From: Niabella drilacis
GTDB lineage: Bacteria; Bacteroidota; Bacteroidia; Chitinophagales; Chitinophagaceae
NCBI RefSeq assembly: GCF_900101395.1
Contig: NZ_FMZO01000004.1
Span: forward strand, 125,367 to 189,366
DNA: 64,000 nt
Direction: 5' to 3'
This document shows positions 1 through 64,000 of this stretch, piece by piece. Below the pieces are notes generated by a model. That model searched no databases and had not been told where the DNA came from. It saw only the letters and a program-made list of their open reading frames with translations. Numbering within the stretch: position 1 is the stretch's first letter; each line of letters starts with the position of its first letter. Both the position numbers and the translations under genes were made by a program.

Positions 1-16
1 CTGCGAAGGAAAGTTC

Positions 17-88
17 TCGCAGATTCCACAGATCGGCACAGATTTAAAATGTCAATAGTATCTGTGAAAATCTGCGCTATCTGTGAGC
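17..88. repeat. Degenerate CAGATT/ATCTGTG intergenic repeat upstream of polA
   Basis: Several copies of CGCAGATT/CACAGAT on the left face several copies of ATCTGTG/ATCTGCG on the right, so the block is an imperfect inverted repeat around an A+T-rich centre. No coding frame explains it. From general experience, CGCAGATT-style tracts recur between genes in Bacteroidota genomes, but I cannot count copies from this window. Confidence 0.5.
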
Positions 89-182
89 GATGGAAAACAG
101 GCTTGCCAGATGAGAGGCCGTTTATCGTTGCTTATTATCGCTCCAATACCGCGTTTTAGAATCTATACATTACCTTAGCAGA

Positions 183-3017
183 ATGGAGAAAAAGTTATTT
201 CTGTTAGACGCGTATGCGCTTGTTTTCCGTGCCTATTATGCACTCATTCGCAGTCCCCGGATTACCAGTAAGAATAAAAACACCAATGCCCAGTTTGGGT
301 TTACCAATACCCTGGTGGAACTGATCAACAAACAAAAGCCTTCCCATATGGCTGTTTGCTTTGATACACATGCCCTTACGGAACGTCATACAGATTTTGC
401 CGATTATAAAGCCAACCGCCAGGAGACGCCCGAGGATATTTTGATTGCAGTACCGGATATCAAGCGGATCATAAAAGGATTTAACATACCGGTGATCGAA
501 TCGGACGGGTATGAGGCGGATGACATCATTGGTACTTTAAGCAGGCAGGCGGCAGCGCAGGGCTACGATGTATTTATGGTGACCCCCGACAAAGATTATG
601 GTCAGCTGGTAAGCGATAAAATAAAGATCTATAAGCCCGGTTACCAGGGAGGCGATGTGGAGATCATGGGACCGGAGGAGGTCTGCGCCAAATGGAATAT
701 AAAAGATGTATCACAGGTGATTGATGTGCTGGGACTGATGGGAGATGCGGTAGACAATATACCCGGGATTGCCGGTGTGGGAGAGAAAACGGCCGCCAAG
801 CTGCTGGCAGAATATGAGACCCTGGAGAATGTGGTGGCTAACGCCGAAAATATAAAGGGCGCTCTTGGCCGGAAGGTGCAGGAGGGAAAGGAGATGGCGA
901 TCCTTTCGAAAAAGCTGGCTACCATCATTACAACAGTGCCGGTTGCTTTTCATGAAGAAGATTTCCTGGTGAAGGATTGGAACAACGAAGCGCTGAAAGA
1001 GATCTTCGGGGAGCTTGAATTCCGGACACTGGCCAAACGCCTGCTGGGAGAGGAATCGGGAGAAGCAGCGCCGGCCTCTGCAGCCAAAACACAGGCTGGA
1101 AAAGGGGTACAGATCGACCTGTTTGGCAATGTGATCGGGGGGGGCGACATTACGGAAGCGGAGGGCGAAGAACCGTCACCGGAGGTTTCAACATTAAAGA
1201 CCATCAGGGACACGCAGCCGGATTATAAGGCCGTTGTGGGTGAAGCTGCTATCAGGGAACTGGTTGATGCGCTGCTGCCGGTAACGGAAGTGTGTTTTGA
1301 TACAGAAACCACCAATATCGACGCAAATCTTGCCGAACTGGTGGGTATGAGCTTTTCCGTTAAAGCCGGAACCGGATATTATATTCCCTGCCCGGCTGAC
1401 CGGGGCGAAACAAAAAAAATACTGGATTTGCTGGCCCCTCTATTTGAGGATGAACAGAAATTATGGATCGGCCAGAACTTAAAATACGATCTGCTGGTAT
1501 TAAAATGGTATGGGGTAGAACCCAAAGGGAATATCTTCGATACGATGCTGGCACATTATGTTATTGAGCCCGATGGCAAACGGAGTATGGACCAGCTGAG
1601 CGCCAGATACCTGGGATATGAACCGATCCATATCGAAGAACTGATCGGGAAGAAAGGGAAGACCCAGGGTACGATGCGTGATGTGGAGATCGACAAGATA
1701 AAAGATTATGCAACGGAGGATGCAGATATCACCTTCCAGCTAAAAGAAGTATTTCAGCCGATGCTGGAAAAACGGCAGGTGCAAAAGGTTTTTGAAGAAG
1801 TCGAAAACCCGCTGGTGCGGGTGCTGACCGATATGGAATTTGAAGGAGTCCGTATTGATGAAGAGTTTTTGAAAAACTATTCAAAAGAGCTGGAAAAGGA
1901 CGCCGCTGAAGCAGAAAAGAACGTATTTGAAAGTGCGGGTGTCAGATTTAACCTGGCCTCTCCAAAACAACTGGGCGAAATATTGTTTGAACGGCTGAAG
2001 CTGGACAGCTCAGCAAGGAAAACAAAAACCGGTCAGTACCAGACCGGTGAAGATGTTTTATTGAAGCTGGCGGCAAAGGGACATGCGATCGCCGATCAGA
2101 TCATTGCTTTCCGGGAGCTGACCAAACTGCGTTCTACCTATGTGGATGCCCTTCCGCAGCTGATCAATCCCAAAACAGGGCGGGTGCATACTACGTATGG
2201 GCAGGCGGTTGCGGTTACGGGCCGGCTGGCCAGTAATAACCCCAATCTTCAGAACATACCGGTACGAACCGAACGGGGCAAAGAGATCCGCAAAGCCTTT
2301 ATTCCGCGTGATGAACGGCATATATTGTTGTCGGCCGACTATTCACAGATCGAACTCCGGATCGTGGCGGCTATGAGCGGGGATGCAAATATGGTCAATG
2401 CCTTTAAACAGGGTACTGATATTCATACAGCAACCGCGTCTAAAGTATTTAATGTAGAAATGGATGCGGTTACCAAAGAGATGCGCTATAAATCAAAGAG
2501 CGTGAATTTCGGGATCATTTATGGCCAGGGTGCCTTTGGCCTGGCGGATAACCTGGGCATTTCCAGGACCGAAGCCAAGGGCATCATCGACAGCTATAAA
2601 AAGGAATTCTCCGGTATTCAGCGGTATATGGATGATACGATCAATTTTGCCCGGGAACACGGTTACGTACAAACCCTGATGGGGCGTAAACGCTGGCTGA
2701 AGGATATCAATTCCTCCAATTTCACAGTCCGGGGTTTTGCAGAACGCAACGCCATTAACTCACCCATCCAGGGAACCGCGGCCGATATGATCAAGCTGGC
2801 CATGCAAAAGGTAGCTGCGGCTATGAAAAAGGCAGGGTTCAAAAGCCGGATGATCCTGCAGGTGCATGATGAGCTGATCTTTGATGCACTAAAAGAAGAA
2901 GTACAGGAGCTTAAGCCCCTGGTCATTGAAAATATGCAGGCAGCGCTGCCCCTGCCTTTTGAAGTTCCGGTGATCGCAGAGTGCGGGGAAGGGAGCAACT
3001 GGCTGGAGGCGCATTGA
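183..3017 (+). CDS. polA: DNA polymerase I
   Basis: Replicative gap-filling and repair polymerase, 944 residues, close to the usual family length. The N-terminal 5'-nuclease domain covers about residues 1-290 and includes the EADDIIG motif and a helix-hairpin-helix region with DAVDNIPGIAGVGEKT. The 3'-5' exonuclease domain follows; it keeps the metal-binding DTE (Asp373, Glu375), the NLKYD motif and a YATEDAD motif, so proofreading is probably active. This is not true of all bacterial Pol I. The polymerase domain carries motif A (ADYSQIELR, Asp719), motif B (KSVNFGIIYG, Lys772) and motif C (QVHDE, Asp896). The ATG start follows an A+T-rich leader and begins a typical MEKKLFLLDAYALVFRAYYA nuclease N-terminus. 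It appears to be monocistronic. Confidence 0.98.
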   Translation: MEKKLFLLDAYALVFRAYYALIRSPRITSKNKNTNAQFGFTNTLVELINKQKPSHMAVCFDTHALTERHTDFADYKANRQETPEDILIAVPDIKRIIKGFNIPVIESDGYEADDIIGTLSRQAAAQGYDVFMVTPDKDYGQLVSDKIKIYKPGYQGGDVEIMGPEEVCAKWNIKDVSQVIDVLGLMGDAVDNIPGIAGVGEKTAAKLLAEYETLENVVANAENIKGALGRKVQEGKEMAILSKKLATIITTVPVAFHEEDFLVKDWNNEALKEIFGELEFRTLAKRLLGEESGEAAPASAAKTQAGKGVQIDLFGNVIGGGDITEAEGEEPSPEVSTLKTIRDTQPDYKAVVGEAAIRELVDALLPVTEVCFDTETTNIDANLAELVGMSFSVKAGTGYYIPCPADRGETKKILDLLAPLFEDEQKLWIGQNLKYDLLVLKWYGVEPKGNIFDTMLAHYVIEPDGKRSMDQLSARYLGYEPIHIEELIGKKGKTQGTMRDVEIDKIKDYATEDADITFQLKEVFQPMLEKRQVQKVFEEVENPLVRVLTDMEFEGVRIDEEFLKNYSKELEKDAAEAEKNVFESAGVRFNLASPKQLGEILFERLKLDSSARKTKTGQYQTGEDVLLKLAAKGHAIADQIIAFRELTKLRSTYVDALPQLINPKTGRVHTTYGQAVAVTGRLASNNPNLQNIPVRTERGKEIRKAFIPRDERHILLSADYSQIELRIVAAMSGDANMVNAFKQGTDIHTATASKVFNVEMDAVTKEMRYKSKSVNFGIIYGQGAFGLADNLGISRTEAKGIIDSYKKEFSGIQRYMDDTINFAREHGYVQTLMGRKRWLKDINSSNFTVRGFAERNAINSPIQGTAADMIKLAMQKVAAAMKKAGFKSRMILQVHDELIFDALKEEVQELKPLVIENMQAALPLPFEVPVIAECGEGSNWLEAH

Positions 3018-3131
3018 CCCGGATGAAGACCGGTTGGCTGATTAACCGGCTGGAGAACAACCAGTGTGTTTAAATGCCCCATCCCTGATTATTGACAAAA
3101 TAGACTATTTTTAAGGTTTAAACTACGTCTT

Positions 3132-4649
3132 ATGACCACCCTGTTGAACAGAGCTACACTGATTGCAATTCTATTTTCTATCGCACTGGTTGCCTGCCGG
3201 AAAAATGATAAACCCGCCCCGCCAGAGCCCCCCAAGCCCGAGCCTCCGGCCCCTGTGGCAATACCCAGCGTCAATGATTCAATGTATTTTCTTTTTAAGG
3301 ATCAGTATCTGTGGAATGATGTGATCCCTGATTCCGCGACTTTTAAACCCAACAGCTACGCGAAAACCGAGGATATGTTTGATGCGCTGACCAGGTTTAA
3401 AAAACAGAACGGTAAAAACATGGATAAATACAGCTTCCTGGATGACGGGACTGTTGCCGAGGAGATCGGAGGCATTTCCGGAGGCTTTGGAATGAATGTG
3501 AGCTACAATGAGCTGAATGACCTGCGTGTGGTATCGGTTTATCCCGGTTCTCCCGCTTACCAGCAGGGCATCCGCCGTGCCTGGCGGATCATCGCCATCA
3601 ATGGTGATGCAAACCTGACCTATGACGGTGATCAGGTAAAAGGACCGGGAACCACAATTGCGCGGATCGTTAAAGCGATTTATCAAAGCGAACAAACCAG
3701 CCTGACCCTGCAAAAGCCGGATGGCAGCTCGGACACCACCGTGACTGTTAATGCCGCTAAATTTGAGATCAACCCTGTTTTATACAGCAATATCCTGAAC
3801 CTGTCCGGAAGAAAAGTGGGATATTTTGTGTTTAACCAGTTTATTGATCTGACCAAGGCACAGCCCTATATTGACCCGGTATTTGATAATTTTATCGCCA
3901 AGGGTATTACCGATCTTATTGTGGACCTGCGGTATAACGGAGGCGGTTCTGCCGAAACAACCGAATACCTGGCGAATCTTATTGCACCGGTTTCTGTGGG
4001 TACCAATGGTCAAAACCTGATGTATAAAGAGCATTTCAATGCTCAAATGACCAATCACCAGTACAGCAACTATCTCAGGACAAGGCTGATACCGGGATAC
4101 ACGAATTCATGGAGCGATCTGTTTGACCTTTGGGTGGCCTATGCTTCTACCTATTTTTCGAAGAAAAAAACGTTGAACCTGGCCAATATTGCCTTTATTG
4201 GCACCGGTCAAACAGCATCTGCCAGTGAGTTGCTGATCAATGTGCTGCGTCCTTACATGGGAGTAAAACTGGTAGGCGACACTACCTATGGCAAACCCGT
4301 GGGATTTGTAACGGGTATGCATATTGGAAAATTTGATATGTACGCTATCTCCATCTGGGCCAAGAACAAGGATAATTACGGTGATTATTTTGATGGGATG
4401 ATCCCGGATGATGCAGCTGCTGTGGCCGGAAAGGATGAACGGTTTGAGGATCTTTCCAAAGAATGGGGCAGTACCGATGAGGTATACCTGCGCCGGGCAT
4501 TAAATGTGCTGGGCATACCGCAGCCGGCGCTCCTCAGGAGCCGCATGGCTATTGCAGGGCCGGGCAGCAGTAAACTGATGTTCCGGAACTCCATACCGGA
4601 TATGCATTTTAAAGGAATGGTTGGAACCCGGAAAAAAAGCCGCTATTAA
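3132..4649 (+). CDS. S41 family peptidase, lipoprotein (C-terminal-processing type)
   Basis: Predicted secreted serine protease of 505 residues. A lipoprotein signal with a lipobox ending at Cys22 (ALVAC) and a proline-rich linker (PPEPPKPEPPAP) place it at the outer membrane or in the periplasm. An N-terminal helical region and a PDZ-like segment (GFGMNVSYNE, VYPGSPAYQQGI) come before the tail-specific protease core. The core has DLRYNGGG, the serine motif TASASE (Ser near 363) and YGKPVG, which holds the candidate general-base lysine. This architecture is common in Bacteroidota S41 lipoproteins; the substrate is unknown. The gene converges on the two-component operon, and its own terminator overlaps the end of the response-regulator gene. 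Confidence 0.9.
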   Translation: MTTLLNRATLIAILFSIALVACRKNDKPAPPEPPKPEPPAPVAIPSVNDSMYFLFKDQYLWNDVIPDSATFKPNSYAKTEDMFDALTRFKKQNGKNMDKYSFLDDGTVAEEIGGISGGFGMNVSYNELNDLRVVSVYPGSPAYQQGIRRAWRIIAINGDANLTYDGDQVKGPGTTIARIVKAIYQSEQTSLTLQKPDGSSDTTVTVNAAKFEINPVLYSNILNLSGRKVGYFVFNQFIDLTKAQPYIDPVFDNFIAKGITDLIVDLRYNGGGSAETTEYLANLIAPVSVGTNGQNLMYKEHFNAQMTNHQYSNYLRTRLIPGYTNSWSDLFDLWVAYASTYFSKKKTLNLANIAFIGTGQTASASELLINVLRPYMGVKLVGDTTYGKPVGFVTGMHIGKFDMYAISIWAKNKDNYGDYFDGMIPDDAAAVAGKDERFEDLSKEWGSTDEVYLRRALNVLGIPQPALLRSRMAIAGPGSSKLMFRNSIPDMHFKGMVGTRKKSRY

Positions 4650-4678
4650 GCTATGCAGGCGGATAAAGGTTTTGTAAT

Positions 4679-4706
4679 GGGGGCGGATCAGATCCACCCC
4701 TTTTTT
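4679..4706 (+). terminator. Probable intrinsic terminator of the S41 peptidase gene
   Basis: The stem pairs GGGG with CCCC and GGATC with GATCC, with one mismatch between the two helices, and is followed directly by six T. It overlaps the last codons of the convergent response-regulator gene, so the same bases have to encode its C-terminus. Confidence 0.55.
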
Positions 4707-5320
4707 ACAGCGGTGAGCACCAGTCCCACCCTGTTTCTTACATCCAGTTTTTCCATAATGCTGGTGGCATAGCTCTCCACGGTGCGGGCACTCAGGAAGA
4801 CCGACGCGGCAATTTCCTTATAAGTGGAATCTGAACAAAGCCAGGGGATCAGCTCGCGTTCCTTGGCACTTAGCTCCTGCTGCGTTACTTCCTTCCTGAT
4901 ATAATCATTGGCCAGGGCCTTACTCACTTTGGCATCATAAAAAATACCATCTTTTACAATCGTATTGAGTGCGTGGGCCAGTTCCTTCTGCTGGATGCTC
5001 TTCAGCAGGTAGCCTTTTGCTCCGGAGCGGATCATTTTGATGATCTTTTCATCATCGTCCTGCATGCTCAGGGCCAGTACAATCACTTCGGGGTGCTGTT
5101 CCGTCAGCCATTTTGCCACAGTGTATCCATCCATTACAGGCATCTGCACATCCAGGATCACCAGGTCCGGTATATTTTTGGCCTGATTAAAGCGTTCGAT
5201 CATTTCAGGACCGCTGCTGCAAACATACAATACATCAAAATTGGGGATGGAGCTGATCATGGTTGACAGGGCCTGGGCGATCAGGATATGATCATCAACA
5301 ATGACAATACTATGCCTCAT
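4688..5320 (-). CDS. NarL/LuxR-type response regulator
   Basis: Response regulator of 210 residues. The receiver domain (1-120) has the acidic pair Asp9/Asp10 and the phospho-acceptor Asp57 in VILDVQMPVMDGY. A LuxR-type helix-turn-helix at about 145-205 contains LSAKERELIPWL, TYKEIAASVFLSARTVESY and LDVRNRVGLVL. Its start overlaps the 3' end of the histidine kinase gene by 11 bases, so the two are translationally coupled and are very probably cognate partners. It is the last gene of a four-gene minus-strand operon. The target genes cannot be read from the sequence. Confidence 0.95.
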   Translation of the reverse strand: MRHSIVIVDDHILIAQALSTMISSIPNFDVLYVCSSGPEMIERFNQAKNIPDLVILDVQMPVMDGYTVAKWLTEQHPEVIVLALSMQDDDEKIIKMIRSGAKGYLLKSIQQKELAHALNTIVKDGIFYDAKVSKALANDYIRKEVTQQELSAKERELIPWLCSDSTYKEIAASVFLSARTVESYATSIMEKLDVRNRVGLVLTAVKKGWI

Positions 5321-6119
5321 GGTCGGATATTTTGTTTAAAGGTAATGAAATGTACAGGCGGGTGCCATTCCTGCACTCCCATTGAAAGCTGGCACCGATA
5401 CTCTGGATCCGGCGTTCAATGGATTTGAGCCCGCTGCCGCCGCTTATGCGATAACGGGCTACCTGGTCCCAGTTGATCCCCTTGCCATTATCCGCACAGG
5501 TGATTTTCAGCGCCGCTGCGGTCAGCGTAACGTGGATCTCGATAGCCGTTCCACCACTGTGCTTTAAGCTGTTCTGGATGAATTCCTGGCAAATGCGTAC
5601 AATAGACAGGTTGATATGCTCATTCAGGAAATCAAATGTGTCCCGCGGGCTTGTAAAAAATGTCTGGCAAAGCCCCGTTTCGTTGATCCGGGCCATTTCC
5701 TTTTTCAGGTAATGCACAAAGCTGAAGTCGGTGAAATTTTGCGTAGTGAGCATTTTGCTGATGCTGCGCAGCTCATTCAATGATTCCTGGATCAATACGT
5801 TCTGCGCCGCGATCCTTTTTTTTATGTCGCCGATATCATCGGACATGAGGGTATTTTCCATCTGCAGATAGGTCAGGGTGAGCTTTTGACCGATCGTATC
5901 GTGCAGTTCACTGCCAATGTTCTGCATCAGCTTCTGCTGTACCTCCTGCCGTGTTTCCAGCAGTTCCTGTTTATGCAGGATGGCATTGGCTTCCCGCTCT
6001 CTTTTGTAAAGGATATTGCGCCTGCGGATGCTGATAATGATAAAATAAACCGCCATTACGAGCAGCAATACGGTTAAAATCACCGACAGGAAAAAAACGT
6101 TTATTTCTTTTTCGCCCAT
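5310..6119 (-). CDS. Sensor histidine kinase (HisKA_3 type) with one membrane helix
   Basis: Kinase of 269 residues. It has one hydrophobic segment (about 9-30), a charged coiled linker and a HisKA_3 dimerisation domain with the phospho-acceptor His73 in GSELHDTIGQ. The ATPase domain has an N-box (QNSLKHSGG), G1 (DNGKGI) and G2 (GGSGLKSIERRI). It has no extracytoplasmic sensor domain of its own. Its 5' end overlaps the upstream seven-helix gene by 19 bases, which suggests that protein does the sensing. It overlaps its response regulator by 11 bases. Confidence 0.93.
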   Translation of the reverse strand: MGEKEINVFFLSVILTVLLLVMAVYFIIISIRRRNILYKREREANAILHKQELLETRQEVQQKLMQNIGSELHDTIGQKLTLTYLQMENTLMSDDIGDIKKRIAAQNVLIQESLNELRSISKMLTTQNFTDFSFVHYLKKEMARINETGLCQTFFTSPRDTFDFLNEHINLSIVRICQEFIQNSLKHSGGTAIEIHVTLTAAALKITCADNGKGINWDQVARYRISGGSGLKSIERRIQSIGASFQWECRNGTRLYISLPLNKISDHEA

Positions 6120-6745
6120 AGGAATCCAAAGATTATAATGCCATATAGAAAATAATTAAAGGCAAAGAACAGGTAGTAGTAAATATAAAACAGCCGGGGA
6201 TAGGTATCAAACAGGTAAAACTTTGTAATATTATAGGGAAGGGTACCCAGGTAAAATAACAGGAGCCCGATCGATACATACATAAACGGGTCCCGCGTTA
6301 CTTCTTCTATTTCCTCGCTGTTCATCAGCTCAAACAAATAATGAAGACTACAGGCCGAAATAAAAATGGCTTCCAGCGTATAGTTGAAGATATTGAACCG
6401 GTTTACGTCGCTTACAAAAAACTGCAGCAGGGTAATGAACAGCACCATGCTGATAAACCCCTGTATGGCATGTTTCCAGTACGCCAGGCCCGTTTTCCTG
6501 TAAAAGAACAGGAGGAGGAACGTGCATTGCACCGGCAGCATGCAATTGTACCATAAATTCGTAAAGTTGATCAATACATCCGGATGCAGGAAGATACGCG
6601 CGAAGTATACCGCGGTTTCCGCGATCACCACGGAAGTGAGGAACCCAACGATCAAAGTTCCACTCCGGCCTCCCTTCCGCAGGAAAAATAATCCCGTTAA
6701 AAAACCGGCCCACTCTAAAACGATCAGGATATAGAAAAACGTCAT
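6101..6745 (-). CDS. Polytopic membrane protein, candidate sensor partner of the kinase
   Basis: Not a family I can name. It has 214 residues and about seven predicted hydrophobic helices, and ends in a short basic tail (WAKKK). I chose the ATG at 6745 because it begins a first membrane helix (MTFFYILIVLEW) and lies 10 bases after the upstream gene's stop; the longer reading frame would overlap that gene. The 3' end overlaps the kinase start by 19 bases. The topology and coupling suggest an integral-membrane sensor module acting with the one-helix kinase. That role is inferred from context, with no signature motif seen. Confidence 0.8.
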   Translation of the reverse strand: MTFFYILIVLEWAGFLTGLFFLRKGGRSGTLIVGFLTSVVIAETAVYFARIFLHPDVLINFTNLWYNCMLPVQCTFLLLFFYRKTGLAYWKHAIQGFISMVLFITLLQFFVSDVNRFNIFNYTLEAIFISACSLHYLFELMNSEEIEEVTRDPFMYVSIGLLLFYLGTLPYNITKFYLFDTYPRLFYIYYYLFFAFNYFLYGIIIFGFLWAKKK

Positions 6746-6755
6746 TTTACAAGCG

Positions 6756-7478
6756 TTAGAAAGAACCCTCGTCCAGGCCGGGAGGAGGACATGCACCGCC
6801 CTGGTTTAAGCCGACGGCCACACTACCCGAAGGAGGCGCCGGAAGAAAACCCATGGTAGTTACTGTTCTTCGGGTTTGCGCCGGTGCCAGCAAAGTGTGA
6901 AGCTGTTTTCCCTGACCGGGAATTTCGCCGGAAGGTAAAAAGTCATGGTATGCAGCCGTTTGCCGGTCCTTGTAAGCGGGCACCAGGATGAGGGTATGCC
7001 GGCCTTTAAGGCTGTTATAATCTGCCTTCTGGCGTTCGAGCCCGGGATAAGCGGCATCATAGATCTTGATCCCCAGTTCGGAGCTGGCTACTTTTGTGCC
7101 ATCCGGTTTTACCAGCTTCCCGTTCCGGACCAGCTCATCCATCGTATATACCAGTTTTTTAATACTATCTAATGAAAAGGTGGTCAGGCGCGAATCCCAG
7201 AATGTTGTTTTCATGCTGTCCGGGTTATTACCCAGGTACCGGTTGAGTCCTTCTGTGATATATTGGTACTGGAACTGCCGGAAGGTTTTCGTCATTTCCA
7301 GCGCTTTGTCGAGGTGCACATAGTTCAGCTGGATATCGGCCGGGTTTACGCTGCCCTCGGATACAAAGAAGCGGGTATCATTAATGCCGGCTTCCCGCAG
7401 TTTCCGGTTTTCTAAAAACAGGTAAATCAGACCGGCAAGCATGACCAGGAAAAGCAAAAAGGAGGGAAATCGTTTCAT
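6756..7478 (-). CDS. Membrane-anchored protein of unknown function, first gene of the two-component operon
   Basis: I do not recognise this 240-residue protein. It begins with one N-terminal hydrophobic anchor (MKRFPSFLLFLVMLAGLIYL) followed by a basic stretch, so the rest is probably periplasmic. The body is mixed helical and soluble with no catalytic motif I can name. The C-terminus is glycine/proline-rich. It sits 10 bases upstream of the seven-helix protein and is the promoter-proximal gene of the operon, so it may be a ligand-binding or accessory part of the signalling system. Confidence 0.75.
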   Translation of the reverse strand: MKRFPSFLLFLVMLAGLIYLFLENRKLREAGINDTRFFVSEGSVNPADIQLNYVHLDKALEMTKTFRQFQYQYITEGLNRYLGNNPDSMKTTFWDSRLTTFSLDSIKKLVYTMDELVRNGKLVKPDGTKVASSELGIKIYDAAYPGLERQKADYNSLKGRHTLILVPAYKDRQTAAYHDFLPSGEIPGQGKQLHTLLAPAQTRRTVTTMGFLPAPPSGSVAVGLNQGGACPPPGLDEGSF

Positions 7479-7731
7479 AAAAAAGGGTTTTAGTTTTTAT
7501 TGTTTGTGTATGGCGGTATAAATCTATATTCAAATGCTGATGATAAAAAATTAGTTTATCCATAAACAGGTGATCGATTTGCAAGGGGCTTTAGATCAAC
7601 AAAATAGGATCGCCTTTTGATAAAACCGGCAGAAAAGTCATCCGTAAAAATACGGTAATCAAAAGAGGGGAAGTCCCCCTGAAATTGGGTATTTATTACA
7701 TAGGCAGGGGCCGGATGCTGTTGCATCTTTG

Positions 7732-7930
7732 TAATGCAATACAGGAACAGTAAGCGATTTGCAATATCAGATTAAAAAAATCAAACATCATAAGCAAGCA
7801 ATCATAGAACTGGCCACTGAAAAACACAATCAATCAACATACATGTCCTGACTTATCGGAAATTCAGTCAACAGCTAAACGCTAAAAACTCCAACGGGTC
7901 ATCCTGCAAATAAAGGATGGCCCTTTTTTT
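7732..7930 (+). ncRNA. Putative small RNA or leader transcript ending at a terminator
   Basis: A CATCTTTG sequence at 7724-7731 resembles the Bacteroidota -7 box, and a strong terminator ends at 7930. Between them there is only a 13-codon open frame (7734-7775). The segment could be a small RNA, or an attenuated leader for the MerR gene. I see no sequence I can match to a known RNA family, and no clear -33 element. Confidence 0.3.
7896..7930 (+). terminator. Intrinsic terminator with no protein gene upstream
   Basis: GGGTCATCCT pairs with AGGATGGCCC (one G-U pair), the loop is eight bases, and seven T follow. There is no plus-strand protein gene immediately upstream. Confidence 0.75.
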
Positions 7931-8068
7931 GATGGTGATGGAAGGCGATAAAATACTTTGGAGAAGCCTGTATTAAAGGTTAAATTGCAAGAGCCGGTAT
8001 TTTTTGAGATGCCTTAACATTTCATTGTTTACTTTTATTTTTTGTTTATCACCAGATTTGTACCACTC

Positions 8069-8755
8069 ATGACAAAACCAGCACAACCTCAGGGCGCTTT
8101 TTCATTTCTGGATGAAGTGGAAAAAGTAGAACCCACACCCAAGCCCAAAAAGAACATATTGCGGCCTCCTGCAACGATTGAGCTGGAGGAGCCGGATGAG
8201 GAGCATGCATCACCGGTACCGGACGAAACCGCAATGGTGGCCGAAGAACGGGAATTGCCGGAAGATGCGGTGATAACGGCGGATGAAGATCCGGACGTGG
8301 AGGAAGACCTGGAAGAAACGGATACAGGCGAAAAAAATAACGACCTACCGGAACGCCGCCCTCCGGGTACCAGGGGCCGGAGATCTGTACGGGAGAACAG
8401 TATTGCGGCAGACGCCGTGGAAATGCCGGATGAAGAGTTGTTGTTTAAAAAACATTATTACAGTATGGGTGAAGTGACGGCGATGTTCAAGGAAAGTCAT
8501 TCACTGATCCGGTACTGGGAATCTGAATTTGATATTTTAAAGCCCAAGAAGAATGGCAAAGGCGATCGCTTTTTCCGGCCGCAGGATGTAAAGAATCTTT
8601 TCCTGATCTATGATCTGTTGCGCCGGAGGAAATTTACCATTGAGGGGGCTAAGGAATATTTGAAAAATCATAAAAAGGCGGATGAAAAGTTTGCGGCTGT
8701 GCAATCGCTGCAGCGGATCAGAAATTTCCTCCTCGAACTTAAAGCCGGTATTTAA
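8069..8755 (+). CDS. MerR family transcriptional regulator with acidic N-terminal extension
   Basis: DNA-binding protein of 228 residues from the ATG at 8069. A TTG nine codons earlier is possible but lies in promoter-like A+T-rich DNA. The first 120 residues or so are low-complexity and very acidic (runs of E and D, with prolines) and probably disordered. The MerR-type winged helix is at about 128-205, with KHYYSMGEVTAMF, HSLIRYWESEF and FRRPQDVKNLFLI-like features. No effector-binding domain follows, as is typical of the short MerR proteins of Bacteroidota. It is a single-gene unit; the target is unknown. Confidence 0.88.
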   Translation: MTKPAQPQGAFSFLDEVEKVEPTPKPKKNILRPPATIELEEPDEEHASPVPDETAMVAEERELPEDAVITADEDPDVEEDLEETDTGEKNNDLPERRPPGTRGRRSVRENSIAADAVEMPDEELLFKKHYYSMGEVTAMFKESHSLIRYWESEFDILKPKKNGKGDRFFRPQDVKNLFLIYDLLRRRKFTIEGAKEYLKNHKKADEKFAAVQSLQRIRNFLLELKAGI

Positions 8756-8878
8756 TGATAGTAAAGGGTTCGTAAAAACGGACCTTTTTATTTTTACAAC
8801 AGAAGCGGTGATTTTTTTGTTGTAGTACAACGTTGATGCGGGGAACGTACGTCCCTGTATTATGAAATTGAAGCATGC

Positions 8879-9400
8879 ATGAAGAAAATAATTTTAGCTG
8901 TAGGGTTCTGTTGCTTTTTAGTGGCTGGCCATGCGCAACAGTATGAGGTAACCGTAGATGATCATAATGGAAAACAGGAGAAAATGTACCGGGGCCATAT
9001 TACGGATAGCCTGTTAAAGGCAGATACGGCTTTTAAATGGTTTGAAGAGGGGGAAAAGATTTATGAACCCCGTCCCGAGGTCGTAAAGACGGTAAAGAAA
9101 AACAGAACGCAGATCTGGTTTAAAGTATTTATGGGTACCTGGTGCCCCGATTCGCATTATGTGATCCCCCGTTTTTACAAGATACTGGAGGAAGCCGGCT
9201 TTGATAAGGGCCGGGTATCCCTGCTGGCGGTGGACCGCAGTAAGAAAGACAAAACAAAACTTGCCGAAAACCTGAATGTGACCCGTGTGCCTACCATCAT
9301 TGTGTACCACTATGATACAGAACTGGGGCGCGTGGTAGAATATGGAGAAACCGGCAGGTTTGATACGGAACTGGCCGATATCATAAAAAAGGCGAAATAA
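8879..9400 (+). CDS. Secreted thioredoxin-fold protein with a single active-site cysteine
   Basis: Protein of 173 residues with a signal peptide (MKKIILAVGFCCFLVAGHAQ), so periplasmic. The thioredoxin-like domain starts near residue 75, with MGTWCPDSH at the active-site position and VTRVPTIIV as the cis-proline loop. The usual CxxC pair is reduced to one cysteine (Cys89, CPDS), so ordinary dithiol oxidoreductase chemistry is unlikely. A monothiol, binding or structural role is more likely. The fold assignment is good but the function is open. Confidence 0.88.
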   Translation: MKKIILAVGFCCFLVAGHAQQYEVTVDDHNGKQEKMYRGHITDSLLKADTAFKWFEEGEKIYEPRPEVVKTVKKNRTQIWFKVFMGTWCPDSHYVIPRFYKILEEAGFDKGRVSLLAVDRSKKDKTKLAENLNVTRVPTIIVYHYDTELGRVVEYGETGRFDTELADIIKKAK

Positions 9401-9537
9401 AAGCCGCCGTTTTTCATGTTCGGCTGCATTGCAGCATCTACTGTGTTTGCCACGGATGCACTGCTCCGAACATTCAGCATACAGAAGGCTCCGGGCTTTT
9501 GGATTGAAACTGATCGAAGAGCAAAATGGGATAACAC

Positions 9538-10650
9538 TTAGTGTTTCTGTGTTTCAGGGGTATCGTCGTCCCTTACGATCTTGATATCGCTTACGCTCTG
9601 GGCGGTAGCAATATTGAGCTGCTCCATCAGGGCCAGCACCTTGAGGGTATTACGCTCCCTTATGATGCTGTATTCCCGTGCATTTGCGCCCGTAAAATAT
9701 TCACAATTGATCAGGATCGCATTGGCTGTAATACCGGTCACAAAAGCAGAGGACGAAAGAATGTCTTCGCCGCTCAGGATCTGGCGGATGCCACTCAACA
9801 GATTTTCGATAGCCCCGGCGCTGGTGGAGGATGAAAGCTCCAGCCTGAGTTCGGCTCTGCGTTGTACCCGGTTCGACTGGTTATCAAGAACGCTGTCTAC
9901 CATTTGCTTATTAGGTACTGTAATAAAGGATTTATCGTCTGAACGGATACGGGTGCTCCGTAAACCTATTTTTTCAACTACTCCGGAAACGGCATTGATC
10001 TTTACAGCGTCGCCCGTGGCAAAAGGTTTATCGAAGAAAATGATAAAGGAGGCGATCAGGTTTTCCAGGCTTTCTTTTAATGCAAGCGCCACGGCTGCGC
10101 CAACAATGCTCAGACCTGTGAGCAGGCCTTTTATATCATAGTTGAATGTGTATTTGAGTATAAAGAGCAGACCAACAAGGGCTACCAAAACTTTGATCAG
10201 GTCTTTAAAAAAGAAGACCAGCTGATGGGTTCCCTGCCCTGCCTGCTCCTTCATATAAATGCCCTGCACCATCAGCATTACAAAGTCGATCATTTTTATG
10301 ATGAACTGGAAAAAGCTAAAAATGATGAGGAAGGTTCCTGTCATCCGCAACAGTTCCCGGAGGGTGATCTTATAAAGGCTGAACTCCAGTTCTGAAGGAA
10401 GGTTCAGCTTATCCAGGGCGGTTACAGTGATCAGTACTGCAAAGAAAAGCCCCAGGGGTTTGGCTGCCAGTGACCGGAAGGCAGGGAAGTCAATATTCTT
10501 CCACCGGATCTTTAGTATTTTAAAAAAGGCCAGCGCCAGGTAATGGGCAATGTATTTTTTAAATAGTACAACAACAAGGATCGTGGTTCCTACTACGATG
10601 TAGGCCCTTACCGAATTATTAAAGTAGACCTGGTCTAAGAACGCATTCAT
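9538..10650 (-). CDS. MscS-type small-conductance mechanosensitive channel
   Basis: Inner-membrane pressure-relief channel of 370 residues. Several N-terminal helices lead to the pore-lining TM3 region (GLSIVGAAVALALKESLENL), then the beta domain (PFATGDAVKI, GVVEKIGLRSTRIR, VPNKQMVDSVLDN) and an alpha/beta C-terminal domain. The length fits MscS homologues with two or three extra N-terminal helices. It is the last gene of a minus-strand group with lpxH and the 269-residue protein; the gap to that protein is 35 bases. Confidence 0.92.
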   Translation of the reverse strand: MNAFLDQVYFNNSVRAYIVVGTTILVVVLFKKYIAHYLALAFFKILKIRWKNIDFPAFRSLAAKPLGLFFAVLITVTALDKLNLPSELEFSLYKITLRELLRMTGTFLIIFSFFQFIIKMIDFVMLMVQGIYMKEQAGQGTHQLVFFFKDLIKVLVALVGLLFILKYTFNYDIKGLLTGLSIVGAAVALALKESLENLIASFIIFFDKPFATGDAVKINAVSGVVEKIGLRSTRIRSDDKSFITVPNKQMVDSVLDNQSNRVQRRAELRLELSSSTSAGAIENLLSGIRQILSGEDILSSSAFVTGITANAILINCEYFTGANAREYSIIRERNTLKVLALMEQLNIATAQSVSDIKIVRDDDTPETQKH

Positions 10651-10685
10651 GGGGCAAAAGTAAAAAATTAAAACCGGGCTTACTG

Positions 10686-11495
10686 TTAAAACCGGCAGGA
10701 ATAAATGGAAATACCCGCTGCATCCAGCGTATACAAAAAGCCTTCTTCAAAAATGTACTGCTGCTTGTTTTTGAGCGGGCCGGGGATGGGCCACTCTTCA
10801 AACTTCAGTGAATAAAGGGTGTAGCGGTAAAACCGGTCGTTATCATTACCATAAATATATTTATCTGTAATGCGAAGATTGCGCCAGTGGGTAATAGCGA
10901 TCTTTCCCTTATAAGCGCCGTAGTAGTCAAAAGTGTAAATACCACGGGCAGAGTCATAAATATAGACCTGTTTGTTCCGGTCTATGATCTGCTGTGGTGC
11001 CGGTGTTTCATTGAAGAGCTGCCGGAAGTCCGGCGTTCTGGACAGGATACTGCCCTTGTCGTCGATCTTTTTTAACACGTTCTCCATATTATCGTACAAC
11101 CAGATTTTGCCATCGTAAGAGAGTCCCACCGCTTCTGCATTAAAGATCTGCTGCCGGCGCAGATCAATACTATTGACCGGCGTAAGCAGCCTGTCCAGCA
11201 TTACAAGGGTGGCAAAGTTCCGGTAATACAAAAGCACCCTCAGGGGGTTTGATACATCCAGCAAGGAAGGCTGTCCCAGTTTTTTAACGTTGTTGTATAC
11301 TGCTACTGAGTCCCCGTTTTCATTCAGTTTTTTCAGTTGGTTGTTGGTACTCAACAGGTAAATGCTTTCAAGGTTATCAATGGCTACCATGGTGTAACTT
11401 CCGGGCAGGGTCCTGATTTTTTCAGTTACCAGCTGGCCGCTCCCGGCTTTTACCAGGAAGGTCAGGAACAGCAATATAGAGGTGCGGAGCCTCAT
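10686..11495 (-). CDS. Secreted protein of unknown function, probable beta-propeller
   Basis: Protein of 269 residues with a signal peptide ending near residue 20 (LVKAGSGQ). The body has repeated strand-rich segments of about 40-45 residues with a DN..IY or DN..LKK pattern (MVAIDNLESIYLLS, KIWLYDNMENVLKKI, GIYTFDYYG), as in six-bladed propellers. I see no catalytic motif. The gene overlaps lpxH by 4 bases (ATGA type) and lies 35 bases before the MscS gene, so all three are probably co-transcribed. A role in the envelope is inferred from that context only. Confidence 0.8.
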   Translation of the reverse strand: MRLRTSILLFLTFLVKAGSGQLVTEKIRTLPGSYTMVAIDNLESIYLLSTNNQLKKLNENGDSVAVYNNVKKLGQPSLLDVSNPLRVLLYYRNFATLVMLDRLLTPVNSIDLRRQQIFNAEAVGLSYDGKIWLYDNMENVLKKIDDKGSILSRTPDFRQLFNETPAPQQIIDRNKQVYIYDSARGIYTFDYYGAYKGKIAITHWRNLRITDKYIYGNDNDRFYRYTLYSLKFEEWPIPGPLKNKQQYIFEEGFLYTLDAAGISIYSCRF

Positions 11496-12268
11496 CTGCG
11501 GATTATTTTTTCTTCTTTGTTTAAATAGGAAACCAGCTGCACATCGTTGCCGTCAAAGACCGCATAGGTGAAAAAGCTGATCCAGTCCCCCAGGTTGATG
11601 TAGCGGCTGGTAGCTGTAAGACGAAAATCGATGGGCAGGTGCCGGTGCCCGAAAATAAAAAAATCGTAATGTTTTTTTTGCAGCTGTTCCCTGCAATAGG
11701 TAATGAGCCACTCGCGGTCTTCTCCCAGGAATACTTCTTCGCTGCTGCCGGTCTTTGCCCGGCTTTTACGGCTCATGTAGTTGGCCACGCCAATGCCGAT
11801 CATTGGTGGTAAAATTCCGAACAGCCATTGGCAAACGGGGTTGCGGAACACTTTTTTTAACCTTTTATAGCCATGATCTCCCGGACCCAGGCCGTCTCCA
11901 TGACCAACCAGGAAATTTTTGTCGTTCCATTCAAAGGCCCTCGGCTCAAAATAAACGGGCATTTTCAGCTCCTGCTGAAAATAATCCTTCATCCACATGT
12001 CGTGATTACCAACAAAAAAATGGAGCCGGATACCCCGGTCGGCCAGTTCGGCCAGTTTTCCTAAAATACGCACATAACCCCTGGGTACCACATGGCGGTA
12101 CTCATACCAAAAGTCGAACATATCACCCACAATAAAAATTTCAGCTGCTTTTTCTTTTATTTCCTCCAGGAAACGGACGAGCAATTTTTCCCGCTCCAGG
12201 CTGGATTCATAGGTGGGAACACCCAGGTGAAAATCAGAAAGAAAATAGATATTTTTACCCGCTTGCAA
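11492..12268 (-). CDS. lpxH: UDP-2,3-diacylglucosamine diphosphatase (LpxH-like)
   Basis: Calcineurin-like metallophosphoesterase of 258 residues. LpxH hydrolyses UDP-2,3-diacylglucosamine to lipid X in lipid A synthesis at the inner membrane. Visible metal-binding motifs in order are SDFHLG (Asp12, His14), GDMFDFWYE, GNHDMWM, GHGDGLG and FGHRHLP. The segment after GNHD and the C-terminal GHRH fit the LpxH group better than general phosphoesterases. It overlaps the downstream propeller-like gene by 4 bases. The related LpxG and LpxI families are less likely given the motif spacing. Confidence 0.88.
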   Translation of the reverse strand: MQAGKNIYFLSDFHLGVPTYESSLEREKLLVRFLEEIKEKAAEIFIVGDMFDFWYEYRHVVPRGYVRILGKLAELADRGIRLHFFVGNHDMWMKDYFQQELKMPVYFEPRAFEWNDKNFLVGHGDGLGPGDHGYKRLKKVFRNPVCQWLFGILPPMIGIGVANYMSRKSRAKTGSSEEVFLGEDREWLITYCREQLQKKHYDFFIFGHRHLPIDFRLTATSRYINLGDWISFFTYAVFDGNDVQLVSYLNKEEKIIRR

Positions 12269-12355
12269 AATAGGACTCGAATTTGAGCAAAGGTAACTAT
12301 AAAGAATACAGAATGTAAAATAACGAACGCAAAATGAGGGAAGAACGGGCTGTGG

Positions 12356-12772
12356 TTACTTTCTGTCTTTCAGGTACTGCAATACATCGCCGGACTCTAT
12401 GACCGGTTTGTCTTCAATTTCCTGATTAAACCAGTATACCCATGCCTGGATTTGTTCTTCGTTATAGCGGACCATTGCCAGCGCTCTTTTATAGTCGGCT
12501 GTTTCGCCGGCTTCAGGATTCAATCCCTCGTACCCATCCAGTTGAGCAATGGCATAAGACAGCTGATGGTTATTGCGTATTTTGTATAGTTCACCGATGA
12601 TCATACGGCCACTATGGTCGGGCAGGGCAGCGGGATAGTCACCAAGGTCATACAGGGTGCCCTGGGCTGTGGCAGGTCCCTGCAATTCAAAATACCGGGC
12701 AATGTATTCATAAGCGGGGCTTTTGAACCCGCTTAATAAGGAACCGTACACAAAAAGATAATTGCTTTGCAT
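12356..12772 (-). CDS. Gamma-glutamylcyclotransferase-like (GGCT/AIG2) protein
   Basis: Protein of 138 residues. The start MQSNYLFVYGSLLSG carries the family's YGSL substrate loop. LDGYEG contains the conserved glutamate used as acid/base in gamma-glutamylamine cyclotransferases, and GTLYDLGDYPAA is also typical. These enzymes release 5-oxoproline from gamma-glutamyl compounds; the true substrate cannot be read here. It lies 9 bases after the LUD-domain gene on the minus strand, so the two are probably one transcript. Confidence 0.85.
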   Translation of the reverse strand: MQSNYLFVYGSLLSGFKSPAYEYIARYFELQGPATAQGTLYDLGDYPAALPDHSGRMIIGELYKIRNNHQLSYAIAQLDGYEGLNPEAGETADYKRALAMVRYNEEQIQAWVYWFNQEIEDKPVIESGDVLQYLKDRK

Positions 12773-12781
12773 ATAAAGGCG

Positions 12782-13423
12782 CTATTCAGAGGTGTCGTCA
12801 ATTAAAAAAACAAATACTTCTTTGGGGCCGTGCACACCTACCACAAGGGTTTTCTCAATATCTGCCGTACGGCTGGGCCCGGTGGCAAAAGTAATGAGAG
12901 AGGGAAGTGCAGTACCATAGCGTTCCCTGATCCCCTCCAGTGCGTCTTTTATATCAAAGACCAGCTGACTGGTATATGCGATACAAACGTGCACCGGTGC
13001 GTAAACACTGGTTTTGCGGCCACTTAATTGTGCGGCGCTCATTACAATACTTCCGGTGCGGGCTACAAGGTATTCACAACCGGTAATGGCCACGTCGCAG
13101 TTGGCAAGGTCGGCCGGGTTGCTGCTGATATCAAGTTGCTGGCCTATGAGCACGGCCAGCTCCGGCTCCTGGCAGTAGATCTTTTGCCAGCCCGCTTTAA
13201 AGAGCAGGTCATTGAACTGACTTACCAGCTCTTTCCTGCTCAAACAAAAAGCAAATTGCCCCTGGAGGGCGGTAAAACGTTCCGCAAATTCAATTTCCAG
13301 CTCCTGGTGCAGTGGCTGAAAAACCAGTGACTGACCCTCACTTTTTGGAAAAGGAATAGGGGTAGGCTGACTCAGCGCTTCCCGGATCTTTTTTAAAATA
13401 CTATCTTTTGAGGATCTGATCAC
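12782..13423 (-). CDS. LUD-domain protein (LutC/YkgG-like)
   Basis: Protein of 213 residues. It begins with the helical DSILKKIREAL segment seen in LutC-type proteins and continues into the LUD fold (CDVAITGCEYLVARTGSIVMS, FATGPSRTADIEKTLVVGVHGPKEVFVFL). LutC acts with LutA and LutB in lactate oxidation, but neither partner is nearby, so a lactate role is not supported by context. In several Bacteroidota a lone LUD gene sits near ftsH and rsfS, as here. It is probably co-transcribed with the GGCT gene. Confidence 0.85.
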   Translation of the reverse strand: MIRSSKDSILKKIREALSQPTPIPFPKSEGQSLVFQPLHQELEIEFAERFTALQGQFAFCLSRKELVSQFNDLLFKAGWQKIYCQEPELAVLIGQQLDISSNPADLANCDVAITGCEYLVARTGSIVMSAAQLSGRKTSVYAPVHVCIAYTSQLVFDIKDALEGIRERYGTALPSLITFATGPSRTADIEKTLVVGVHGPKEVFVFLIDDTSE

Positions 13424-13817
13424 TGTGCGAATTTAATCATTTAGGAAACGTAGATGCAGGATTCCGCTTACAATATTTTGAGAAGGAGACTTAGCACGGT
13501 TTCTGCTGTAGTGTAGTACTTAAGCAACAAATAAAACAGTATGAAACGCCTTTTTTTTGCTTTAAGGGGCCTCTTGTTTTTAACGCAAAGGATCGTGTTG
13601 AGGTGAGCAGGATCCTGACCTGTGGTTAAGTTTTAAGTACCCGCGGGCATTCCGGTCCCTTATATTTTAGTGCTATGTGGCAGGTTGATGAAGGAGCACA
13701 ACATAATTTGACAATGCCTGTGCTGCAGCGGCTACCCCGTATGATGGTTCTGGTCCTGCCAAAAAAAAACGCTGCTCCTTTGTGAGGAACAGCGCATATA
13801 ATGTATCTGCCGGGCGT
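13424..13817. other. Intergenic region between ftsH and the LUD gene
   Basis: About 390 bases. It holds the ftsH terminator at its right end and, on the plus strand, a 21-codon frame at 13541-13606 (MKRLFFALRGLLFLTQ start) that looks like a truncated signal peptide with nothing after it. I see no other gene, repeat or RNA in it. The LUD promoter must lie near 13424-13480. Confidence 0.5.
13761..13794 (-). terminator. Intrinsic terminator of ftsH
   Basis: Reading on the minus strand, CGCTG-TCCT pairs with AGGA-CAGCG around a short loop and is followed by nine T. It lies 24 bases past the ftsH stop codon. Confidence 0.85.
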
Positions 13818-15890
13818 TTAGTTGGCCGTAGGATTTGGATTTGTAGGAGGTACGCCTCCGGGTACCGGCTCAATAGGTACCACCGGCGGTTCATCTGCCA
13901 GCAGCTTTTTTTCCTCGAAGGGGCGTTTGCCGATCAGGTTTTCCACGTCAGCCTGGAACAATACTTCTTTTTCCAGGAGCGCTTTTGCAATGATCTCCAC
14001 CTGCTCTTTCTTTTCTGTTAAAAGCGCTACGGTTTTATCATAGCATTCGGCGATGATGGCCCGCACTTCTTCGTCGATCAGTTTGGAAGTTTCTTCACTG
14101 TACGGCTTGGTAAAGGAAGTATCCTGGTGCGGATTGTAGAAGCTTACATTTCCTACCTTTTTGCTCATGCCATATACCGTTACCATCGAGTAGGCGATCT
14201 GGGTAACATTTTCCAGGTCGCTTCCGGCGCCGGTGGATATTTTGCCAAAGAAGATCTGCTCGCTTACGCGGCCACCCAGTGCCATACACATACGATGGAT
14301 CAGGTCTTCCGTCCGGTACAGGTATTGCTCCTTGGGGGTATACTGTGCATATCCCAGGGCTGCTGTCCCTCTGGGAACAATGGTTACTTTCAGTAAGGGG
14401 TAAGCGTGCTCCAGGAACCATCCTGCTACAGCATGGCCTGCCTCATGGTAGGCGATCACTTCTTTTTCATGAGGGGCAATGATCTTGTTTTTCTTTTCCA
14501 GCCCGCCAATCACCCGGTCAATAGCATCCTGGAAGTCGGCCATATCTACCCCGGTCTTATTTTTACGGGCGGCTATCAATGCCGCTTCATTACAAACATT
14601 GGCAATATCTGCTCCGGCAAAACCAGGTGTTTGTTCTGCCAGTTTATGAATGTCCAGGGATTCAGAGGTCTTTATTTCTTTTAAGTGTACTTTAAAAATG
14701 GCTTCGCGGCCGGCAAGGTCCGGCTGGTCGATCGTGATCTGACGATCGAAACGACCCGGGCGCAGCAATGCAGAATCCAGTACATCCGGGCGGTTGGTGG
14801 CTGCCAGTACGATGATACCGGTATCTGTACCAAAGCCATCCATTTCCACCAGCATCTGGTTCAGTGTGCTTTCCCGTTCGTCATTGCTCATCATGGCGTT
14901 CTTGCCACGGGCCCGGCCAATGGCGTCGATCTCATCAATGAAAATGATACAGGGGGCTTTTTCGCGGGCCTGCTTAAACAGGTCGCGTACGCGGCTGGCG
15001 CCCACACCCACAAACATTTCTACAAAGTCGGATCCGCTCAGGCTAAAAAACGGAACCTGGGCTTCCCCGGCCATGGCTTTGGCTAAAAGGGTTTTACCGG
15101 TTCCGGGAGGGCCTACCAGCAGCGCGCCCTTGGGTATTTTACCACCCAGACTGGTGTATTTTTTGGGGTTCCGTAAAAAGTCAACGATCTCCATCACCTC
15201 TACTTTTGCTTCATCGAGCCCTGCTACATCGGCAAACGTAATATTGACACGGGTGCCTTTGTCAAAGAGCGTGGCTTTGGACTTACCGATATTAAAGATA
15301 CCGCCGGGCCCGGCACCGCCACCGGCACCACCGCCCATTTTACGCATCATGAGGATCCAGACGCCGATCAGCAAAAGGAATGGAAGAATAAAACTGATGG
15401 AGCGGCCGATAAAATCACTGTCATTCGTAACTGTTTTCGGAGGCTGAGCCAGCTGGGGATGCTCTTTGTAAAAGTCTTTCATCTGGTCAACAAACTTATC
15501 CCCGCTGGTAATTTCAAAAAACATATTGGGATCGTTATTGGCCGGCAGCAGGGTATTGCCACCTTTGCCTTTACCGGTCTCCTGGTATTTGGAAAGACTG
15601 TCTTTTTTTATCCAGACTCTTACAACGCTCCGGTTATTTACGATCGCATATTTCTCCACATCTCCTTTTTGAACCATGGACTGGAAAACATCAATATTGA
15701 TCTCTTTGCTTGAAGATCCGAACGGATCCAGGAATTGCAGGGCCAGCATAATGGCCAGGATGATAATAAATGCCCAATAGCTGCCAAACTTCACTTTTTT
15801 GGGTTCATTGCCCCCTCCGTTGCCCGAAGGCTTGGGAGAAAACGGATTATTCCGCTGCTTTTCTTGTCTGTTATAATTGTTTTGAGACAT
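13818..15890 (-). CDS. ftsH: ATP-dependent zinc metalloprotease FtsH
   Basis: Membrane-anchored AAA+ protease of 690 residues that extracts and degrades membrane and soluble proteins as a hexamer. After a basic, asparagine-rich N-terminus there are two transmembrane helices (about 30-50 and 170-190) flanking a periplasmic domain. A glycine-rich linker follows, then the AAA module with Walker A GPPGTGKT (about 255-262), Walker B FIDEID (about 316) and a second region of homology ([19 protein letters not shown]). The zinc site HEAGH is near residue 480. The C-terminus is proline-rich. It is transcribed after rsfS with a 70-base gap. Confidence 0.98.
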
Positions 15891-15960
15891 GTTCTGTAAT
15901 TATGATACTATAAGGCAAATTTTATTGAAATGTTTAAGAGGTATTACTATTTTTCCTTAA

Positions 15961-16368
15961 CTAAGGCTCTTTGTGCTCTTTTGCGCTGCTGTCGCTCCAC
16001 ATTTCCTCCAGATTATAGAATTTGCGTTGTTCTGGCAGCATTATATGAACTACAATGTTTACATAGTCCATCAAAACCCATTGCAGTGTTTGCATTCCTT
16101 CCCGCTGGTACACATTTTCACCAGTGGCCTCTTTAACCCGGTACTCTATATTATCAGCGATCGATTTGATCTGAGGGCCGCTGGTAGCCTCGCATATAAC
16201 AAAAAAATCGGATACGGCTTCCGTTATCTGCCTTAGATCCAATGAAACAATTTGTTCACCTTTTTTTTCCTGGATGGCGGAAATAATCGTCTTGAAAATT
16301 TTTGAATTTCTTGTAAGCCTGGCTGTACTTGAAATTTTACGTTTTGTTAGCGATGCTAATGGTTCCAA
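15961..16368 (-). CDS. rsfS: Ribosome silencing factor RsfS
   Basis: Protein of 135 residues that binds ribosomal protein uL14 and blocks subunit joining when nutrients run low. Family features are visible: KKGEQIVSLDLRQITEAVSDFFVICEA, a substitution-tolerant GPQIKSIADNIE helix, WVLMDYVNIVVHIM, and the C-terminal REFYNLEELW-like segment (RKFYNLEEMW). The start used gives about 20 residues before the conserved domain, somewhat longer than usual, but no later ATG is available. It is divergent from birA across 92 bases and lies upstream of ftsH. Confidence 0.95.
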   Translation of the reverse strand: MEPLASLTKRKISSTARLTRNSKIFKTIISAIQEKKGEQIVSLDLRQITEAVSDFFVICEATSGPQIKSIADNIEYRVKEATGENVYQREGMQTLQWVLMDYVNIVVHIMLPEQRKFYNLEEMWSDSSAKEHKEP

Positions 16369-16460
16369 AAAGAAGAATTTATATTTTTTTTAAACGGAAC
16401 GACGTCTTTAAAAGGACAGAATTCCTAAACTTATTTTACTTTGTTCAAAAATAGCAAATA

Positions 16461-17234
16461 TTGACGCAAAAAAAGGCAGATCCTCCCCAATTTCCTGCTG
16501 TCATTGAATTGCCGCAGGTAGACAGTACCAATAACTATGCCCTTAGCCGGATACGTGAAGGTTTGGCATATCATGGCATGAGCATTTTTGCACATGAGCA
16601 GCTGGCAGGAAAGGGACAAAGAGGTAAAAAGTGGGTTACCGCCCCCGGGCAAAGCATACACCTGAGTCTTGCGCTAACACCTAAAAGCCTGAAACTGGAT
16701 CATTTATTTGCACTGAGTACGCTGGTTGCAGTAGAAACCAGGGCCTTTTTAGCGGACCTGGCGCCCGGGGATTGGTTTATAAAATGGCCGAATGATATTT
16801 ATTTTCAGGACAGAAAGGCAGTTGGTATGCTGATCGAAAATATCCTGAGCGGACAAAAATGGAAATGGGCTGTGGCCGGGATCGGGATCAATATGAACCA
16901 GGATCGCTTCCCGGATGAACTGAAGCAAGCGGTTTCACTTAAACAGGTTACCGGGAAGCATTATGACTGCCTGGAACTGGCAACCGGTTTGGCAGAACGG
17001 ATTTTTTACCGCTTTAGAGCACTGGAAGCCGGGTTTGAACATTCTTTTCCGGCTGTGCTTGAACAATACAACCGGTTCCTGTTTAAACAGGACCAGGAGG
17101 TAACATTCCGGCACGAAGAGGGCACTGTTTTTTCTGCGGTGGTAAGAGCCGTGAATGGGGAAGGGAAGCTGTTACTGGAAGGAGCTCCGAAACCGGTGTA
17201 TGATTTTGGTGAGCTTGCCTGGCTGGTATCGTAG
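16461..17234 (+). CDS. birA: Biotin--[acetyl-CoA-carboxylase] ligase, TTG start
   Basis: Enzyme of 257 residues that makes biotinyl-AMP and attaches biotin to carboxylase carrier domains. Motifs are QVDSTNNYA, the biotin/ATP loop GKGQRGKKW, and KWPNDIYFQDRKAVGMLIEN. It lacks the N-terminal helix-turn-helix of bifunctional BirA, so it is a class I ligase without repressor function. An in-frame TAG at 16452-16454 and the absence of any ATG before the conserved domain make TTG at 16461 the likely start. It is divergent from rsfS. Confidence 0.93.
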   Translation: MTQKKADPPQFPAVIELPQVDSTNNYALSRIREGLAYHGMSIFAHEQLAGKGQRGKKWVTAPGQSIHLSLALTPKSLKLDHLFALSTLVAVETRAFLADLAPGDWFIKWPNDIYFQDRKAVGMLIENILSGQKWKWAVAGIGINMNQDRFPDELKQAVSLKQVTGKHYDCLELATGLAERIFYRFRALEAGFEHSFPAVLEQYNRFLFKQDQEVTFRHEEGTVFSAVVRAVNGEGKLLLEGAPKPVYDFGELAWLVS

Positions 17235-17260
17235 CCGGAGAAGCGGTTGCCGGTTGTCGG

Positions 17261-17602
17261 TCATACCTGCCCCTGATCCTTCGGCTTTAATACAAACCGG
17301 GCCAGTATGGCCGCATCGTTTTCTGCCGCTCTTGCCTCTTTTTCAAGCGGGTTGTTGTAATACCCGTGCTTGATGGATTGCACCAGGTATTTGAACAAAA
17401 ATTTCAGTACTCCATACCGCTGGTATTGCTCAATATGTTTTAACTCGTGCCGTACCCAATGTTCATCGGCCAGGAATGCAGGGCTGGTAACACCATACAG
17501 ATAAATAGTGCGGCCAATGACCATCGCCACATTTTTTGCACGCAATTTCCCGGCGGCCAGCCGGGCGATAAAGGAATTTTCTTTGATACGGAAGTAATTC
17601 AT
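17261..17602 (-). CDS. Small HEXXH-containing protein (DUF4157-like)
   Basis: Protein of 113 residues. The ATG at 17602 is preferred because the conserved part begins there (MNYFRIKENSFIARLAA); a longer frame adds only eight residues. A RHELKHIEQYQRYG segment holds an HExxH zinc-protease-like motif, and NPLEKEARAAEND downstream could supply the third ligand. The arrangement resembles the short metallopeptidase-like domain of DUF4157 proteins. No signal peptide is visible, so it is probably cytoplasmic. Proteolytic activity is not established. Confidence 0.75.
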   Translation of the reverse strand: MNYFRIKENSFIARLAAGKLRAKNVAMVIGRTIYLYGVTSPAFLADEHWVRHELKHIEQYQRYGVLKFLFKYLVQSIKHGYYNNPLEKEARAAENDAAILARFVLKPKDQGQV

Positions 17603-17672
17603 ACAGTGGGATCTGTGATACCTCAAAAATACAGCGGAAACCCCGCTTTCGGAAAAGTTGTAAATTGCAAAT

Positions 17673-18272
17673 ATGGATAATATTGTAAACGAACCGGCAC
17701 CCGCCTACCAGAAAGCATTTTATTCCATAGCAGAATACCTGGAAATGGAAAAGGCTTCTCCGGAGAAGCACGGGTACTATCGTGGCGAAATCTTTGCGAT
17801 GGCCGGTGCTGGAAAACGGCATAATATAATATTCAAAAATATGATGGGACAGCTTTATATGCGTCTGCGCGGACAACCCTGCCAACCTTATGGTAGCGAT
17901 ATGCGCATTCATATCCCGGAAAATACGTTGTTTACGTATCCCGATATTTCCATTATTTGCAATGATCTCATTTCTTCTCCGGAGGATAAGGATACTATTA
18001 TTCAACCAACGGTATTAATTGAAATCCTGTCAAGGGCTACCCGGAACTATGACCGGGGTGGCAAATTTAAATTATATCGCGATATCCCCGCCTTAAAAGA
18101 GTACATCCTGATTGACTCGGAAAGCATCAACATAGAGGTCTTTTGGTTGAACGCTTCGGGCCATTGGGAGTTGGAGGAGTATAAAATGCCCGGAGAAACC
18201 ATGCGCATCAATGCTGTTGACACCGGTATTGCGATCCACGAAATTTATGAAGGAACCCAATTGCCGTTATAG
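17673..18272 (+). CDS. Uma2 family PD-(D/E)XK nuclease-like protein (DUF820)
   Basis: Protein of 199 residues. The fold's catalytic elements are visible: YPDISI (Asp91), PTVLIEILS (Glu117) and a following lysine in [21 protein letters not shown]. The N-terminal [28 protein letters not shown] is typical of Uma2 proteins. These are predicted restriction-endonuclease-fold nucleases, frequent in cyanobacteria and scattered in Bacteroidota, often as mobile cargo; their role is unknown. It is single here and divergent from the HEXXH protein. Confidence 0.88.
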
Positions 18273-18295
18273 GTGCATACAGGATCTCCCCGGCC

Positions 18296-18763
18296 TTATT
18301 GGTTCAGCTTGCTGATGATCTCTTCTGCATGACTGGCACTTTTGGGCTTGAGGAAAATTTTCTGGATGATCCCTTTTTCATCGATCACAAAAGTGGTACG
18401 GTGCAATCCCATATATTTATTGCCAAACATTTGCTTCTCTCCCCACACGCCATATTTTTCAATAATGGTATGTTTAGGGTCTGCAAGCAGGGGAAAGGGA
18501 AGTGAGAACTTCTTTTCAAATTTTTTATGTTTTGCCCTATCATCCGGACTGATGCCGATGATCTGCAGGCCTTCTTTTTTCAACAGGGTATAGTTGTCGC
18601 GCAGGTTGCAGGCCTGTATGGTACAGGTGGGCGTGTCATCCTGCGGATAAAAATACAGGACCACTTTCTGTCCTTTAAAATCCTTTAGTGAGATCTTTTT
18701 TCCATCCTGGTCGGTACCGGTGAATACCGGGGCTTTGTCTCCTTCTTTCAAATGCGTTGCCAT
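18296..18763 (-). CDS. bcp: Thioredoxin-dependent thiol peroxidase (BCP/PrxQ type)
   Basis: Peroxiredoxin of 155 residues that reduces hydrogen peroxide and organic hydroperoxides. The peroxidatic Cys47 lies in DDTPTCT, and a resolving Cys52 sits five residues on, the pattern of atypical 2-Cys PrxQ enzymes. Further family features are GDKAPVF, VVLYFYPQDDTPTCT and GLHRTTFVID. No signal peptide, so it is cytoplasmic. It lies 23 bases upstream of the M23 peptidase stop on the other side and may share its minus-strand transcript. Confidence 0.94.
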   Translation of the reverse strand: MATHLKEGDKAPVFTGTDQDGKKISLKDFKGQKVVLYFYPQDDTPTCTIQACNLRDNYTLLKKEGLQIIGISPDDRAKHKKFEKKFSLPFPLLADPKHTIIEKYGVWGEKQMFGNKYMGLHRTTFVIDEKGIIQKIFLKPKSASHAEEIISKLNQ

Positions 18764-18786
18764 ATGCTTCTAAACAGTTTTGATCG

Positions 18787-20661
18787 TTATTTTTTCTTTT
18801 TGTTGCCGGATGTGGTCTTTTTAGTGGTTTTCCCGGATGATGCTTTGCCCGTCGTTTTTGTCCGCGAAGTTCCGGTCTTTTTTGTAACCGTATGCCTGGC
18901 GGATCCTGTCTTCTTTACCGCGGTTCTGGGTTTTACCGGTTCGTCCGCAACCGGCCCGCCCCCTCTTCTGAACTTCCAGCTTCTTTCGGTTTTGTTCCCC
19001 GCAATATCAGTAACAGTTACGGTAAGCGTATGTTCACCGGGCGGCACTTTTTCATCAAAATAATACAGGTAGGTTTTGCCCTTATCGTTGGTAAAGCGGA
19101 TCCATTGGCCATCTATCTCAGCGCGGAAGCTGGCAACACCAAAATTATCAGTGGGGGTAAAAGCGATCCGGGATGCCCGGCTAAGATCTACTATTTCGCC
19201 GCTGCCCAATGAATTTACAGCAGGGGGGGTGTTGTCTACAAAAGCCTCAAAGGTTCCGAAGTCGCGAAAAAGCCCGGTAACCCATTCCCCGTTCCAGGCA
19301 GCTTTTTTTACGGAGCTGCCGGCGGCTGTTCTCTTGATTACGATGCGGTCGCGCTGCTCTGCGGCAATAGGCTTTTCGGGCTTGATGCGTACTTCAAAAT
19401 CGCTGTGCGCCGGAATATCGTTTTCCCCAAGTTTGTGTCTTGCAGAAATGCTGCTTCCCCCGCTGGAAGCCAGCCGGGCATAACCCGGGTTCATTTTGTC
19501 GTATAAAACAAACATGGGCAGATAAGCCTCAAAATCATATTTGAAGATGCGGTTGAGCCGGTTGGGAAGCCATTCATAGGATTGAACCGCTGGTGCAGCC
19601 GATCCATTGTTTTTCAGCATAAACGCAAGCGTGGAGGTATTGCCCCGGGTATCGCTTACCAGGATCTGTACCTGGTGGGTGCTGGTGTCGGTTAACCGGA
19701 TGGTATTGTTATTCCATCCAAGATCGTAATAGACGCCACCCCGGTCGCCGGGCAGCTTGGAGAGATGCTGCACCCATGCTCCGCCATTGGCTTTCATTTT
19801 ATAGTCTACCTGGCAGTTCATATAACGGGTGCTGTTGTAGCCGATGCTGTCGATATAGAAGCCGGAGATCTCTTCATCATCAACAAATAAACGGGCACTG
19901 TAAATACCATCACGGTTGCCGGCCCTGTTCCAGGTATCATAAGCCTGTATGGCAAAGCCCAGGTTGTTGAACGAAGTACGGAGGGTGCCTCCCTGCACCG
20001 TATAGGACGATCCTGATTTGTGAACGGGAAAGCTGACGGGGTACTGGCTATAAGTACTGTTGTTGCGGTCATACATGACCAGTTTTACCAGTGTGGGCGG
20101 GTATGCATCATTAAAGGGGGTGCCAAACAGGTCGGGGTTTAGCCGCCTGCCGGATTTTGTATCGATCACTTCCCAGTGCACATGGGGGCCCTGTGACCCG
20201 CCCGTAGTGCCGCTGTATGAAATAAAATCTCCTTTTTTTACCGGGAACTTCCCGGGGGGAATGGTCAGATGCGTTTCCCAGGATTCTTCCTGGTACTGAT
20301 AGTTCTTTACATAAGCTTCCAGGTCGGGCTTGAAATCATTCAGGTGTCCGTAAAGGGTAGAGAGTCCATTGGGATGGTTAATAATGATCCATCTGCCCCA
20401 GCTTAAGGGCTCTATGCCTACAAAAGCAATGTATCCGTCTGCGGCAGCCACTACCTGCTGGTTTACTTTCTGGTTGGTTCGTACATCCAGCCCCATATGC
20501 CAGTGATTGGGGCGGAGTTCACCCATATTGGCAACAATATCCGGGGTCAGCAGGGTGGGCCACCGGAAATAATTTTGCGGATAAACGGGCTTTTTGTATA
20601 ACTGCGCATACGAAAAAAGACCGGTTAACAGGAGTACGGGGAGTAAGAAGCGCTTTGCCAT
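18787..20661 (-). CDS. M23 family metallopeptidase with a lysine/threonine-rich C-terminal tail
   Basis: Secreted peptidoglycan-type endopeptidase of 624 residues. I chose the ATG at 20661 because it begins a signal peptide (MAKRFLLPVLLLTGLFSYAQ); the open frame extends 56 codons further without signal-like features. The LytM/M23 domain (about 50-180) has HMGLD, an LSTLYGHLN segment and HVHWE, giving the zinc ligands His, Asp and His. About 350 residues of beta-rich sequence follow, including an Ig-like region. The last 50 residues are lysine/threonine/serine-rich, with repeated KKTG/KTT blocks, and may bind wall or membrane polymers. Confidence 0.9.
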   Translation of the reverse strand: MAKRFLLPVLLLTGLFSYAQLYKKPVYPQNYFRWPTLLTPDIVANMGELRPNHWHMGLDVRTNQKVNQQVVAAADGYIAFVGIEPLSWGRWIIINHPNGLSTLYGHLNDFKPDLEAYVKNYQYQEESWETHLTIPPGKFPVKKGDFISYSGTTGGSQGPHVHWEVIDTKSGRRLNPDLFGTPFNDAYPPTLVKLVMYDRNNSTYSQYPVSFPVHKSGSSYTVQGGTLRTSFNNLGFAIQAYDTWNRAGNRDGIYSARLFVDDEEISGFYIDSIGYNSTRYMNCQVDYKMKANGGAWVQHLSKLPGDRGGVYYDLGWNNNTIRLTDTSTHQVQILVSDTRGNTSTLAFMLKNNGSAAPAVQSYEWLPNRLNRIFKYDFEAYLPMFVLYDKMNPGYARLASSGGSSISARHKLGENDIPAHSDFEVRIKPEKPIAAEQRDRIVIKRTAAGSSVKKAAWNGEWVTGLFRDFGTFEAFVDNTPPAVNSLGSGEIVDLSRASRIAFTPTDNFGVASFRAEIDGQWIRFTNDKGKTYLYYFDEKVPPGEHTLTVTVTDIAGNKTERSWKFRRGGGPVADEPVKPRTAVKKTGSARHTVTKKTGTSRTKTTGKASSGKTTKKTTSGNKKKK

Positions 20662-20779
20662 CCGTTCAAAAATAGGGAAACAGGCAGAATTGGTGTGCCC
20701 TGCATCCCAATTTTTAGCGATAACGACCAACTTCTTTAAAAATAGGTTACATTTATATCTTATATAAACCGACTGCTTT

Positions 20780-21751
20780 ATGAAACGTTTCCTAAAATTC
20801 CTGATCGTTGCTGTTATTGTATTGGTCATAGTTGTATTGGGTTACCTGAAGTTTTTGTTACCGGCAGTAGGAAAGGCTCCGGATGTACAGGCTACGCTTT
20901 TACCGGACCGGATCGAACGGGGCCGGTACCTCGCCAATCATGTGGCTGTTTGTATGGATTGTCATTCCACAAGAGACTGGACCCGGTTTTCGGCGCCACC
21001 CCTGGAAAACACCATAGGGAAGGGAGGCGAATACTTTGGTCCTGAAATGGGTTTCCCGGGAAAATTTTACTCTAAAAATATTACACCGTACCACCTTTCC
21101 AAATGGACCGATGGGGAGATTTACAGGACAATCACTACGGGCGTCAACCGGGACGGGGAGGCCTTATTCCCTGTAATGCCTTACCTGAATTATGGGAAAA
21201 TGGACCAGGAAGATGTACTGAGTATTATTGCATATCTGCGCACACTGGCTCCTCAAAAAAATGACCCGCCCGCGCGTGAGGTTAATTTCCCGATGAATTT
21301 TATCATCAACACCATTCCGCAAAAAGCGACCCCGGGGCAGCGGCCGGATACGGCTGACATGGTGAAACGGGGCGAATACCTGGTAACCATAGCAGCCTGC
21401 GTTGAGTGCCACACACCGGTTGAAAAGGGGCAGATCATTCCCGAAAAGGCATTTAGCGGGGGAAGGGAATTTGCCATGCCTGCGGGTGTGTTGCACACAC
21501 CCAATATAACACCTGATGTTAAAACCGGTATTGGCGCATGGTCAGACAGTATGTTCGTCAGCCGGTTTAAATCCTATAGCCGCCCGGAAAGCCTGCACCC
21601 CGTTGGCAAAAATGAATTCAATACAATAATGCCCTGGAGCATGTACGCGGGTATGACTGAGGGTGATCTGAAAGCCATTTTTGCCTACCTGAAAACCGTT
21701 AAGCCGGCAGATAACCGCGTGGTTATATTTAAGGAAGCAAAAAATAAATAA
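20780..21751 (+). CDS. Membrane-anchored dihaem cytochrome c
   Basis: Protein of 323 residues with an N-terminal hydrophobic anchor (about 5-25) and a periplasmic body. It has two c-type haem sites, CMDCH (Cys58, Cys61, His62) and CVECH (Cys207, Cys210, His211). Each sits in a similar domain with downstream ITPYHLSKWTDGEI or ITPDVKTGIGAWSD and a methionine-containing PVMPYLNYGKMDQEDV or TIMPWSMYAGMTEGDL, the probable second haem ligand. This is the layout of the cytochrome subunit that often serves sugar or alcohol dehydrogenases, but no dehydrogenase gene is adjacent. It is divergent from the M23 gene. Confidence 0.92.
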   Translation: MKRFLKFLIVAVIVLVIVVLGYLKFLLPAVGKAPDVQATLLPDRIERGRYLANHVAVCMDCHSTRDWTRFSAPPLENTIGKGGEYFGPEMGFPGKFYSKNITPYHLSKWTDGEIYRTITTGVNRDGEALFPVMPYLNYGKMDQEDVLSIIAYLRTLAPQKNDPPAREVNFPMNFIINTIPQKATPGQRPDTADMVKRGEYLVTIAACVECHTPVEKGQIIPEKAFSGGREFAMPAGVLHTPNITPDVKTGIGAWSDSMFVSRFKSYSRPESLHPVGKNEFNTIMPWSMYAGMTEGDLKAIFAYLKTVKPADNRVVIFKEAKNK

Positions 21752-21914
21752 AGGTAAACCGGCCATTTTTTGGAAAAACCCCGGGCCGGTAACGGGCAGG
21801 ACTGTGGGCGGGCTGTAAATATCCGGTCCCCGGCGTCAATTATTTGCAGGATTCTTAACAACCGGAAGCGAACCTTTTTGTCGAATGGCTCTTCTGACCA
21901 TAAAGACAGATATT

Positions 21915-22586
21915 ATGAAGAAATTGTGCTGCCTGCTGCTGCTGTTGCGCCTTGCCGGTTTTGTAAATGCCCAGTCCACCATCCAGGTAAAAAATACCCG
22001 GAATCATAGCTTTGATATTATCCTGGAAAATGCAACACACTATTTTGAAGAAAGCGGATCCAATATCTCCATTGCCAACCTGGAGCCCGGAACGTATTAC
22101 CTGAAGATATGGGATCCTTTTTTTGCCGAAGCCTCTGCGCGTGAAATGACCATTGCTATTAAAACGGGACAGAAAATAATCATTACAGTACAGGCACAGA
22201 TGCAGCTGGATATGACTACGGAGACATTGAAAACAAAAACCGGAACCGTTGCAAAACCTCCGGTAGCCGTACGTCCGCAACCTCCTGTTCAGCGGTTGCC
22301 AAGAATGAAGGAGGCGGATGCAAAGGCGCTGGCAGCTGCCATCAATGGAAAGCCCTTTGATAATGAAAAAGAAGCGATTTTCCGGGCGGGCACCAAATAC
22401 AATTCCTTTACCACGGCGCAGGTCCGGGACCTGATCATCAGCTTTAATTTTGGAAGCAACAAGCTCAATATGGCAAAGCTGGTCTTTCCACAGGTTACGG
22501 ATAAACAAAATTACCATCAGTTAAAGGATTGTTTTACCTTCCTGGGGGAGCAGAATGATTTTATGAAATTTTTAAATCAGCAATAA
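21915..22586 (+). CDS. Secreted DUF4476 domain protein
   Basis: Protein of 223 residues from the ATG at 21915, which starts a signal peptide (MKKLCCLLLLLRLAGFVNAQ); the longer frame starts ten codons earlier without support. The N-terminal half is beta-rich (about 20-100). A proline-rich linker (PPVAVRPQPPVQRLP) leads to a C-terminal helical DUF4476 domain, recognised by ADAKALAAAINGKPFDNEKE, FTTAQVRDLIISFNFGSNKL and LVFPQVTDKQNYHQL. The function of DUF4476 is unknown; it is common in secreted Bacteroidota proteins. The gene lies 42 bases before the subtilase gene, so the two may be co-transcribed. Confidence 0.87.
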   Translation: MKKLCCLLLLLRLAGFVNAQSTIQVKNTRNHSFDIILENATHYFEESGSNISIANLEPGTYYLKIWDPFFAEASAREMTIAIKTGQKIIITVQAQMQLDMTTETLKTKTGTVAKPPVAVRPQPPVQRLPRMKEADAKALAAAINGKPFDNEKEAIFRAGTKYNSFTTAQVRDLIISFNFGSNKLNMAKLVFPQVTDKQNYHQLKDCFTFLGEQNDFMKFLNQQ

Positions 22587-22628
22587 CTCGGCTTTCTGTA
22601 CTATTTTCATGGAGTATTTAAACGGATC

Positions 22629-24224
22629 ATGAAAAAAATCATTCCCGTAGTGATGGTGCTTCTTTTGCTGGGCCAGGTGCAGGCGCAACCGGTGAAGCCC
22701 AAAGTAAAGAACTGGCATTACCTCGATTATAAAAAAGACGGGTATCTCGGTATCAGCCTGGATGAGGCATACGCCCTTTTAAAGGGGCGAAAAGGCAAGC
22801 CGGTAATTGTAGCGGTGATCGATAGTGGTATTGATACCCTGCAACCGGACCTGGAACCGGTATTATGGAAGAACCCGGGGGAAATTCCCAATAACAACAG
22901 GGACGATGATGGAAACGGCCTGGTAGATGACTATTATGGATGGAATTACCTGGGCGCTCCGGATGGGGAAAACCTTTCTGTAAGCATCAGTGATGACTGG
23001 AGGACCTATCACCGGTTCAAAACCGCATTTGAAGGCATGGATAGTGCGCAGGTCCCTGTCGCACAGCAATGGCAGTACCGCGAGTGGAAACGGGCCCGTC
23101 AGAAACTGGTCAGTTCCCGGGATAACGCGCTAAAGGTCATTGACAACCTGCGCACGAACTGGGATATTGCCAGCCGCACCAACGAACTTCTGAAAAAAAT
23201 GCTGGGTAAAGAGGTGTTTACCAGCAGGGACCTGGACAGCATTACGGTTACCAATGAAAACCGCGACCTGATTGGGATATGGAAAAGAATACTGGATGGC
23301 GGGGAAACCAGCAATACCGGTTTTTTAAAAGGATTTGGTGACTATAAAAAAGAAGAGGAAGACAACCTTATAAAGCTTACGACCCCGCCGGAAGATTACC
23401 GGGGAAAACTATTGGGAGATGATGATTATGATATTTCAAAAACCCGTTACGGAAATCATAACCTTACGGGGTTCAGCGGTTATCACGGAACGGGTGTCAG
23501 CAGTGTGATCGGCGCTGTCCGTAACAATGGAACAGGAATTGATGGCATTGCCGATAATGTAAGGATCATGATGATCCGGGGCATCCTTGGTAAGGATGAA
23601 TTTGATAAAGACGTGGCCCTGTCCATAAGATATGCCGTTGATCATGGAGCCAAAGTGATCAACATGAGTTTTGGAAAATATATTTCGCCTGACAAACGCT
23701 GGGTGGACGAGGCCATTGCATATGCGTTGTCGAAAGACGTGGTACTGGTGCATGGTGCTGGCAACGATGCCACCAACGTAGATCTGAACGATCATTATCC
23801 CAGTTCCTACACCATCGATAACCGGCTGTTGCCCAACATGCTCCAGGTGGGCGCCAGCGGGGATGCCAGCCTGGGTACGCTGGTTGCCTCGTTTAGCAAC
23901 TATGGGAAGAAAAGAGTCGATCTGTTTGCCCCCGGACTTGAAATTAACAGCGCCATTGCCGGAAATGGCACACAGTTGTCCAGCGGTACCAGTTTATCCA
24001 GTCCCGTGGTAGCCGGCATTGCGGCACTGCTGCGTTCCTATTTTCCGAAACTGAAGGCAGCTGAAGTGGTGGATATTATCAAAAGATCTGGTGCCACTGT
24101 TCCGGAGCCTGTGACCAAACCGGGGACCAATGAAAAAGTAGCGCTGTCTGAATTATGCAATTCCGGGAGGATCGCCAATGCTGCAGGGGCCGTAAAGATG
24201 GCATTAAAGATGACCGGCAATTAA
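22629..24224 (+). CDS. Secreted S8 family serine peptidase (subtilase)
   Basis: Protease of 531 residues with a signal peptide (cleavage near VQAQ, residue 20). Catalytic triad motifs are AVIDSGID (Asp65), GYHGTGVSSV (His near 285) and SGTSLSSPVVAGIAALL (Ser near 455). About 150 residues of charged, helical insert separate the Asp and His motifs, longer than in classical subtilisins; this inserted style is common in Bacteroidota S8 enzymes. The N-terminus has no long propeptide and there is no C-terminal sorting domain. It may be periplasmic or exported. It follows the DUF4476 gene by 42 bases. Confidence 0.92.
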   Translation: MKKIIPVVMVLLLLGQVQAQPVKPKVKNWHYLDYKKDGYLGISLDEAYALLKGRKGKPVIVAVIDSGIDTLQPDLEPVLWKNPGEIPNNNRDDDGNGLVDDYYGWNYLGAPDGENLSVSISDDWRTYHRFKTAFEGMDSAQVPVAQQWQYREWKRARQKLVSSRDNALKVIDNLRTNWDIASRTNELLKKMLGKEVFTSRDLDSITVTNENRDLIGIWKRILDGGETSNTGFLKGFGDYKKEEEDNLIKLTTPPEDYRGKLLGDDDYDISKTRYGNHNLTGFSGYHGTGVSSVIGAVRNNGTGIDGIADNVRIMMIRGILGKDEFDKDVALSIRYAVDHGAKVINMSFGKYISPDKRWVDEAIAYALSKDVVLVHGAGNDATNVDLNDHYPSSYTIDNRLLPNMLQVGASGDASLGTLVASFSNYGKKRVDLFAPGLEINSAIAGNGTQLSSGTSLSSPVVAGIAALLRSYFPKLKAAEVVDIIKRSGATVPEPVTKPGTNEKVALSELCNSGRIANAAGAVKMALKMTGN

Positions 24225-24308
24225 AAGAGCGTATTACAGGGAATGTTTTTTCGCTGGTTGAATTTCAATCAGGAACCTTATGAATTGTAATTTTAAAAAA
24301 AAGTTCGT

Positions 24309-24944
24309 ATGCAACCTCCAATTATTGAAACAATACAGGTGCATCCCACATTAAAGGTGGGTAATATCCCGGAAGCCATTGACTTTTATACCCGGCGTTT
24401 GGGCTTTACTTTTGGGTTCACCTGGGGTGCCACGCCCGATTTTGCTGGTGTGCTGCTTGGCGATAAACAAATATTCTTGTCGCGGGCAGCAGAACCGCAT
24501 ACAGGAAGCTCTGTTGTCTTTACGATTGAAAATGCCGATGAGCTGTATGCCTTTCACAGATCTAATGGAGTATCTGTGACTGAGCCTATCGCCGATCGGG
24601 AATACGGTATCCGTGATTATGCCGTTCGGGACCCTTATGGAAATGATCTTGTATTTGGAAACTATATTTATAATATGGAACCTCCGATCGAAATAGAGCG
24701 GGTGGATGTGCCGGTGCGGCTGGAAAAACGGTTGGCTGCATTGCTTGCTGACCTGGCTTTGCACAAAGGGGTGCCGGTAAACAGCTGCCTCGAGGAAATG
24801 CTGTTGCATAGCTTTGAACCGTATGGAGACGGTGTAGCCAGTCCGCATACCAAAACAACGCTTCGGTACATAAAGGAACTAAAGGAAAAGCATCATATTG
24901 ATTATGATTCGCACGGCAGTTACCGGTTTGTAGAAAAGAAATAG
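24309..24944 (+). CDS. VOC (glyoxalase/bleomycin-resistance fold) protein with C-terminal extension
   Basis: Protein of 211 residues. The VOC domain is at about 8-125, with VGNIPEAIDFYTRRLGF, VVFTIENADELYAFHRSNG and RDYAVRDPYGNDLVFGNYI, the last containing the usual metal-ligand region. Known members bind metals or drugs, and the substrate cannot be assigned. After the VOC domain come about 80 charged residues (LEKRLAALLADLALHKGVPVNSCLEEML, then a short basic/aromatic end). Standard VOC proteins lack this; it resembles a small helical DNA- or protein-binding module, but I cannot name it. Single gene. Confidence 0.82.
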   Translation: MQPPIIETIQVHPTLKVGNIPEAIDFYTRRLGFTFGFTWGATPDFAGVLLGDKQIFLSRAAEPHTGSSVVFTIENADELYAFHRSNGVSVTEPIADREYGIRDYAVRDPYGNDLVFGNYIYNMEPPIEIERVDVPVRLEKRLAALLADLALHKGVPVNSCLEEMLLHSFEPYGDGVASPHTKTTLRYIKELKEKHHIDYDSHGSYRFVEKK

Positions 24945-25093
24945 CCTGCCGGTATTCAGATTCAGGGGCGGCGTAAAAATGTACTATCGTTCGTTTTTGA
25001 AAATTCCCCGGAAATTCTTCACCCTTTAAGCCTTCTTTTTCCTGTTTTAGGCATACTTTTGCGCAATTTATTTTTTTTAAAGAAAACAAAAAG

Positions 25094-27952
25094 ATGCCCA
25101 AAGATACTTCTATCAAATCCGTACTTATTATCGGTTCCGGTCCCATTGTGATCGGCCAGGCTTGTGAATTTGACTACTCCGGAACCCAGGCCGCCCGCAG
25201 TTTGCGGGAAGAGGGGATCAGGGTAACCCTGGTCAACAGCAACCCGGCTACCATCATGACCGACCCGATGATGGCGGACCGTGTGTACCTTTTACCGCTG
25301 ACCACAGAGAGCATCGAACAGATCCTGCAGGAAAATGAAATTGACGCTGTATTACCTACCATGGGCGGCCAAACAGCATTGAACCTTTGCAAGGAAGCAG
25401 AAGAACTGGGAATCTGGAAACAATACAATGTACGCCTTATTGGTGTGGATATCAAGGCGATAGATAAAGCTGAAGATCGCGAACTGTTCCGCCAGTGGAT
25501 GATCGAACTGGGGATACAGGTAGCTACTGCAAAAACGGCCAATTCCTTCCTGGAGGGAAAAGAATTTGCACAGGAGATCGGATTTCCCCTGGTGATCCGC
25601 CCATCTTTTACCCTGGGGGGTACCGGTGGCGGTTTTGTACATGATAAAGACGAGCTGGATGAAGCCCTGAACCGGGGCCTGCAGGCTTCGCCCATTCATG
25701 AGGTGCTGGTGGAAAAAGCGGTGCTGGGCTGGAAGGAATTTGAACTGGAGTTGCTGAGGGATTCCGCCAATAATGTATGTATCATCTGTACGGTAGAAAA
25801 CTTTGACCCCATGGGTGTGCACACCGGCGATTCTATCACTGTAGCGCCTTCCATGACGCTGAGCGATACCGGGATGCAGCTGATGCGGAATACGGCCATC
25901 CGGATGATGCGCGACCTGGGCAATTTTGCAGGCGGTTGTAACGTACAGTTTGCCATGAACCCCGCAACGGAAGAGATCATTGCCATCGAGATTAACCCGC
26001 GGGTGAGCCGTTCATCGGCGCTTGCTTCAAAGGCTACCGGTTATCCGATCGCAAAAATAGCAGCCAAACTGGCCATCGGTTATAACCTGGATGAGCTGGA
26101 AAACCAGATCACTCAAACTACTTCAGCCTATTTTGAGCCGGCGCTGGACTACGTAATTGTAAAAATACCCCGCTGGAACTTTGATAAATTTAAGGGAGCC
26201 AATGATACCCTGGGGCTGCAGATGAAGAGCGTGGGTGAGGTGATGGCCATCGGCCGAAGCTTTAACGAAGCGGTGCAGAAAGCCTGCCAGAGCCTGGAGA
26301 ACAATGCTATCGGTCTCGGTTACTACGGCAAAAGCCTGATGCGTGCGGAGGAATTGCTCGAATATATTAAGACGCCGAAATGGGATCGTATCTTCCGTAT
26401 AAAAGATGCCCTGATGGCTGGTGTTTCTGTAGGAACCATTTCAAAAGCAACCAATGGCATCGACCGTTGGTTCCTTTCTGAAATTCAGAAGCTTTGCGTG
26501 CTGGAAAAGAAAATTGCCGAGTATAACCTGGATACCCTGCCGGCAGACCTGCTGCGGGATGCCAAGGTAAACGGGTTCAGCGATGCCCAGATTGCGGAGA
26601 TCATGGGGCATGGAAATACCGAAGAAGCCGTATATGCCCGTAGAAAAGAGCTGGGTATTAACCGGGTATATAAAATGGTGGATACCTGCAGCGCCGAATT
26701 TGAGGCAAAAACCCCCTACTTCTATTCTACTTTTGATGCACCCGCCAAGTTGGACCTGAGCGCCGGCGACCTGGTGCATAATGAATCGAAAGTTTCCGAT
26801 AGGAAAAAGATCATCGTACTGGGCAGTGGCCCTAACCGGATCGGTCAGGGTATCGAGTTCGATTATTGCTGCGTACACGGACTGCTGGCCATTAAAGAAG
26901 CCGGTTATGAGGCCATCATGATGAACTGTAACCCGGAAACGGTAAGTACCGATTTTGATATGGCGGACAAGCTGTACTTTGAGCCGGTATACTGGGAGCA
27001 TGTGCGCGAACTGATCGAATACGAAAAACCTGCAGGAGTGATCGTACAGCTGGGCGGACAAACAGCCCTGAAGCTGGCGGAAAAGATCAAGGACATGGGC
27101 GTGGAGATCATGGGTACCAGCTTTGATAATATGGATATCGCAGAAGACCGTGGCCGGTTCAGCGATATGCTGAAGGAATTAAAGATCCCTTATCCTGAAT
27201 ATGGTTCGGCCTGGACGGTTGATGAAGCCGTACAGATCGCCAACCGGGTGGGTTACCCGGTACTGGTGCGTCCTTCATACGTGTTGGGTGGCCAAAGGAT
27301 GCGGATCGTGCTGAACGATGATGAAGTAGAAAGGGCGGTGATCAGCCTGTTGAAGCATATCCCCGGCAATAAGATCCTGATCGATCATTTCCTGGACCGT
27401 TGCCAGGAGGCAGAGGTAGATGCGATCTATGATGGCGAGAACTTTCACGTAATGGGGGTAATGGAGCATATTGAACCGGCGGGTATCCACAGTGGTGATA
27501 GTAATGCGGTATTGCCGGCCTTTAATCTTTCCCCGATGGAAGTGACCACCATGGAGCATTATGCGGAAAAAATAGCCAGGGCGCTGGACATCCGGGGATT
27601 GATCAATATCCAGTTTGCTATTAAAGATGGTACCGTGTATGTGATCGAGGCCAACCCCCGTGCCTCCCGTACCACACCGTTCATTGCCAAAGCCTACCAG
27701 ATCCCCTACCTGAACATTGCCACCAAGGTGATGATCGGTGCCAGTAAGCTCACGGATTTCAAATTTGAGAAAAAGCTGAAAGGGTATGCGATCAAAGAAC
27801 CGGTGTTCAGCTTTAATAAATTTCCGGGTGTGAACAAAGAGTTGGGGCCCGAAATGAAGAGCACCGGTGAGGCCATCCGCTTTATCAAGGACCTGAAAGA
27901 TCCTTATTTCCGCCAGTTATATAAGGACCGGAGCATGTTCCTGAGCAAGTAA
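25094..27952 (+). CDS. carB: Carbamoyl-phosphate synthase large chain, lacking the C-terminal MGS-like domain
   Basis: Makes carbamoyl phosphate from bicarbonate, ammonia (from CarA) and two ATP for arginine and pyrimidine synthesis. The two homologous ATP-grasp halves are visible, each starting with an IGSGPIVIGQACEFDYSG or LGSGPNRIGQGIEFDYCC motif, with an oligomerisation region between. The protein is 952 residues, about 120 shorter than E. coli CarB (about 1,073). It ends just after FNKFPGVNKELGPEMKSTGE, so the C-terminal allosteric domain that binds UMP and ornithine is absent. No frameshift is needed to explain this. carA is not in the window. Confidence 0.96.
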   Translation: MPKDTSIKSVLIIGSGPIVIGQACEFDYSGTQAARSLREEGIRVTLVNSNPATIMTDPMMADRVYLLPLTTESIEQILQENEIDAVLPTMGGQTALNLCKEAEELGIWKQYNVRLIGVDIKAIDKAEDRELFRQWMIELGIQVATAKTANSFLEGKEFAQEIGFPLVIRPSFTLGGTGGGFVHDKDELDEALNRGLQASPIHEVLVEKAVLGWKEFELELLRDSANNVCIICTVENFDPMGVHTGDSITVAPSMTLSDTGMQLMRNTAIRMMRDLGNFAGGCNVQFAMNPATEEIIAIEINPRVSRSSALASKATGYPIAKIAAKLAIGYNLDELENQITQTTSAYFEPALDYVIVKIPRWNFDKFKGANDTLGLQMKSVGEVMAIGRSFNEAVQKACQSLENNAIGLGYYGKSLMRAEELLEYIKTPKWDRIFRIKDALMAGVSVGTISKATNGIDRWFLSEIQKLCVLEKKIAEYNLDTLPADLLRDAKVNGFSDAQIAEIMGHGNTEEAVYARRKELGINRVYKMVDTCSAEFEAKTPYFYSTFDAPAKLDLSAGDLVHNESKVSDRKKIIVLGSGPNRIGQGIEFDYCCVHGLLAIKEAGYEAIMMNCNPETVSTDFDMADKLYFEPVYWEHVRELIEYEKPAGVIVQLGGQTALKLAEKIKDMGVEIMGTSFDNMDIAEDRGRFSDMLKELKIPYPEYGSAWTVDEAVQIANRVGYPVLVRPSYVLGGQRMRIVLNDDEVERAVISLLKHIPGNKILIDHFLDRCQEAEVDAIYDGENFHVMGVMEHIEPAGIHSGDSNAVLPAFNLSPMEVTTMEHYAEKIARALDIRGLINIQFAIKDGTVYVIEANPRASRTTPFIAKAYQIPYLNIATKVMIGASKLTDFKFEKKLKGYAIKEPVFSFNKFPGVNKELGPEMKSTGEAIRFIKDLKDPYFRQLYKDRSMFLSK

Positions 27953-27975
27953 GTCTATTTAATACTTTATATTTA

Positions 27976-28136
27976 GAGCCTGTTTAAATTTTATTGATGG
28001 AATTTATTATGAAGCTATTTTGGAGCGAAACAAGGAAAATTTTGCAGGCATAGTAGGCCACTATGGCGAAAAATTTAACGCAGTTGCAGCCCAAAACAGC
28101 CATAATAAAGCCATTGAATGAATTTTAAACAGGCTC
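27976..28136. mobile_element. MITE-like palindromic element flanked by TA
   Basis: 161 bases forming one long imperfect palindrome. The ends are perfect inverted repeats over at least 13 bases (GAGCCTGTTTAAA), and similarity continues inward through TTTATTATG, GCTATTTTGG/GCTGTTTTGG and AAATTTT to a near-palindromic centre (CATAGTAGGCCACTATG). Each end is flanked by TA (27974-27975 and 28137-28138), as expected for an element that duplicates TA on insertion, the habit of IS630/Tc1-type transposases. It has no coding capacity. It lies between the carB stop codon and the terminator hairpin. One copy only is visible here; the element class is inferred. Confidence 0.6.
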
Positions 28137-28137
28137 T

Positions 28138-28175
28138 AAAAGCCGGGCAAATTTATTTTTGTACCGGCTTTTTTT
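28138..28175 (+). terminator. Intrinsic terminator of carB
   Basis: AAAAGCCGG pairs with CCGGCTTTT around an A+T-rich loop, followed by a T run. It now lies 185 bases after the carB stop because the palindromic element separates them. Confidence 0.75.
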
Positions 28176-28480
28176 AATATGTTAAGCAGGAATAGAAGTT
28201 CCGGTATAAACGCATCTGATTTCAGCATGGATCAGCTCCGGAGAAGCGTTGCGTTAATAGCGAATATGTTGTTTGGATCAACCGGGTTCCAGCAAAGCCT
28301 CCTGTTTGTTCGGTCTTCACAATGTTGCGCGGAGCCGGGAAATACCTTGCGGTACACACGGGGTTCCGTAGTGTTGGTGGGGCTTCTCTTTTCCCCTAAT
28401 TTGGATGCGTTTGTCCTGACGGAAGCCCCGCATAGCATATTTTATCGTATTTTCACTGCTTAATTATTGAGATTGATCTT
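28176..28480. other. Unexplained 305-base block before pdxA
   Basis: No recognisable gene. The block is richer in G+C than the flanking terminator DNA. It stays open in one plus-strand frame (28179-28463) and one minus-strand frame (28232-28438); neither translation has recognisable features. An 8-bp inverted repeat, GGGGCTTC at 28379-28386 with GAAGCCCC at 28422-28429, could form a hairpin. It may be a degraded mobile element, a structured RNA or the pdxA leader. Confidence 0.4.
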
Positions 28481-29566
28481 ATGACGTATAAACAAAAACC
28501 GGTAATTGGGATCACTTCCGGAGATCTGAATGGTATTGGGATCGAGCTGATTGTGAAAACGTTCTCCGATGCCCGCCTGCTGGATATCTGCACACCTGTT
28601 ATTTTCGCAAATAATAAAGTGGTCAATTTTTACAGGAAGACCCTTCCCGAAAGTAATTTTAGTTTTTATCATACACGTGAATTTGAAAAGATCAATCCCA
28701 AACAGGTAACCATTTTTAACTGCTGGGAGGAAGAAGTCAATATTACGCCCGGGATCCTGAATGAGACCGGCGGGCGCTATGCTGTAGCTGCCCTGCAAAC
28801 GGCTATTGAGGCGTTGAAGGAAAAAAAGATCGAGGGGCTTGTAACAGCGCCCATTCATAAATCCAATGTGCAGTCCGAACAGTTTTCCTATACCGGCCAT
28901 ACCCCTTATCTCAAAGCCAGCTTTAATGCCAAAGACGTGGTAATGATGATGTGCGCCGAAAATATGCGGGTGGCACTGTTAACCGAACACATTCCAATCA
29001 GCGAGGTGGCCCGGCATATTACAGCTGAAGCCATCCTGAGCAAGCTGGTGATCATCAATAGCAGCCTGCAGCGGGATTTTGGCATCAGCAAACCCCGGAT
29101 CGCTGTGCTGGGGCTCAACCCGCATGCAGGAGATGAAGGATTGGTGGGAAACGAGGAACAAACGATCATCGCTCCTGCTGTTAAGCAGGCACGTAACCGG
29201 AATATTCTTGCCTTTGGACCGTACAGTGCCGATGCTTTTTTTGCCAGGGGGCAATATGAAAAGTTTGATGCCGTACTGGCTATGTATCATGACCAGGGCC
29301 TGATCCCCTTTAAATCCCTGGCCCAGGGAGAGGGTATTAACTATACAGCAGGGCTTGACATTGTCCGTACCTCGCCGGATCATGGGGTGGCGTTTGACAT
29401 TGCTGGCAAAGGCCTGGCAGATGCCGGATCATTCCAGCAGGCCGTTTATACCTGTGCCGACATCATCAGCCAGCGTGCGGAGTACGGGGAACAACGTGCC
29501 AACCCGCTGCGGAAGGTTTCGCCGGATGTGGTTTCCAGGCTGGAAGACGAAAAGATTGAGGAGTAA
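28481..29566 (+). CDS. pdxA: 4-hydroxythreonine-4-phosphate dehydrogenase
   Basis: Enzyme of 361 residues that oxidises 4-phosphohydroxy-L-threonine in the DXP-dependent pyridoxal phosphate pathway; it is NAD(P)-dependent and needs a divalent metal. Family motifs are GITSGDLNGIGIELI at the N-terminus, VTAPIHKSNVQ, the metal ligands around YTGHTPYL, LGLNPHAGDEGLVGNEE, MYHDQGLIPFK and RTSPDHGVAFDIAGKG. The ATG follows an A+T-rich leader. The partner PdxJ is not in the window. An intrinsic terminator follows. Confidence 0.96.
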   Translation: MTYKQKPVIGITSGDLNGIGIELIVKTFSDARLLDICTPVIFANNKVVNFYRKTLPESNFSFYHTREFEKINPKQVTIFNCWEEEVNITPGILNETGGRYAVAALQTAIEALKEKKIEGLVTAPIHKSNVQSEQFSYTGHTPYLKASFNAKDVVMMMCAENMRVALLTEHIPISEVARHITAEAILSKLVIINSSLQRDFGISKPRIAVLGLNPHAGDEGLVGNEEQTIIAPAVKQARNRNILAFGPYSADAFFARGQYEKFDAVLAMYHDQGLIPFKSLAQGEGINYTAGLDIVRTSPDHGVAFDIAGKGLADAGSFQQAVYTCADIISQRAEYGEQRANPLRKVSPDVVSRLEDEKIEE

Positions 29567-29593
29567 AAGTATCAACAGTATAAATTATTGGAG

Positions 29594-29622
29594 ATCCTGC
29601 CGGTAATGGCGGGATTTTTTTT
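29594..29622 (+). terminator. Intrinsic terminator of pdxA
   Basis: ATCCTGCC pairs with GGCGGGAT (one G-U pair) around a six-base loop, followed by eight T. It starts 28 bases after the pdxA stop codon. Confidence 0.85.
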
Positions 29623-29656
29623 GGCCACTGAGGCGCAGATACACAGAGACACAGCG
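29623..29656. repeat. GGCCACTGAGGCGCAGATACACAGAGACACAG-type dispersed repeat fragment
   Basis: A low-complexity block of CAC/CAGA/GACAC units immediately after the pdxA terminator. It resembles the noncoding 'CACTGAGGCACAGAGACACAGAG' tracts that recur across Bacteroidota genomes. Copy number cannot be judged from this window. Confidence 0.4.
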
Positions 29657-29734
29657 TCTTTTTCGGCTACCACAACACCCTTTACCGAGGCTTCAGTTGC
29701 TTTAATTTTAAGTATCCAGTGTTTCTTGGTAAAC

Positions 29735-29938
29735 CTATGGGGTCTTAAATGTTTTCATATTGCCCTGGCCGCGCGTGGTGCCCTGGAACTGGGCAAAATT
29801 ATCCTGATTGTTGCTGGCGGTAATAATTTGTAGCGGCACGGATGCATAAATATCCAGTGCTTCAGTGGCATACAGCAGGGAACTGGCAAAAAAAATAAGA
29901 GGGGGTACGATGATCTGGAAAGATCCTGTAGCCCACTC
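29735..29938 (-). pseudogene. Possible C-terminal gene remnant
   Basis: On the minus strand 67 codons are open between an upstream TAA and a TAG stop, with no ATG until seven codons before the end. The translation looks protein-like (a hydrophobic stretch, then LLYATEALDIYASVPLQI and a polar tail with NNQDNFAQFQGTTRGQGN). I do not recognise the family. It could be the 3' end of a gene that lost its 5' part, or chance. Confidence 0.35.
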
Positions 29939-30100
29939 TTAAGCCCTCTAAACCGACATAAAAGTAGGGCGCTTAAAACAGTGTTTTTAATTTATTCGAT
30001 GAATGCCCTCATTTTTAAGCCCGATCCGGCAAAAAAAAAGATAAAGCAAAATGCCAGGGCCCGTTTCAGCTGTCATACAGCAATGAAACTGGATGCAGGC

Positions 30101-30129
30101 AAAAAAGCGATCCCCGGGGGAGATCGCTT
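30101..30129 (-). terminator. Intrinsic terminator of the M48 protease gene
   Basis: On the minus strand AAGCGATC pairs with GATCGCTT around a short G+C-rich loop, followed by six T. It begins about 23 bases past the stop codon of the M48 gene. Confidence 0.85.
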
Positions 30130-30151
30130 AATTATCAATTAAAAGGAGGGG

Positions 30152-30928
30152 TTATTTTTTATAAAGCCCGTCTTTTTTAGCTCTTTCGGTTACTTTGGCA
30201 GCACGGTCTTTGCTGTCGGGGTGGCTGCTCAGCATTTTTTCGGTATTACTCGCACTGGCACCGCCGCTTAGTTCTGCCAGCTTGTTAAAAGCGCTGGCCA
30301 TTGCCATTACATCGTAGCCATTCCTTTTTAAAAAGTCATAGCCGTATGTATCAGCATCAGATTCCTGTTTGCGGCTGTATTTAGATTCAAGAACGGCATT
30401 GGCAAACTGGCCCAGCTGGCTTTCGCTCAGCTGCGCTACGGCCCCGGATTGGGAAGCAGCAGCATCTGTAATGGCGGCTCTTTTATAAGCGGCCCTGACC
30501 GCATCCCGGGTATCCTTGTTCTTCACATGACCGATTTCGTGCCCGATCACGGAAAGGATCTCTTCGTCGGTCATCAGGTCCATCAGGGCTGCAAATACCC
30601 GGATGCTGCCATCAGCACAGGCAAAGGCATTGATATCCTTTACCAGGTAAACTTTGTAGTTAAGGGCCAGGCCGTCTTCGCTTTTGTGTTTTGCAAAGAT
30701 CTTGTTCAGCCGGACAGCATAGGGGTCGTCATCTTTAGCAACGGGGTTGTTTTTGTCCATCCAGTCTACCGCCTGTTTGGCCAGTTTTGCTGCATCGGCA
30801 TCGCTGAATGTTGCTGCTTTAACACCTTTTTCCGCAGCGCCGATCGTTTTTGAGTTGAGCTTAAATTGAGCTTGGGAACTGGTGGCAAAGGTTGCCAGGA
30901 TAGCAACGGATAAGAATACTTTCTTCAT
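30152..30928 (-). CDS. Secreted M48 family metalloprotease
   Basis: Zinc peptidase of 258 residues. A signal peptide ends near residue 20 (ATSSQAQ). Zinc ligands are in VIGHEIGH (His130, His134, catalytic Glu131), and the third ligand is probably the glutamate in ESDADTYGY (about 193). AACADGSIRVFAALMDLMTDEE before the zinc site and a C-terminal SSHPDSKDRAAKV are typical of the short periplasmic M48 group (LoiP/YcaL-like). A role in outer-membrane or periplasmic quality control is known for relatives; the substrate here is unknown. Confidence 0.93.
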   Translation of the reverse strand: MKKVFLSVAILATFATSSQAQFKLNSKTIGAAEKGVKAATFSDADAAKLAKQAVDWMDKNNPVAKDDDPYAVRLNKIFAKHKSEDGLALNYKVYLVKDINAFACADGSIRVFAALMDLMTDEEILSVIGHEIGHVKNKDTRDAVRAAYKRAAITDAAASQSGAVAQLSESQLGQFANAVLESKYSRKQESDADTYGYDFLKRNGYDVMAMASAFNKLAELSGGASASNTEKMLSSHPDSKDRAAKVTERAKKDGLYKK

Positions 30929-30994
30929 GTTTTTCAGTTTGATTTAAATTTTGCGCCAAAGCTAAGGAGTTTGTATTAAAATAATGTTACAGGA

Positions 30995-31528
30995 TCAGGA
31001 ATTCAGGAGCTGGTCTACTGCTTTAACGGCGGCTTCCAGGCGGTCCGTTCCCTGCCCCCTGATTTCGGCCCAGGGTGTTTGCTGATCAATAAGCAAGGTC
31101 CTGTAGATCCGGAACAATTCCTCCCTTGTTTCAGGATCGGGGTATTCCCTCAATTCGTCTTTTACCCAGGGGAGATCGGTGTTGCATAACAGGTATAAGT
31201 CATACCTGCGGGAGGCAATAGTATCCAGGATAAAAGAATGGCACTTGTTAAAAACGAATTCGCACCAAACCTTCATCACGTACATATCAGTATCAATAAA
31301 GAGCAGGTTTTTTCCATTGGCTTGCAATTGCCGGCTATATTGATCTTCCAGTGCCAGCTGGCCCCGGGCAATGGTCAGCAGCTGTCCGTAAGTATACGTT
31401 TTCCCGTTTGCCAACAGGTAGTCGCGGGCATATTCAGGGCACCAGCCGGTGTGGTAATGTGCTGCCAGGGCCGCGCACAAATGGCTTTTCCCGGTACTTT
31501 CGGGGCCTATGATCACAATTTTTTTCAA
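30995..31528 (-). CDS. P-loop ATPase similar to the kinase domain of NadR
   Basis: Protein of 177 residues. It has a P-loop GPESTGKSH at the N-terminus, then EYARDYL, and LLFIDTDMYVMKVWCEFVF as the Walker B-like region, which match the ribosylnicotinamide-kinase-like domain of NadR. The nucleotidyltransferase domain of NadR is absent, so this would be the stand-alone ATPase form. Phosphorylation of nicotinamide riboside is plausible but not proven; a PnuC transporter, the usual neighbour, is not in the window. It lies 59 bases after the M23 lipoprotein gene on the same strand. Confidence 0.82.
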   Translation of the reverse strand: MKKIVIIGPESTGKSHLCAALAAHYHTGWCPEYARDYLLANGKTYTYGQLLTIARGQLALEDQYSRQLQANGKNLLFIDTDMYVMKVWCEFVFNKCHSFILDTIASRRYDLYLLCNTDLPWVKDELREYPDPETREELFRIYRTLLIDQQTPWAEIRGQGTDRLEAAVKAVDQLLNS

Positions 31529-31587
31529 TATGATTTTTTAATGGGTTATCAATAATGAGCGGTGAGCTCCGGTTGCCGCAGTGCTCA

Positions 31588-32193
31588 TTACGGCGGGTTC
31601 CGGTAATTACGGATGGCACGCAGGTACCGGGCGCCCTTTTTGGTACGGAAACGGGTGGGCATTTGTTTAAACCTGCTGTTACGGTCAAAGGTCCATACAA
31701 TAAAATGAAGGTGGGGAAAATAGGTGTAACCCGTATTGCCGCTGCGCGCGATGGGTTGGCCTTTTTTGACAGCATCACCCACCTGCACCAATACTCCGTC
31801 TTTCTGCAGATGCCAGTACCCTGCCCGGGAACTGTCCGCATGCTGAATAACAACATAGTTGGCATGCACCCGGTTCGATTTTTTAATGCCGCCCTGGCTG
31901 CCGTCTTTTTTCAGCCGCACCACAATACCATCTCTTGCTGCGCATACAACAGATCCGGCCGGCATTTTAAAATCCAGTGCAGCCCTTCGTTTATGCGTAA
32001 ACTGTGTAAAATAGCCCTGTACCAGGGTATGACTGACGCCTTTGGGATAGGGCAGGTCGTAAATAAAGGAACTGGTATCAATGATGCTTCCTCTTTGAAG
32101 CCGGTGTGTTTCCCGGCGCAAAGGGTTGTTCATGTACGCACAGCTGCCCGATAAAACGGCTGTGGCCAGGGATATGAGGACGATCAAACGCAT
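31588..32193 (-). CDS. M23 family metallopeptidase lipoprotein
   Basis: Protein of 201 residues with a lipoprotein signal (lipobox LSGSC, Cys18). The M23 domain is at about 75-185: HKRRAALD supplies His and Asp, GYWHLQKDG is the central strand and HLHF supplies the last zinc ligand. It is probably a periplasmic or outer-membrane-anchored endopeptidase acting on cell-wall crosslinks or a regulator of one. The ATG lies two bases after the U-tract of the upstream NifU terminator, so the leader is very short or comes by read-through. Confidence 0.88.
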   Translation of the reverse strand: MRLIVLISLATAVLSGSCAYMNNPLRRETHRLQRGSIIDTSSFIYDLPYPKGVSHTLVQGYFTQFTHKRRAALDFKMPAGSVVCAARDGIVVRLKKDGSQGGIKKSNRVHANYVVIQHADSSRAGYWHLQKDGVLVQVGDAVKKGQPIARSGNTGYTYFPHLHFIVWTFDRNSRFKQMPTRFRTKKGARYLRAIRNYRNPP

Positions 32194-32194
32194 T

Positions 32195-32223
32195 AAAAAA
32201 GCGCCACCGGCACTGGTGACGCT
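32195..32223 (-). terminator. Intrinsic terminator of the NifU-type gene, abutting the next start codon
   Basis: On the minus strand AGCGTCACC pairs with GGTGGCGCT (one mismatch) around six bases, followed by six T. The M23 lipoprotein ATG begins two bases after the T run. Confidence 0.8.
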
Positions 32224-32247
32224 AACAAATGTATTGATTCTGATGGA

Positions 32248-32844
32248 TTATTCGGCTTCGGCCACTACTTCCTTTACTTCCGGGATCATGCGCTTCATCA
32301 TTCCTTCGATACCGGCTTTGAGAGTGATCATTGAAGAAGGACAGCCGCTGCAGCTTCCCTGCATCATCAGGTTTACGACCCCGTCGTTATAGCTCCGGAA
32401 CTGGATGGCGCCTCCGTCCATTTCAACTGCCGGCTTTACATAATTCTCCAGTAGCTCTTTGATCCGTTTTACCACGTCGTCGTCGTCAGCGGTAACCTCG
32501 TTGCTGCTTTCCTTTTTCACGGTGATCACTTCATCTTCATTGATCACTACTTTTCCTTCTTCGAGGTAGTCCTTTAAAAACTGGCGGATAGAAGGGGTTA
32601 CATCCTGCCATTCTGCGTCGGCAGTTTTGGTGAGGGTTACAAAATTACTGGCAATAAAAACGGCCTTTATAAAAGGAAAACCAAACAATTCAGTGGCAAG
32701 CGGGGAAGGCCTGGCCGCTTCCACATCCGGGAAATCGATACTTTTACCAGGGTACAACAGCTTGTTGGCTACAAACTTCATTGTTTCCGGGTTGGGTGTC
32801 ATCTCTGTATAAATACTGATCACTGGATTACCTGTTTTTATCAT
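32248..32844 (-). CDS. NifU family Fe-S cluster carrier (NfuA-like)
   Basis: Protein of 198 residues in the two-domain Nfu form. The N-terminal Nfu_N domain carries YTEMTPNPETMKFVANK and FPFIKAVFIASNFVTLTK. A short acidic linker follows, then the C-terminal NifU domain with MDGGAIQF and the cluster-binding CxxC (Cys165, Cys168, GSCSGCPSS). These proteins hold a 4Fe-4S cluster for transfer to target enzymes. The start MIKTGNPVISIYTEMTP is consistent with family N-termini. It is first in the minus-strand run but is separated from the next gene by its own terminator. Confidence 0.93.
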   Translation of the reverse strand: MIKTGNPVISIYTEMTPNPETMKFVANKLLYPGKSIDFPDVEAARPSPLATELFGFPFIKAVFIASNFVTLTKTADAEWQDVTPSIRQFLKDYLEEGKVVINEDEVITVKKESSNEVTADDDDVVKRIKELLENYVKPAVEMDGGAIQFRSYNDGVVNLMMQGSCSGCPSSMITLKAGIEGMMKRMIPEVKEVVAEAE

Positions 32845-33101
32845 GATATGCTGCTATTAATTTACAAAATTAACAATATTTGGCCGTATTGGTTTAAAAG
32901 AGTGGGCGACAGCGTATAACATTTTGTTGTTCAGGCGGTATATGGATTTTCCATGGAGCCGATACCGGTTTTTTACAGGTCAGAAAAATGTGATCTGCCG
33001 GCGAATAATCTGTATCTTGTCCTGAATATCCGCAGGCAACTTGCTGTTGCGCCGGCGGGCAGCGGATAAATCCAGGATCTGTTTTGTGAAAAATTATTTA
33101 A

Positions 33102-35204
33102 ATGGTTGATAGTAAAGGTGTTTTGAGTAAGCGGTTTAAACCTGTAGCGCTTTTGTACCTCACAGGCATCGTAATAAATTTTATTACCCGCCTCCTGCTG
33201 CTCTTTGTCTCTTTCAACGATCTTTCGCTGGGGCTGAAAAATATCGCGGGGGTCTTTTTCATCGGCTTGTTTTATGATATCTGCTTCCTGTCCTTTGTAT
33301 CCATTCCCTTTATCCTGATAGCCTGGCTTACCAATGACCTCCTTTTCAAAAATCCCTGGAAAAAAGGAGTCATCGTGCTCTTTATGATCGGGATCGTTCT
33401 TTCTGTGATCCGGAATCCCATCCCAAAGGAGTTTGATAAAAAGCTTCCCTGGGTGTTTACCGGGCTGGTAGTATTGCTGTTTGGTATCTACCTGCTGCTT
33501 GCGTCAAAAACAGATGCCTACCGTCATCGCTGGCGGACCCGCGGTATGAAAGTATTCTTTTTTATCGTCCTGTTCCTGTTTGTTTTTAATATCATCAGCG
33601 AGTATTTCTTTTGGGATGAGTTTGGCTCCCGTTACAATTTCATTGCCGTGGATTACCTGATCTATACGAATGAGGTGGTAGGCAATATCAGGGAATCGTA
33701 CCCCATCGGCTGGATCATTGCCGGTGTGTTGCTGGTGACCCTACTCATTTTTCTGCTCATCAGGAAACGCCTGGATGGCTGGGCTTTTGCCCGCCCGGGT
33801 ATTGCAAAACGGTCGTTGCTGGCACTCGGGCTGCTGGCGGTTCCGGTGCTGGTTTATTTTTTGGTGAACAACCGGATCAAAAATTTCAGCGATAATGATT
33901 ATGTAAATCAGCTGGCCGGTAACGGGGTGTATGAATTTGGTGCTGCCTTCTGGAATAACGACCTGGACTTTTACCGCTTTTACAAGACCGTACCAGACAG
34001 GGAAGCGCTTGCCGAAGTGCGGAAGCAACTGCTGGAACGTTCCCCCACCGATAGTTTTTTGAGCAATGACGGGTTTTCGATTGAGCGGATGGTGAACTAC
34101 CCCGGCCCGGAAAAGCGGATGAATGTAGTACTGATCAGCATCGAAAGTTTCAGCGCAGGGTTTATGGGCACGTTTGGAAACCCTCAGAATATTACGCCCT
34201 ATTTAGACAGCTTAAGCCGGCAATCAGTTTTTTTTAGGAAGTGCTATGCCACCGGAACCCGTACTGTGCGCGGGCTGGAAGTGCTTTCGCTTTCAATACC
34301 GCCCATCCCTGGGCAAAGTATTGTGCGCCGCCCCAATAACGACAGCCTGTTTACGATTGGGGCTGTATTGCGGGAGCGGGGCTATACCACCCAGTTTTTG
34401 TATGGAGGCTACAGCAGCTTCGACAATATGGGCCCCTATTTTTCGGCCAATGGCTATGAGGTGATCGACCGTTCCGCATTAAAACCGGAGGAGATCCACT
34501 ATGCCAATATCTGGGGTGTGGCGGATGAGGATATGTTTACCCTGGCATTAAAACAGTTTGATAAAAATGCGGCCACGGGGAACCCCTTTTTTGCACAGAT
34601 CATGACTGTCTCCAACCACCGGCCCTATACCTATCCCGAAGGCCGGATCGATATTGCGCCCAAATTGCAGAAAAGAGAGGGCGCCGTTAAATATACCGAC
34701 TATTGTATCGGTAGTTTTCTCAGGCAGGCTGCTGCAAAGCCCTGGTTCTCAAACACTGTATTTGTGATCGTAGCCGATCATTGCGCTTCGGCCGCCGGTA
34801 AAACAGATCTGCCGGTAACCGGCTATCATATCCCGCTGTTTATTTACAGCCCGGCCAACCTGCAGCCGCAGGTGGTGGATCATATGGTATCCCAGGTAGA
34901 CGTGGTGCCTACGATCCTGGGCCTGCTGAATAAAAGCTACCGTTCAAAATTTTTCGGGCAGGATCTGCTGCGGATGCCACCGGGTAAGGACCGGGCATTT
35001 ATCAGCACCTATAGCGGGCTGGGATATTTAAGAGACAGTCAGCTCATCGTACAAACCCCACCTCATAAAGTGGAGCAGCAGCGCCCGGATTTTAGTACCG
35101 GCACGGCGGCAAAGATGGCGATCAATGACAGTTTATACCGTCAGGCCCTGAGCTATTACCAGCTGGCGGAAAAAATCTTTAAATCCGGGGGGTATAAACA
35201 GTAA
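33102..35204 (+). CDS. LTA synthase family protein (membrane-bound sulfatase-type phosphotransferase)
   Basis: Protein of 700 residues. About five N-terminal transmembrane helices (to about residue 255) are followed by a periplasmic alkaline-phosphatase/sulfatase fold (about 340-640). VVLISIESFSAGFMGTFG holds the metal-binding acidic residue, ATGTRTVRGLE the candidate nucleophilic threonine, and VFVIVADHCASAAG a later metal site. Relatives in Gram-negative bacteria transfer phosphoglycerol or phosphoethanolamine groups to glycans or lipids; Bacteroidota make no lipoteichoic acid, so the acceptor is unknown. It is a single gene, divergent from the NifU-type gene. Confidence 0.9.
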   Translation: MVDSKGVLSKRFKPVALLYLTGIVINFITRLLLLFVSFNDLSLGLKNIAGVFFIGLFYDICFLSFVSIPFILIAWLTNDLLFKNPWKKGVIVLFMIGIVLSVIRNPIPKEFDKKLPWVFTGLVVLLFGIYLLLASKTDAYRHRWRTRGMKVFFFIVLFLFVFNIISEYFFWDEFGSRYNFIAVDYLIYTNEVVGNIRESYPIGWIIAGVLLVTLLIFLLIRKRLDGWAFARPGIAKRSLLALGLLAVPVLVYFLVNNRIKNFSDNDYVNQLAGNGVYEFGAAFWNNDLDFYRFYKTVPDREALAEVRKQLLERSPTDSFLSNDGFSIERMVNYPGPEKRMNVVLISIESFSAGFMGTFGNPQNITPYLDSLSRQSVFFRKCYATGTRTVRGLEVLSLSIPPIPGQSIVRRPNNDSLFTIGAVLRERGYTTQFLYGGYSSFDNMGPYFSANGYEVIDRSALKPEEIHYANIWGVADEDMFTLALKQFDKNAATGNPFFAQIMTVSNHRPYTYPEGRIDIAPKLQKREGAVKYTDYCIGSFLRQAAAKPWFSNTVFVIVADHCASAAGKTDLPVTGYHIPLFIYSPANLQPQVVDHMVSQVDVVPTILGLLNKSYRSKFFGQDLLRMPPGKDRAFISTYSGLGYLRDSQLIVQTPPHKVEQQRPDFSTGTAAKMAINDSLYRQALSYYQLAEKIFKSGGYKQ

Positions 35205-35290
35205 AAAATGTTTCAAGTTCAAGGTTTAACGTCGGCTCCGGCTTCGGCACTCAATGAGCATCTAAAAGCTGCATGCTAAATGCTGATTGC

Positions 35291-35336
35291 TCAGATCTTG
35301 AATCTCAATTCTCAAATCTCGAATCTGAAATCTCAA
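35291..35336. repeat. Degenerate TCnnATC-type heptamer tract
   Basis: Successive units such as TCTCAAATCTCGAATCTGAAATCTCAA form a degenerate seven-base repeat directly before the ArsC-like start codon. Similar AAATCTC tracts occur between genes in many Bacteroidota genomes. A transcription role is not evident. Confidence 0.5.
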
Positions 35337-35337
35337 C

Positions 35338-35697
35338 ATGAAAAAAATATACTACCTCGCTACCTGCGATACCTGTAAGAAAATAATGGAAGCCGCCGGA
35401 ATCAACGAGCAAAGCGGGTTTCAGCTGCAGGATATCCGCACGGAAAAAATAACCCCCGGGCAACTGGATGAAATGAAACAGCTTGCCGGAAGCTATGAAG
35501 CTTTATTCAGCCGCCGGGCGCTATTGTATAAAGAGCTGGCGCTGAAAGATAAAAGGCTGGAAGAAAACGACTATCGTGATTATATCCTGGAACATGACAC
35601 TTTTTTAAAACGCCCGGTAGTGATCATTGGGGACCGCATTTTTATCGGTAGTGATAAGAAAAATGTAGAAGCCCTGACCGTCTTTGTAAAGCAATAA
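35338..35697 (+). CDS. ArsC/Spx-like protein
   Basis: Protein of 119 residues with the ArsC/Spx/MgsR thioredoxin fold. CDTC gives a redox pair (Cys10, Cys13). QDIRTEKITPGQLDEM and FLKRPVVIIGDRIFIG are typical of this family, the latter replacing the RPI motif of arsenate reductases. With a CxxC it may be a thiol oxidoreductase or a regulator of the MgsR type; arsenate reduction is possible but no ars genes are nearby. The start codon directly follows the heptamer repeat tract. Confidence 0.82.
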   Translation: MKKIYYLATCDTCKKIMEAAGINEQSGFQLQDIRTEKITPGQLDEMKQLAGSYEALFSRRALLYKELALKDKRLEENDYRDYILEHDTFLKRPVVIIGDRIFIGSDKKNVEALTVFVKQ

Positions 35698-35873
35698 AAG
35701 AGCGGCGTAACGGAGCAAGTAATACCATCGCGGTGTTCCATAGCCCCCATGGGTCAGGCCGTCATCCATAAACTGCAAAAAGGGCCAACTGCGGATGACA
35801 ACCATTGGGCCAACGCTGCACAACAAATGCAACAAGCAGGGCCATCAAATGCAACAAAGAAATGAGCCGTTGA

Positions 35874-37103
35874 TTATGATACCGGCGCTCTTTTCTTTTT
35901 TACGTGCAACATATAGTAGGCCATAACCGCACTGATCAGCATCAGGGCTGCTCCCAGCACAAAGGGCGCACCGGGAAAATAAACCGGCGCCTGCTCGTGG
36001 CTGAAAAAATAGAAGGTCCGGGTCATCATCAACGGGCCAATGATAGAGGTAAGGCTCATAATACAATTGAGGCCTCCCTGTAAAGCGCCCTGCTCATTAG
36101 CAGGAACCTGGTTAGTGATCAGCGCCTGCAGGGCGGGGCCGGCAATGCCTCCCATACAATAGGGCACCAGGAACGCATACATCATCCAGCTCCTGGTGGC
36201 AAAAGCAAACAGGATCATGCCAAATGCATAAAAGAACAGGCCGGTATACGCGCTTTTTTCATTTCCCAGCCGGGGGCTGGTATACCGGATCAGGACACCC
36301 TGAACAACGCCCACCAGCACGCCAACAATGGCCAGGGAAATGCCCACTTCTTTTTCTGACCACTTAAACTGGTCCATGGTAAAATAGCTCCAGTTGCTTT
36401 GAACGGCATGTCCTCCAAGAAAAATAAAGAAAAAACAGAGCACCAGTCCCAGGATGCCGGGATACTTTAAAAACAGGAGCAGGGACCCGACAGGGTTTGC
36501 CTTTAGCCAGTTAAAGGGCCGCCGGTTTTCGGGTTTTAAAGATTCCGGCAATACAAAATACCCGTAAAGGAAGTTCAGCAAACATAATCCTGCTGCTGCA
36601 AAAAAAGGAGCCCGCAGTCCCCATACAGACAGGAGCCCGCCCAATGCCGGTCCGATAACAAATCCCAATCCAAAGGCAGCGCCGATCAGGCCAAAATTCT
36701 TGGCCCGGTTCTCGTTGGTACTGATATCTGCAATGTAGGCGGTGGCTGTTGTAAAGCTGGCGCCGGTAATACCGGATAAGATCCGTCCTACTACCAGCAA
36801 TGAATAAGTGTGGGCAAAGGCCAGGATAAGATAATCAAAGCAGAACCCCAGCAGGGATAGCAGGAGCACCGGTCTTCTTCCAAACCGGTCGCTCAGGTTT
36901 CCCATAAAAGGGGAGAACAAAAGCTGCATTACGGCATACAGTGCCAGGAGGTCGCCTCCATAGATACTTGCCTCACTGATACTGATATGTTTCAGCTCTG
37001 CGATCAGTTTTGGCATCACCGGAATGATCAGTCCGAAGCCGATGACATCAATGGTCATGGTAATAAAGATAAAGCCGATGGCGGCATTGCGCGACTGTTT
37101 CAT
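35874..37103 (-). CDS. MFS transporter, TetA-like drug/proton antiporter family
   Basis: Membrane protein of 409 residues with about 12 helices. The loop 2-3 motif GNLSDRFGRRPVLL is complete, and FVIGPALGGLLSVWG in helix 5 is the antiporter motif C. IGFGLIIPVMPKLIAEL in helix 1 is typical of the TetA/TCR group. Export of tetracycline-like or other drugs is possible; the substrate cannot be assigned. It lies head to tail with neither neighbour: it converges on the ArsC-like gene and is divergent from the ROK regulator with a 181-base gap. Confidence 0.88.
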   Translation of the reverse strand: MKQSRNAAIGFIFITMTIDVIGFGLIIPVMPKLIAELKHISISEASIYGGDLLALYAVMQLLFSPFMGNLSDRFGRRPVLLLSLLGFCFDYLILAFAHTYSLLVVGRILSGITGASFTTATAYIADISTNENRAKNFGLIGAAFGLGFVIGPALGGLLSVWGLRAPFFAAAGLCLLNFLYGYFVLPESLKPENRRPFNWLKANPVGSLLLFLKYPGILGLVLCFFFIFLGGHAVQSNWSYFTMDQFKWSEKEVGISLAIVGVLVGVVQGVLIRYTSPRLGNEKSAYTGLFFYAFGMILFAFATRSWMMYAFLVPYCMGGIAGPALQALITNQVPANEQGALQGGLNCIMSLTSIIGPLMMTRTFYFFSHEQAPVYFPGAPFVLGAALMLISAVMAYYMLHVKKKRAPVS

Positions 37104-37233
37104 TCGAAAGGGTTGTTTATGGTCCCCCCGGGGCCTTTTCGGGCCACGGGTTTAAAAAAGGGCAGCAAAGATGCGTAAATTTTATGGCTTATATAAACCG
37201 GTGGTGATACTTTCCTCAAAAAAAAATTACTAT

Positions 37234-37281
37234 ACTTATTAATTATTTTAAAAACTTTGTTAAATTTGAAATAACATTTTT
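37234..37281 (+). promoter_or_regulatory. Shared 48-bp promoter/operator, copy A (ROK gene)
   Basis: Begins ACTTATTAATTATTTT and contains a TAAATTTG -7 box at 37261-37268 overlapping a GTTAA-N7-ATAAC near-dyad. 44 of 48 positions match copy B and 41 of 48 match copy C, with the first 21 identical in all three. It ends 4 bases before the ROK start codon, so the predicted leader is very short. This fits autoregulation by ROK, which is an inference from position. Confidence 0.7.
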
Positions 37282-37284
37282 GTA

Positions 37285-38493
37285 ATGCAAAAACGATTGC
37301 AATATAAACACCTGATCTTTAGGGAATTTTATTACGCCGGATCCCTGTCCTGTGCGGAGCTCAGTTCCCGTATCGGGAAAAGCATTCCCTTAACCACTCA
37401 GATGATCAATAACCTGATCAAAGAAGGGGTCGTGGAGGAAAACGGGCTGGCGCCTTCGAACGGCGGCCGGCGTCCTGCCCTGTATTCGGTAAAACCGGAT
37501 GCCATGTATGTGGTTGCTGTGGCAATGGACCAGATGATCACCCGGATTGCCATTGTTGATTTTCATAATAAACCGGTAGGCGCTATTGTTCAGCATGAGC
37601 TGTTGCTGGCCAATAACCCCGGTGCATTGACGCAGTTAAAGAACGCTATTGAGCAGGCCATTAAGAAATCGAAGATCCCGAAGAAAAAAGTGCTGGGCGT
37701 AGGTATTGGCATGCCCGGGTTCATTGATGCGGCGCAGGGGATCAATTATTCATTCTTTCCCAATGAAAGCAGCAGTATTACGGCTTTCCTGGGCAGCGCT
37801 TTGGAAATACCGGTTTACATCGATAATGATTCCAGCATCATTGCGCTGGCGGAGCATCGTTTCGGAGCGGCAGCCGGCGCCCGCAATGCTATGGTGGTGA
37901 ACCTGGGCTGGGGTGTGGGATTGGGCCTGATTCTCAACAACCAGCTGTACCGGGGTGAGAGCGGGTTTGCAGGGGAATTTAGCCATATCCCCTTTTTTAA
38001 TAATAATAAGATCTGCTCCTGCGGGAAAAGGGGCTGCCTGGAAACGGAAACCTCGTTAAAGGTCATTATCGAAAAGGCGGAGCAGGGATTGAAACGGAAG
38101 GGGAGTACTTCATTACTGAAAAAGAACTTCCGTACAGGCGCCATCGAAAAGGACTGGCAGGCCATCGTGAAGGCAGCGCAATCGGGGGATGAATATGTGA
38201 TCCGGTTGCTTACGGCAGCGGGGTACGATATTGGACGGGGTGTAGCCGTGCTGATCCATTTGTTTAACCCCGAGCTGGTACTGCTGAGTGGCCGCGGGGC
38301 ACAGGCCGGGCGCATATGGCAGGCCCCGGTGCTGCAGGCGGTAAATGAACATTGTATCCTGCGTCTCGCTGAAAATACAGCTGTAAAGGTTTCGCAGATG
38401 GGAAGCCGCGCCGAACTGATCGGTGCTGCCGCGCTGGTACTGGAAAACCTGGTGCGTGGCAAAAGCAGGGAGCCAAAAAAAATGCTTATTTGA
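37285..38493 (+). CDS. ROK family transcriptional regulator
   Basis: Sugar-responsive regulator of 402 residues. The N-terminal winged helix (about 1-65) has YAGSLSCAELSSRIGKSIPLTTQMINNLIKEG. The ROK/sugar-kinase-like domain has GIGMPGFI, a YIDNDSSIIALAEHRFG segment, and the zinc motif CSCGKRGCLE (Cys244, Cys246, Cys251). Repressors of this type (NagC, Mlc, XylR) release DNA on binding a sugar or sugar phosphate. An in-frame stop 15 bases upstream fixes the start region. It is 42 bases before susC-1 and shares a 48-bp promoter sequence with susC-2 and susC-3, so it probably controls all three units and itself. Confidence 0.93.
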   Translation: MQKRLQYKHLIFREFYYAGSLSCAELSSRIGKSIPLTTQMINNLIKEGVVEENGLAPSNGGRRPALYSVKPDAMYVVAVAMDQMITRIAIVDFHNKPVGAIVQHELLLANNPGALTQLKNAIEQAIKKSKIPKKKVLGVGIGMPGFIDAAQGINYSFFPNESSSITAFLGSALEIPVYIDNDSSIIALAEHRFGAAAGARNAMVVNLGWGVGLGLILNNQLYRGESGFAGEFSHIPFFNNNKICSCGKRGCLETETSLKVIIEKAEQGLKRKGSTSLLKKNFRTGAIEKDWQAIVKAAQSGDEYVIRLLTAAGYDIGRGVAVLIHLFNPELVLLSGRGAQAGRIWQAPVLQAVNEHCILRLAENTAVKVSQMGSRAELIGAAALVLENLVRGKSREPKKMLI

Positions 38494-38520
38494 TTATAGA
38501 ATCGACCGGAACACCAACAA

Positions 38521-38534
38521 TTTTAACGATTAAA
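38521..38534 (+). promoter_or_regulatory. Leader motif TTTTAACGATTAAA, copy 1
   Basis: Present just before susC-1 and conserved at 43800-43813 and 49376-49389. Each copy is preceded by a CCAA(A)CAA/CGA element. Probably part of the susC mRNA leader (translation initiation or RNA binding), since it lies downstream of the predicted start sites at copies 2 and 3. Confidence 0.5.
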
Positions 38535-38535
38535 A

Positions 38536-41500
38536 ATGAGAAAAATGAAGAAGAGACACTTACTGCTCGTTTTCTTTACTACGCTGCTATGTTGTGGAAA
38601 CCTGCTTGCCCAGGTAAAGCGTACAATTACGGGCTCCGTTACAGATCCAGATGGAAGACCCATACCCGGTGCTTCTATTATTGAGAAAAGCACTTCCAAT
38701 GGAGTGGCTGCAGATGAACAGGGCCGCTTTACCATTAACGTAACAGGCAATGCTACCCTTGATGTAAGCGCTGCCGGGTTTGAACCCATCGAACAAAAAA
38801 CCGGCAACTCCAATGAAGTGACCATTATCCTGAAATCGGTTGAAAAAGCCGAGGATGAGGTGGTGGTAACCGCGTTAGGAATAAAAAGGGATAAAAGGTC
38901 CGTTGGATACGCAGTACAACAGGTAAAGGGGAGCGATATTACCATAGCGGCTCCCGTAGATGTAGCCCAGGGATTGGCAGGAAAAGTAGCAGGCCTGAAT
39001 ATTTCCACTTCAAACGGCCTGGGCAATGCATCTTCCCGCATAGTTATAAGGGGGAATAACTCGCTTAACGGCAACAACCAGCCGTTGATAGTAATAGATG
39101 GCGCTATCGTGGATAATACGCCTATTGCACAATCGGCTACCACGGGTACTGATATTTCTACGACGCGCGATTGGGGAAATTATTTAAGCTACCTTAACAT
39201 GGATAATATAGAAAGTGTATCGGTGCTTAAAGGACCCAATGCCGCAGCCTTGTATGGCGCCCGGGGCGCAAACGGGGTATTGCTGATTACCAGTAAAAAG
39301 GGTTTGAAAAAGAAGGGGCTTGGCATCGACTACAATTTTACAACCAACTTTTCAAATGTTTACCGGTTTCAGGATGTACAGAACGAATATGGCGGTGGAT
39401 TCGCTGCCGGCTTATGGTCGGCCAATCCGGAACTACCCAAAACAAAGAACGGTGAATATTACCTGCCCACCTTATATGGAGGCTCAAGTTATGCGACCGG
39501 CGGTACTGGTATTGGCGGTTATCATGGCTCAATCCCCGGAGGCTTTTATACCGCAGATATTTTCAGCTGGTTTGGCGCCAGTTCTTCCTGGGGGCCGAAG
39601 CTAAACGGGCAAATGGTGCGCTGGTGGGATGGCCAGTTAAGACCCTATTCCCCGCAGCCCGATAACCGGGAGGCTTACTACCGGCAGGCAAACGAAACCA
39701 CACACAACGTGTCATTTTCATCAGGATCCGAACTGGGCACGCTCCGGCTGGCTGCCACACGAACAGATGCTACCGCGGTTGTTCCCAATACAAATTATAA
39801 TAATACCAACTTTTCGCTGGGCTCACACGTAATTATTTCCAGAATATTAAATGCAGATGTAAACGTTGCGTACAATCAAAACTACCGGCTTAATACCCCC
39901 GAAATAGGCAGCAATAATTCCTGGTCAAAATTTTCGGTCTATGGGATGTCAAGAGAGTATAAGCCGTTGGAATTTGACCACTATAAAAATGCGGATGGTT
40001 CAAAAATTGACTTTGGAGCGGCCTATCCGCAGCAGGAATACAGCCGCGACTTATTCTGGTATTTCAATGAAAGGAATTCGAGGCTGAACAGGGATGAACT
40101 GATAAGTACTGTAAAACTGAATGCCGACATTACCCCATGGTTGAATGCATTTGTAAGAACATCAGCAAATCTGGTTGCCGAAAAATTCGAAACCATCAAT
40201 AATACAACCTCCGGCTATAATGGGGTAACTGGCGGTGGATATTCAAAAGAACTGAATAAGAATAAGTTTCTGAATACCGATGTTATGGTTACGGCTCATA
40301 AGGATAATTTATTCTTTCAGGACTTTAACGCCAGCGCATCGGCGATGTACAATTCCTATTCTAATAAATCGACGGGTGTAGCGGGCTCAAACGGAGGAAC
40401 CTTTATTGTGCCGGGCATTTATAGTTTGGGTAATATAATTGACGCCGACAGAGCCGATAAAAATAAATATAATACTTCTGAAAGAAGATATGAGGTGAAA
40501 TCGGAGGGGGTGTTGGGGATCTTAAATCTTAGCTACAACAACTATTTATATTTGAACCTTACAGCGCGAAACGACTGGAACTCCACGCTGTCGCCTGATC
40601 AGAATTCAACATTTTATCCTTCAGGCGATTTAAGCTTTGTTTTTTCTGATGCTTTCAAAATGAGGTCGAGCGTGTTTTCCTATGGAAAACTGAGATTGAG
40701 CTATGGTAAAAGCGCCAATGCATCTGATCCTTACCTGTTAGGTGCTAATTATGATGTAAGTTCATACGGAGGACAACCCACCTATTCCTTTCCCAATGTT
40801 TTAAGGCCGGATAAGCTGGGCTTCCAAACATCGACCTCAACGGAAATAGGCACCAGTCTTGGTTTTTTAAACGACCGTATCAATCTTGATTTTAGTTTTT
40901 ATAATATTCTGTCAAAAAACCAGATCCTGGCAGCTGATATTGCCCCCTCTTCAGGCGTAAATAGCATCACCTTTAATTCCGGTGAATTGAGAAACCGTGG
41001 CTTCGATTTTACAATTAATGCAGGCATTATTAAATCAGCGGATTTTGGCTGGAACCTCATCCTTAATGGCGCAAAGAATAACAACTTTGTAGTATCGCTG
41101 GCAGACGGAATTAAGGAGCTGCGGATCGGTGATATTTTTGGAGACCTGGGTGTGTTTATGAAAGTATCGCCCGGAGAAAAATACGGAGCTATTTATGGTA
41201 CCGACTTTTTGAGGGATGATAATGGGAATAAAATCATCACAAATGTAAAGGATGCCTCCGGAAATGTAGTGGGTACGCTTTATAAAGCAACGACCAAACC
41301 CGTCATTATTGGTAATGCGTCTCCCAAGCTTACCGGTGGTGTTGGTAATACATTCCGGTATAAAAATTTCAGTTTATATGGTTTGGTTGATTTTAAAGTG
41401 GGCGGTGATATCTATTCCTTTGACCATTCAACAGCCATGGGTAGCGGTATTTCACCAGCCACACTGAAAGAGAGAGATGGCGGAGGTTTGCCCTATACGT

Positions 41501-41910
41501 TCCCCGATGGAACCACCGCCAATGTGGGCGTAATAATGGATGGCTATAACGTCGATGATGGCAAGATGAATGATAGAGTGGTAAACCCTATTTACAAATA
41601 TGCGGGGTCGTACACCGGCTGGACACATTTAAACAGGCCGAGGAGCCTATCTGTTTTTGAAAATACCTGGGTTAAAATGAGAGAATTGGCGCTTTCTTAT
41701 ACGCTGCCCGCGGCCATTGCATCAAAAACTAAAGTGTTTCAAAGCCTCTCCTTATCATTGATAGGCAGGAACTTATTCTATTTTCACACCACATTGCCAG
41801 ATCATTTGAATCCGGAAGCCATTATGGGGACCGGCAATGCACAGGGTTTACAATGGTCTGCCTTTCCAAGTATACGTACACTTGGATTCAGTTTAAAAGC
41901 ACAGTTTTAA
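38536..41910 (+). CDS. SusC/RagA family TonB-linked outer membrane protein 1
   Basis: Outer-membrane transporter of 1,124 residues that carries glycans or oligosaccharides bound by its SusD partner. A signal peptide (cleavage after LLAQ) is followed by a carboxypeptidase-D-like regulatory domain (RTITGSVTDPDGRPIPGA, about 30-110), the VVVTALGI linker with the TonB-box-like region, the plug (ALYGARGANGVLLITSKKG) and the beta-barrel to the C-terminal aromatic residue. An alternative start three codons later (MKKRHLLL) is possible. It lacks an N-terminal STN (FecR-contact) domain, so anti-sigma signalling is not indicated. It follows the ROK gene by 42 bases and lies 20 bases before susD-1. Confidence 0.95.
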   Translation: MRKMKKRHLLLVFFTTLLCCGNLLAQVKRTITGSVTDPDGRPIPGASIIEKSTSNGVAADEQGRFTINVTGNATLDVSAAGFEPIEQKTGNSNEVTIILKSVEKAEDEVVVTALGIKRDKRSVGYAVQQVKGSDITIAAPVDVAQGLAGKVAGLNISTSNGLGNASSRIVIRGNNSLNGNNQPLIVIDGAIVDNTPIAQSATTGTDISTTRDWGNYLSYLNMDNIESVSVLKGPNAAALYGARGANGVLLITSKKGLKKKGLGIDYNFTTNFSNVYRFQDVQNEYGGGFAAGLWSANPELPKTKNGEYYLPTLYGGSSYATGGTGIGGYHGSIPGGFYTADIFSWFGASSSWGPKLNGQMVRWWDGQLRPYSPQPDNREAYYRQANETTHNVSFSSGSELGTLRLAATRTDATAVVPNTNYNNTNFSLGSHVIISRILNADVNVAYNQNYRLNTPEIGSNNSWSKFSVYGMSREYKPLEFDHYKNADGSKIDFGAAYPQQEYSRDLFWYFNERNSRLNRDELISTVKLNADITPWLNAFVRTSANLVAEKFETINNTTSGYNGVTGGGYSKELNKNKFLNTDVMVTAHKDNLFFQDFNASASAMYNSYSNKSTGVAGSNGGTFIVPGIYSLGNIIDADRADKNKYNTSERRYEVKSEGVLGILNLSYNNYLYLNLTARNDWNSTLSPDQNSTFYPSGDLSFVFSDAFKMRSSVFSYGKLRLSYGKSANASDPYLLGANYDVSSYGGQPTYSFPNVLRPDKLGFQTSTSTEIGTSLGFLNDRINLDFSFYNILSKNQILAADIAPSSGVNSITFNSGELRNRGFDFTINAGIIKSADFGWNLILNGAKNNNFVVSLADGIKELRIGDIFGDLGVFMKVSPGEKYGAIYGTDFLRDDNGNKIITNVKDASGNVVGTLYKATTKPVIIGNASPKLTGGVGNTFRYKNFSLYGLVDFKVGGDIYSFDHSTAMGSGISPATLKERDGGGLPYTFPDGTTANVGVIMDGYNVDDGKMNDRVVNPIYKYAGSYTGWTHLNRPRSLSVFENTWVKMRELALSYTLPAAIASKTKVFQSLSLSLIGRNLFYFHTTLPDHLNPEAIMGTGNAQGLQWSAFPSIRTLGFSLKAQF

Positions 41911-41930
41911 CTCTTTAATTTCTATTAGCA

Positions 41931-43544
41931 ATGAAACGAATTATAAAATCAAAAACAATATTATACTCCATACTACTGGGTAGTATAATACTTTCCACTA
42001 CTTCTTGCAATAAGGACTTTGGAGATATAAATAAACCCTGGGATAATAAAGTATATACGCCTACAATACCAGGTCTGTACACCAGTATTGCTTCAAGCAT
42101 GGCGGAAAATGGAAGACCGCTGTTCACTTCACACCTGTACCAGGCAAGCCAGTTAGCAGCGTCTTATTCGGCATCCGGCTATCGGTTGGATGATAAATCA
42201 AGCGCCTCCTGGTATAATTATTACGGGGCATTAATTGACTATAATAAAACAATGGAGCTGATAGAAAAGGACTCGGCTGTTGCCAGGATGACCAATATCA
42301 AGGCCATGTTAAAAACATTAATATCTCTTAAAACGCTCGCTAATACTACTTATTACGGTGATATGCCTTATTCAGAAGCCGGAAAATCCTATTTGGGAGC
42401 ACAATATTATCGACCGGTATATGACAAGCAGCAGGATATTTTTTCGAATGCTCTTAAAGAGCTAAAGTGGGCAATTGATAATTTTTCTACTTCGACAAGC
42501 CAGATGTCGCTTGGTTCGGCGGACGTTTTGCTTCAGAATGACCTGTCGCTTTGGGTAAAATTTGCTAATTCTGTAAGACTGCGCTACGCGCTTATTTTAC
42601 GTAACAAAGATGCCGCCGGCGCCGATGCGATTATTGCTGATGCCCTTTCAAAGCCTCTTTTAGAGCCCGCTGAATATATTAGTATAAATCCGGCGAAAAT
42701 AACGGGTTTGCAAATAGACCGGTCAGGAACCTTCCGGGGCAACTCTTATATAAGAATGGGTTCCACAATCTGGAATGCCATGTCCTCCAGCGCTGCAACG
42801 GATGGTTCAGGGATCTATGACCTGCGCACAAAAATATTCTTTGAACCTAATAAGGCCGGGCAATGGAAGCCTTACCCGCAAAACCCACCTGCGGGCACAG
42901 AGGCGGAAACGGCCAACGGTGTTGTTGATGGAAAGAACAATGACCCGTATGCAGAGGCCAGAACTACGACATGGCTGGCGCCGGGAAACTACCTGTATTC
43001 TCCCCTCAATTACTACTATGTAGCAGACAGAACGATCCCCGACCTGATTATTACCGGCAGCGAAGTAAGTTTCTTAAAAGCCGAAATTTACAATCGTGGG
43101 ATTGGAGGGGTGGCCGCCAACCCGGCAACGGCCAAGCAATTTTACAATGCGGGAATAACGGAATCAGTAAAATTCTGGTACAAAGTGGCCAATAGCTCTA
43201 CTATTTGGGTGGTAAACAAGCCGGCTGCCGCACCTACTGATGGCGAATTATCCACCATGCTTGCCAATAGCAATGTCGCTTATAGTAATACCGTTGCTAC
43301 CGCTCTTACTCAAATTTACAGACAATCCTGGCTGGCTATGTTTCATCAACCGTATGATGCCTGGGTACTGCAACGTCGTACCAATTATGGTACGCCATTT
43401 ACACAGCTTGCTCCAACCAGTGAAGTGCTCGACCTGAACAAACTGATATATCCCCAGGCCGAAGCATCCAGCAACGCTGTTAACTGGCGGGCAGCTACAA
43501 ATGGCGCCGATGATAAATCAAAGAAACCCTGGTTTATGCCATAA
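41931..43544 (+). CDS. SusD/RagB family outer membrane lipoprotein 1 (SusD-like_2)
   Basis: Surface glycan-binding lipoprotein of 537 residues that forms the lid of the adjacent SusC. The lipobox ends at Cys26 (STTSC), followed by NKDFGDINKPWDN, typical of the SusD-like_2 branch. Tetratricopeptide-like helices and TYYGDMPYSEAG come next; YRQSWLAMFHQPYDAWVLQRRTNYG near the C-terminus matches the family. It starts 20 bases after susC-1. A strong terminator 55 bases downstream ends the ROK-susC-susD unit. Confidence 0.93.
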   Translation: MKRIIKSKTILYSILLGSIILSTTSCNKDFGDINKPWDNKVYTPTIPGLYTSIASSMAENGRPLFTSHLYQASQLAASYSASGYRLDDKSSASWYNYYGALIDYNKTMELIEKDSAVARMTNIKAMLKTLISLKTLANTTYYGDMPYSEAGKSYLGAQYYRPVYDKQQDIFSNALKELKWAIDNFSTSTSQMSLGSADVLLQNDLSLWVKFANSVRLRYALILRNKDAAGADAIIADALSKPLLEPAEYISINPAKITGLQIDRSGTFRGNSYIRMGSTIWNAMSSSAATDGSGIYDLRTKIFFEPNKAGQWKPYPQNPPAGTEAETANGVVDGKNNDPYAEARTTTWLAPGNYLYSPLNYYYVADRTIPDLIITGSEVSFLKAEIYNRGIGGVAANPATAKQFYNAGITESVKFWYKVANSSTIWVVNKPAAAPTDGELSTMLANSNVAYSNTVATALTQIYRQSWLAMFHQPYDAWVLQRRTNYGTPFTQLAPTSEVLDLNKLIYPQAEASSNAVNWRAATNGADDKSKKPWFMP

Positions 43545-43598
43545 GAAGGTAATGACGATGATGAAATAGCTATCGGTTTTAAGAAATAAAAGGATTTT

Positions 43599-43638
43599 AA
43601 AGCTGTTTGGGGAGTAAAGATCCCTGAACAGCTTTTTT
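43599..43638 (+). terminator. Intrinsic terminator after susD-1
   Basis: AAAGCTGTT pairs with AACAGCTTT, with a second inner helix GGGGA/TCCCT, and is followed by six T. It ends the ROK-susC-1-susD-1 transcript and makes a separate promoter for susC-2 necessary. Confidence 0.85.
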
Positions 43639-43708
43639 GTTTTTAGCGGCTGGCTGCCGGGTATGGCGGGGAAATAGGCCACGGGTGCATCATAAAAAAT
43701 AGTCACCA

Positions 43709-43756
43709 ACTTATTAATTATTTTAAAAACTTTATTAAATTCGTATTAACATTTTT
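43709..43756 (+). promoter_or_regulatory. Shared 48-bp promoter/operator, copy B (susC-2)
   Basis: Begins ACTTATTAATTATTTT, with a TAAATTCG -7-like box at 43736-43743 and an ATTAA-N7-TTAAC near-dyad. It differs from copy A at four of 48 positions and lies 68 bases before the susC-2 start. It probably holds the promoter and the ROK binding site. Confidence 0.7.
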
Positions 43757-43799
43757 TTACCAAATGGTTCTGCCATAGAAGCCCGGTAAGCCAAACGAT

Positions 43800-43813
43800 T
43801 TTTAACGATTAAA
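43800..43813 (+). promoter_or_regulatory. Leader motif TTTTAACGATTAAA, copy 2
   Basis: Identical to the 14-base motif before susC-1, and lies downstream of the copy B promoter, thus within the predicted 5' leader of susC-2. Confidence 0.5.
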
Positions 43814-43824
43814 ATAAGTAAAAC

Positions 43825-46800
43825 ATGCAGAAGAAACATGTATTGTTGGTGTTCTTTGCCCTTCTTTTGAGTTGTGGCAGTTTATTGGCCCAGGTAAAAC
43901 GTACGATTACGGGAATGGTCACCGACGATACCGGAGCCGCAATTCCCGGCGCTTCTGTTATTGAAAAAGGGACCGCCAACGGGGTGGCTGCCGATGAACA
44001 GGGCCGCTTTACCATTACAGTAGCCGCCGCTGCCACACTGGGTGTAAGTGCGGCGGGGTTTGAGACCACGGAATTAAAGCCGGGCAGCACCGGTGAAGTA
44101 GCGGTTACACTCAAATCGGCTGTGAAGTCGGAAGGGGAGGTGGTGGTAACGGCCCTGGGTATTTCAAAGCAAAAACGCCAGCTGGGTTTTGCTGTAACCG
44201 AAGTAAAAGGCGATGACCTGGCCAAAACCAACGAGGTAAATCCCATCAACGCGCTGCAGGGGCGCGTGGCCGGGGTGCAGATCGATATGGGGGGCGCCGG
44301 TGGGTTAATGGCCAACTCCAAAATTATTATCCGGGGCAACTCTACGCTGGGTAACAATAACCAGCCCATATTTGTGATCGATGGGGTGATCATGGACAAT
44401 GACCAGTTCGGCGGTAAAGGCCGGGATTTTGGCAATGATCTGAAGAATCTGAATATGGAGGATTTTGAAAGTGTTTCGGTACTGAAAGGCTCATCTGCGG
44501 CGGCATTGTATGGTTCAAGAGCCGTGAACGGGGTGATCCTGATCACCACCAAAAAGGGAAAGCAACGCAAAGGCGTTGGTATTTCCGTCAATCATTCCTT
44601 AAGCATATCCGATCCTTATGCCGGGCCAAAGTTCCAGAATGAATTTGGCGGCGGTACTGTTGGCGACTTTTTCACAGACGCAAGAGACCCGAATTATAAA
44701 TCAACAGAGCGGTGGACGACAAAAGTATTTCCAACCGACCCCGTAACCGGTAAACCTTATATTGACAGGGGTATTGGCCGTGAGCTGGAAAACTGGGGCC
44801 CCCGCATGCTGGGGCAGGACGTTATCAATTACGATGGCACTATGACGAAATATTTGCCGCAGCCCAATAACTTCCTGGATGTGTTCCAGAAAGGGATCGG
44901 CAATAATACTAATGTAGCCATTGATGGGGGTACAGACAGGTCCACATTCAGGTTTTCTTATAACCACAACCAGACGGAGGGGGTGGTAAGTAACAATCGT
45001 CTTTCCAAAAATGCCTTTGATTTGAGGGCTACCCATAAATTTACCAGCTTCCTGGATATGGATGTAAGCGTTGCCTATTCGGATTTTATGGGTTATAACC
45101 CACCCAGCCTGGGCGGCACAGATGCCTTTGCCTCCTATAATTTTGGTAAGCTGTACTCCTGGATGCTGCCGCGTAACTATGACACAAAATACTGGATGCA
45201 AAAAGAACATTATACCAGCCAGTTTGGCGGGGTGCCCAACCCGGCTACACCCGGGGAAACGAACCTGGCGCCCGAAACCCGGTTCTGGTTCTCCCTCTTT
45301 GAAAATAATTACATCCAGAAAGAGCAAATGCTGAGAGGCCGGGTGGCATTTACGATAAAACTGACAGATTGGGCCAGCCTGGTGCTGGATGGGAATATCA
45401 ATAATATCTATACCCGCAATGAAACCAAGGAACTGGGACAGGGCGTCGGTTTCACCGGTGGTTCCTACGCGCTGGGTTTTAAAACCAAGGAAAGCAATAT
45501 GCAGAAATGGATGCTGATGATGAATAAAGATATTAACCCGGATCTTTCTATTAATGGTTATATCGGGGGTGAGGCGCAACGTTATAAGACTACTTTTGAA
45601 AACAGTGCCACCAATGGCGGGTTGAGCTATCCCGGCAACTACTTCCTTGCAAACTCTGTGCTTCAGCCTACAACATCCGGGGGCATCAGAGACCGTAAAA
45701 CGTTGAATTCATTGTATGCAAGTGCCGATATCGCGTATAAGAATATGCTTTTCCTGCAGGCAACCTGGCGCGGCGACTGGAGCAGCGCGCTTACTTATAC
45801 TGATGGAACCGGGAACAATTTTTATAATTACCCCGCGGTTAGCTTGGCGTGGATATTTACAGAAATGCTTAAAGAAAGCAAGCCCGAATGGATCAGCTAT
45901 GGAAAGTTCCGGGCGAATATAGCCGCATTAGGCGGAGATACAGATCCTTTTAAAATAAATACCGGGTTTGCATTTAGCGGGTATAGTACGGCGGGAGGAA
46001 ACTCGGTGCCACTATCTACTTATAGCAGCAGTTCTGTATTACAGCCTAATCTTCAACCCCAGCGGAAAATTGCTAAAGAGCTGGGTATGGAAATGCGCTT
46101 TCTTAAAAGCCGTGTGGGATTCGATGTAAGCCTGTACCAGGATAATACCAGGAACCAGTTGCTGGATATCACCACACCGGTTGAATCGGGTGTGAACACC
46201 ATATTTATTAATGCAGGTAATATTCAAAACAAGGGTATCGAAGTTTCAATAGACGGTACGCCGGTCAAAGGCAAAAACTTCTCCTGGAATACGGCCTTAA
46301 CCTATGCCGTTAACCGCAATAAGATCGTGGACCTCTATCCCGGGAGAACGGAATATAACCTCCAGGCCAATATCGGGGAAATAAGCACCTGGGCTGTTGT
46401 GGGCAAGTCTTATGGCGTATTGAGAACGCAGATTCACTCAACTGCTTTCCAGGCCGTGGACGGGAACGGCAAACCGGTTGCTGACCCCAGGAATGGATTA
46501 CCCATACTGGCCTGGAGAAGCGATTCCAGGACGGCTTTCCCGGCCCGCAGCAATACCTGGCAGGACGTGGGCGATATCAACGCTAAGTTCCGGAGCGGCT
46601 GGGATAATACGTTTACCTACAAAAACTTTAGTCTGAATGTACTGCTGGATGCAAAGATCGGCGGTGACTTTGTAGCCCTCAGCTACCGGTATGGAACCCA
46701 TACGGGCGTCTTCCCCAATACCCTGCCTGGCCGCGACGCCCAGAACGGCGGCATTGTGTGGACCTCAAAGTATGCGAACGATGGGGGCACTTATGACGAC

Positions 46801-47238
46801 GGAATTATTCCGCAGGGGGTGTTTGCCCCGGGACAAAAAGTGGATAAGCCCGGTGGAGGCACCGCTGATGTAGGTGGTATGACCTACCAGGAAGCTTATG
46901 ATAAGGGGTTGGTAGAACCCTCCCATTTGCCGCAGTTTTATTATCGTTATGGTTCTTCTTCTACCGGTGTATCTGATTACTGGATCCTGAAAAATTCATG
47001 GATCTCTATGCGCCAGGTAGCCCTTTCTTATAATGTATCGCCCCGGATCTATGAGAGGCTGAAATTACGCGGGTTGTCTGTCTCTGCCGTAGGGCGCAAC
47101 CTGATGTACCTGTACAATACATTGCCGTACAACTTTAACCCCGAGTCGAATAATTCCAACAATACGGCGTATTCCGGCGAGGAAGGCTTTTTGCCGATGG
47201 TAAGAAACTTTGTATTTACTATAAGGGCAGCATTTTAA
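43825..47238 (+). CDS. SusC/RagA family TonB-linked outer membrane protein 2
   Basis: Outer-membrane transporter of 1,137 residues. The signal peptide is nearly identical to that of susC-3 (MQKKHVLLVFFALLLSCGSL). The regulatory domain (RTITGMVTDDTGAAIPGA), VVVTALGI linker, plug (ALYGSRAVNGVILITTKKG) and barrel follow. Its first 100 residues resemble susC-1 (GVAADEQGRFTI), but the barrel is different, suggesting a different ligand or oligosaccharide length. It has no STN domain. The promoter copy lies 68 bases upstream, and susD-2 follows 28 bases later. Confidence 0.95.
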   Translation: MQKKHVLLVFFALLLSCGSLLAQVKRTITGMVTDDTGAAIPGASVIEKGTANGVAADEQGRFTITVAAAATLGVSAAGFETTELKPGSTGEVAVTLKSAVKSEGEVVVTALGISKQKRQLGFAVTEVKGDDLAKTNEVNPINALQGRVAGVQIDMGGAGGLMANSKIIIRGNSTLGNNNQPIFVIDGVIMDNDQFGGKGRDFGNDLKNLNMEDFESVSVLKGSSAAALYGSRAVNGVILITTKKGKQRKGVGISVNHSLSISDPYAGPKFQNEFGGGTVGDFFTDARDPNYKSTERWTTKVFPTDPVTGKPYIDRGIGRELENWGPRMLGQDVINYDGTMTKYLPQPNNFLDVFQKGIGNNTNVAIDGGTDRSTFRFSYNHNQTEGVVSNNRLSKNAFDLRATHKFTSFLDMDVSVAYSDFMGYNPPSLGGTDAFASYNFGKLYSWMLPRNYDTKYWMQKEHYTSQFGGVPNPATPGETNLAPETRFWFSLFENNYIQKEQMLRGRVAFTIKLTDWASLVLDGNINNIYTRNETKELGQGVGFTGGSYALGFKTKESNMQKWMLMMNKDINPDLSINGYIGGEAQRYKTTFENSATNGGLSYPGNYFLANSVLQPTTSGGIRDRKTLNSLYASADIAYKNMLFLQATWRGDWSSALTYTDGTGNNFYNYPAVSLAWIFTEMLKESKPEWISYGKFRANIAALGGDTDPFKINTGFAFSGYSTAGGNSVPLSTYSSSSVLQPNLQPQRKIAKELGMEMRFLKSRVGFDVSLYQDNTRNQLLDITTPVESGVNTIFINAGNIQNKGIEVSIDGTPVKGKNFSWNTALTYAVNRNKIVDLYPGRTEYNLQANIGEISTWAVVGKSYGVLRTQIHSTAFQAVDGNGKPVADPRNGLPILAWRSDSRTAFPARSNTWQDVGDINAKFRSGWDNTFTYKNFSLNVLLDAKIGGDFVALSYRYGTHTGVFPNTLPGRDAQNGGIVWTSKYANDGGTYDDGIIPQGVFAPGQKVDKPGGGTADVGGMTYQEAYDKGLVEPSHLPQFYYRYGSSSTGVSDYWILKNSWISMRQVALSYNVSPRIYERLKLRGLSVSAVGRNLMYLYNTLPYNFNPESNNSNNTAYSGEEGFLPMVRNFVFTIRAAF

Positions 47239-47266
47239 TTTTATCACCAATTTTAATTCAATTCAG

Positions 47267-48931
47267 ATGCAACTCAAATCAAGATATATAATTGCAGGCG
47301 CATTGCTTTTAACAGGCTTTTCCTGCACAAAAAACTTTGGTGAACTAAATACAGACCCAACCATTGTTACTACCCCGGATGTAAAATACCTGCTCTCCTA
47401 CTCCCAGGATAAATTGGCCACTTATAACGGAGGTGAATGGATCTGGGAGGGGATGGAGCAGCTGTTCCGCTATACCCAGCACGTGAGCGCCAGTCCTTAC
47501 GAAATTACAAACAACGTAAATGCACGCTATGGTGTTTATTACAGCCAGATATTGCCCAACCTGTTTGAGATCCGGAGGCAGATCAGCACAAAGGCGGATA
47601 AAGACAATTACCAGAAAATAGCCGCCATTACCTATATCATCCAGGTACTGCATGGTATTAAAGTAACGGATATGAACGGCTCCATTCCCTACAGTGAAGC
47701 GGTGCAGGGCCGGTATGAAGGCAATTACAGCCCCGCGTATGACAGCCAGGAGGCACTGTTTAATACCTGGTTGTCCGAGCTGGACAGGTCCATCGGTATT
47801 TTGTCCAACACCAGCCTGGCGAACCAGGTAGATCCGGGTACTGCCGATATCTTTTATAAGGGCAGCTGGACCAATTGGGTAAAGCTGGCCAATACGCTCA
47901 AGCTGCGGATCGCTGCCCGGCTCGAAAACCAGAACCAGGCAAAAACGAAGGATATTTTCAAACAGGTGATGCAGGATGCCATTGGGCCCATTGATAATGA
48001 TAATGCGCAGCTGACCTATGCCAATCCCAACTTCTCACCTTTTGGCAATGATATCAATTACAGGAGCGTACGCTATGGCAGTACTTCCATCATCAATTTT
48101 CTGAAAAAGGCAAATGATCCGCGCCTGCCCGTTTATTTTGAAAGCAATGGGGTAAGCAAATCCCTGTTTACCGGCAATGGTGTAACACCGCCGGCATTTA
48201 TGGATATCAACGACCCCCTGATCCAGTACCAGGGAGCCCCGGCGGACTGGACCACCAATCCTACAGTGGCGGCCTACATCAGCAATGCAGTAACAATAGG
48301 CAGCAACAAATATTTTATGATTTCGCCTATTAACCGGAGATTTTTTTCTCCAAAAATGAATGGCCTCACAGGGAATTATACGGATGTGATGGTAACCAAT
48401 GCAGAATCCTGCCTGCAGGTGGCTGAGTTTATACAAAAAGGTTATGGCAGCGGGGTTAATACAAAGGGAAGCGCCGAAGACTGGTATAAGAAAGGGGTGG
48501 CCTCCTCCATCAAGACCATGAACAGTATTGCAGTGACGGCACAGTCTGCAACCGGATTTACGGGTGATGGCACCACGGTTATTAATAATTACCTGGCAGG
48601 CAGCAACGTGAAGTTTAACGGGGTAAATGACCTGGAGCGTATTTATACCCAGGCATATCTGAATTTTTACAGAAATGCCTGTGAAGCCTTTGTGTTCGTA
48701 CGCCGTACGGGGTACCCCAAAACGGCATCGGCCTACTATGCCCGTGAGCCGTTTACACAAACCATTCCACGTCGCTGGTGGACGAGCGATCCCGGCGAGG
48801 TGAACCGGAAAAACTGGGATGCGGCAATGACGGCGCAGGGCTTTACACCCAACGCGCAGGATGTACCCACGCTGAATACACAGCGGATCTGGTATGATAA
48901 AACAGCACCGGATTTTGGCGGGGGAAATTAG
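47267..48931 (+). CDS. SusD/RagB family outer membrane lipoprotein 2 (SusD-like_2)
   Basis: Surface lipoprotein of 554 residues, lipobox ending at Cys20 (TGFSC), followed by TKNFGELNTDPT, the usual SusD-like_2 start. HGIKVTDMNGSIPYSEAVQG and the C-terminal RIYTQAYLNFYRNACEAFVFVRRTGYP are characteristic. It is the partner of susC-2, 28 bases upstream. The ligand is unknown. Confidence 0.93.
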   Translation: MQLKSRYIIAGALLLTGFSCTKNFGELNTDPTIVTTPDVKYLLSYSQDKLATYNGGEWIWEGMEQLFRYTQHVSASPYEITNNVNARYGVYYSQILPNLFEIRRQISTKADKDNYQKIAAITYIIQVLHGIKVTDMNGSIPYSEAVQGRYEGNYSPAYDSQEALFNTWLSELDRSIGILSNTSLANQVDPGTADIFYKGSWTNWVKLANTLKLRIAARLENQNQAKTKDIFKQVMQDAIGPIDNDNAQLTYANPNFSPFGNDINYRSVRYGSTSIINFLKKANDPRLPVYFESNGVSKSLFTGNGVTPPAFMDINDPLIQYQGAPADWTTNPTVAAYISNAVTIGSNKYFMISPINRRFFSPKMNGLTGNYTDVMVTNAESCLQVAEFIQKGYGSGVNTKGSAEDWYKKGVASSIKTMNSIAVTAQSATGFTGDGTTVINNYLAGSNVKFNGVNDLERIYTQAYLNFYRNACEAFVFVRRTGYPKTASAYYAREPFTQTIPRRWWTSDPGEVNRKNWDAAMTAQGFTPNAQDVPTLNTQRIWYDKTAPDFGGGN

Positions 48932-49099
48932 CAACGGTCCTTTGGTATTGGGGCCGGGTGTGGCCCGGGAACTCTTTTTTTAGGAACTGCGGGACAGGAG
49001 AACGACAGTCTTTCCTGTTTTATGGGGCCGGACTGGTAAAAGGGCCAATCGCCCCGAAACCCGGGCGGACCACCCGCCGCTGATCATTTTTACTATGTT

Positions 49100-49170
49100 G
49101 CAGGCGATCCGGGAACGGCGTACATTGGAAATAGGTACGATGTTTTACCGGATCGCCTGCGGCATTTTTT
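49100..49170 (+). terminator. Long-stem hairpin, probable terminator after susD-2
   Basis: GCAGGCGATCCGG (49100-49112) pairs perfectly with CCGGATCGCCTGC (49148-49160). An inner helix CGTAC/GTACG lies in the loop, and GGCATTTTTT follows. The stem is unusually long and 170 bases past the stop codon, so a processed or regulatory RNA structure is also possible. Confidence 0.55.
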
Positions 49171-49271
49171 ACCCATATTCTGCAGTCGCCCGGTCTGGGA
49201 ACCCCCTTTTTCCCCTCCATTAGCCCCGGTTTTTAGGACCCGGAAGATTTTTTCAAAAAAAATGATTAACT

Positions 49272-49319
49272 ACTTATTAATTATTTTAAAAAGTTCGTTA
49301 ATTTTGTATTAACATTGCT
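49272..49319 (+). promoter_or_regulatory. Shared 48-bp promoter/operator, copy C (susC-3)
   Basis: Begins ACTTATTAATTATTTT, with a TAATTTTG -7 box at 49299-49306 and an exact GTTAA-N7-TTAAC dyad. It lies 80 bases before the susC-3 start. The first 21 bases match copies A and B exactly. Confidence 0.7.
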
Positions 49320-49375
49320 TTAAGATTTTTTTAGCAAACTGTTGTGTTTACGATTGGCCTATAAACCAAACAAAT

Positions 49376-49389
49376 TTTTAATGATTAAA
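49376..49389 (+). promoter_or_regulatory. Leader motif TTTTAATGATTAAA, copy 3
   Basis: One base different from copies 1 and 2, with the same CCAAAC element just upstream. It ends ten bases before the susC-3 start codon. Confidence 0.5.
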
Positions 49390-49399
49390 TGAGCGAAAA

Positions 49400-52300
49400 A
49401 TGCAGAAGAAACACGTATTGTTGATATTCTTTGCCCTTCTTTTGAGTTGTGGCAGCCTGTTGGCCCAGACAAAACGTACGATAACCGGTGTTGTAACCGA
49501 TAGCGAAGGCAAGCCGGTTCCGGGTGCTACGGTAGCGGTAAAAGGCACTACTAACGGAACGTCAACGGACACAGAAGGAAAGTATTCTATTGAGGTAAGC
49601 ACAAGCAACCCCGTTCTGCAAGTTTCCTCGATCGGGTTTGCAAACCAGGAAGTAAAGGTTACCCGGGAAGGGGCCGTTGATATTTCCCTTGCCAGTGCGG
49701 GAGAAAAAGCGGAGGAAGAAGTTGTGGTAACGGCGCTGGGGATAAAACGGGATAAAAAGTCTGTAGGTTATGCCATTACCTCGCTTAAAGGGGATGACTT
49801 AATGAAGGCTGGTAATACCGTCAACCCGTTAACAGCGCTTTACGGACAGGCTGCAGGTGTAGGCATTTCTGTGGGTTCTGCAGGCCCTACGGGGAGTGTA
49901 AACATTAAAATACGGGGTGCGGCAGGTTTACAAACCGACACTAAAACAAGACCGTTGATTGTTGTGGATGGCGTGCCTATTTATGATGAGAACTCCAATA
50001 TGGAATCCAGAGGATACGATCCGTTGAATTCTTTCGACTATGGATCGGGCATTAACGATATTAATGGGGAGGACATTGAGTCCATTGAAATATTGAAAGG
50101 TGCGAAAGCATCAGTATTATATGGTAGCAGGGCCGGAAACGGTGTGATCATGATCACTACAAAGAAGGGGGCAAAAACAAGAGGGTTTGGGGTAAACCTT
50201 TCCTTTCAATCAATGATGGAAACACCGGTTAGTTTCATTAACTGGCAAAACGAATACGGATCCGGTACAACGGTTTTTGATACCGTTTACGGTAAAGACA
50301 GGAGTGGTAATGCGGTAAGGATTATGAACAATGCCCGCCAGCAATTTGGTCCCAGGTTCGATGGCTCTTCCATTATGTTTTATGACAGTACGATGAGGAC
50401 CTACCAGGCATATCCCAATAACTGGAATGACCTTTTCAAAAACACGTTTACCAATATTTATAACGCGGCCATATCCGGAGCCAATGATAAAGGAAGTATG
50501 CGCCTTTCCTATACGAGGAAAGATTATAAGGGCCAGATGAATAATTTTTTCCAAAAGGACAATACGATAAGTTTTCATGGCCAGATGAATGTATCAGAGT
50601 TCGCAAATTTTGAGGTAAACACCAACCTGTACAATATTTCAACCCAGAACCGTTATCCCAATATAGCCCGGTTGGTTTCTTATGGTTTTAACAGGGATAT
50701 AGACTACCAGTCGCTGGCAAATAACTACAAAGATAGGCTGGGGCAGCAATACCAGTATAGCATGAATCCACTGGGAGTACCGGCGTCAGTAGGTGGCGAT
50801 AATACCGGCTATTTCGGGATGCTTTGGGACCAAAATGAAAATAAGAACATTGACAATAAGACCCACCTGGTAAGTTCGTTTAAATTCACATTGAAGTTTA
50901 CCCCCTGGCTTTCCTTAACCAGCAGTGCCGGTATCGATTATACTGATTGGGATTTTATTACAAAAGATGCCGTATCAAAAACAGTTCCAACTGTTAGCGG
51001 AGGGAAATACGCCTTTCAGAGAAAGAACTACAATGTATTAAATTATAACTCGTTCTTAAACTTTAATAAAACCTTTTCCAATGGGTTAGACCTGTTTGCT
51101 TTTGCTGGGCCGGAGTACAGTAAAACAACTTATAATGACGTTTCGCAGCAAACGGTTGGAGGGTTGTTGTACCCTAACTGGTATGATATTACTGCCGGTA
51201 TTTCGAAATCGGGCGATTTTGGCCAGACAGGAGGCACAAAGCGTACTTCCCAGGTTTTATATAGTGTTTTAGGATCTGCTTCCCTGGGCTATAAGAGCAC
51301 GTACTATTTGGAGTTGTCTGCACGAAATGACTGGTCTTCCCTGTTACCTCCGAAGTACAATTCTTACTTTTATCCAGGTGCTTCCGCTACATGGAATTTT
51401 AGCAATAACCTGAAACTGCCGGATCTTAATTATGGTAAGTTCAGATTTTCCTGGGCTAATGTAGGACGGGGTGCTCCTTATCCTTATTTTGCTTATCAAT
51501 CTTATGGTTTAGGTGTTGCCGGAACTTCACAGGTTCCTACGGTTTATGGCCCCACGTCGCTGTTTGCCGGGGATATCAAGCCCGAGCGGAACAATGAATA
51601 TGAAGTGGGCTTCAACACAAGGTGGTTTAAGAAAAAGCCGTTAGAAGTAGACTTCTCATTCTACACTGGTAATGTATATGATCAGATCATGGCATTAAAC
51701 CTCACTAACTCCACTGCATTCTCAAATATTAAGCTGAATGCTGGTAATGTAAAAAAATGGGGATATGAGTTGTTTGTAAAATACAGCCCGATATCGAATG
51801 AGAAGCTAAGATGGGATGTAACCTTTAATGCCGCCAACCAGCGGTCTAAAGTAGTAAAACTCTATCCGGGTATGACACAGTATGCCATTACAGGAAGCGG
51901 GGCCTATTCTATTATGGCAATTGAAGGAAAACCGATCGGTGATGTTCAGGCGTTTGATTATTTAAGAGATCCCAGCGGAAATAAGATTGTTGGCAGCACA
52001 GGTCTTTATAGCCCGGATAAAACAAAGCTGATAACGGTAGCAAATGTTAATCCTGATTTCATAGGTGGATTTGGTACTGATTTTTATTATAAAAGCTTTA
52101 ATCTTCACCTGGGATTTGATTATAAATTTGGCGGTACCTATCTTTCCTATTCTAATTACTATTTGCTGGGGAACGGTTCTGTGGAGGAGTCACTTAAATT
52201 CAGGGACGAGGCTAACGGAGGCCGTGCTTACTACATAGACGCCAGCGGAAAGAAAATTCCCTGGCAACATAACCAGCCCGCTCCTGCCGGTGCTGTCAAA

Positions 52301-52705
52301 GGAAGGGTATATCATGATGGGGTTATACAGCCAGGTGTAAAAGAAGTAACTGACGGTAGTGGAAATACGAGCTATGTACCCAATGACGTCATGATAAGTG
52401 CTGCTGATTATTATGGACAGTTTATACATGATATGAGTGAGTGGTTTCAACCGGATATGTTAACAAAGAATGATTATATTAAATTCAGGGAAGCTTCTTT
52501 GATGTACACACTGCCCAAGACATTTGTTAATAGGATAGGGTTTCAAAAAATTGCGGTTTCTTTAATTGCCAGAAATCTGTTTTACTTATACAAGACGATC
52601 AAACAGATCGATCCGGAGTCGGCGTTGGGTAGCAACTCATTTGTTGAATACTCCCCATTCCCCCAAATGCGTTCAGTGGGCCTAAAACTGGATATGAGTT
52701 TCTAA
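49400..52705 (+). CDS. SusC/RagA family TonB-linked outer membrane protein 3
   Basis: Outer-membrane transporter of 1,101 residues. Signal peptide as in susC-2, then the regulatory domain (RTITGVVTDSEGKPVPGATV), a VVVTALGIKRDKKSVGYA linker close to that of susC-1, the plug (VLYGSRAGNGVIMITTKKG) and the barrel ending RSVGLKLDMSF. The barrel is distinct from the other two and its DNA is slightly more A+T-rich than susC-2. It has its own promoter copy 80 bases upstream and lies 20 bases before susD-3. Confidence 0.95.
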   Translation: MQKKHVLLIFFALLLSCGSLLAQTKRTITGVVTDSEGKPVPGATVAVKGTTNGTSTDTEGKYSIEVSTSNPVLQVSSIGFANQEVKVTREGAVDISLASAGEKAEEEVVVTALGIKRDKKSVGYAITSLKGDDLMKAGNTVNPLTALYGQAAGVGISVGSAGPTGSVNIKIRGAAGLQTDTKTRPLIVVDGVPIYDENSNMESRGYDPLNSFDYGSGINDINGEDIESIEILKGAKASVLYGSRAGNGVIMITTKKGAKTRGFGVNLSFQSMMETPVSFINWQNEYGSGTTVFDTVYGKDRSGNAVRIMNNARQQFGPRFDGSSIMFYDSTMRTYQAYPNNWNDLFKNTFTNIYNAAISGANDKGSMRLSYTRKDYKGQMNNFFQKDNTISFHGQMNVSEFANFEVNTNLYNISTQNRYPNIARLVSYGFNRDIDYQSLANNYKDRLGQQYQYSMNPLGVPASVGGDNTGYFGMLWDQNENKNIDNKTHLVSSFKFTLKFTPWLSLTSSAGIDYTDWDFITKDAVSKTVPTVSGGKYAFQRKNYNVLNYNSFLNFNKTFSNGLDLFAFAGPEYSKTTYNDVSQQTVGGLLYPNWYDITAGISKSGDFGQTGGTKRTSQVLYSVLGSASLGYKSTYYLELSARNDWSSLLPPKYNSYFYPGASATWNFSNNLKLPDLNYGKFRFSWANVGRGAPYPYFAYQSYGLGVAGTSQVPTVYGPTSLFAGDIKPERNNEYEVGFNTRWFKKKPLEVDFSFYTGNVYDQIMALNLTNSTAFSNIKLNAGNVKKWGYELFVKYSPISNEKLRWDVTFNAANQRSKVVKLYPGMTQYAITGSGAYSIMAIEGKPIGDVQAFDYLRDPSGNKIVGSTGLYSPDKTKLITVANVNPDFIGGFGTDFYYKSFNLHLGFDYKFGGTYLSYSNYYLLGNGSVEESLKFRDEANGGRAYYIDASGKKIPWQHNQPAPAGAVKGRVYHDGVIQPGVKEVTDGSGNTSYVPNDVMISAADYYGQFIHDMSEWFQPDMLTKNDYIKFREASLMYTLPKTFVNRIGFQKIAVSLIARNLFYLYKTIKQIDPESALGSNSFVEYSPFPQMRSVGLKLDMSF

Positions 52706-52725
52706 TAAAATAAATTCTGATAAAA

Positions 52726-54429
52726 ATGAAAAGATTATTAATAATACTATTAGGAGCCGCAGTCTGTTTCACTTCTTGTGAACGGGATCTCGCAGAGCAG
52801 TTTAAAGATCCTTCAAAAGTTGATCCTCCAACCGGGAATTTGTTTGCAGGAATGTTTACAGGGATGGTTTACGAGTGGAAACTCTATGTAAAAGATTACG
52901 GTGAATATTGGTGGGAGAATGATGGGAACACGCTCTCCAATTATGCTCAGATAAATCATCGGTATATTACTTCAAGATATGCATGGTATAGCGATTATGG
53001 TGACTTAGTAAATGAAAATGGATTTTACTCTACGGACAACGGTGCCATGAGCCATTTTAATGCACACTACACGCGCATGAAAGAGTGGGCTATAATGCGG
53101 GATGGTATTGAGCAATTGACTGGAAGTGCCAAAGATGAGGTGCAGGTGTTTTTCCAGCTTGCAACCGTAATGAAAGACGTGTGGGCGCTCAGATGTGTGG
53201 ATCTGTTTAATAAGATTCCTTATTTCGATGCGATGAAGGGGAACCAGGGCGTTTTATATCCTAAGTATGATGATCCCAAAGAGATATACATATCGGTGCT
53301 GAATGATTTTAAGGATATCGCTGCAACATTGAAGGATAATTATAACAAAATGTCTGCAGATGGTAAAAGCCTTTTTGTTAAACAGGATATTGCATTAAAA
53401 GGAAATGTTGATCAATGGGTACAATATGTGAATGCGCTAAGATTACAGTACGCCATTAAACTGGCGGGCGTGGACGAGGCTACCGCAAAACCTCATATTG
53501 CAGAAGCTCTGGGCAACCTGCCTACCTCCGATTTAGCGTTTCCTACTTATACTACAGACAATGGCGGTGGCGGTGGAACCTGGCTAAGGGGGGTTTATGA
53601 AAGAAGCTTTGTACACTTTATGCCGGACTTGCTGATGAGGAATATGAACTTTGCAGATAGTTCCTATAATGAAGGAGGCGTTGATGATCCTCGCTTACCG
53701 GTATTGATAATGCCTACAAAATATGGTGACTACCGGTCTGTAAGTATGAACGCAGACTCTAATGCAAAGTACTATAATGCGGGAGATACCTATTATACCG
53801 CCGCTGACAATATTGATGCAGCACTTTCCATGAATGGAAAATCAGAGTATAGCATTGTTACATTTGCTATGAATGCGCCTAATTTCCCGGCGGTGATGAT
53901 CACGCTTGCCGAGGTCGACCTTCTAAAGGCCGAAGTTGCCATTAAAGGGTATGCAACAACGGATAAAACGGCAGCAGATTATATAAAAGACGCGGTGGTG
54001 CATTCCTGTAATTTTTGGTATAATATCAATGATCTTAACAGAACCTTCCGCCCAGACAAACCTGCACTGCATCCGGTGAAATCGACGAGTGATATTGAGA
54101 CGTATTCGAATAAAGTGCGAACAAAATTCGTCGCGCAAACGGGCGTCGAAAACCAAATGGAAGTACTGATGCAGCAAAAGTATATTCATCTCAATATATC
54201 CAACCAATATGAATTGTTCGCTGAACTTCGCAGAACGAGACACCCATTGTTGGATCCGTTTGTGTTTAATGGTGTTGTTATGAAACCATGCCCCGAAAGG
54301 ATTAAATATCCTTCAACAGAGCTGCAGACCAACCAGGAGGAGTTCTTAAAAGTGGGTGCTGATAATAATTATACAACCCCTATATTCTGGGTACCGGCTG
54401 CTAAGAAAGGTGTTAGTTATTATAGGTAG
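52726..54429 (+). CDS. SusD/RagB family outer membrane lipoprotein 3 (SusD-like_2)
   Basis: Surface lipoprotein of 567 residues with lipobox Cys18 (CFTSC) and a following ERDLAEQFKDPSKVDPPTG segment. VMKDVWALRCVDLFNKIPYFDAMKG and QKYIHLNISNQYELFAELRRTRHP match the SusD-like_2 branch. It is the partner of susC-3, 20 bases upstream. A terminator 75 bases downstream separates it from the GH3 gene. Confidence 0.92.
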   Translation: MKRLLIILLGAAVCFTSCERDLAEQFKDPSKVDPPTGNLFAGMFTGMVYEWKLYVKDYGEYWWENDGNTLSNYAQINHRYITSRYAWYSDYGDLVNENGFYSTDNGAMSHFNAHYTRMKEWAIMRDGIEQLTGSAKDEVQVFFQLATVMKDVWALRCVDLFNKIPYFDAMKGNQGVLYPKYDDPKEIYISVLNDFKDIAATLKDNYNKMSADGKSLFVKQDIALKGNVDQWVQYVNALRLQYAIKLAGVDEATAKPHIAEALGNLPTSDLAFPTYTTDNGGGGGTWLRGVYERSFVHFMPDLLMRNMNFADSSYNEGGVDDPRLPVLIMPTKYGDYRSVSMNADSNAKYYNAGDTYYTAADNIDAALSMNGKSEYSIVTFAMNAPNFPAVMITLAEVDLLKAEVAIKGYATTDKTAADYIKDAVVHSCNFWYNINDLNRTFRPDKPALHPVKSTSDIETYSNKVRTKFVAQTGVENQMEVLMQQKYIHLNISNQYELFAELRRTRHPLLDPFVFNGVVMKPCPERIKYPSTELQTNQEEFLKVGADNNYTTPIFWVPAAKKGVSYYR

Positions 54430-54504
54430 GCAATTCCCTTAATGACCTGTCGGAAAATGGAAGAGGGCATTAAGAATTATTAGATACACACAATTGATTT
54501 TATC

Positions 54505-54540
54505 AGAGGCTGTAATCATAATTGAGCACAGCCTCTTTTT
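54505..54540 (+). terminator. Intrinsic terminator after susD-3
   Basis: AGAGGCTGT pairs perfectly with ACAGCCTCT around a 14-base loop, followed by five T. It also shows that the longer GH3 reading frame, which starts inside it, is not the real start. Confidence 0.85.
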
Positions 54541-54628
54541 ATTTGCTTTGAACGTCCGAAATAAAGGGTTTATTCAACGCGTTCTCCTTATTAAACCGGA
54601 ATCAGTAACTTACCCGCTATTAATAGTG

Positions 54629-57304
54629 ATGAAAATGTCCTTCGTATTAAGATATTTGACTGTAACATTCTTATCCGGTGTTATATGTTGTTCGGTTTCC
54701 GGGCAGGGCCCTGCCTACAAAGATCCCACCCTTCCCATCGAAACCCGTGTACAGGATCTTCTTTCGCGCATGACGCCGGAGGAAAAGTTCTGGCAGTTGT
54801 TTATGATTCCGGGCGACCTGGATAAGGCTGCTCCCGGCCAGTACAAAAACGGGTTGTTCGGCTTTCAGGTAAGCGCCGCCACAACCGGTGCGGGAGAGGC
54901 GGCACAGCAAATGCTGAGCTACAACCGGAGCGGGGAAAATGCGCTGGCGCTGGCAAAAAAGATCAATAGCATCCAGCGCTATTTTGTTGAAAATACGCGA
55001 CTGGGAATTCCGTTATTGTTTTTTGATGAAGCATTGCACGGACTGGTGCGCAGTGATGCAACGTCCTTTCCCCAATCCATAGGTCTGGCAGCTACCTTTG
55101 ATACGGCAATGATGCGCCGGGTGGCCAATGCTATTGCGGATGAAACAAAACAGCGGGGCATCCGGCAGATCCTTACACCCGTGGTGAACCTGGCCTCGGA
55201 TGTGCGCTGGGGCAGAACGGAGGAAACCTATGGGGAGGACCCCTTTCTGACATCCGCAATGGGCGTTGTTTTTGTTAGCTCCTTTGAAAAAAAGAATATC
55301 ATTACCACGCCCAAACATTTTGTGGCGAATGTGGGTGATGGAGGCCGGGACAGCTATCCCATTTACTGGAATGAACGCTACCTGGAGGAAACGCATTTCC
55401 TGCCCTTTAAGGCTTGTTTTCAGAAAGGTGGCAGCCGGTCGGTTATGACGGCTTATAATTCACTGGATGGAACGGCCTGTACGGCTAATTCCTGGCTGCT
55501 GAATACCAAACTGAAAAAGGAATGGGGTTTTAACGGCTTTGTTATTTCAGATGCGGGGGCAACAGGAGGAACGCTGGTCTTGCATCATACTGCAAAAGAT
55601 TACCCGGAATCTGGCGCGCAGGCGGTCAATGGCGGATTGGATGTGATCTTCCAAACCGACTACCAGCACTATAAATTATTTGACCCGCATTTTTATGATG
55701 GAAGGATCAGCCGGCAGCGGATCGATGATGCGGTGGCACGGGTGCTGCGCGCAAAGTTCGAACTGGGATTGTTTGACCATCCCTATGTGGATGAAAAAAA
55801 AGCGGCGGAGCAATTCAACCACCGGCCGGTGGCAAAACAGGCAGCACTTGAATCTTTTGTATTGCTGAAAAACGAAAAGAGGATCCTTCCCTTTTCAAAA
55901 AATATCCGGAGGCTGGCGGTAATTGGCACTGATGCTACCGAAGCCCGGCTGGGCGGGTACAGCGGCCCCGGTATTCATAAGATATCTATGCTGGAGGGAT
56001 TAAAAGAAAAGATGGGGGCTGCTACGGCGATCACCTATGCCCCGGGCCCGGGCCGGGGTGATGCAGCCTGGACTCCCCTGCCGGCGAACCTCCTGTGGCA
56101 TTACGAAGGGACTGTTTTAAAAAAAGGGTTGCAATTCAGTGTCTTCGACCGGATCGATTTCGCGGGGCAACCGCTGGATAGCGGCGTAGATGCAGCGATC
56201 AATAAACTCTGGACCCTTTCGCGTCCTTCACCAAAGTTAAATCAGGACTTCTATGCGGTCCGTTGGGAAGGTATAATCCGCCCGGATGTTTCGGGCCGCT
56301 ATCAGGTAGGACTGAGCGGCAATGATGGTTTCCGTTTGTATCTTGATGACCGCCTGGTCATTGATAACTGGAAAAAGGAATCTTTCAGGACCGTGCTTGC
56401 CCCGGTTTCTTTTACAAAAGGAAAAGTATATAAGCTGAAGGTGGAATATTATGAGCCGGTGGGGAACGGAAAACTGCAGCTGGTTATCCAGGGAGCAGAC
56501 GACCGGGAGGCAAAGATCCGGGAAGCGGTGGCTGTTGCAGAAAAGGCAGATGCGGTGGTCATTGCCGCAGGCATCGAGGAAGGCGAATTCAGAGACCGCG
56601 CCATGTTAGCGCTTCCCGGGATGCAGGAGGAACTGATCCGGCGGGTATCAAAAACGGGGAAACCGGTTGTGGTGGTACTTGTTGGCGGAAGCGCCATAAC
56701 TATGAATAACTGGATCTCCGGCGTAAAAGGGATCCTGCAAGCCTGGTATCCCGGTGAGGAAGGAGGGAATGCGGTAGCGGAGGTGTTAATGGGCGATTAT
56801 AATCCAGCCGGCCGCCTGCCCATTACGTTTCCATTGCATGAAGCCCAGCTACCGCTTGTATACAACCATAAGCCCACGGGCCGTGGGGATGATTATGAAA
56901 ACCTGTCGGGCCGGCCATTATTTCCCTTTGGCTTTGGGCTTAGCTACACAACATTTGAATACAGCAATATCCGGTTGGATCAACAGCGTATGGGAATTGC
57001 TGATTCGGTGCGGGTACGGTTCACCCTTAAGAATACCGGTGCTGTAAGCGGAGAAGAAGTACCGCAGCTCTATATCCGCGATGATCTGGCTTCGCTGGCA
57101 CAGCCGGTACTGGCCTTAAAAGGATTTCAGCGGGTGCGGCTGAAGCCCGGCGAAACAAAGGAGCTTGATTTTCTGATTACACCAGAATTATTGGAGATGC
57201 TGAATCAGGAAATGAAATGGATAGTAGAGCCTGGAAGTTTTAGTATTATGATCGGTGCTTCTTCTGCGGATATCCGGTTGCGGACGACTTTAACTGTCGA
57301 ATAA
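54629..57304 (+). CDS. Secreted GH3 beta-glycosidase with PA14 insertion
   Basis: Glycoside hydrolase of 891 residues from the ATG at 54629, chosen because it begins a signal peptide (MKMSFVLRYLTVTFLSG). The longer frame starts in the susD-3 terminator. The GH3 N-terminal barrel has LGIPLLFFDEALHGLVR, TPVVNLASDVRWGRTEETYGEDP and the nucleophile Asp308 in GFVISDAG. A PA14 domain (about 500-617, GRYQVGLSGNDGFRLYLDD) is inserted in the C-terminal sandwich, and a fibronectin-III-like end (PVLALKGFQRVRLKPGETK) follows. Family members are beta-glucosidases or beta-xylosidases; the substrate is not decidable. It is the only CAZyme of the locus. Its 3' end is partly duplicated past the toxin-antitoxin genes. 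Confidence 0.93.
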   Translation: MKMSFVLRYLTVTFLSGVICCSVSGQGPAYKDPTLPIETRVQDLLSRMTPEEKFWQLFMIPGDLDKAAPGQYKNGLFGFQVSAATTGAGEAAQQMLSYNRSGENALALAKKINSIQRYFVENTRLGIPLLFFDEALHGLVRSDATSFPQSIGLAATFDTAMMRRVANAIADETKQRGIRQILTPVVNLASDVRWGRTEETYGEDPFLTSAMGVVFVSSFEKKNIITTPKHFVANVGDGGRDSYPIYWNERYLEETHFLPFKACFQKGGSRSVMTAYNSLDGTACTANSWLLNTKLKKEWGFNGFVISDAGATGGTLVLHHTAKDYPESGAQAVNGGLDVIFQTDYQHYKLFDPHFYDGRISRQRIDDAVARVLRAKFELGLFDHPYVDEKKAAEQFNHRPVAKQAALESFVLLKNEKRILPFSKNIRRLAVIGTDATEARLGGYSGPGIHKISMLEGLKEKMGAATAITYAPGPGRGDAAWTPLPANLLWHYEGTVLKKGLQFSVFDRIDFAGQPLDSGVDAAINKLWTLSRPSPKLNQDFYAVRWEGIIRPDVSGRYQVGLSGNDGFRLYLDDRLVIDNWKKESFRTVLAPVSFTKGKVYKLKVEYYEPVGNGKLQLVIQGADDREAKIREAVAVAEKADAVVIAAGIEEGEFRDRAMLALPGMQEELIRRVSKTGKPVVVVLVGGSAITMNNWISGVKGILQAWYPGEEGGNAVAEVLMGDYNPAGRLPITFPLHEAQLPLVYNHKPTGRGDDYENLSGRPLFPFGFGLSYTTFEYSNIRLDQQRMGIADSVRVRFTLKNTGAVSGEEVPQLYIRDDLASLAQPVLALKGFQRVRLKPGETKELDFLITPELLEMLNQEMKWIVEPGSFSIMIGASSADIRLRTTLTVE
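57250..57304. repeat. Direct repeat, copy 1 (inside the GH3 3' end)
   Basis: 55 bases, encoding the GH3 C-terminus through the TAA stop, reappear at 57876-57930. The first 38 bases differ at one position only; the last 17 differ at six. Confidence 0.85.
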
Positions 57305-57319
57305 GCAAAATGGTGTAAT

Positions 57320-57610
57320 TTAATAAAGCTGGGGTGATCTGCGTGTATGCCTGAGACGGATAATACGGATCTGATTGTTTTTTACCCTGTAAGAAACACG
57401 ATAGCGGTGTATTTCAAAAGCACGCCATGTTCCATCATTGTTTGTTTTGTACTTATCTGCGCGATGTTTGTCTGGTTGGTCTGTCAAGCTCAGGATCGCA
57501 TCAATAATCTCCTGTCGAACCTTTATTGCATTTTGATGGGAATCTTTTAGAATGTATTCGTAGGCGCTCTTTAATTCGTTTTTTGCAATCTCGTTCCATA
57601 CAATCACCAT
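57320..57610 (-). CDS. ParE/RelE superfamily toxin
   Basis: Toxin of 96 residues. The family pattern is clear: AKNELKSAYEYILKDSHQNAIKVRQEI, a central DGTWRAFEIHRYRVSYRVKNN and IRIIRLRHTRRSP near the C-terminus. ParE members poison gyrase and RelE members cleave mRNA; the type cannot be told from the sequence. It overlaps the antitoxin stop by seven bases (ATGGTGA), typical of coupled toxin-antitoxin operons. The gene converges on GH3 with 15 bases between stop codons. Confidence 0.9.
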   Translation of the reverse strand: MVIVWNEIAKNELKSAYEYILKDSHQNAIKVRQEIIDAILSLTDQPDKHRADKYKTNNDGTWRAFEIHRYRVSYRVKNNQIRIIRLRHTRRSPQLY

Positions 57611-57819
57611 CGCTCCATTTCCTTTAGTAGGCCTTCCATGGTAGTGTATTTGCCTTTTTCAATTTCGGTATCTCCTTCCTCCAGCTCGTTATTATATTCC
57701 TCCAAAGTCTGTGGATTACCATCAGTTTTGAATGGCACACCAAGGAACCTCAATGTTTCCAAAAGAAATTTCTTCTTGGCAGAGTCGTTGATTTTATCAA
57801 AATCAATAATCAATTCCAT
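57604..57819 (-). CDS. Antitoxin of the ParE/RelE-type module
   Basis: Protein of 71 residues, acidic, without a recognisable DNA-binding motif that I can name. The C-terminal KGKYTTMEGLLKEMERW could wrap around the toxin. The start MELIIDFDKINDSAKKKFL and the position directly before the toxin gene (7-base overlap) make the antitoxin role likely. It is expected to repress its own promoter together with the toxin. Confidence 0.8.
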   Translation of the reverse strand: MELIIDFDKINDSAKKKFLLETLRFLGVPFKTDGNPQTLEEYNNELEEGDTEIEKGKYTTMEGLLKEMERW

Positions 57820-58168
57820 AATACTACAAATTTACACTTTTTCCTCTTGTTTTCGGTCTCCGGGGAAACCTAGCTGATCGGTGCTTCTTCTGCAGATATC
57901 CGGTTGCGGACGATGTTGACGGTAAAATAATGGAATCTATTCCAATACTACTGTGAGTATGTTCCTTAACAACTTGAAATGGAGATGCTAAATAGTCGCC
58001 TATGTCGTTCAGTCGCCCAAAATTAATGAGCTATCGATTGCCAACGATACAAAATAAGAGTACTAGCCTTTGCAAGGTAAAGGTAACAGCCAGGAATGTG
58101 CAGGCACTGGCCGGTTTCTGCTTTGAAGGCTGTATATCCCGGTTCCGGAAAATAAAACAGCGTACAGT
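57820..58168. other. Intergenic region between the antitoxin and the asparaginase-like gene
   Basis: About 350 bases. The left part holds the toxin-antitoxin promoter and the second copy of the GH3 3' end (57876-57930), in which an in-frame TAA is kept but an upstream TAG interrupts the frame. The right part (57931-58168) shows no gene, repeat or clear terminator. Confidence 0.6.
57876..57930. repeat. Direct repeat, copy 2 (orphan GH3 3' end)
   Basis: In the GH3 frame it reads LIGASSADIRLRTMLTVK and ends in TAA, against MIGASSADIRLRTTLTVE for the intact gene. An in-frame TAG directly precedes it, and CCGGGGAAA a little upstream would encode the PGK found at this point in many GH3 enzymes. 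It is either a displaced original gene end or the remnant of a second GH3 gene. Confidence 0.8.
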
Positions 58169-58657
58169 TTACGCTACCTCTTCAAACACACCTGTCTGCC
58201 GGTTCTTGCGCACATTATCTGCCTTAAAGTACCGTCCGTTCATAGCCACGTAAACGCCATGAGGCAGGGATTGGGCAAAGGCAATGGCGCTGCCCAGGTT
58301 AAACAATCCATCGGAGCTTCCAAATTTAATGGGAATCATGGCCCCGGTCAGCACGATCGTTTTGTTTTTGACCCGTTCGGCTAATAACTGTGCGGTTACA
58401 GACATTGTATCCGTTCCATGGGTGATCACGATCTGTTCTTCTTCGCTTTGTTCACATTGATAAGCGATCAGTTCCCGGTCTTCATCGGTCATTTCCAGGC
58501 TGTCTACCATCATCAGGGTGCGGATTTCAACAGGAACGGTGTTGCGTCCTTTTTCCAGCAATTCATGTAAATGCGTGTCTTTAAAATAAAGCTCCCCATT
58601 CAGCATATTGTACTCTTTATCAAAAGTGCCACCGGTTATAAAGATGCGTATTGCCAT
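58169..58657 (-). CDS. Asparaginase-like protein, N-terminal domain only
   Basis: Protein of 162 residues from the ATG at 58657, which begins the conserved domain (MAIRIFITGGTFDKEY); the open frame runs 45 codons further upstream without family similarity. ITGGTFDK carries the first catalytic threonine, and VITHGTDTM the second threonine/aspartate pair of type I/II asparaginases. Full asparaginases have about 320-350 residues and a second domain, absent here, although LTGAMIPIKFGSSDGLFNLGSAIAFA is intact. Such one-domain forms are annotated in other bacteria; activity is uncertain. Confidence 0.85.
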   Translation of the reverse strand: MAIRIFITGGTFDKEYNMLNGELYFKDTHLHELLEKGRNTVPVEIRTLMMVDSLEMTDEDRELIAYQCEQSEEEQIVITHGTDTMSVTAQLLAERVKNKTIVLTGAMIPIKFGSSDGLFNLGSAIAFAQSLPHGVYVAMNGRYFKADNVRKNRQTGVFEEVA

Positions 58658-58930
58658 ACCTGCAAAAGTATCGCATTCCGGCCAGAATGTAGGCGCGGAG
58701 CGGGTTTGGTATACGAACACCTGATCGTGCTTTTTTAATTTGAATGATGGGTATGGGATTTTATTAGTGGTTTCAACAGTGATCCCAGGCAATCTTGCAA
58801 AAAGTAAAACGCATCGGGTAAATAAATTGATATTCTGAAATGAGCCGACAGTTTTCAGTAATCAATTTCTATCGGCAGCGTCAATAACCCCCGAATCGAA
58901 GATCCGGCATCAAGCAACAAACGAATCCCA

Positions 58931-58961
58931 ACCCGAAACATTGAGCATTAAACCTGGAACT
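58931..58961. repeat. Degenerate GAAACATTGAGCATTAAACCTGGAAC-type tract
   Basis: Heptamer-like GAAACaTTGAgC-TTAAACC units abut the end of the antiporter gene. The related tract at 60752-60780 ends at the NDH-2 stop codon. These are likely dispersed intergenic repeats; copy number is not knowable here. Confidence 0.35.
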
Positions 58962-60574
58962 TATTGTCGTTTCCGGCTTCTCAGCCGGGCTTCTTCCAGG
59001 TCCAGTTCCCATTCCTTTTCCTTGATCAGCTCCTCGCTAAAGGTTCCGTTTACCCGGAACTTCATCAGTTCATTGCGTTTTACATTGATCAATTCCAGCA
59101 GTAATTGCCGGAACCGCGGCATAGACTCATCCACCGCAGGGGCATCACCGGATTTCAGTCCCAGCTTTTGTTTGGCGGCGTCAATCATATGACTGTACCG
59201 GTTACGCGTGAGTAAAAAAGGCTCGCTTTGTTCGAGGTCGTCCCTGTAATGCACATCAATATATTTCAGCGCCAGCTCTGCCAGCCGCAATTTCAATTGC
59301 TGGTTCTCTGTTTTCCGTTTGTCTTCGGCAACATCCCGGATCTTCAGCAACCGGATCAGCGGTGATATTGTAAGTCCCTGTAGTACCAATGTTACAATGA
59401 TCACCACAAACGTAATGAAGAGGATCAGGTACCGGTAGGGGAACTCTACATTGTTTTTTATGTAAAACGGAATGGCCAGTGCCGCGGCTAAGGATACCAC
59501 ACCCCGCATGCCGCACCAGGCTACCAAGAAGGTCTCTTTGTTTGTAGGAACCGCGGTATCCGGCGCCCATCTGCGTTTGATACGTACGCGGATATAATTG
59601 GAAGTATACACCCACACAATACGGATCAGGATCACAGCTCCGCTAATAATAAGCCCATAACCAAGCGCTTCCTTGACCGTGTTTTTAGTGAAGTTGGAAA
59701 CAATAAAGGGCAGCTGTAACCCGATAAGAATAAATATAAATCCGTTCAGTAAAAACGTAAGCGTGTCCCATACGCCTGCCATATGGATCCGCGACTGGTA
59801 TCCCAGCATCCGGTGGGTATGATAGCTCAGGAACAATCCGCCCGCAACCACCGATAATACTCCGGAGCAATGAAAATACTCCGCTACCAGGTACATCACG
59901 TAGGGCGACAGCAGGGTGAAGGCCGTATCGATCGCTGAAGTGGTAGGAAAGAAACGAAGGATCAGGTAAATGATACCTGCGATAGCCAAACCGATACAAA
60001 TGCCCATTCCTGCAACCACAAAAAAACTTTTTGTAGCCGTCCATACACTGAACTGACCGGAGATTACGGCGAGCAATGCAAAGCGGTAAACGATCAAACT
60101 GGAAGCATCATTTACCAGGCTTTCGCCTTCCAGCAGGTTTACCACATTGCGGGGAACCTTCAGCCCTTTTAATACAGAAGTGGCAGCAACGGCATCCGGT
60201 GGAGAAATAATACCGCCTAATACGAATCCCAGTGCCAGCGTAAAACCCGGTATCAATGCGGTAGAGAGGAACGCAATAATAGTGGAAGTGAAAAATACCA
60301 GACCAAATCCCAAGAGGGCGATACGCCGTTTTAATTTCCAGAAGTCTGCCCAGGGCATCTGCATTGCGGCGGAGAAAAGTACCGGCGGCAGGAAGATCAG
60401 AAAAACGATATCCGGGTTGATCTTTATCTCGGGTGTGCCCGGAAGCATGCTGATGACGAGCCCGGCCATCACCAAAAAGATCGGGTAAGAAATTTTTAGT
60501 TTATTACCCAGCATAGTAAGCAGGGTAATGAGGAAGAGCATGGTCAGGATCAGTAAAAGCCGGCTTTCGATCAT
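58961..60574 (-). CDS. Na+/H+ antiporter, CPA1 family
   Basis: Inner-membrane cation/proton antiporter of 537 residues. About 12 helices fill residues 1-410. FLPPVLFSAAMQMPW, ISPPDAVAATSVLKGLKVP (Asp near 127) and GESLVNDASSLIVYRFAL contain the ion-binding acidic residues of the CPA1/NhaP group. A cytoplasmic C-terminal helical region of about 120 charged residues follows. It probably exports Na+ or K+ in exchange for protons in pH and salt homeostasis. Single gene. Confidence 0.92.
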   Translation of the reverse strand: MIESRLLLILTMLFLITLLTMLGNKLKISYPIFLVMAGLVISMLPGTPEIKINPDIVFLIFLPPVLFSAAMQMPWADFWKLKRRIALLGFGLVFFTSTIIAFLSTALIPGFTLALGFVLGGIISPPDAVAATSVLKGLKVPRNVVNLLEGESLVNDASSLIVYRFALLAVISGQFSVWTATKSFFVVAGMGICIGLAIAGIIYLILRFFPTTSAIDTAFTLLSPYVMYLVAEYFHCSGVLSVVAGGLFLSYHTHRMLGYQSRIHMAGVWDTLTFLLNGFIFILIGLQLPFIVSNFTKNTVKEALGYGLIISGAVILIRIVWVYTSNYIRVRIKRRWAPDTAVPTNKETFLVAWCGMRGVVSLAAALAIPFYIKNNVEFPYRYLILFITFVVIIVTLVLQGLTISPLIRLLKIRDVAEDKRKTENQQLKLRLAELALKYIDVHYRDDLEQSEPFLLTRNRYSHMIDAAKQKLGLKSGDAPAVDESMPRFRQLLLELINVKRNELMKFRVNGTFSEELIKEKEWELDLEEARLRSRKRQ

Positions 60575-60751
60575 GCCTTAATATACGGAATTTCTTTTTT
60601 TGAATTTGAAAATTCGGGAATGTGGAAATATAAGATACAGTTCCGGTTCGGTGGCCTGTATGCTGATGAAATACCTGGATTAGAAATGAGGAGCCAGAAA
60701 TGAGAACCTGTACCTTGAACAGCTGTCCATTAATCATTAAAACGGATCTGA

Positions 60752-60780
60752 TGTGAAACATTGAACCTGAAACCTTAAAC
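60752..60780. repeat. Degenerate TTGAACCTGAAACCTTAAACC tract
   Basis: Short near-repeats of TTGAACCTGAAAC/CTTAAACC run directly into the stop codon of the NDH-2 gene. They belong to the same style of seven- or eight-base tract as at 35291-35336 and 58931-58961. Confidence 0.4.
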
Positions 60781-62049
60781 CTGTTCCTCCCGGTCTTCCG
60801 GCCGGATGATCATCCGGAAGGATTGGTCCCTGCTGAAATAGGCAATGATCCAGTTCGTCAACGTCCGCAGCCGGTTCTTCAACGTAAGCAACGACATTAC
60901 GTGGATGAACAGCCAGATCAGCCAGGCAAAAAAACCGCCAAAACGCATTTTGGGTTTGGTAAGATCCGCCACGGCCTTATTGCGGCCGATAATGGCCATG
61001 GAGCCTTTGTCTACATAGGCAAAAGGCTTCAATCGTTGCGGATGCAACAGATTCTTGGCAAGGTTGGCGCCCTGCTGAAGGGCTACCTGTGCCACCTGGG
61101 GATGGCCGTTGGGGAAAGCCGCGTCAGTGGTCTGTAAACAGGTATCGCCGATGGCATAAATAGCTTCAACGCCGGCTACCTTATTATAGGCATCAACGAT
61201 CAGGCGCTTACCACGCCCGTAACAGGCTGCCGGGATACCTTCAAAGGTTTTTGCTGCCACACCCGCTGCCCAGATCAGGTTCTTCGTTGCAATGATGCTG
61301 CCATCTGATAAAAGAACCGTATCATTTACAAAATCCTTTACGGTGGTATTGAGTTTTATGTGTACGCCCAGGGCCTCCAGCGATTTCTTGGAATACTGCT
61401 GGGCATTTTTCGACATGGGTTTTAATACAGCATCTCCGCCGTCTACCAGGAAAATTTCCCCCAGGTTCCTCCCAACAAGATCGGGATAGTCTTTCCGGAT
61501 GATCGTAGCCCGCATTTCTGCAAACATGCCGGAGATTTCCACGCCTGTAGGGCCTGCACCCGCTACAACAAAGGTCACCAGTTTTCTTTTATAGTCGAGG
61601 TCCGTGGCGCGGGATGCTTCTTCCAGCCGGTTCAAAAGTGTATTCCGCATAGCGAGTGCATCGCTCAGTGTTTTCATCGGGATGGCATTCTGCTGCACCT
61701 GCTCCATCCCGAAATAATTAGTGGTAGCACCGGTTGCCAGCACCAGGATATCATAGTTCAGGGATCCGTTTGACAGGATGATTTTTTTTTCACCGGGAAG
61801 TACTTCTTTTAAAGCACCCATCCGGAAGCGGATATTCTTCTTGCCTCTTAAAAATTTGCGGAACGGGTAACTGATACTGGAGGGTTCCAGGAAGCCGGTG
61901 GCCACCTGGTACAGGAGCGGGGGAAAGAAGTTATAATTGTTGCTGTCTACCAGGGTGACCTCAAAACCCGGCTGATTATTGAGTTTCTTGGCCAGGGTTA
62001 CGCCTGCAAAACCACCACCAACGATCACTACTTTTTTAGATTGATCCAT
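60775..62049 (-). CDS. Type II NADH:quinone dehydrogenase-like FAD oxidoreductase
   Basis: Flavoprotein of 424 residues. The FAD-binding GGGFAG (about 11-16) and the NADH-binding AGAGPTGVE (about 165) are both present, along with VLATGATTNYFGM and AIGDTCLQT. Near the C-terminus, FFAWLIWLFIHVMSLL is a membrane-contact helix found in NDH-2. It would oxidise NADH and reduce menaquinone without pumping protons. It lies 73 bases after mqnC on the same strand and may be co-transcribed with it, which ties quinone making to quinone use. Confidence 0.92.
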   Translation of the reverse strand: MDQSKKVVIVGGGFAGVTLAKKLNNQPGFEVTLVDSNNYNFFPPLLYQVATGFLEPSSISYPFRKFLRGKKNIRFRMGALKEVLPGEKKIILSNGSLNYDILVLATGATTNYFGMEQVQQNAIPMKTLSDALAMRNTLLNRLEEASRATDLDYKRKLVTFVVAGAGPTGVEISGMFAEMRATIIRKDYPDLVGRNLGEIFLVDGGDAVLKPMSKNAQQYSKKSLEALGVHIKLNTTVKDFVNDTVLLSDGSIIATKNLIWAAGVAAKTFEGIPAACYGRGKRLIVDAYNKVAGVEAIYAIGDTCLQTTDAAFPNGHPQVAQVALQQGANLAKNLLHPQRLKPFAYVDKGSMAIIGRNKAVADLTKPKMRFGGFFAWLIWLFIHVMSLLTLKNRLRTLTNWIIAYFSRDQSFRMIIRPEDREEQV

Positions 62050-62122
62050 AGGAATTTGTTTTAATGAAGACCGGCGAGGTATTTAATCAGCGGACCGGGA
62101 ACCTCACTGGTCTGCAAGTCGG

Positions 62123-63247
62123 TTAATAATCCACCACCTGCTCCACGATAGCCTCGGGAATCCTGCGCCATTCGTATTTCTGCGTGCGCAACTGCGGCTC
62201 AAACCCGGCTTCTTGGATGGCCTCCTGTATGGATTTATAGGTGAACCGGTGGGGCGCCCCGGCGGCGCTTACCACGTTTTCTTCGATCATGATACTTCCA
62301 AAATCATTGGCTCCGGCATGCAGACACACCTGGGCTGTAGGCTTTCCTACAGTAAGCCAGGATGCCTGTATGTTCTTAATATTGGGCAGCATGATGCGGC
62401 TCAGTGCTACCATTTTGATGTATTCATCTGCAGTGGTTAGATTGTGTACGCCCCGTATGCGTGTGAGCAGGGTATCCACATCCTGGAAGGTCCAGGCAAT
62501 AAAGGCCAGGAACCCATTGGTGCCTTCCGGCTTGCGGCTTTGTACCTCCCGTATTTTTACCAGGTGCTCAAAACGCTCTTCAATGGTTTCCACATGCCCA
62601 AACATCATGGTGGCGGAAGTGGTAATGTCTAACTTGTGCGCCTCATGCATGATATCCAGCCATTCCTGTGCACCGCATTTGCCCTTGCTGATCAGGCGCC
62701 GGACCCGGTCGATGAGTATTTCGGCCCCGGCCCCGGGCAGGGAATCCAAACCTGCTTCTTTTAATGCCTGCAGTACTTCCTTATGGGTGCTTTTCTCCAG
62801 CTTGGTGATATGGGCTACCTCGGGAGGACCAAGGGCATGTAGGCGGATATCAGGGAATTCGGCCTTGATCTGCCGGAACGTATCTACATAAAATTGGAGT
62901 CCCAGTTCCGGGTGATGCCCGCCCTGCAACAGCAATTGATCGCCACCATATTTGATCGTTTCCTCAATTTTTTTCCGGTAAGTGGACATATCGGTGATAT
63001 AGGCATCCGGATGCCCGGGAATGCGGAAAAAATTGCAGAACTTACAATTGGCGATACATACATTGGTGGTATTTACATTGCGGTCGATCTGCCAGGTCAC
63101 CTTTCCATGGGGTACCTGTTGTTTGCGCAGCTCATCTGCGATCAGCATCAGGTCGGAAAGGGGAGCATGATGATAAAGAAAAACACCTTCCTCCACACTT
63201 AAAAACTCAAACGCTGCTGCTTTCTTATAGAGATCCTGTAATTGCAT
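62123..63247 (-). CDS. mqnC: Cyclic dehypoxanthinyl futalosine synthase (radical SAM)
   Basis: Enzyme of 374 residues of the futalosine route to menaquinone; it cyclises dehypoxanthine futalosine. The Fe-S cluster motif is CIANCKFC (Cys64, Cys68, Cys71, CX3CX2C). DRNVNTTNVC before it, QGGHHPELGLQFYVD, LPGAGAEILIDRVRR and MFGHVETIEER favour MqnC over the sister enzyme MqnE. LSRIMLPNIKNIQASW near the C-terminus also fits. The first gene of a possible unit with the NDH-2 gene downstream; other mqn genes are not in the window. Confidence 0.94.
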   Translation of the reverse strand: MQLQDLYKKAAAFEFLSVEEGVFLYHHAPLSDLMLIADELRKQQVPHGKVTWQIDRNVNTTNVCIANCKFCNFFRIPGHPDAYITDMSTYRKKIEETIKYGGDQLLLQGGHHPELGLQFYVDTFRQIKAEFPDIRLHALGPPEVAHITKLEKSTHKEVLQALKEAGLDSLPGAGAEILIDRVRRLISKGKCGAQEWLDIMHEAHKLDITTSATMMFGHVETIEERFEHLVKIREVQSRKPEGTNGFLAFIAWTFQDVDTLLTRIRGVHNLTTADEYIKMVALSRIMLPNIKNIQASWLTVGKPTAQVCLHAGANDFGSIMIEENVVSAAGAPHRFTYKSIQEAIQEAGFEPQLRTQKYEWRRIPEAIVEQVVDY

Positions 63248-63346
63248 AGACTGTTGAAATAAAGTACAAAAATACGATACTACCCGCTAATTTATGGTAT
63301 TGGTGAAGTTTGCTTCGGATCTTTGCCGTAAACTGTTTGTGGGGTA

Positions 63347-64000
63347 TTAATATTTTTTTCTTTTGTAATGTGTCGTTCTTTTATCGCCGGATTTTTCGAT
63401 TATCCCTTTATGTACGCCGTTTTTCAGGTCCCTGCTTGCGGTAGCTGTTGATAGTTCAGGATATTGTTTCATATAATCTTTGCGGGTAAACATTTGGGTG
63501 AAGCGTTCCAGGAACAGGCTTAACCGTTCTGTTTCATTGGGCTTTTTTGTAGTGTTTTCAAGAAGCTCGGCCAATGATTGATCAATGATATTTAACATGA
63601 ATTCTATAAATCTTGTTGATTTTCCTTCTTTATCTGAAAGGGAAAGTATGTGATAATAGTCACTTTGGTTTTTTGAGATGAGTGTTTCAAATGGCAGGAA
63701 CTCAAATAATGGATATTCATGCATCAGGATTGCCGTTTGCCACAATCTTCCCATTCTTCCATTTCCATCCATAAAGGGATGAATAAATTCCATTTCGTAG
63801 TGAAATACGCAGCTTTTTATCAGGGTTAGCTCCGTTTTATCTTTCAGGTACTCAAATAGCTCATTCATTAAAAACCGCACATGTTCATGAGGTGGAGCAA
63901 TATGTGCAACTTTTGAACCTTTAATGATCCCAACACTTTGTGTCCTGTATTTGCCCGGTTTTTGAATAAGCCCGTTCATTAAAAGCTTATGTGCCCTTAA
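63347..64000 (-). CDS. Fic family protein, 5' end beyond the window
   Basis: At least 217 residues; the frame is open to the window edge and continues beyond it, with LRAHKLLMNGLI-like Fic sequence read at the edge. The Fic motif HPFMDGNGRMGR is intact, so adenylyl (or other nucleotidyl) transfer to a protein target is expected. The C-terminus has a winged-helix-like segment (SRDLKNGVHKGIIEKSGDKRTT). The inhibitory helix, if any, lies outside the window. Whether it is part of a toxin-antitoxin pair or a free regulator cannot be told. Confidence 0.9.
   Translation of the reverse strand, partial: LRAHKLLMNGLIQKPGKYRTQSVGIIKGSKVAHIAPPHEHVRFLMNELFEYLKDKTELTLIKSCVFHYEMEFIHPFMDGNGRMGRLWQTAILMHEYPLFEFLPFETLISKNQSDYYHILSLSDKEGKSTRFIEFMLNIIDQSLAELLENTTKKPNETERLSLFLERFTQMFTRKDYMKQYPELSTATASRDLKNGVHKGIIEKSGDKRTTHYKRKKY

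Follow-up and report, generated by a model that had tools for sequence, protein, structure and literature searches.

A near-symmetric promoter element common to a ROK regulator gene and two susC genes is a candidate operator for three SusCD uptake systems in Niabella drilacis

The window, i.e. the whole stretch of 64,000 nucleotides from N. drilacis that was analysed, contains a SusCD polysaccharide utilization locus consisting of tandem susC/susD pairs and a glycosidase gene, together with an adjoining gene for a ROK-family regulator (Table 1). SusC-1, SusC-2 and SusC-3 all score above the TIGR04056 cut-off and the three SusD proteins fall into SusD-like families; a domain search reported no STN signalling domain in the three SusC proteins. 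The 402-aa regulator belongs to the ROK family by its sensor domain, N-terminal winged HTH and zinc motif. It matches PF00480 (E 1.4e-42) and PF13412 (E 3e-05), its best solved relatives are Lmo0178 (query residues 18-392) and Mlc (12-390), and it contains the sequence CSCGKRGCLE, which we take to be the ROK zinc motif CxCGxxGCxE. NagC proper and Mlc proper were both rejected, with 175.9 and 149.2 bits compared to NCBIfam equivalog cut-offs of 650 and 530, respectively. The window also encodes a LuxR-type response regulator (4688-5320) and a MerR-type protein (8042-8755). No known structured RNA was found by Rfam at the gathering threshold in 35700-58000 (0 matches).

Table 1 Features of the ROK-SusCD locus, with positions counted from the first base of the window.
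Feature	Position	Strand	Remarks
48-bp element, copy A	37234..37281	+	
Predicted operator dyad A	37234..37256	+	ACTTATTAA-TTATT-TTAAAAACT; differs from ACTTwTTAA-N5-TTAAwAAGT at one base; would span -39..-17 of ROK promoter
-7 box of ROK promoter	37261..37268	+	TAAATTTG; predicted transcription start ~37273
ROK-family regulator, 402 aa	37285..38493	+	N-terminal winged HTH and ROK sensor domain
susC-1	38536..41910	+	42 bp behind ROK; presumably ROK operon
susD-1	41931..43544	+	SusD-like family
48-bp element, copy B	43709..43756	+	
Predicted operator dyad B	43709..43731	+	One mismatch to consensus dyad
-7-like box before susC-2	43736..43743	+	TAAATTCG; one base off consensus TAnnTTTG; predicted transcription start ~43748
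susC-2	43825..47238	+	TIGR04056
susD-2	47267..48931	+	SusD-like family
48-bp element, copy C	49272..49319	+	
Predicted operator dyad C	49272..49294	+	Exact, ACTTATTAA-TTATT-TTAAAAAGT
-7 box before susC-3	49299..49306	+	TAATTTTG; predicted transcription start ~49311
susC-3	49400..52705	+	TIGR04056
susD-3	52726..54429	+	SusD-like family
GH3 glycosidase, PA14 and Fn3-like domains	54494..57304	+	64 bp behind susD-3; presumably susD-3 operon

Three copies of a 48-bp element precede the ROK gene (copy A), susC-2 (copy B) and susC-3 (copy C). They agree at 44/48 (A-B), 41/48 (A-C) and 41/48 (B-C) positions, the first 21 bases being the same in all three, whereas no 48-base match exceeded 31, 32 and 31 bases, respectively, once these intergenic regions had been shuffled (300 shuffles per pair). 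The copies, coordinates and identities given in a preliminary description of the locus are confirmed, as are its distances of 68 and 80 bases to the ATG of susC-2 and susC-3; only the distance to the ROK ATG has to be corrected, from 4 to 3 bases. Scanning the window with a 23-base core (22 fixed bases) and up to 3 mismatches yielded 3 occurrences, compared to 0 expected. Since the three SusC proteins are only 30-33% identical to each other, gene kinship alone does not explain the common promoter.

The same core, again with up to 3 mismatches, matched the 6.1-Mb source genome 3 times, always at this locus, and the reversed control 0 times. A 19-base core with 2 mismatches gave 3 further places versus 4 for the reversed control and therefore represents background; the ORFs listed around these three places showed no sign of ROK or susCD. 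We then ran a matrix on 17 Niabella genomes, its training set consisting solely of the promoters of 13 close Niabella ROK genes. It retrieved 18 strong sites with 37.8-50.6 bits, the next match having 20.2 bits. Besides the 13 ROK promoters, these sites comprise 5 susC promoters on which the matrix had not been trained, copies B and C being two of them; the linkage of the sites to ROK is partly built in, since the training sites stand before ROK. The element precedes the start in 13/13 ROK genes with an identity of 72% or more, and every exact dyad match of the 17 genomes (14/14) falls at a ROK or susC promoter belonging to these ROK-SusCD loci. The preliminary description had named copies at many unrelated genes as the observation that would speak against an operator; in the source genome and the 17 Niabella genomes, strong matches were confined to ROK-SusCD loci.

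Conservation is focused on the element itself. When five close ROK orthologs were compared in bins of 25 bp, the two bins next to the ATG (-50 to 0) were identical at 18-25/25 positions and those from -200 to -75 at 1-18/25. Other findings speak against a common operator: in five of the nine genomes with this ROK clade (G006, G008, G012, G015, G016), strong sites are present before ROK only. Moreover, the element is absent from the susC-2 ortholog of G016 (24/40; control maximum 25), and the G005 ortholog carries a weak remnant at most (28/40; control maximum 26).

Within the element, the operator candidate is likely the 23-bp dyad ACTTwTTAA-N5-TTAAwAAGT, which would span about -39 to -17, directly upstream of a TAnnTTTG-type -7 box (numbering of the -7 element taken from the F. 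johnsoniae work cited, PMC6847099). The box starts 27 bases past the start of the element in copies A, B and C, in line with the preliminary description apart from the one-base deviation in copy B. This spacing recurs in 18/18 strong sites of the 17 genomes; at one of them (L071:7875), an earlier box match at 18 was due to chance and the box at 27 was read by eye from the sequence. The GTTAA-N7-TTAAC near-dyad originally proposed is present exactly in copy C only and is the weaker candidate.

From its position and distribution, we consider it most likely that one ROK repressor controls its own gene and three uptake systems through this common near-symmetric element. More specifically, with a probability of roughly three in four, the 48-bp sequence would be a sigma-A-type Bacteroidota promoter, in which the operator dyad for the adjoining ROK repressor fills the -33 region and the spacer, so that ROK would block three operons until an inducer is present. 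As long as the inducer is absent, each of the three copies would be occupied by a ROK dimer, which would keep RNA polymerase from transcribing ROK-susC1-susD1 (hence autoregulation), susC2-susD2 and susC3-susD3-GH3. A sugar freed from the imported glycan, perhaps via GH3, would then bind the ROK domain and cause the protein to leave the operator. An operator, autoregulation and control of three units had already been suggested in the preliminary description; these parts are supported by comparative genomics, i.e. by the 13/13 close ROK genes, the strong matches restricted to ROK-SusCD loci and a position where a repressor would block the promoter. Its repeat is a weaker candidate, and its flank argument fails for copies B and C.

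The element could instead be a conserved strong promoter common to the three operons, with ROK binding elsewhere or nowhere, which we regard as rather improbable. Such a promoter would agree with the -7 box inside the element, which is near-invariant (7/8 columns) and fixed in spacing, and with the modest symmetry of the near-palindrome, a level reached by 14/300 column shuffles of this AT-rich element, which also counts against the operator reading. However, conservation extends beyond the -7 box, as 12 ROK promoters show no variation in 17 of the 23 dyad columns, and a general promoter would be expected to recur, which the core does not. Likewise, the half-site ACTTTTTAA is found 17 times in 379 kb of Niabella DNA versus 17 times in the reversed control (200 letter permutations: mean 7.8, largest 33). 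Given the locus-restricted core and the half-site frequency, we rejected a general genomic repeat or general promoter.

Quite unlikely, in our view, is an origin of the copies by recombination or gene conversion, in which they would keep susC units exchangeable instead of acting as operators and would resemble the repeats of the Bacteroides fragilis susC shufflon. In favor of exchange, copies B and C share their leader and signal-peptide DNA: leader and first 23 codons align well if gaps are allowed, and susC-2 and susC-3 use the same codon for 19/22 identical amino acids in the first 23 codons, compared to 128/327 beyond residue 40. Therefore, the argument from differing flanks made in the preliminary description fails for this pair. 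It stands for A-B and A-C, where most flanking windows are identical at 2-7/24 positions (9-12/24 in the AT-rich window just upstream of the element). Copy A thus has only the element in common with B and C, and the close ROK orthologs keep the element but not the DNA further upstream, both of which argue against such an origin. In addition, all three copies are direct, and a Pfam scan of 33 window proteins, which represent part of the window ORFs, revealed no recombinase; for the same two reasons, a susC shufflon was discarded. The shufflon (PMC5729914, in the part cited) similarly has a susC-start sequence common to several susC/ragA genes with varying transporter bodies, but it has inverted repeats and an invertible promoter, whereas each direct copy in Niabella has its own promoter.

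The susC genes also appear to be mosaics, with alike 5' ends on differing transporter bodies; mosaic susC genes, which also fit with exchange, occur elsewhere in Niabella. Tentatively, and in combination with the proposed ROK circuit, the locus may be viewed as a plug-in receptor bank: the control frame would stay fixed, comprising the ROK operator and the leader together with the susC signal peptide and, in some cases, the N-terminal domain, and the susC barrel and susD would be swapped between species by recombination in the conserved 5' end, placing new uptake systems under the resident repressor without a new operator. If true, this would be a route by which new uptake systems get wired into an existing circuit.

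Binding of another regulator, e.g. an ECF sigma factor or another regulator of the window, has some room because we infer the ROK contact, but is very improbable, given that the -7 box conforms to the primary sigma consensus in PMC6847099, no STN domain was reported in the three SusC proteins, the other window regulators are at a distance of about 29 kb or more and the element follows the ROK clade. Below the strong sites, 16 further matrix matches were listed (14.8-20.2 bits), three of which were inspected: G011:C4, overlapping an open reading frame of 559 aa, G000:C29 and the G006 counterpart of the latter. An ECF sigma gene is preceded by a one-mismatch dyad (G000:C29:84458; likewise in G005, G006, G010 and G011). 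We set this gene aside as a fourth regulon member; its dyad is probably unrelated, since a related promoter stretch can be aligned in Niabella without the close ROK clade.

Beyond the close clade, two remoter Niabella ROK genes (~51% identity) have a one-mismatch dyad upstream. When 31 ROK promoters outside the close clade were compared with 200 letter shuffles each, the dyad match was equaled by at most 2% of shuffles in six promoters from six other Niabella genomes (L080, L083, L084, L085, L090, L103) and by 2.5-5% in three more (L081, 2.5%; first ROK of L087, 3%; L096, 5%); it did not stand out in the other 22. We count this test against the operator reading. Sharing between ROK and susC/susD promoters is weak or absent at distant loci, only three of which exceed their 40 controls (L079, 26/40 with control maximum 24; L103, 29/40 with 28; L091, 25/40 with 24).

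The kind of circuit proposed is already known from ROK repressor regulons, of which the Niabella case would be a clean new example; within one literature collection, no printed account of ROK control in Niabella was found. Palindromic sites are described as frequent among ROK regulators, and of the 11 operators predicted for NagR, 10 overlap with promoter elements (PMC9599254); RokB, Mlc and NagC sites are similarly organised in the account cited (PMC4856308). Like NagR of Bifidobacterium, RokB of Streptomyces and Mlc and NagC of E. coli, as portrayed in these sources, the Niabella regulator is a ROK protein with an N-terminal winged HTH, whose near-palindromic candidate operator, with a T-rich left and an A-rich right side, would overlap the promoter and occurs both at the regulator gene itself and at genes for uptake. 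Unlike theirs, the predicted Niabella site lies in a Bacteroidota promoter (-7 TAnnTTTG) before SusCD pairs and has ACTT/AAGT half-sites. Within Bacteroidota, NanR (BT0433) is the one ROK regulator in Table 2 of a Bacteroides thetaiotaomicron study, its sugar regulon likewise being predicted by comparative genomics (PMC3878776, part cited). NanR serves sialic acid and N-acetylglucosamine, whereas the Niabella locus has three susCD pairs and GH3, with one predicted operator copy ahead of each of three operons. This offers a concrete operator candidate in one Bacteroidota genus, where a ROK regulator would govern several SusCD systems. SusR-like and hybrid two-component (HTCS) control of Bacteroides PULs shares the dedicated regulator beside susCD, but the motifs described there are direct repeats (PMC3878776, same part), in contrast to the inverted repeat and ROK protein of Niabella.

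The locus consists of an MFS transporter gene on the reverse strand, ROK, susC1, susD1, copy B of the 48-bp element, susC2, susD2, copy C, susC3, susD3 and a GH3 gene. Based on the sequence comparisons reported here, a local ROK regulon with predicted operator copies in front of three operons is well supported. The three 48-bp copies reported in the preliminary description were confirmed, with identities of 44/48 (A-B), 41/48 (A-C) and 41/48 (B-C) and the same first 21 bases in each of them, while the best 48-base match between shuffled intergenic regions of the copies did not exceed 32 (300 shuffles per pair). Allowing up to 3 mismatches, the core pattern occurred three times in the 64-kb window (0 expected), and a search of the complete 6.1-Mb genome likewise gave three occurrences, whereas its reversed control gave none. 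A shorter core of 19 bases with 2 mismatches yielded three extra places in the genome vs four for the reversed control, which corresponds to background.

Coordinates of the features of the proposed ROK regulon and of related loci (own coordinates for each locus).
Sequence	Position	Feature	Predicted start (near)
Window	37234-37281	Copy A, before ROK	37273
Window	43709-43756	Copy B, before susC-2	43748
Window	49272-49319	Copy C, before susC-3	49311
Window	43756-43900	Leader and signal-peptide DNA of susC-2	
Window	49319-49475	Leader and signal-peptide DNA of susC-3	
Window	35874-37103 (-)	MFS transporter gene	
L073 (G016)	1724-10572	Region of hybrid susC-2	
L068 (G005)	813-1050	Operator-like element, leader and apparent susC signal-peptide start	
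L067 (G005)	upstream of 14480	Other inverted repeat	
L071 (G015)	7875	Strong site with additional -7 match	
L144 (G000:C29:84459-84498)	1960-1999	Promoter-like stretch before ECF sigma gene	

A ROK match at E ≤ 0.001 was obtained in at least 41 of the 59 genomes searched, and the close ROK clade (≥ 72% identity to the window protein) comprised 13 genes from nine Niabella genomes among the matches listed. Named genomes, with ROK identities of 92% (N. aurantiaca) and 90% (N. pedocola), assign the locus to Niabella. The element was present in all 13 promoters of this clade. A sequence model trained solely on these promoters (12 distinct rows) identified 18 places at 37.8-50.6 bits in 17 Niabella genomes, followed by 16 further places of at most 20.2 bits among the matches listed. 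Thirteen of the strong sites are the training promoters themselves; the other five, each located before a susC gene in a ROK locus, are copies B and C and one site each in G011, G010 and G005. In a scan of 195 genomes drawn from the family with stricter filters, E ≤ 0.001 was reached by four matches, namely copies A, B and C and a further place at 22.4 bits; the three other Niabella listed in that draw (G004, G007, G009) carry no close ROK. Weak sites may be missed, since only the best 150 (Niabella) or best 30 (family) candidates per genome were scored.

Some results count against the regulon reading. In five of the nine close-ROK genomes, strong sites were found solely at ROK promoters. The upstream copy was absent at the susC-2 ortholog of G016 (24/40 vs a control maximum of 25), and that of G005 retains a weak remnant at most (28/40 vs 26), so that control may have passed to another regulator there. 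Over this remnant lies another inverted repeat, ATTGGATAT ... ATATCCAAT, recognized by eye. Of 31 promoters from more distant ROK genes, six have a related dyad that stands out, three are borderline and 22 show none that does so; element sharing between ROK and susC promoters is weak or absent at these loci. Four genomes (G010, G005, G006, G015; L065/L066, L067, L069, L071) carry two tandem ROK-susC units beside the same MFS gene, with an own operator variant for each ROK.

The conserved part of the element is the dyad ACTTwTTAA-N5-TTAAwAAGT, and at all 18 strong sites the -7 box is found 27 bases downstream of where the dyad starts (at L071:7875, which has an earlier chance match at 18, the box at 27 was read from its sequence). 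With up to 1 mismatch, the dyad occurred at 31 places in the 17 Niabella genomes, compared with 14 places for its reversed version. Each of the 14 exact matches lies at a ROK or susC promoter of these ROK loci, and the 17 one-mismatch places comprise four strong sites, two distant-ROK promoters (G001, G007), five places representing one ECF-sigma promoter kept in five genomes, and six others. A related version of the ECF-sigma promoter stretch is alignable across the genus, including Niabella without close-clade ROK. In a third ROK clade of Niabella (L097-L100), the promoters have AAAACTTnTTAAAAnTTTTTTnTAAGTnTT in common, a related dyad that is one base longer.

According to the Flavobacterium johnsoniae numbering of the -7 element (T-12 to G-5; PMC6847099), the dyad would extend from about -39 to -17. 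The centre of the candidate operator, near -28, would thus fall between the -7 box and the -33 region, a position suited to repression by occlusion. Although 12 to 14 of the 14 sequences retain the inner TTAA arms of the near-dyad GTTAA-N7-TTAAC, pointed out previously, we rank it second, because its outer pair is variable (G-C in only 6/14, A-T in 2/14), its span of -14 to +3 takes in the -7 box and the presumed start, and its symmetry score is 0.56 vs 0.71 for the main dyad, a value which is itself modest given the AT-rich DNA (equalled by 14/300 column shuffles).

When the upstream DNA of five close ROK orthologs was compared in bins of 25 bp, identity was 18-25/25 in the two bins next to the ATG, 13-19/25 in the following bin and 1-18/25 in those from -200 to -75. 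Since the element is kept while the DNA further upstream diverges, and since the flanks of copy A differ, the alignments speak for a functional site. The earlier argument from differing flanks does not extend to copies B and C, which are homologous beyond the element: SusC-2 and SusC-3 agree at 22 of their first 23 residues and use the same codon at 19 of these, vs 128 of the 327 identical residues beyond residue 40. Because this homology reaches into the first 23 codons, part of the B-C likeness may be owed to recombination; the common 5' end of both genes, whose leader and signal-peptide DNA is far more alike than the gene remainder, likely reflects gene conversion or a shared 5' cassette.

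The susCD content varies between species behind the same ROK frame, and a comparison of eleven susC pairs identifies these susC genes as mosaics. In G016, the first 70 residues of susC-2 are 86-95% identical to its own susC-1 and 45-63% to window susC-2, vs 89-95% to the latter beyond residue 110, i.e. a susC-1-like N-terminal part on an orthologous body. The susC-1 proteins of G010 and G005 agree at all of their first 30 residues, 28 of them encoded by the same codon, but at 51% of the body beyond residue 250. The outcome resembles the B. fragilis susC shufflon (PMC5729914), whereas the mechanism does not. The element in L068 precedes a different susC that seems to come with a leader of its own, which looks like the insertion of a new unit after an old control region.

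The ROK protein contains HTH and ROK domains, has Lmo0178 and Mlc among its best solved relatives and scores far under the NagC and Mlc equivalog cut-offs. Palindromic operators are described as common for ROK regulators, with 10 of 11 predicted NagR sites overlapping promoter elements (PMC9599254), and RokA is described as T-rich on the left and A-rich on the right, with a similar organization for CysR, RafR, Mlc, NagC and Thermotogae sites (PMC4856308). Since a ROK regulon for sugar use in Bacteroidota, that of NanR, was predicted before (PMC3878776), the Niabella locus would add a new member to a known kind. The window paralogs share 30-33% (SusC) and 22-25% (SusD) identity by BLASTP. The closest models of the GH3 enzyme are xylosidase Xyl3A, other beta-xylosidases and BglX, all of them with scores below cut-off, and would suggest, as a guess, a beta-linked glucose or xylose oligosaccharide. 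The divergent MFS transporter resembles tetracycline-efflux families at 350.8 bits, below the curated cut-off of 475 bits.
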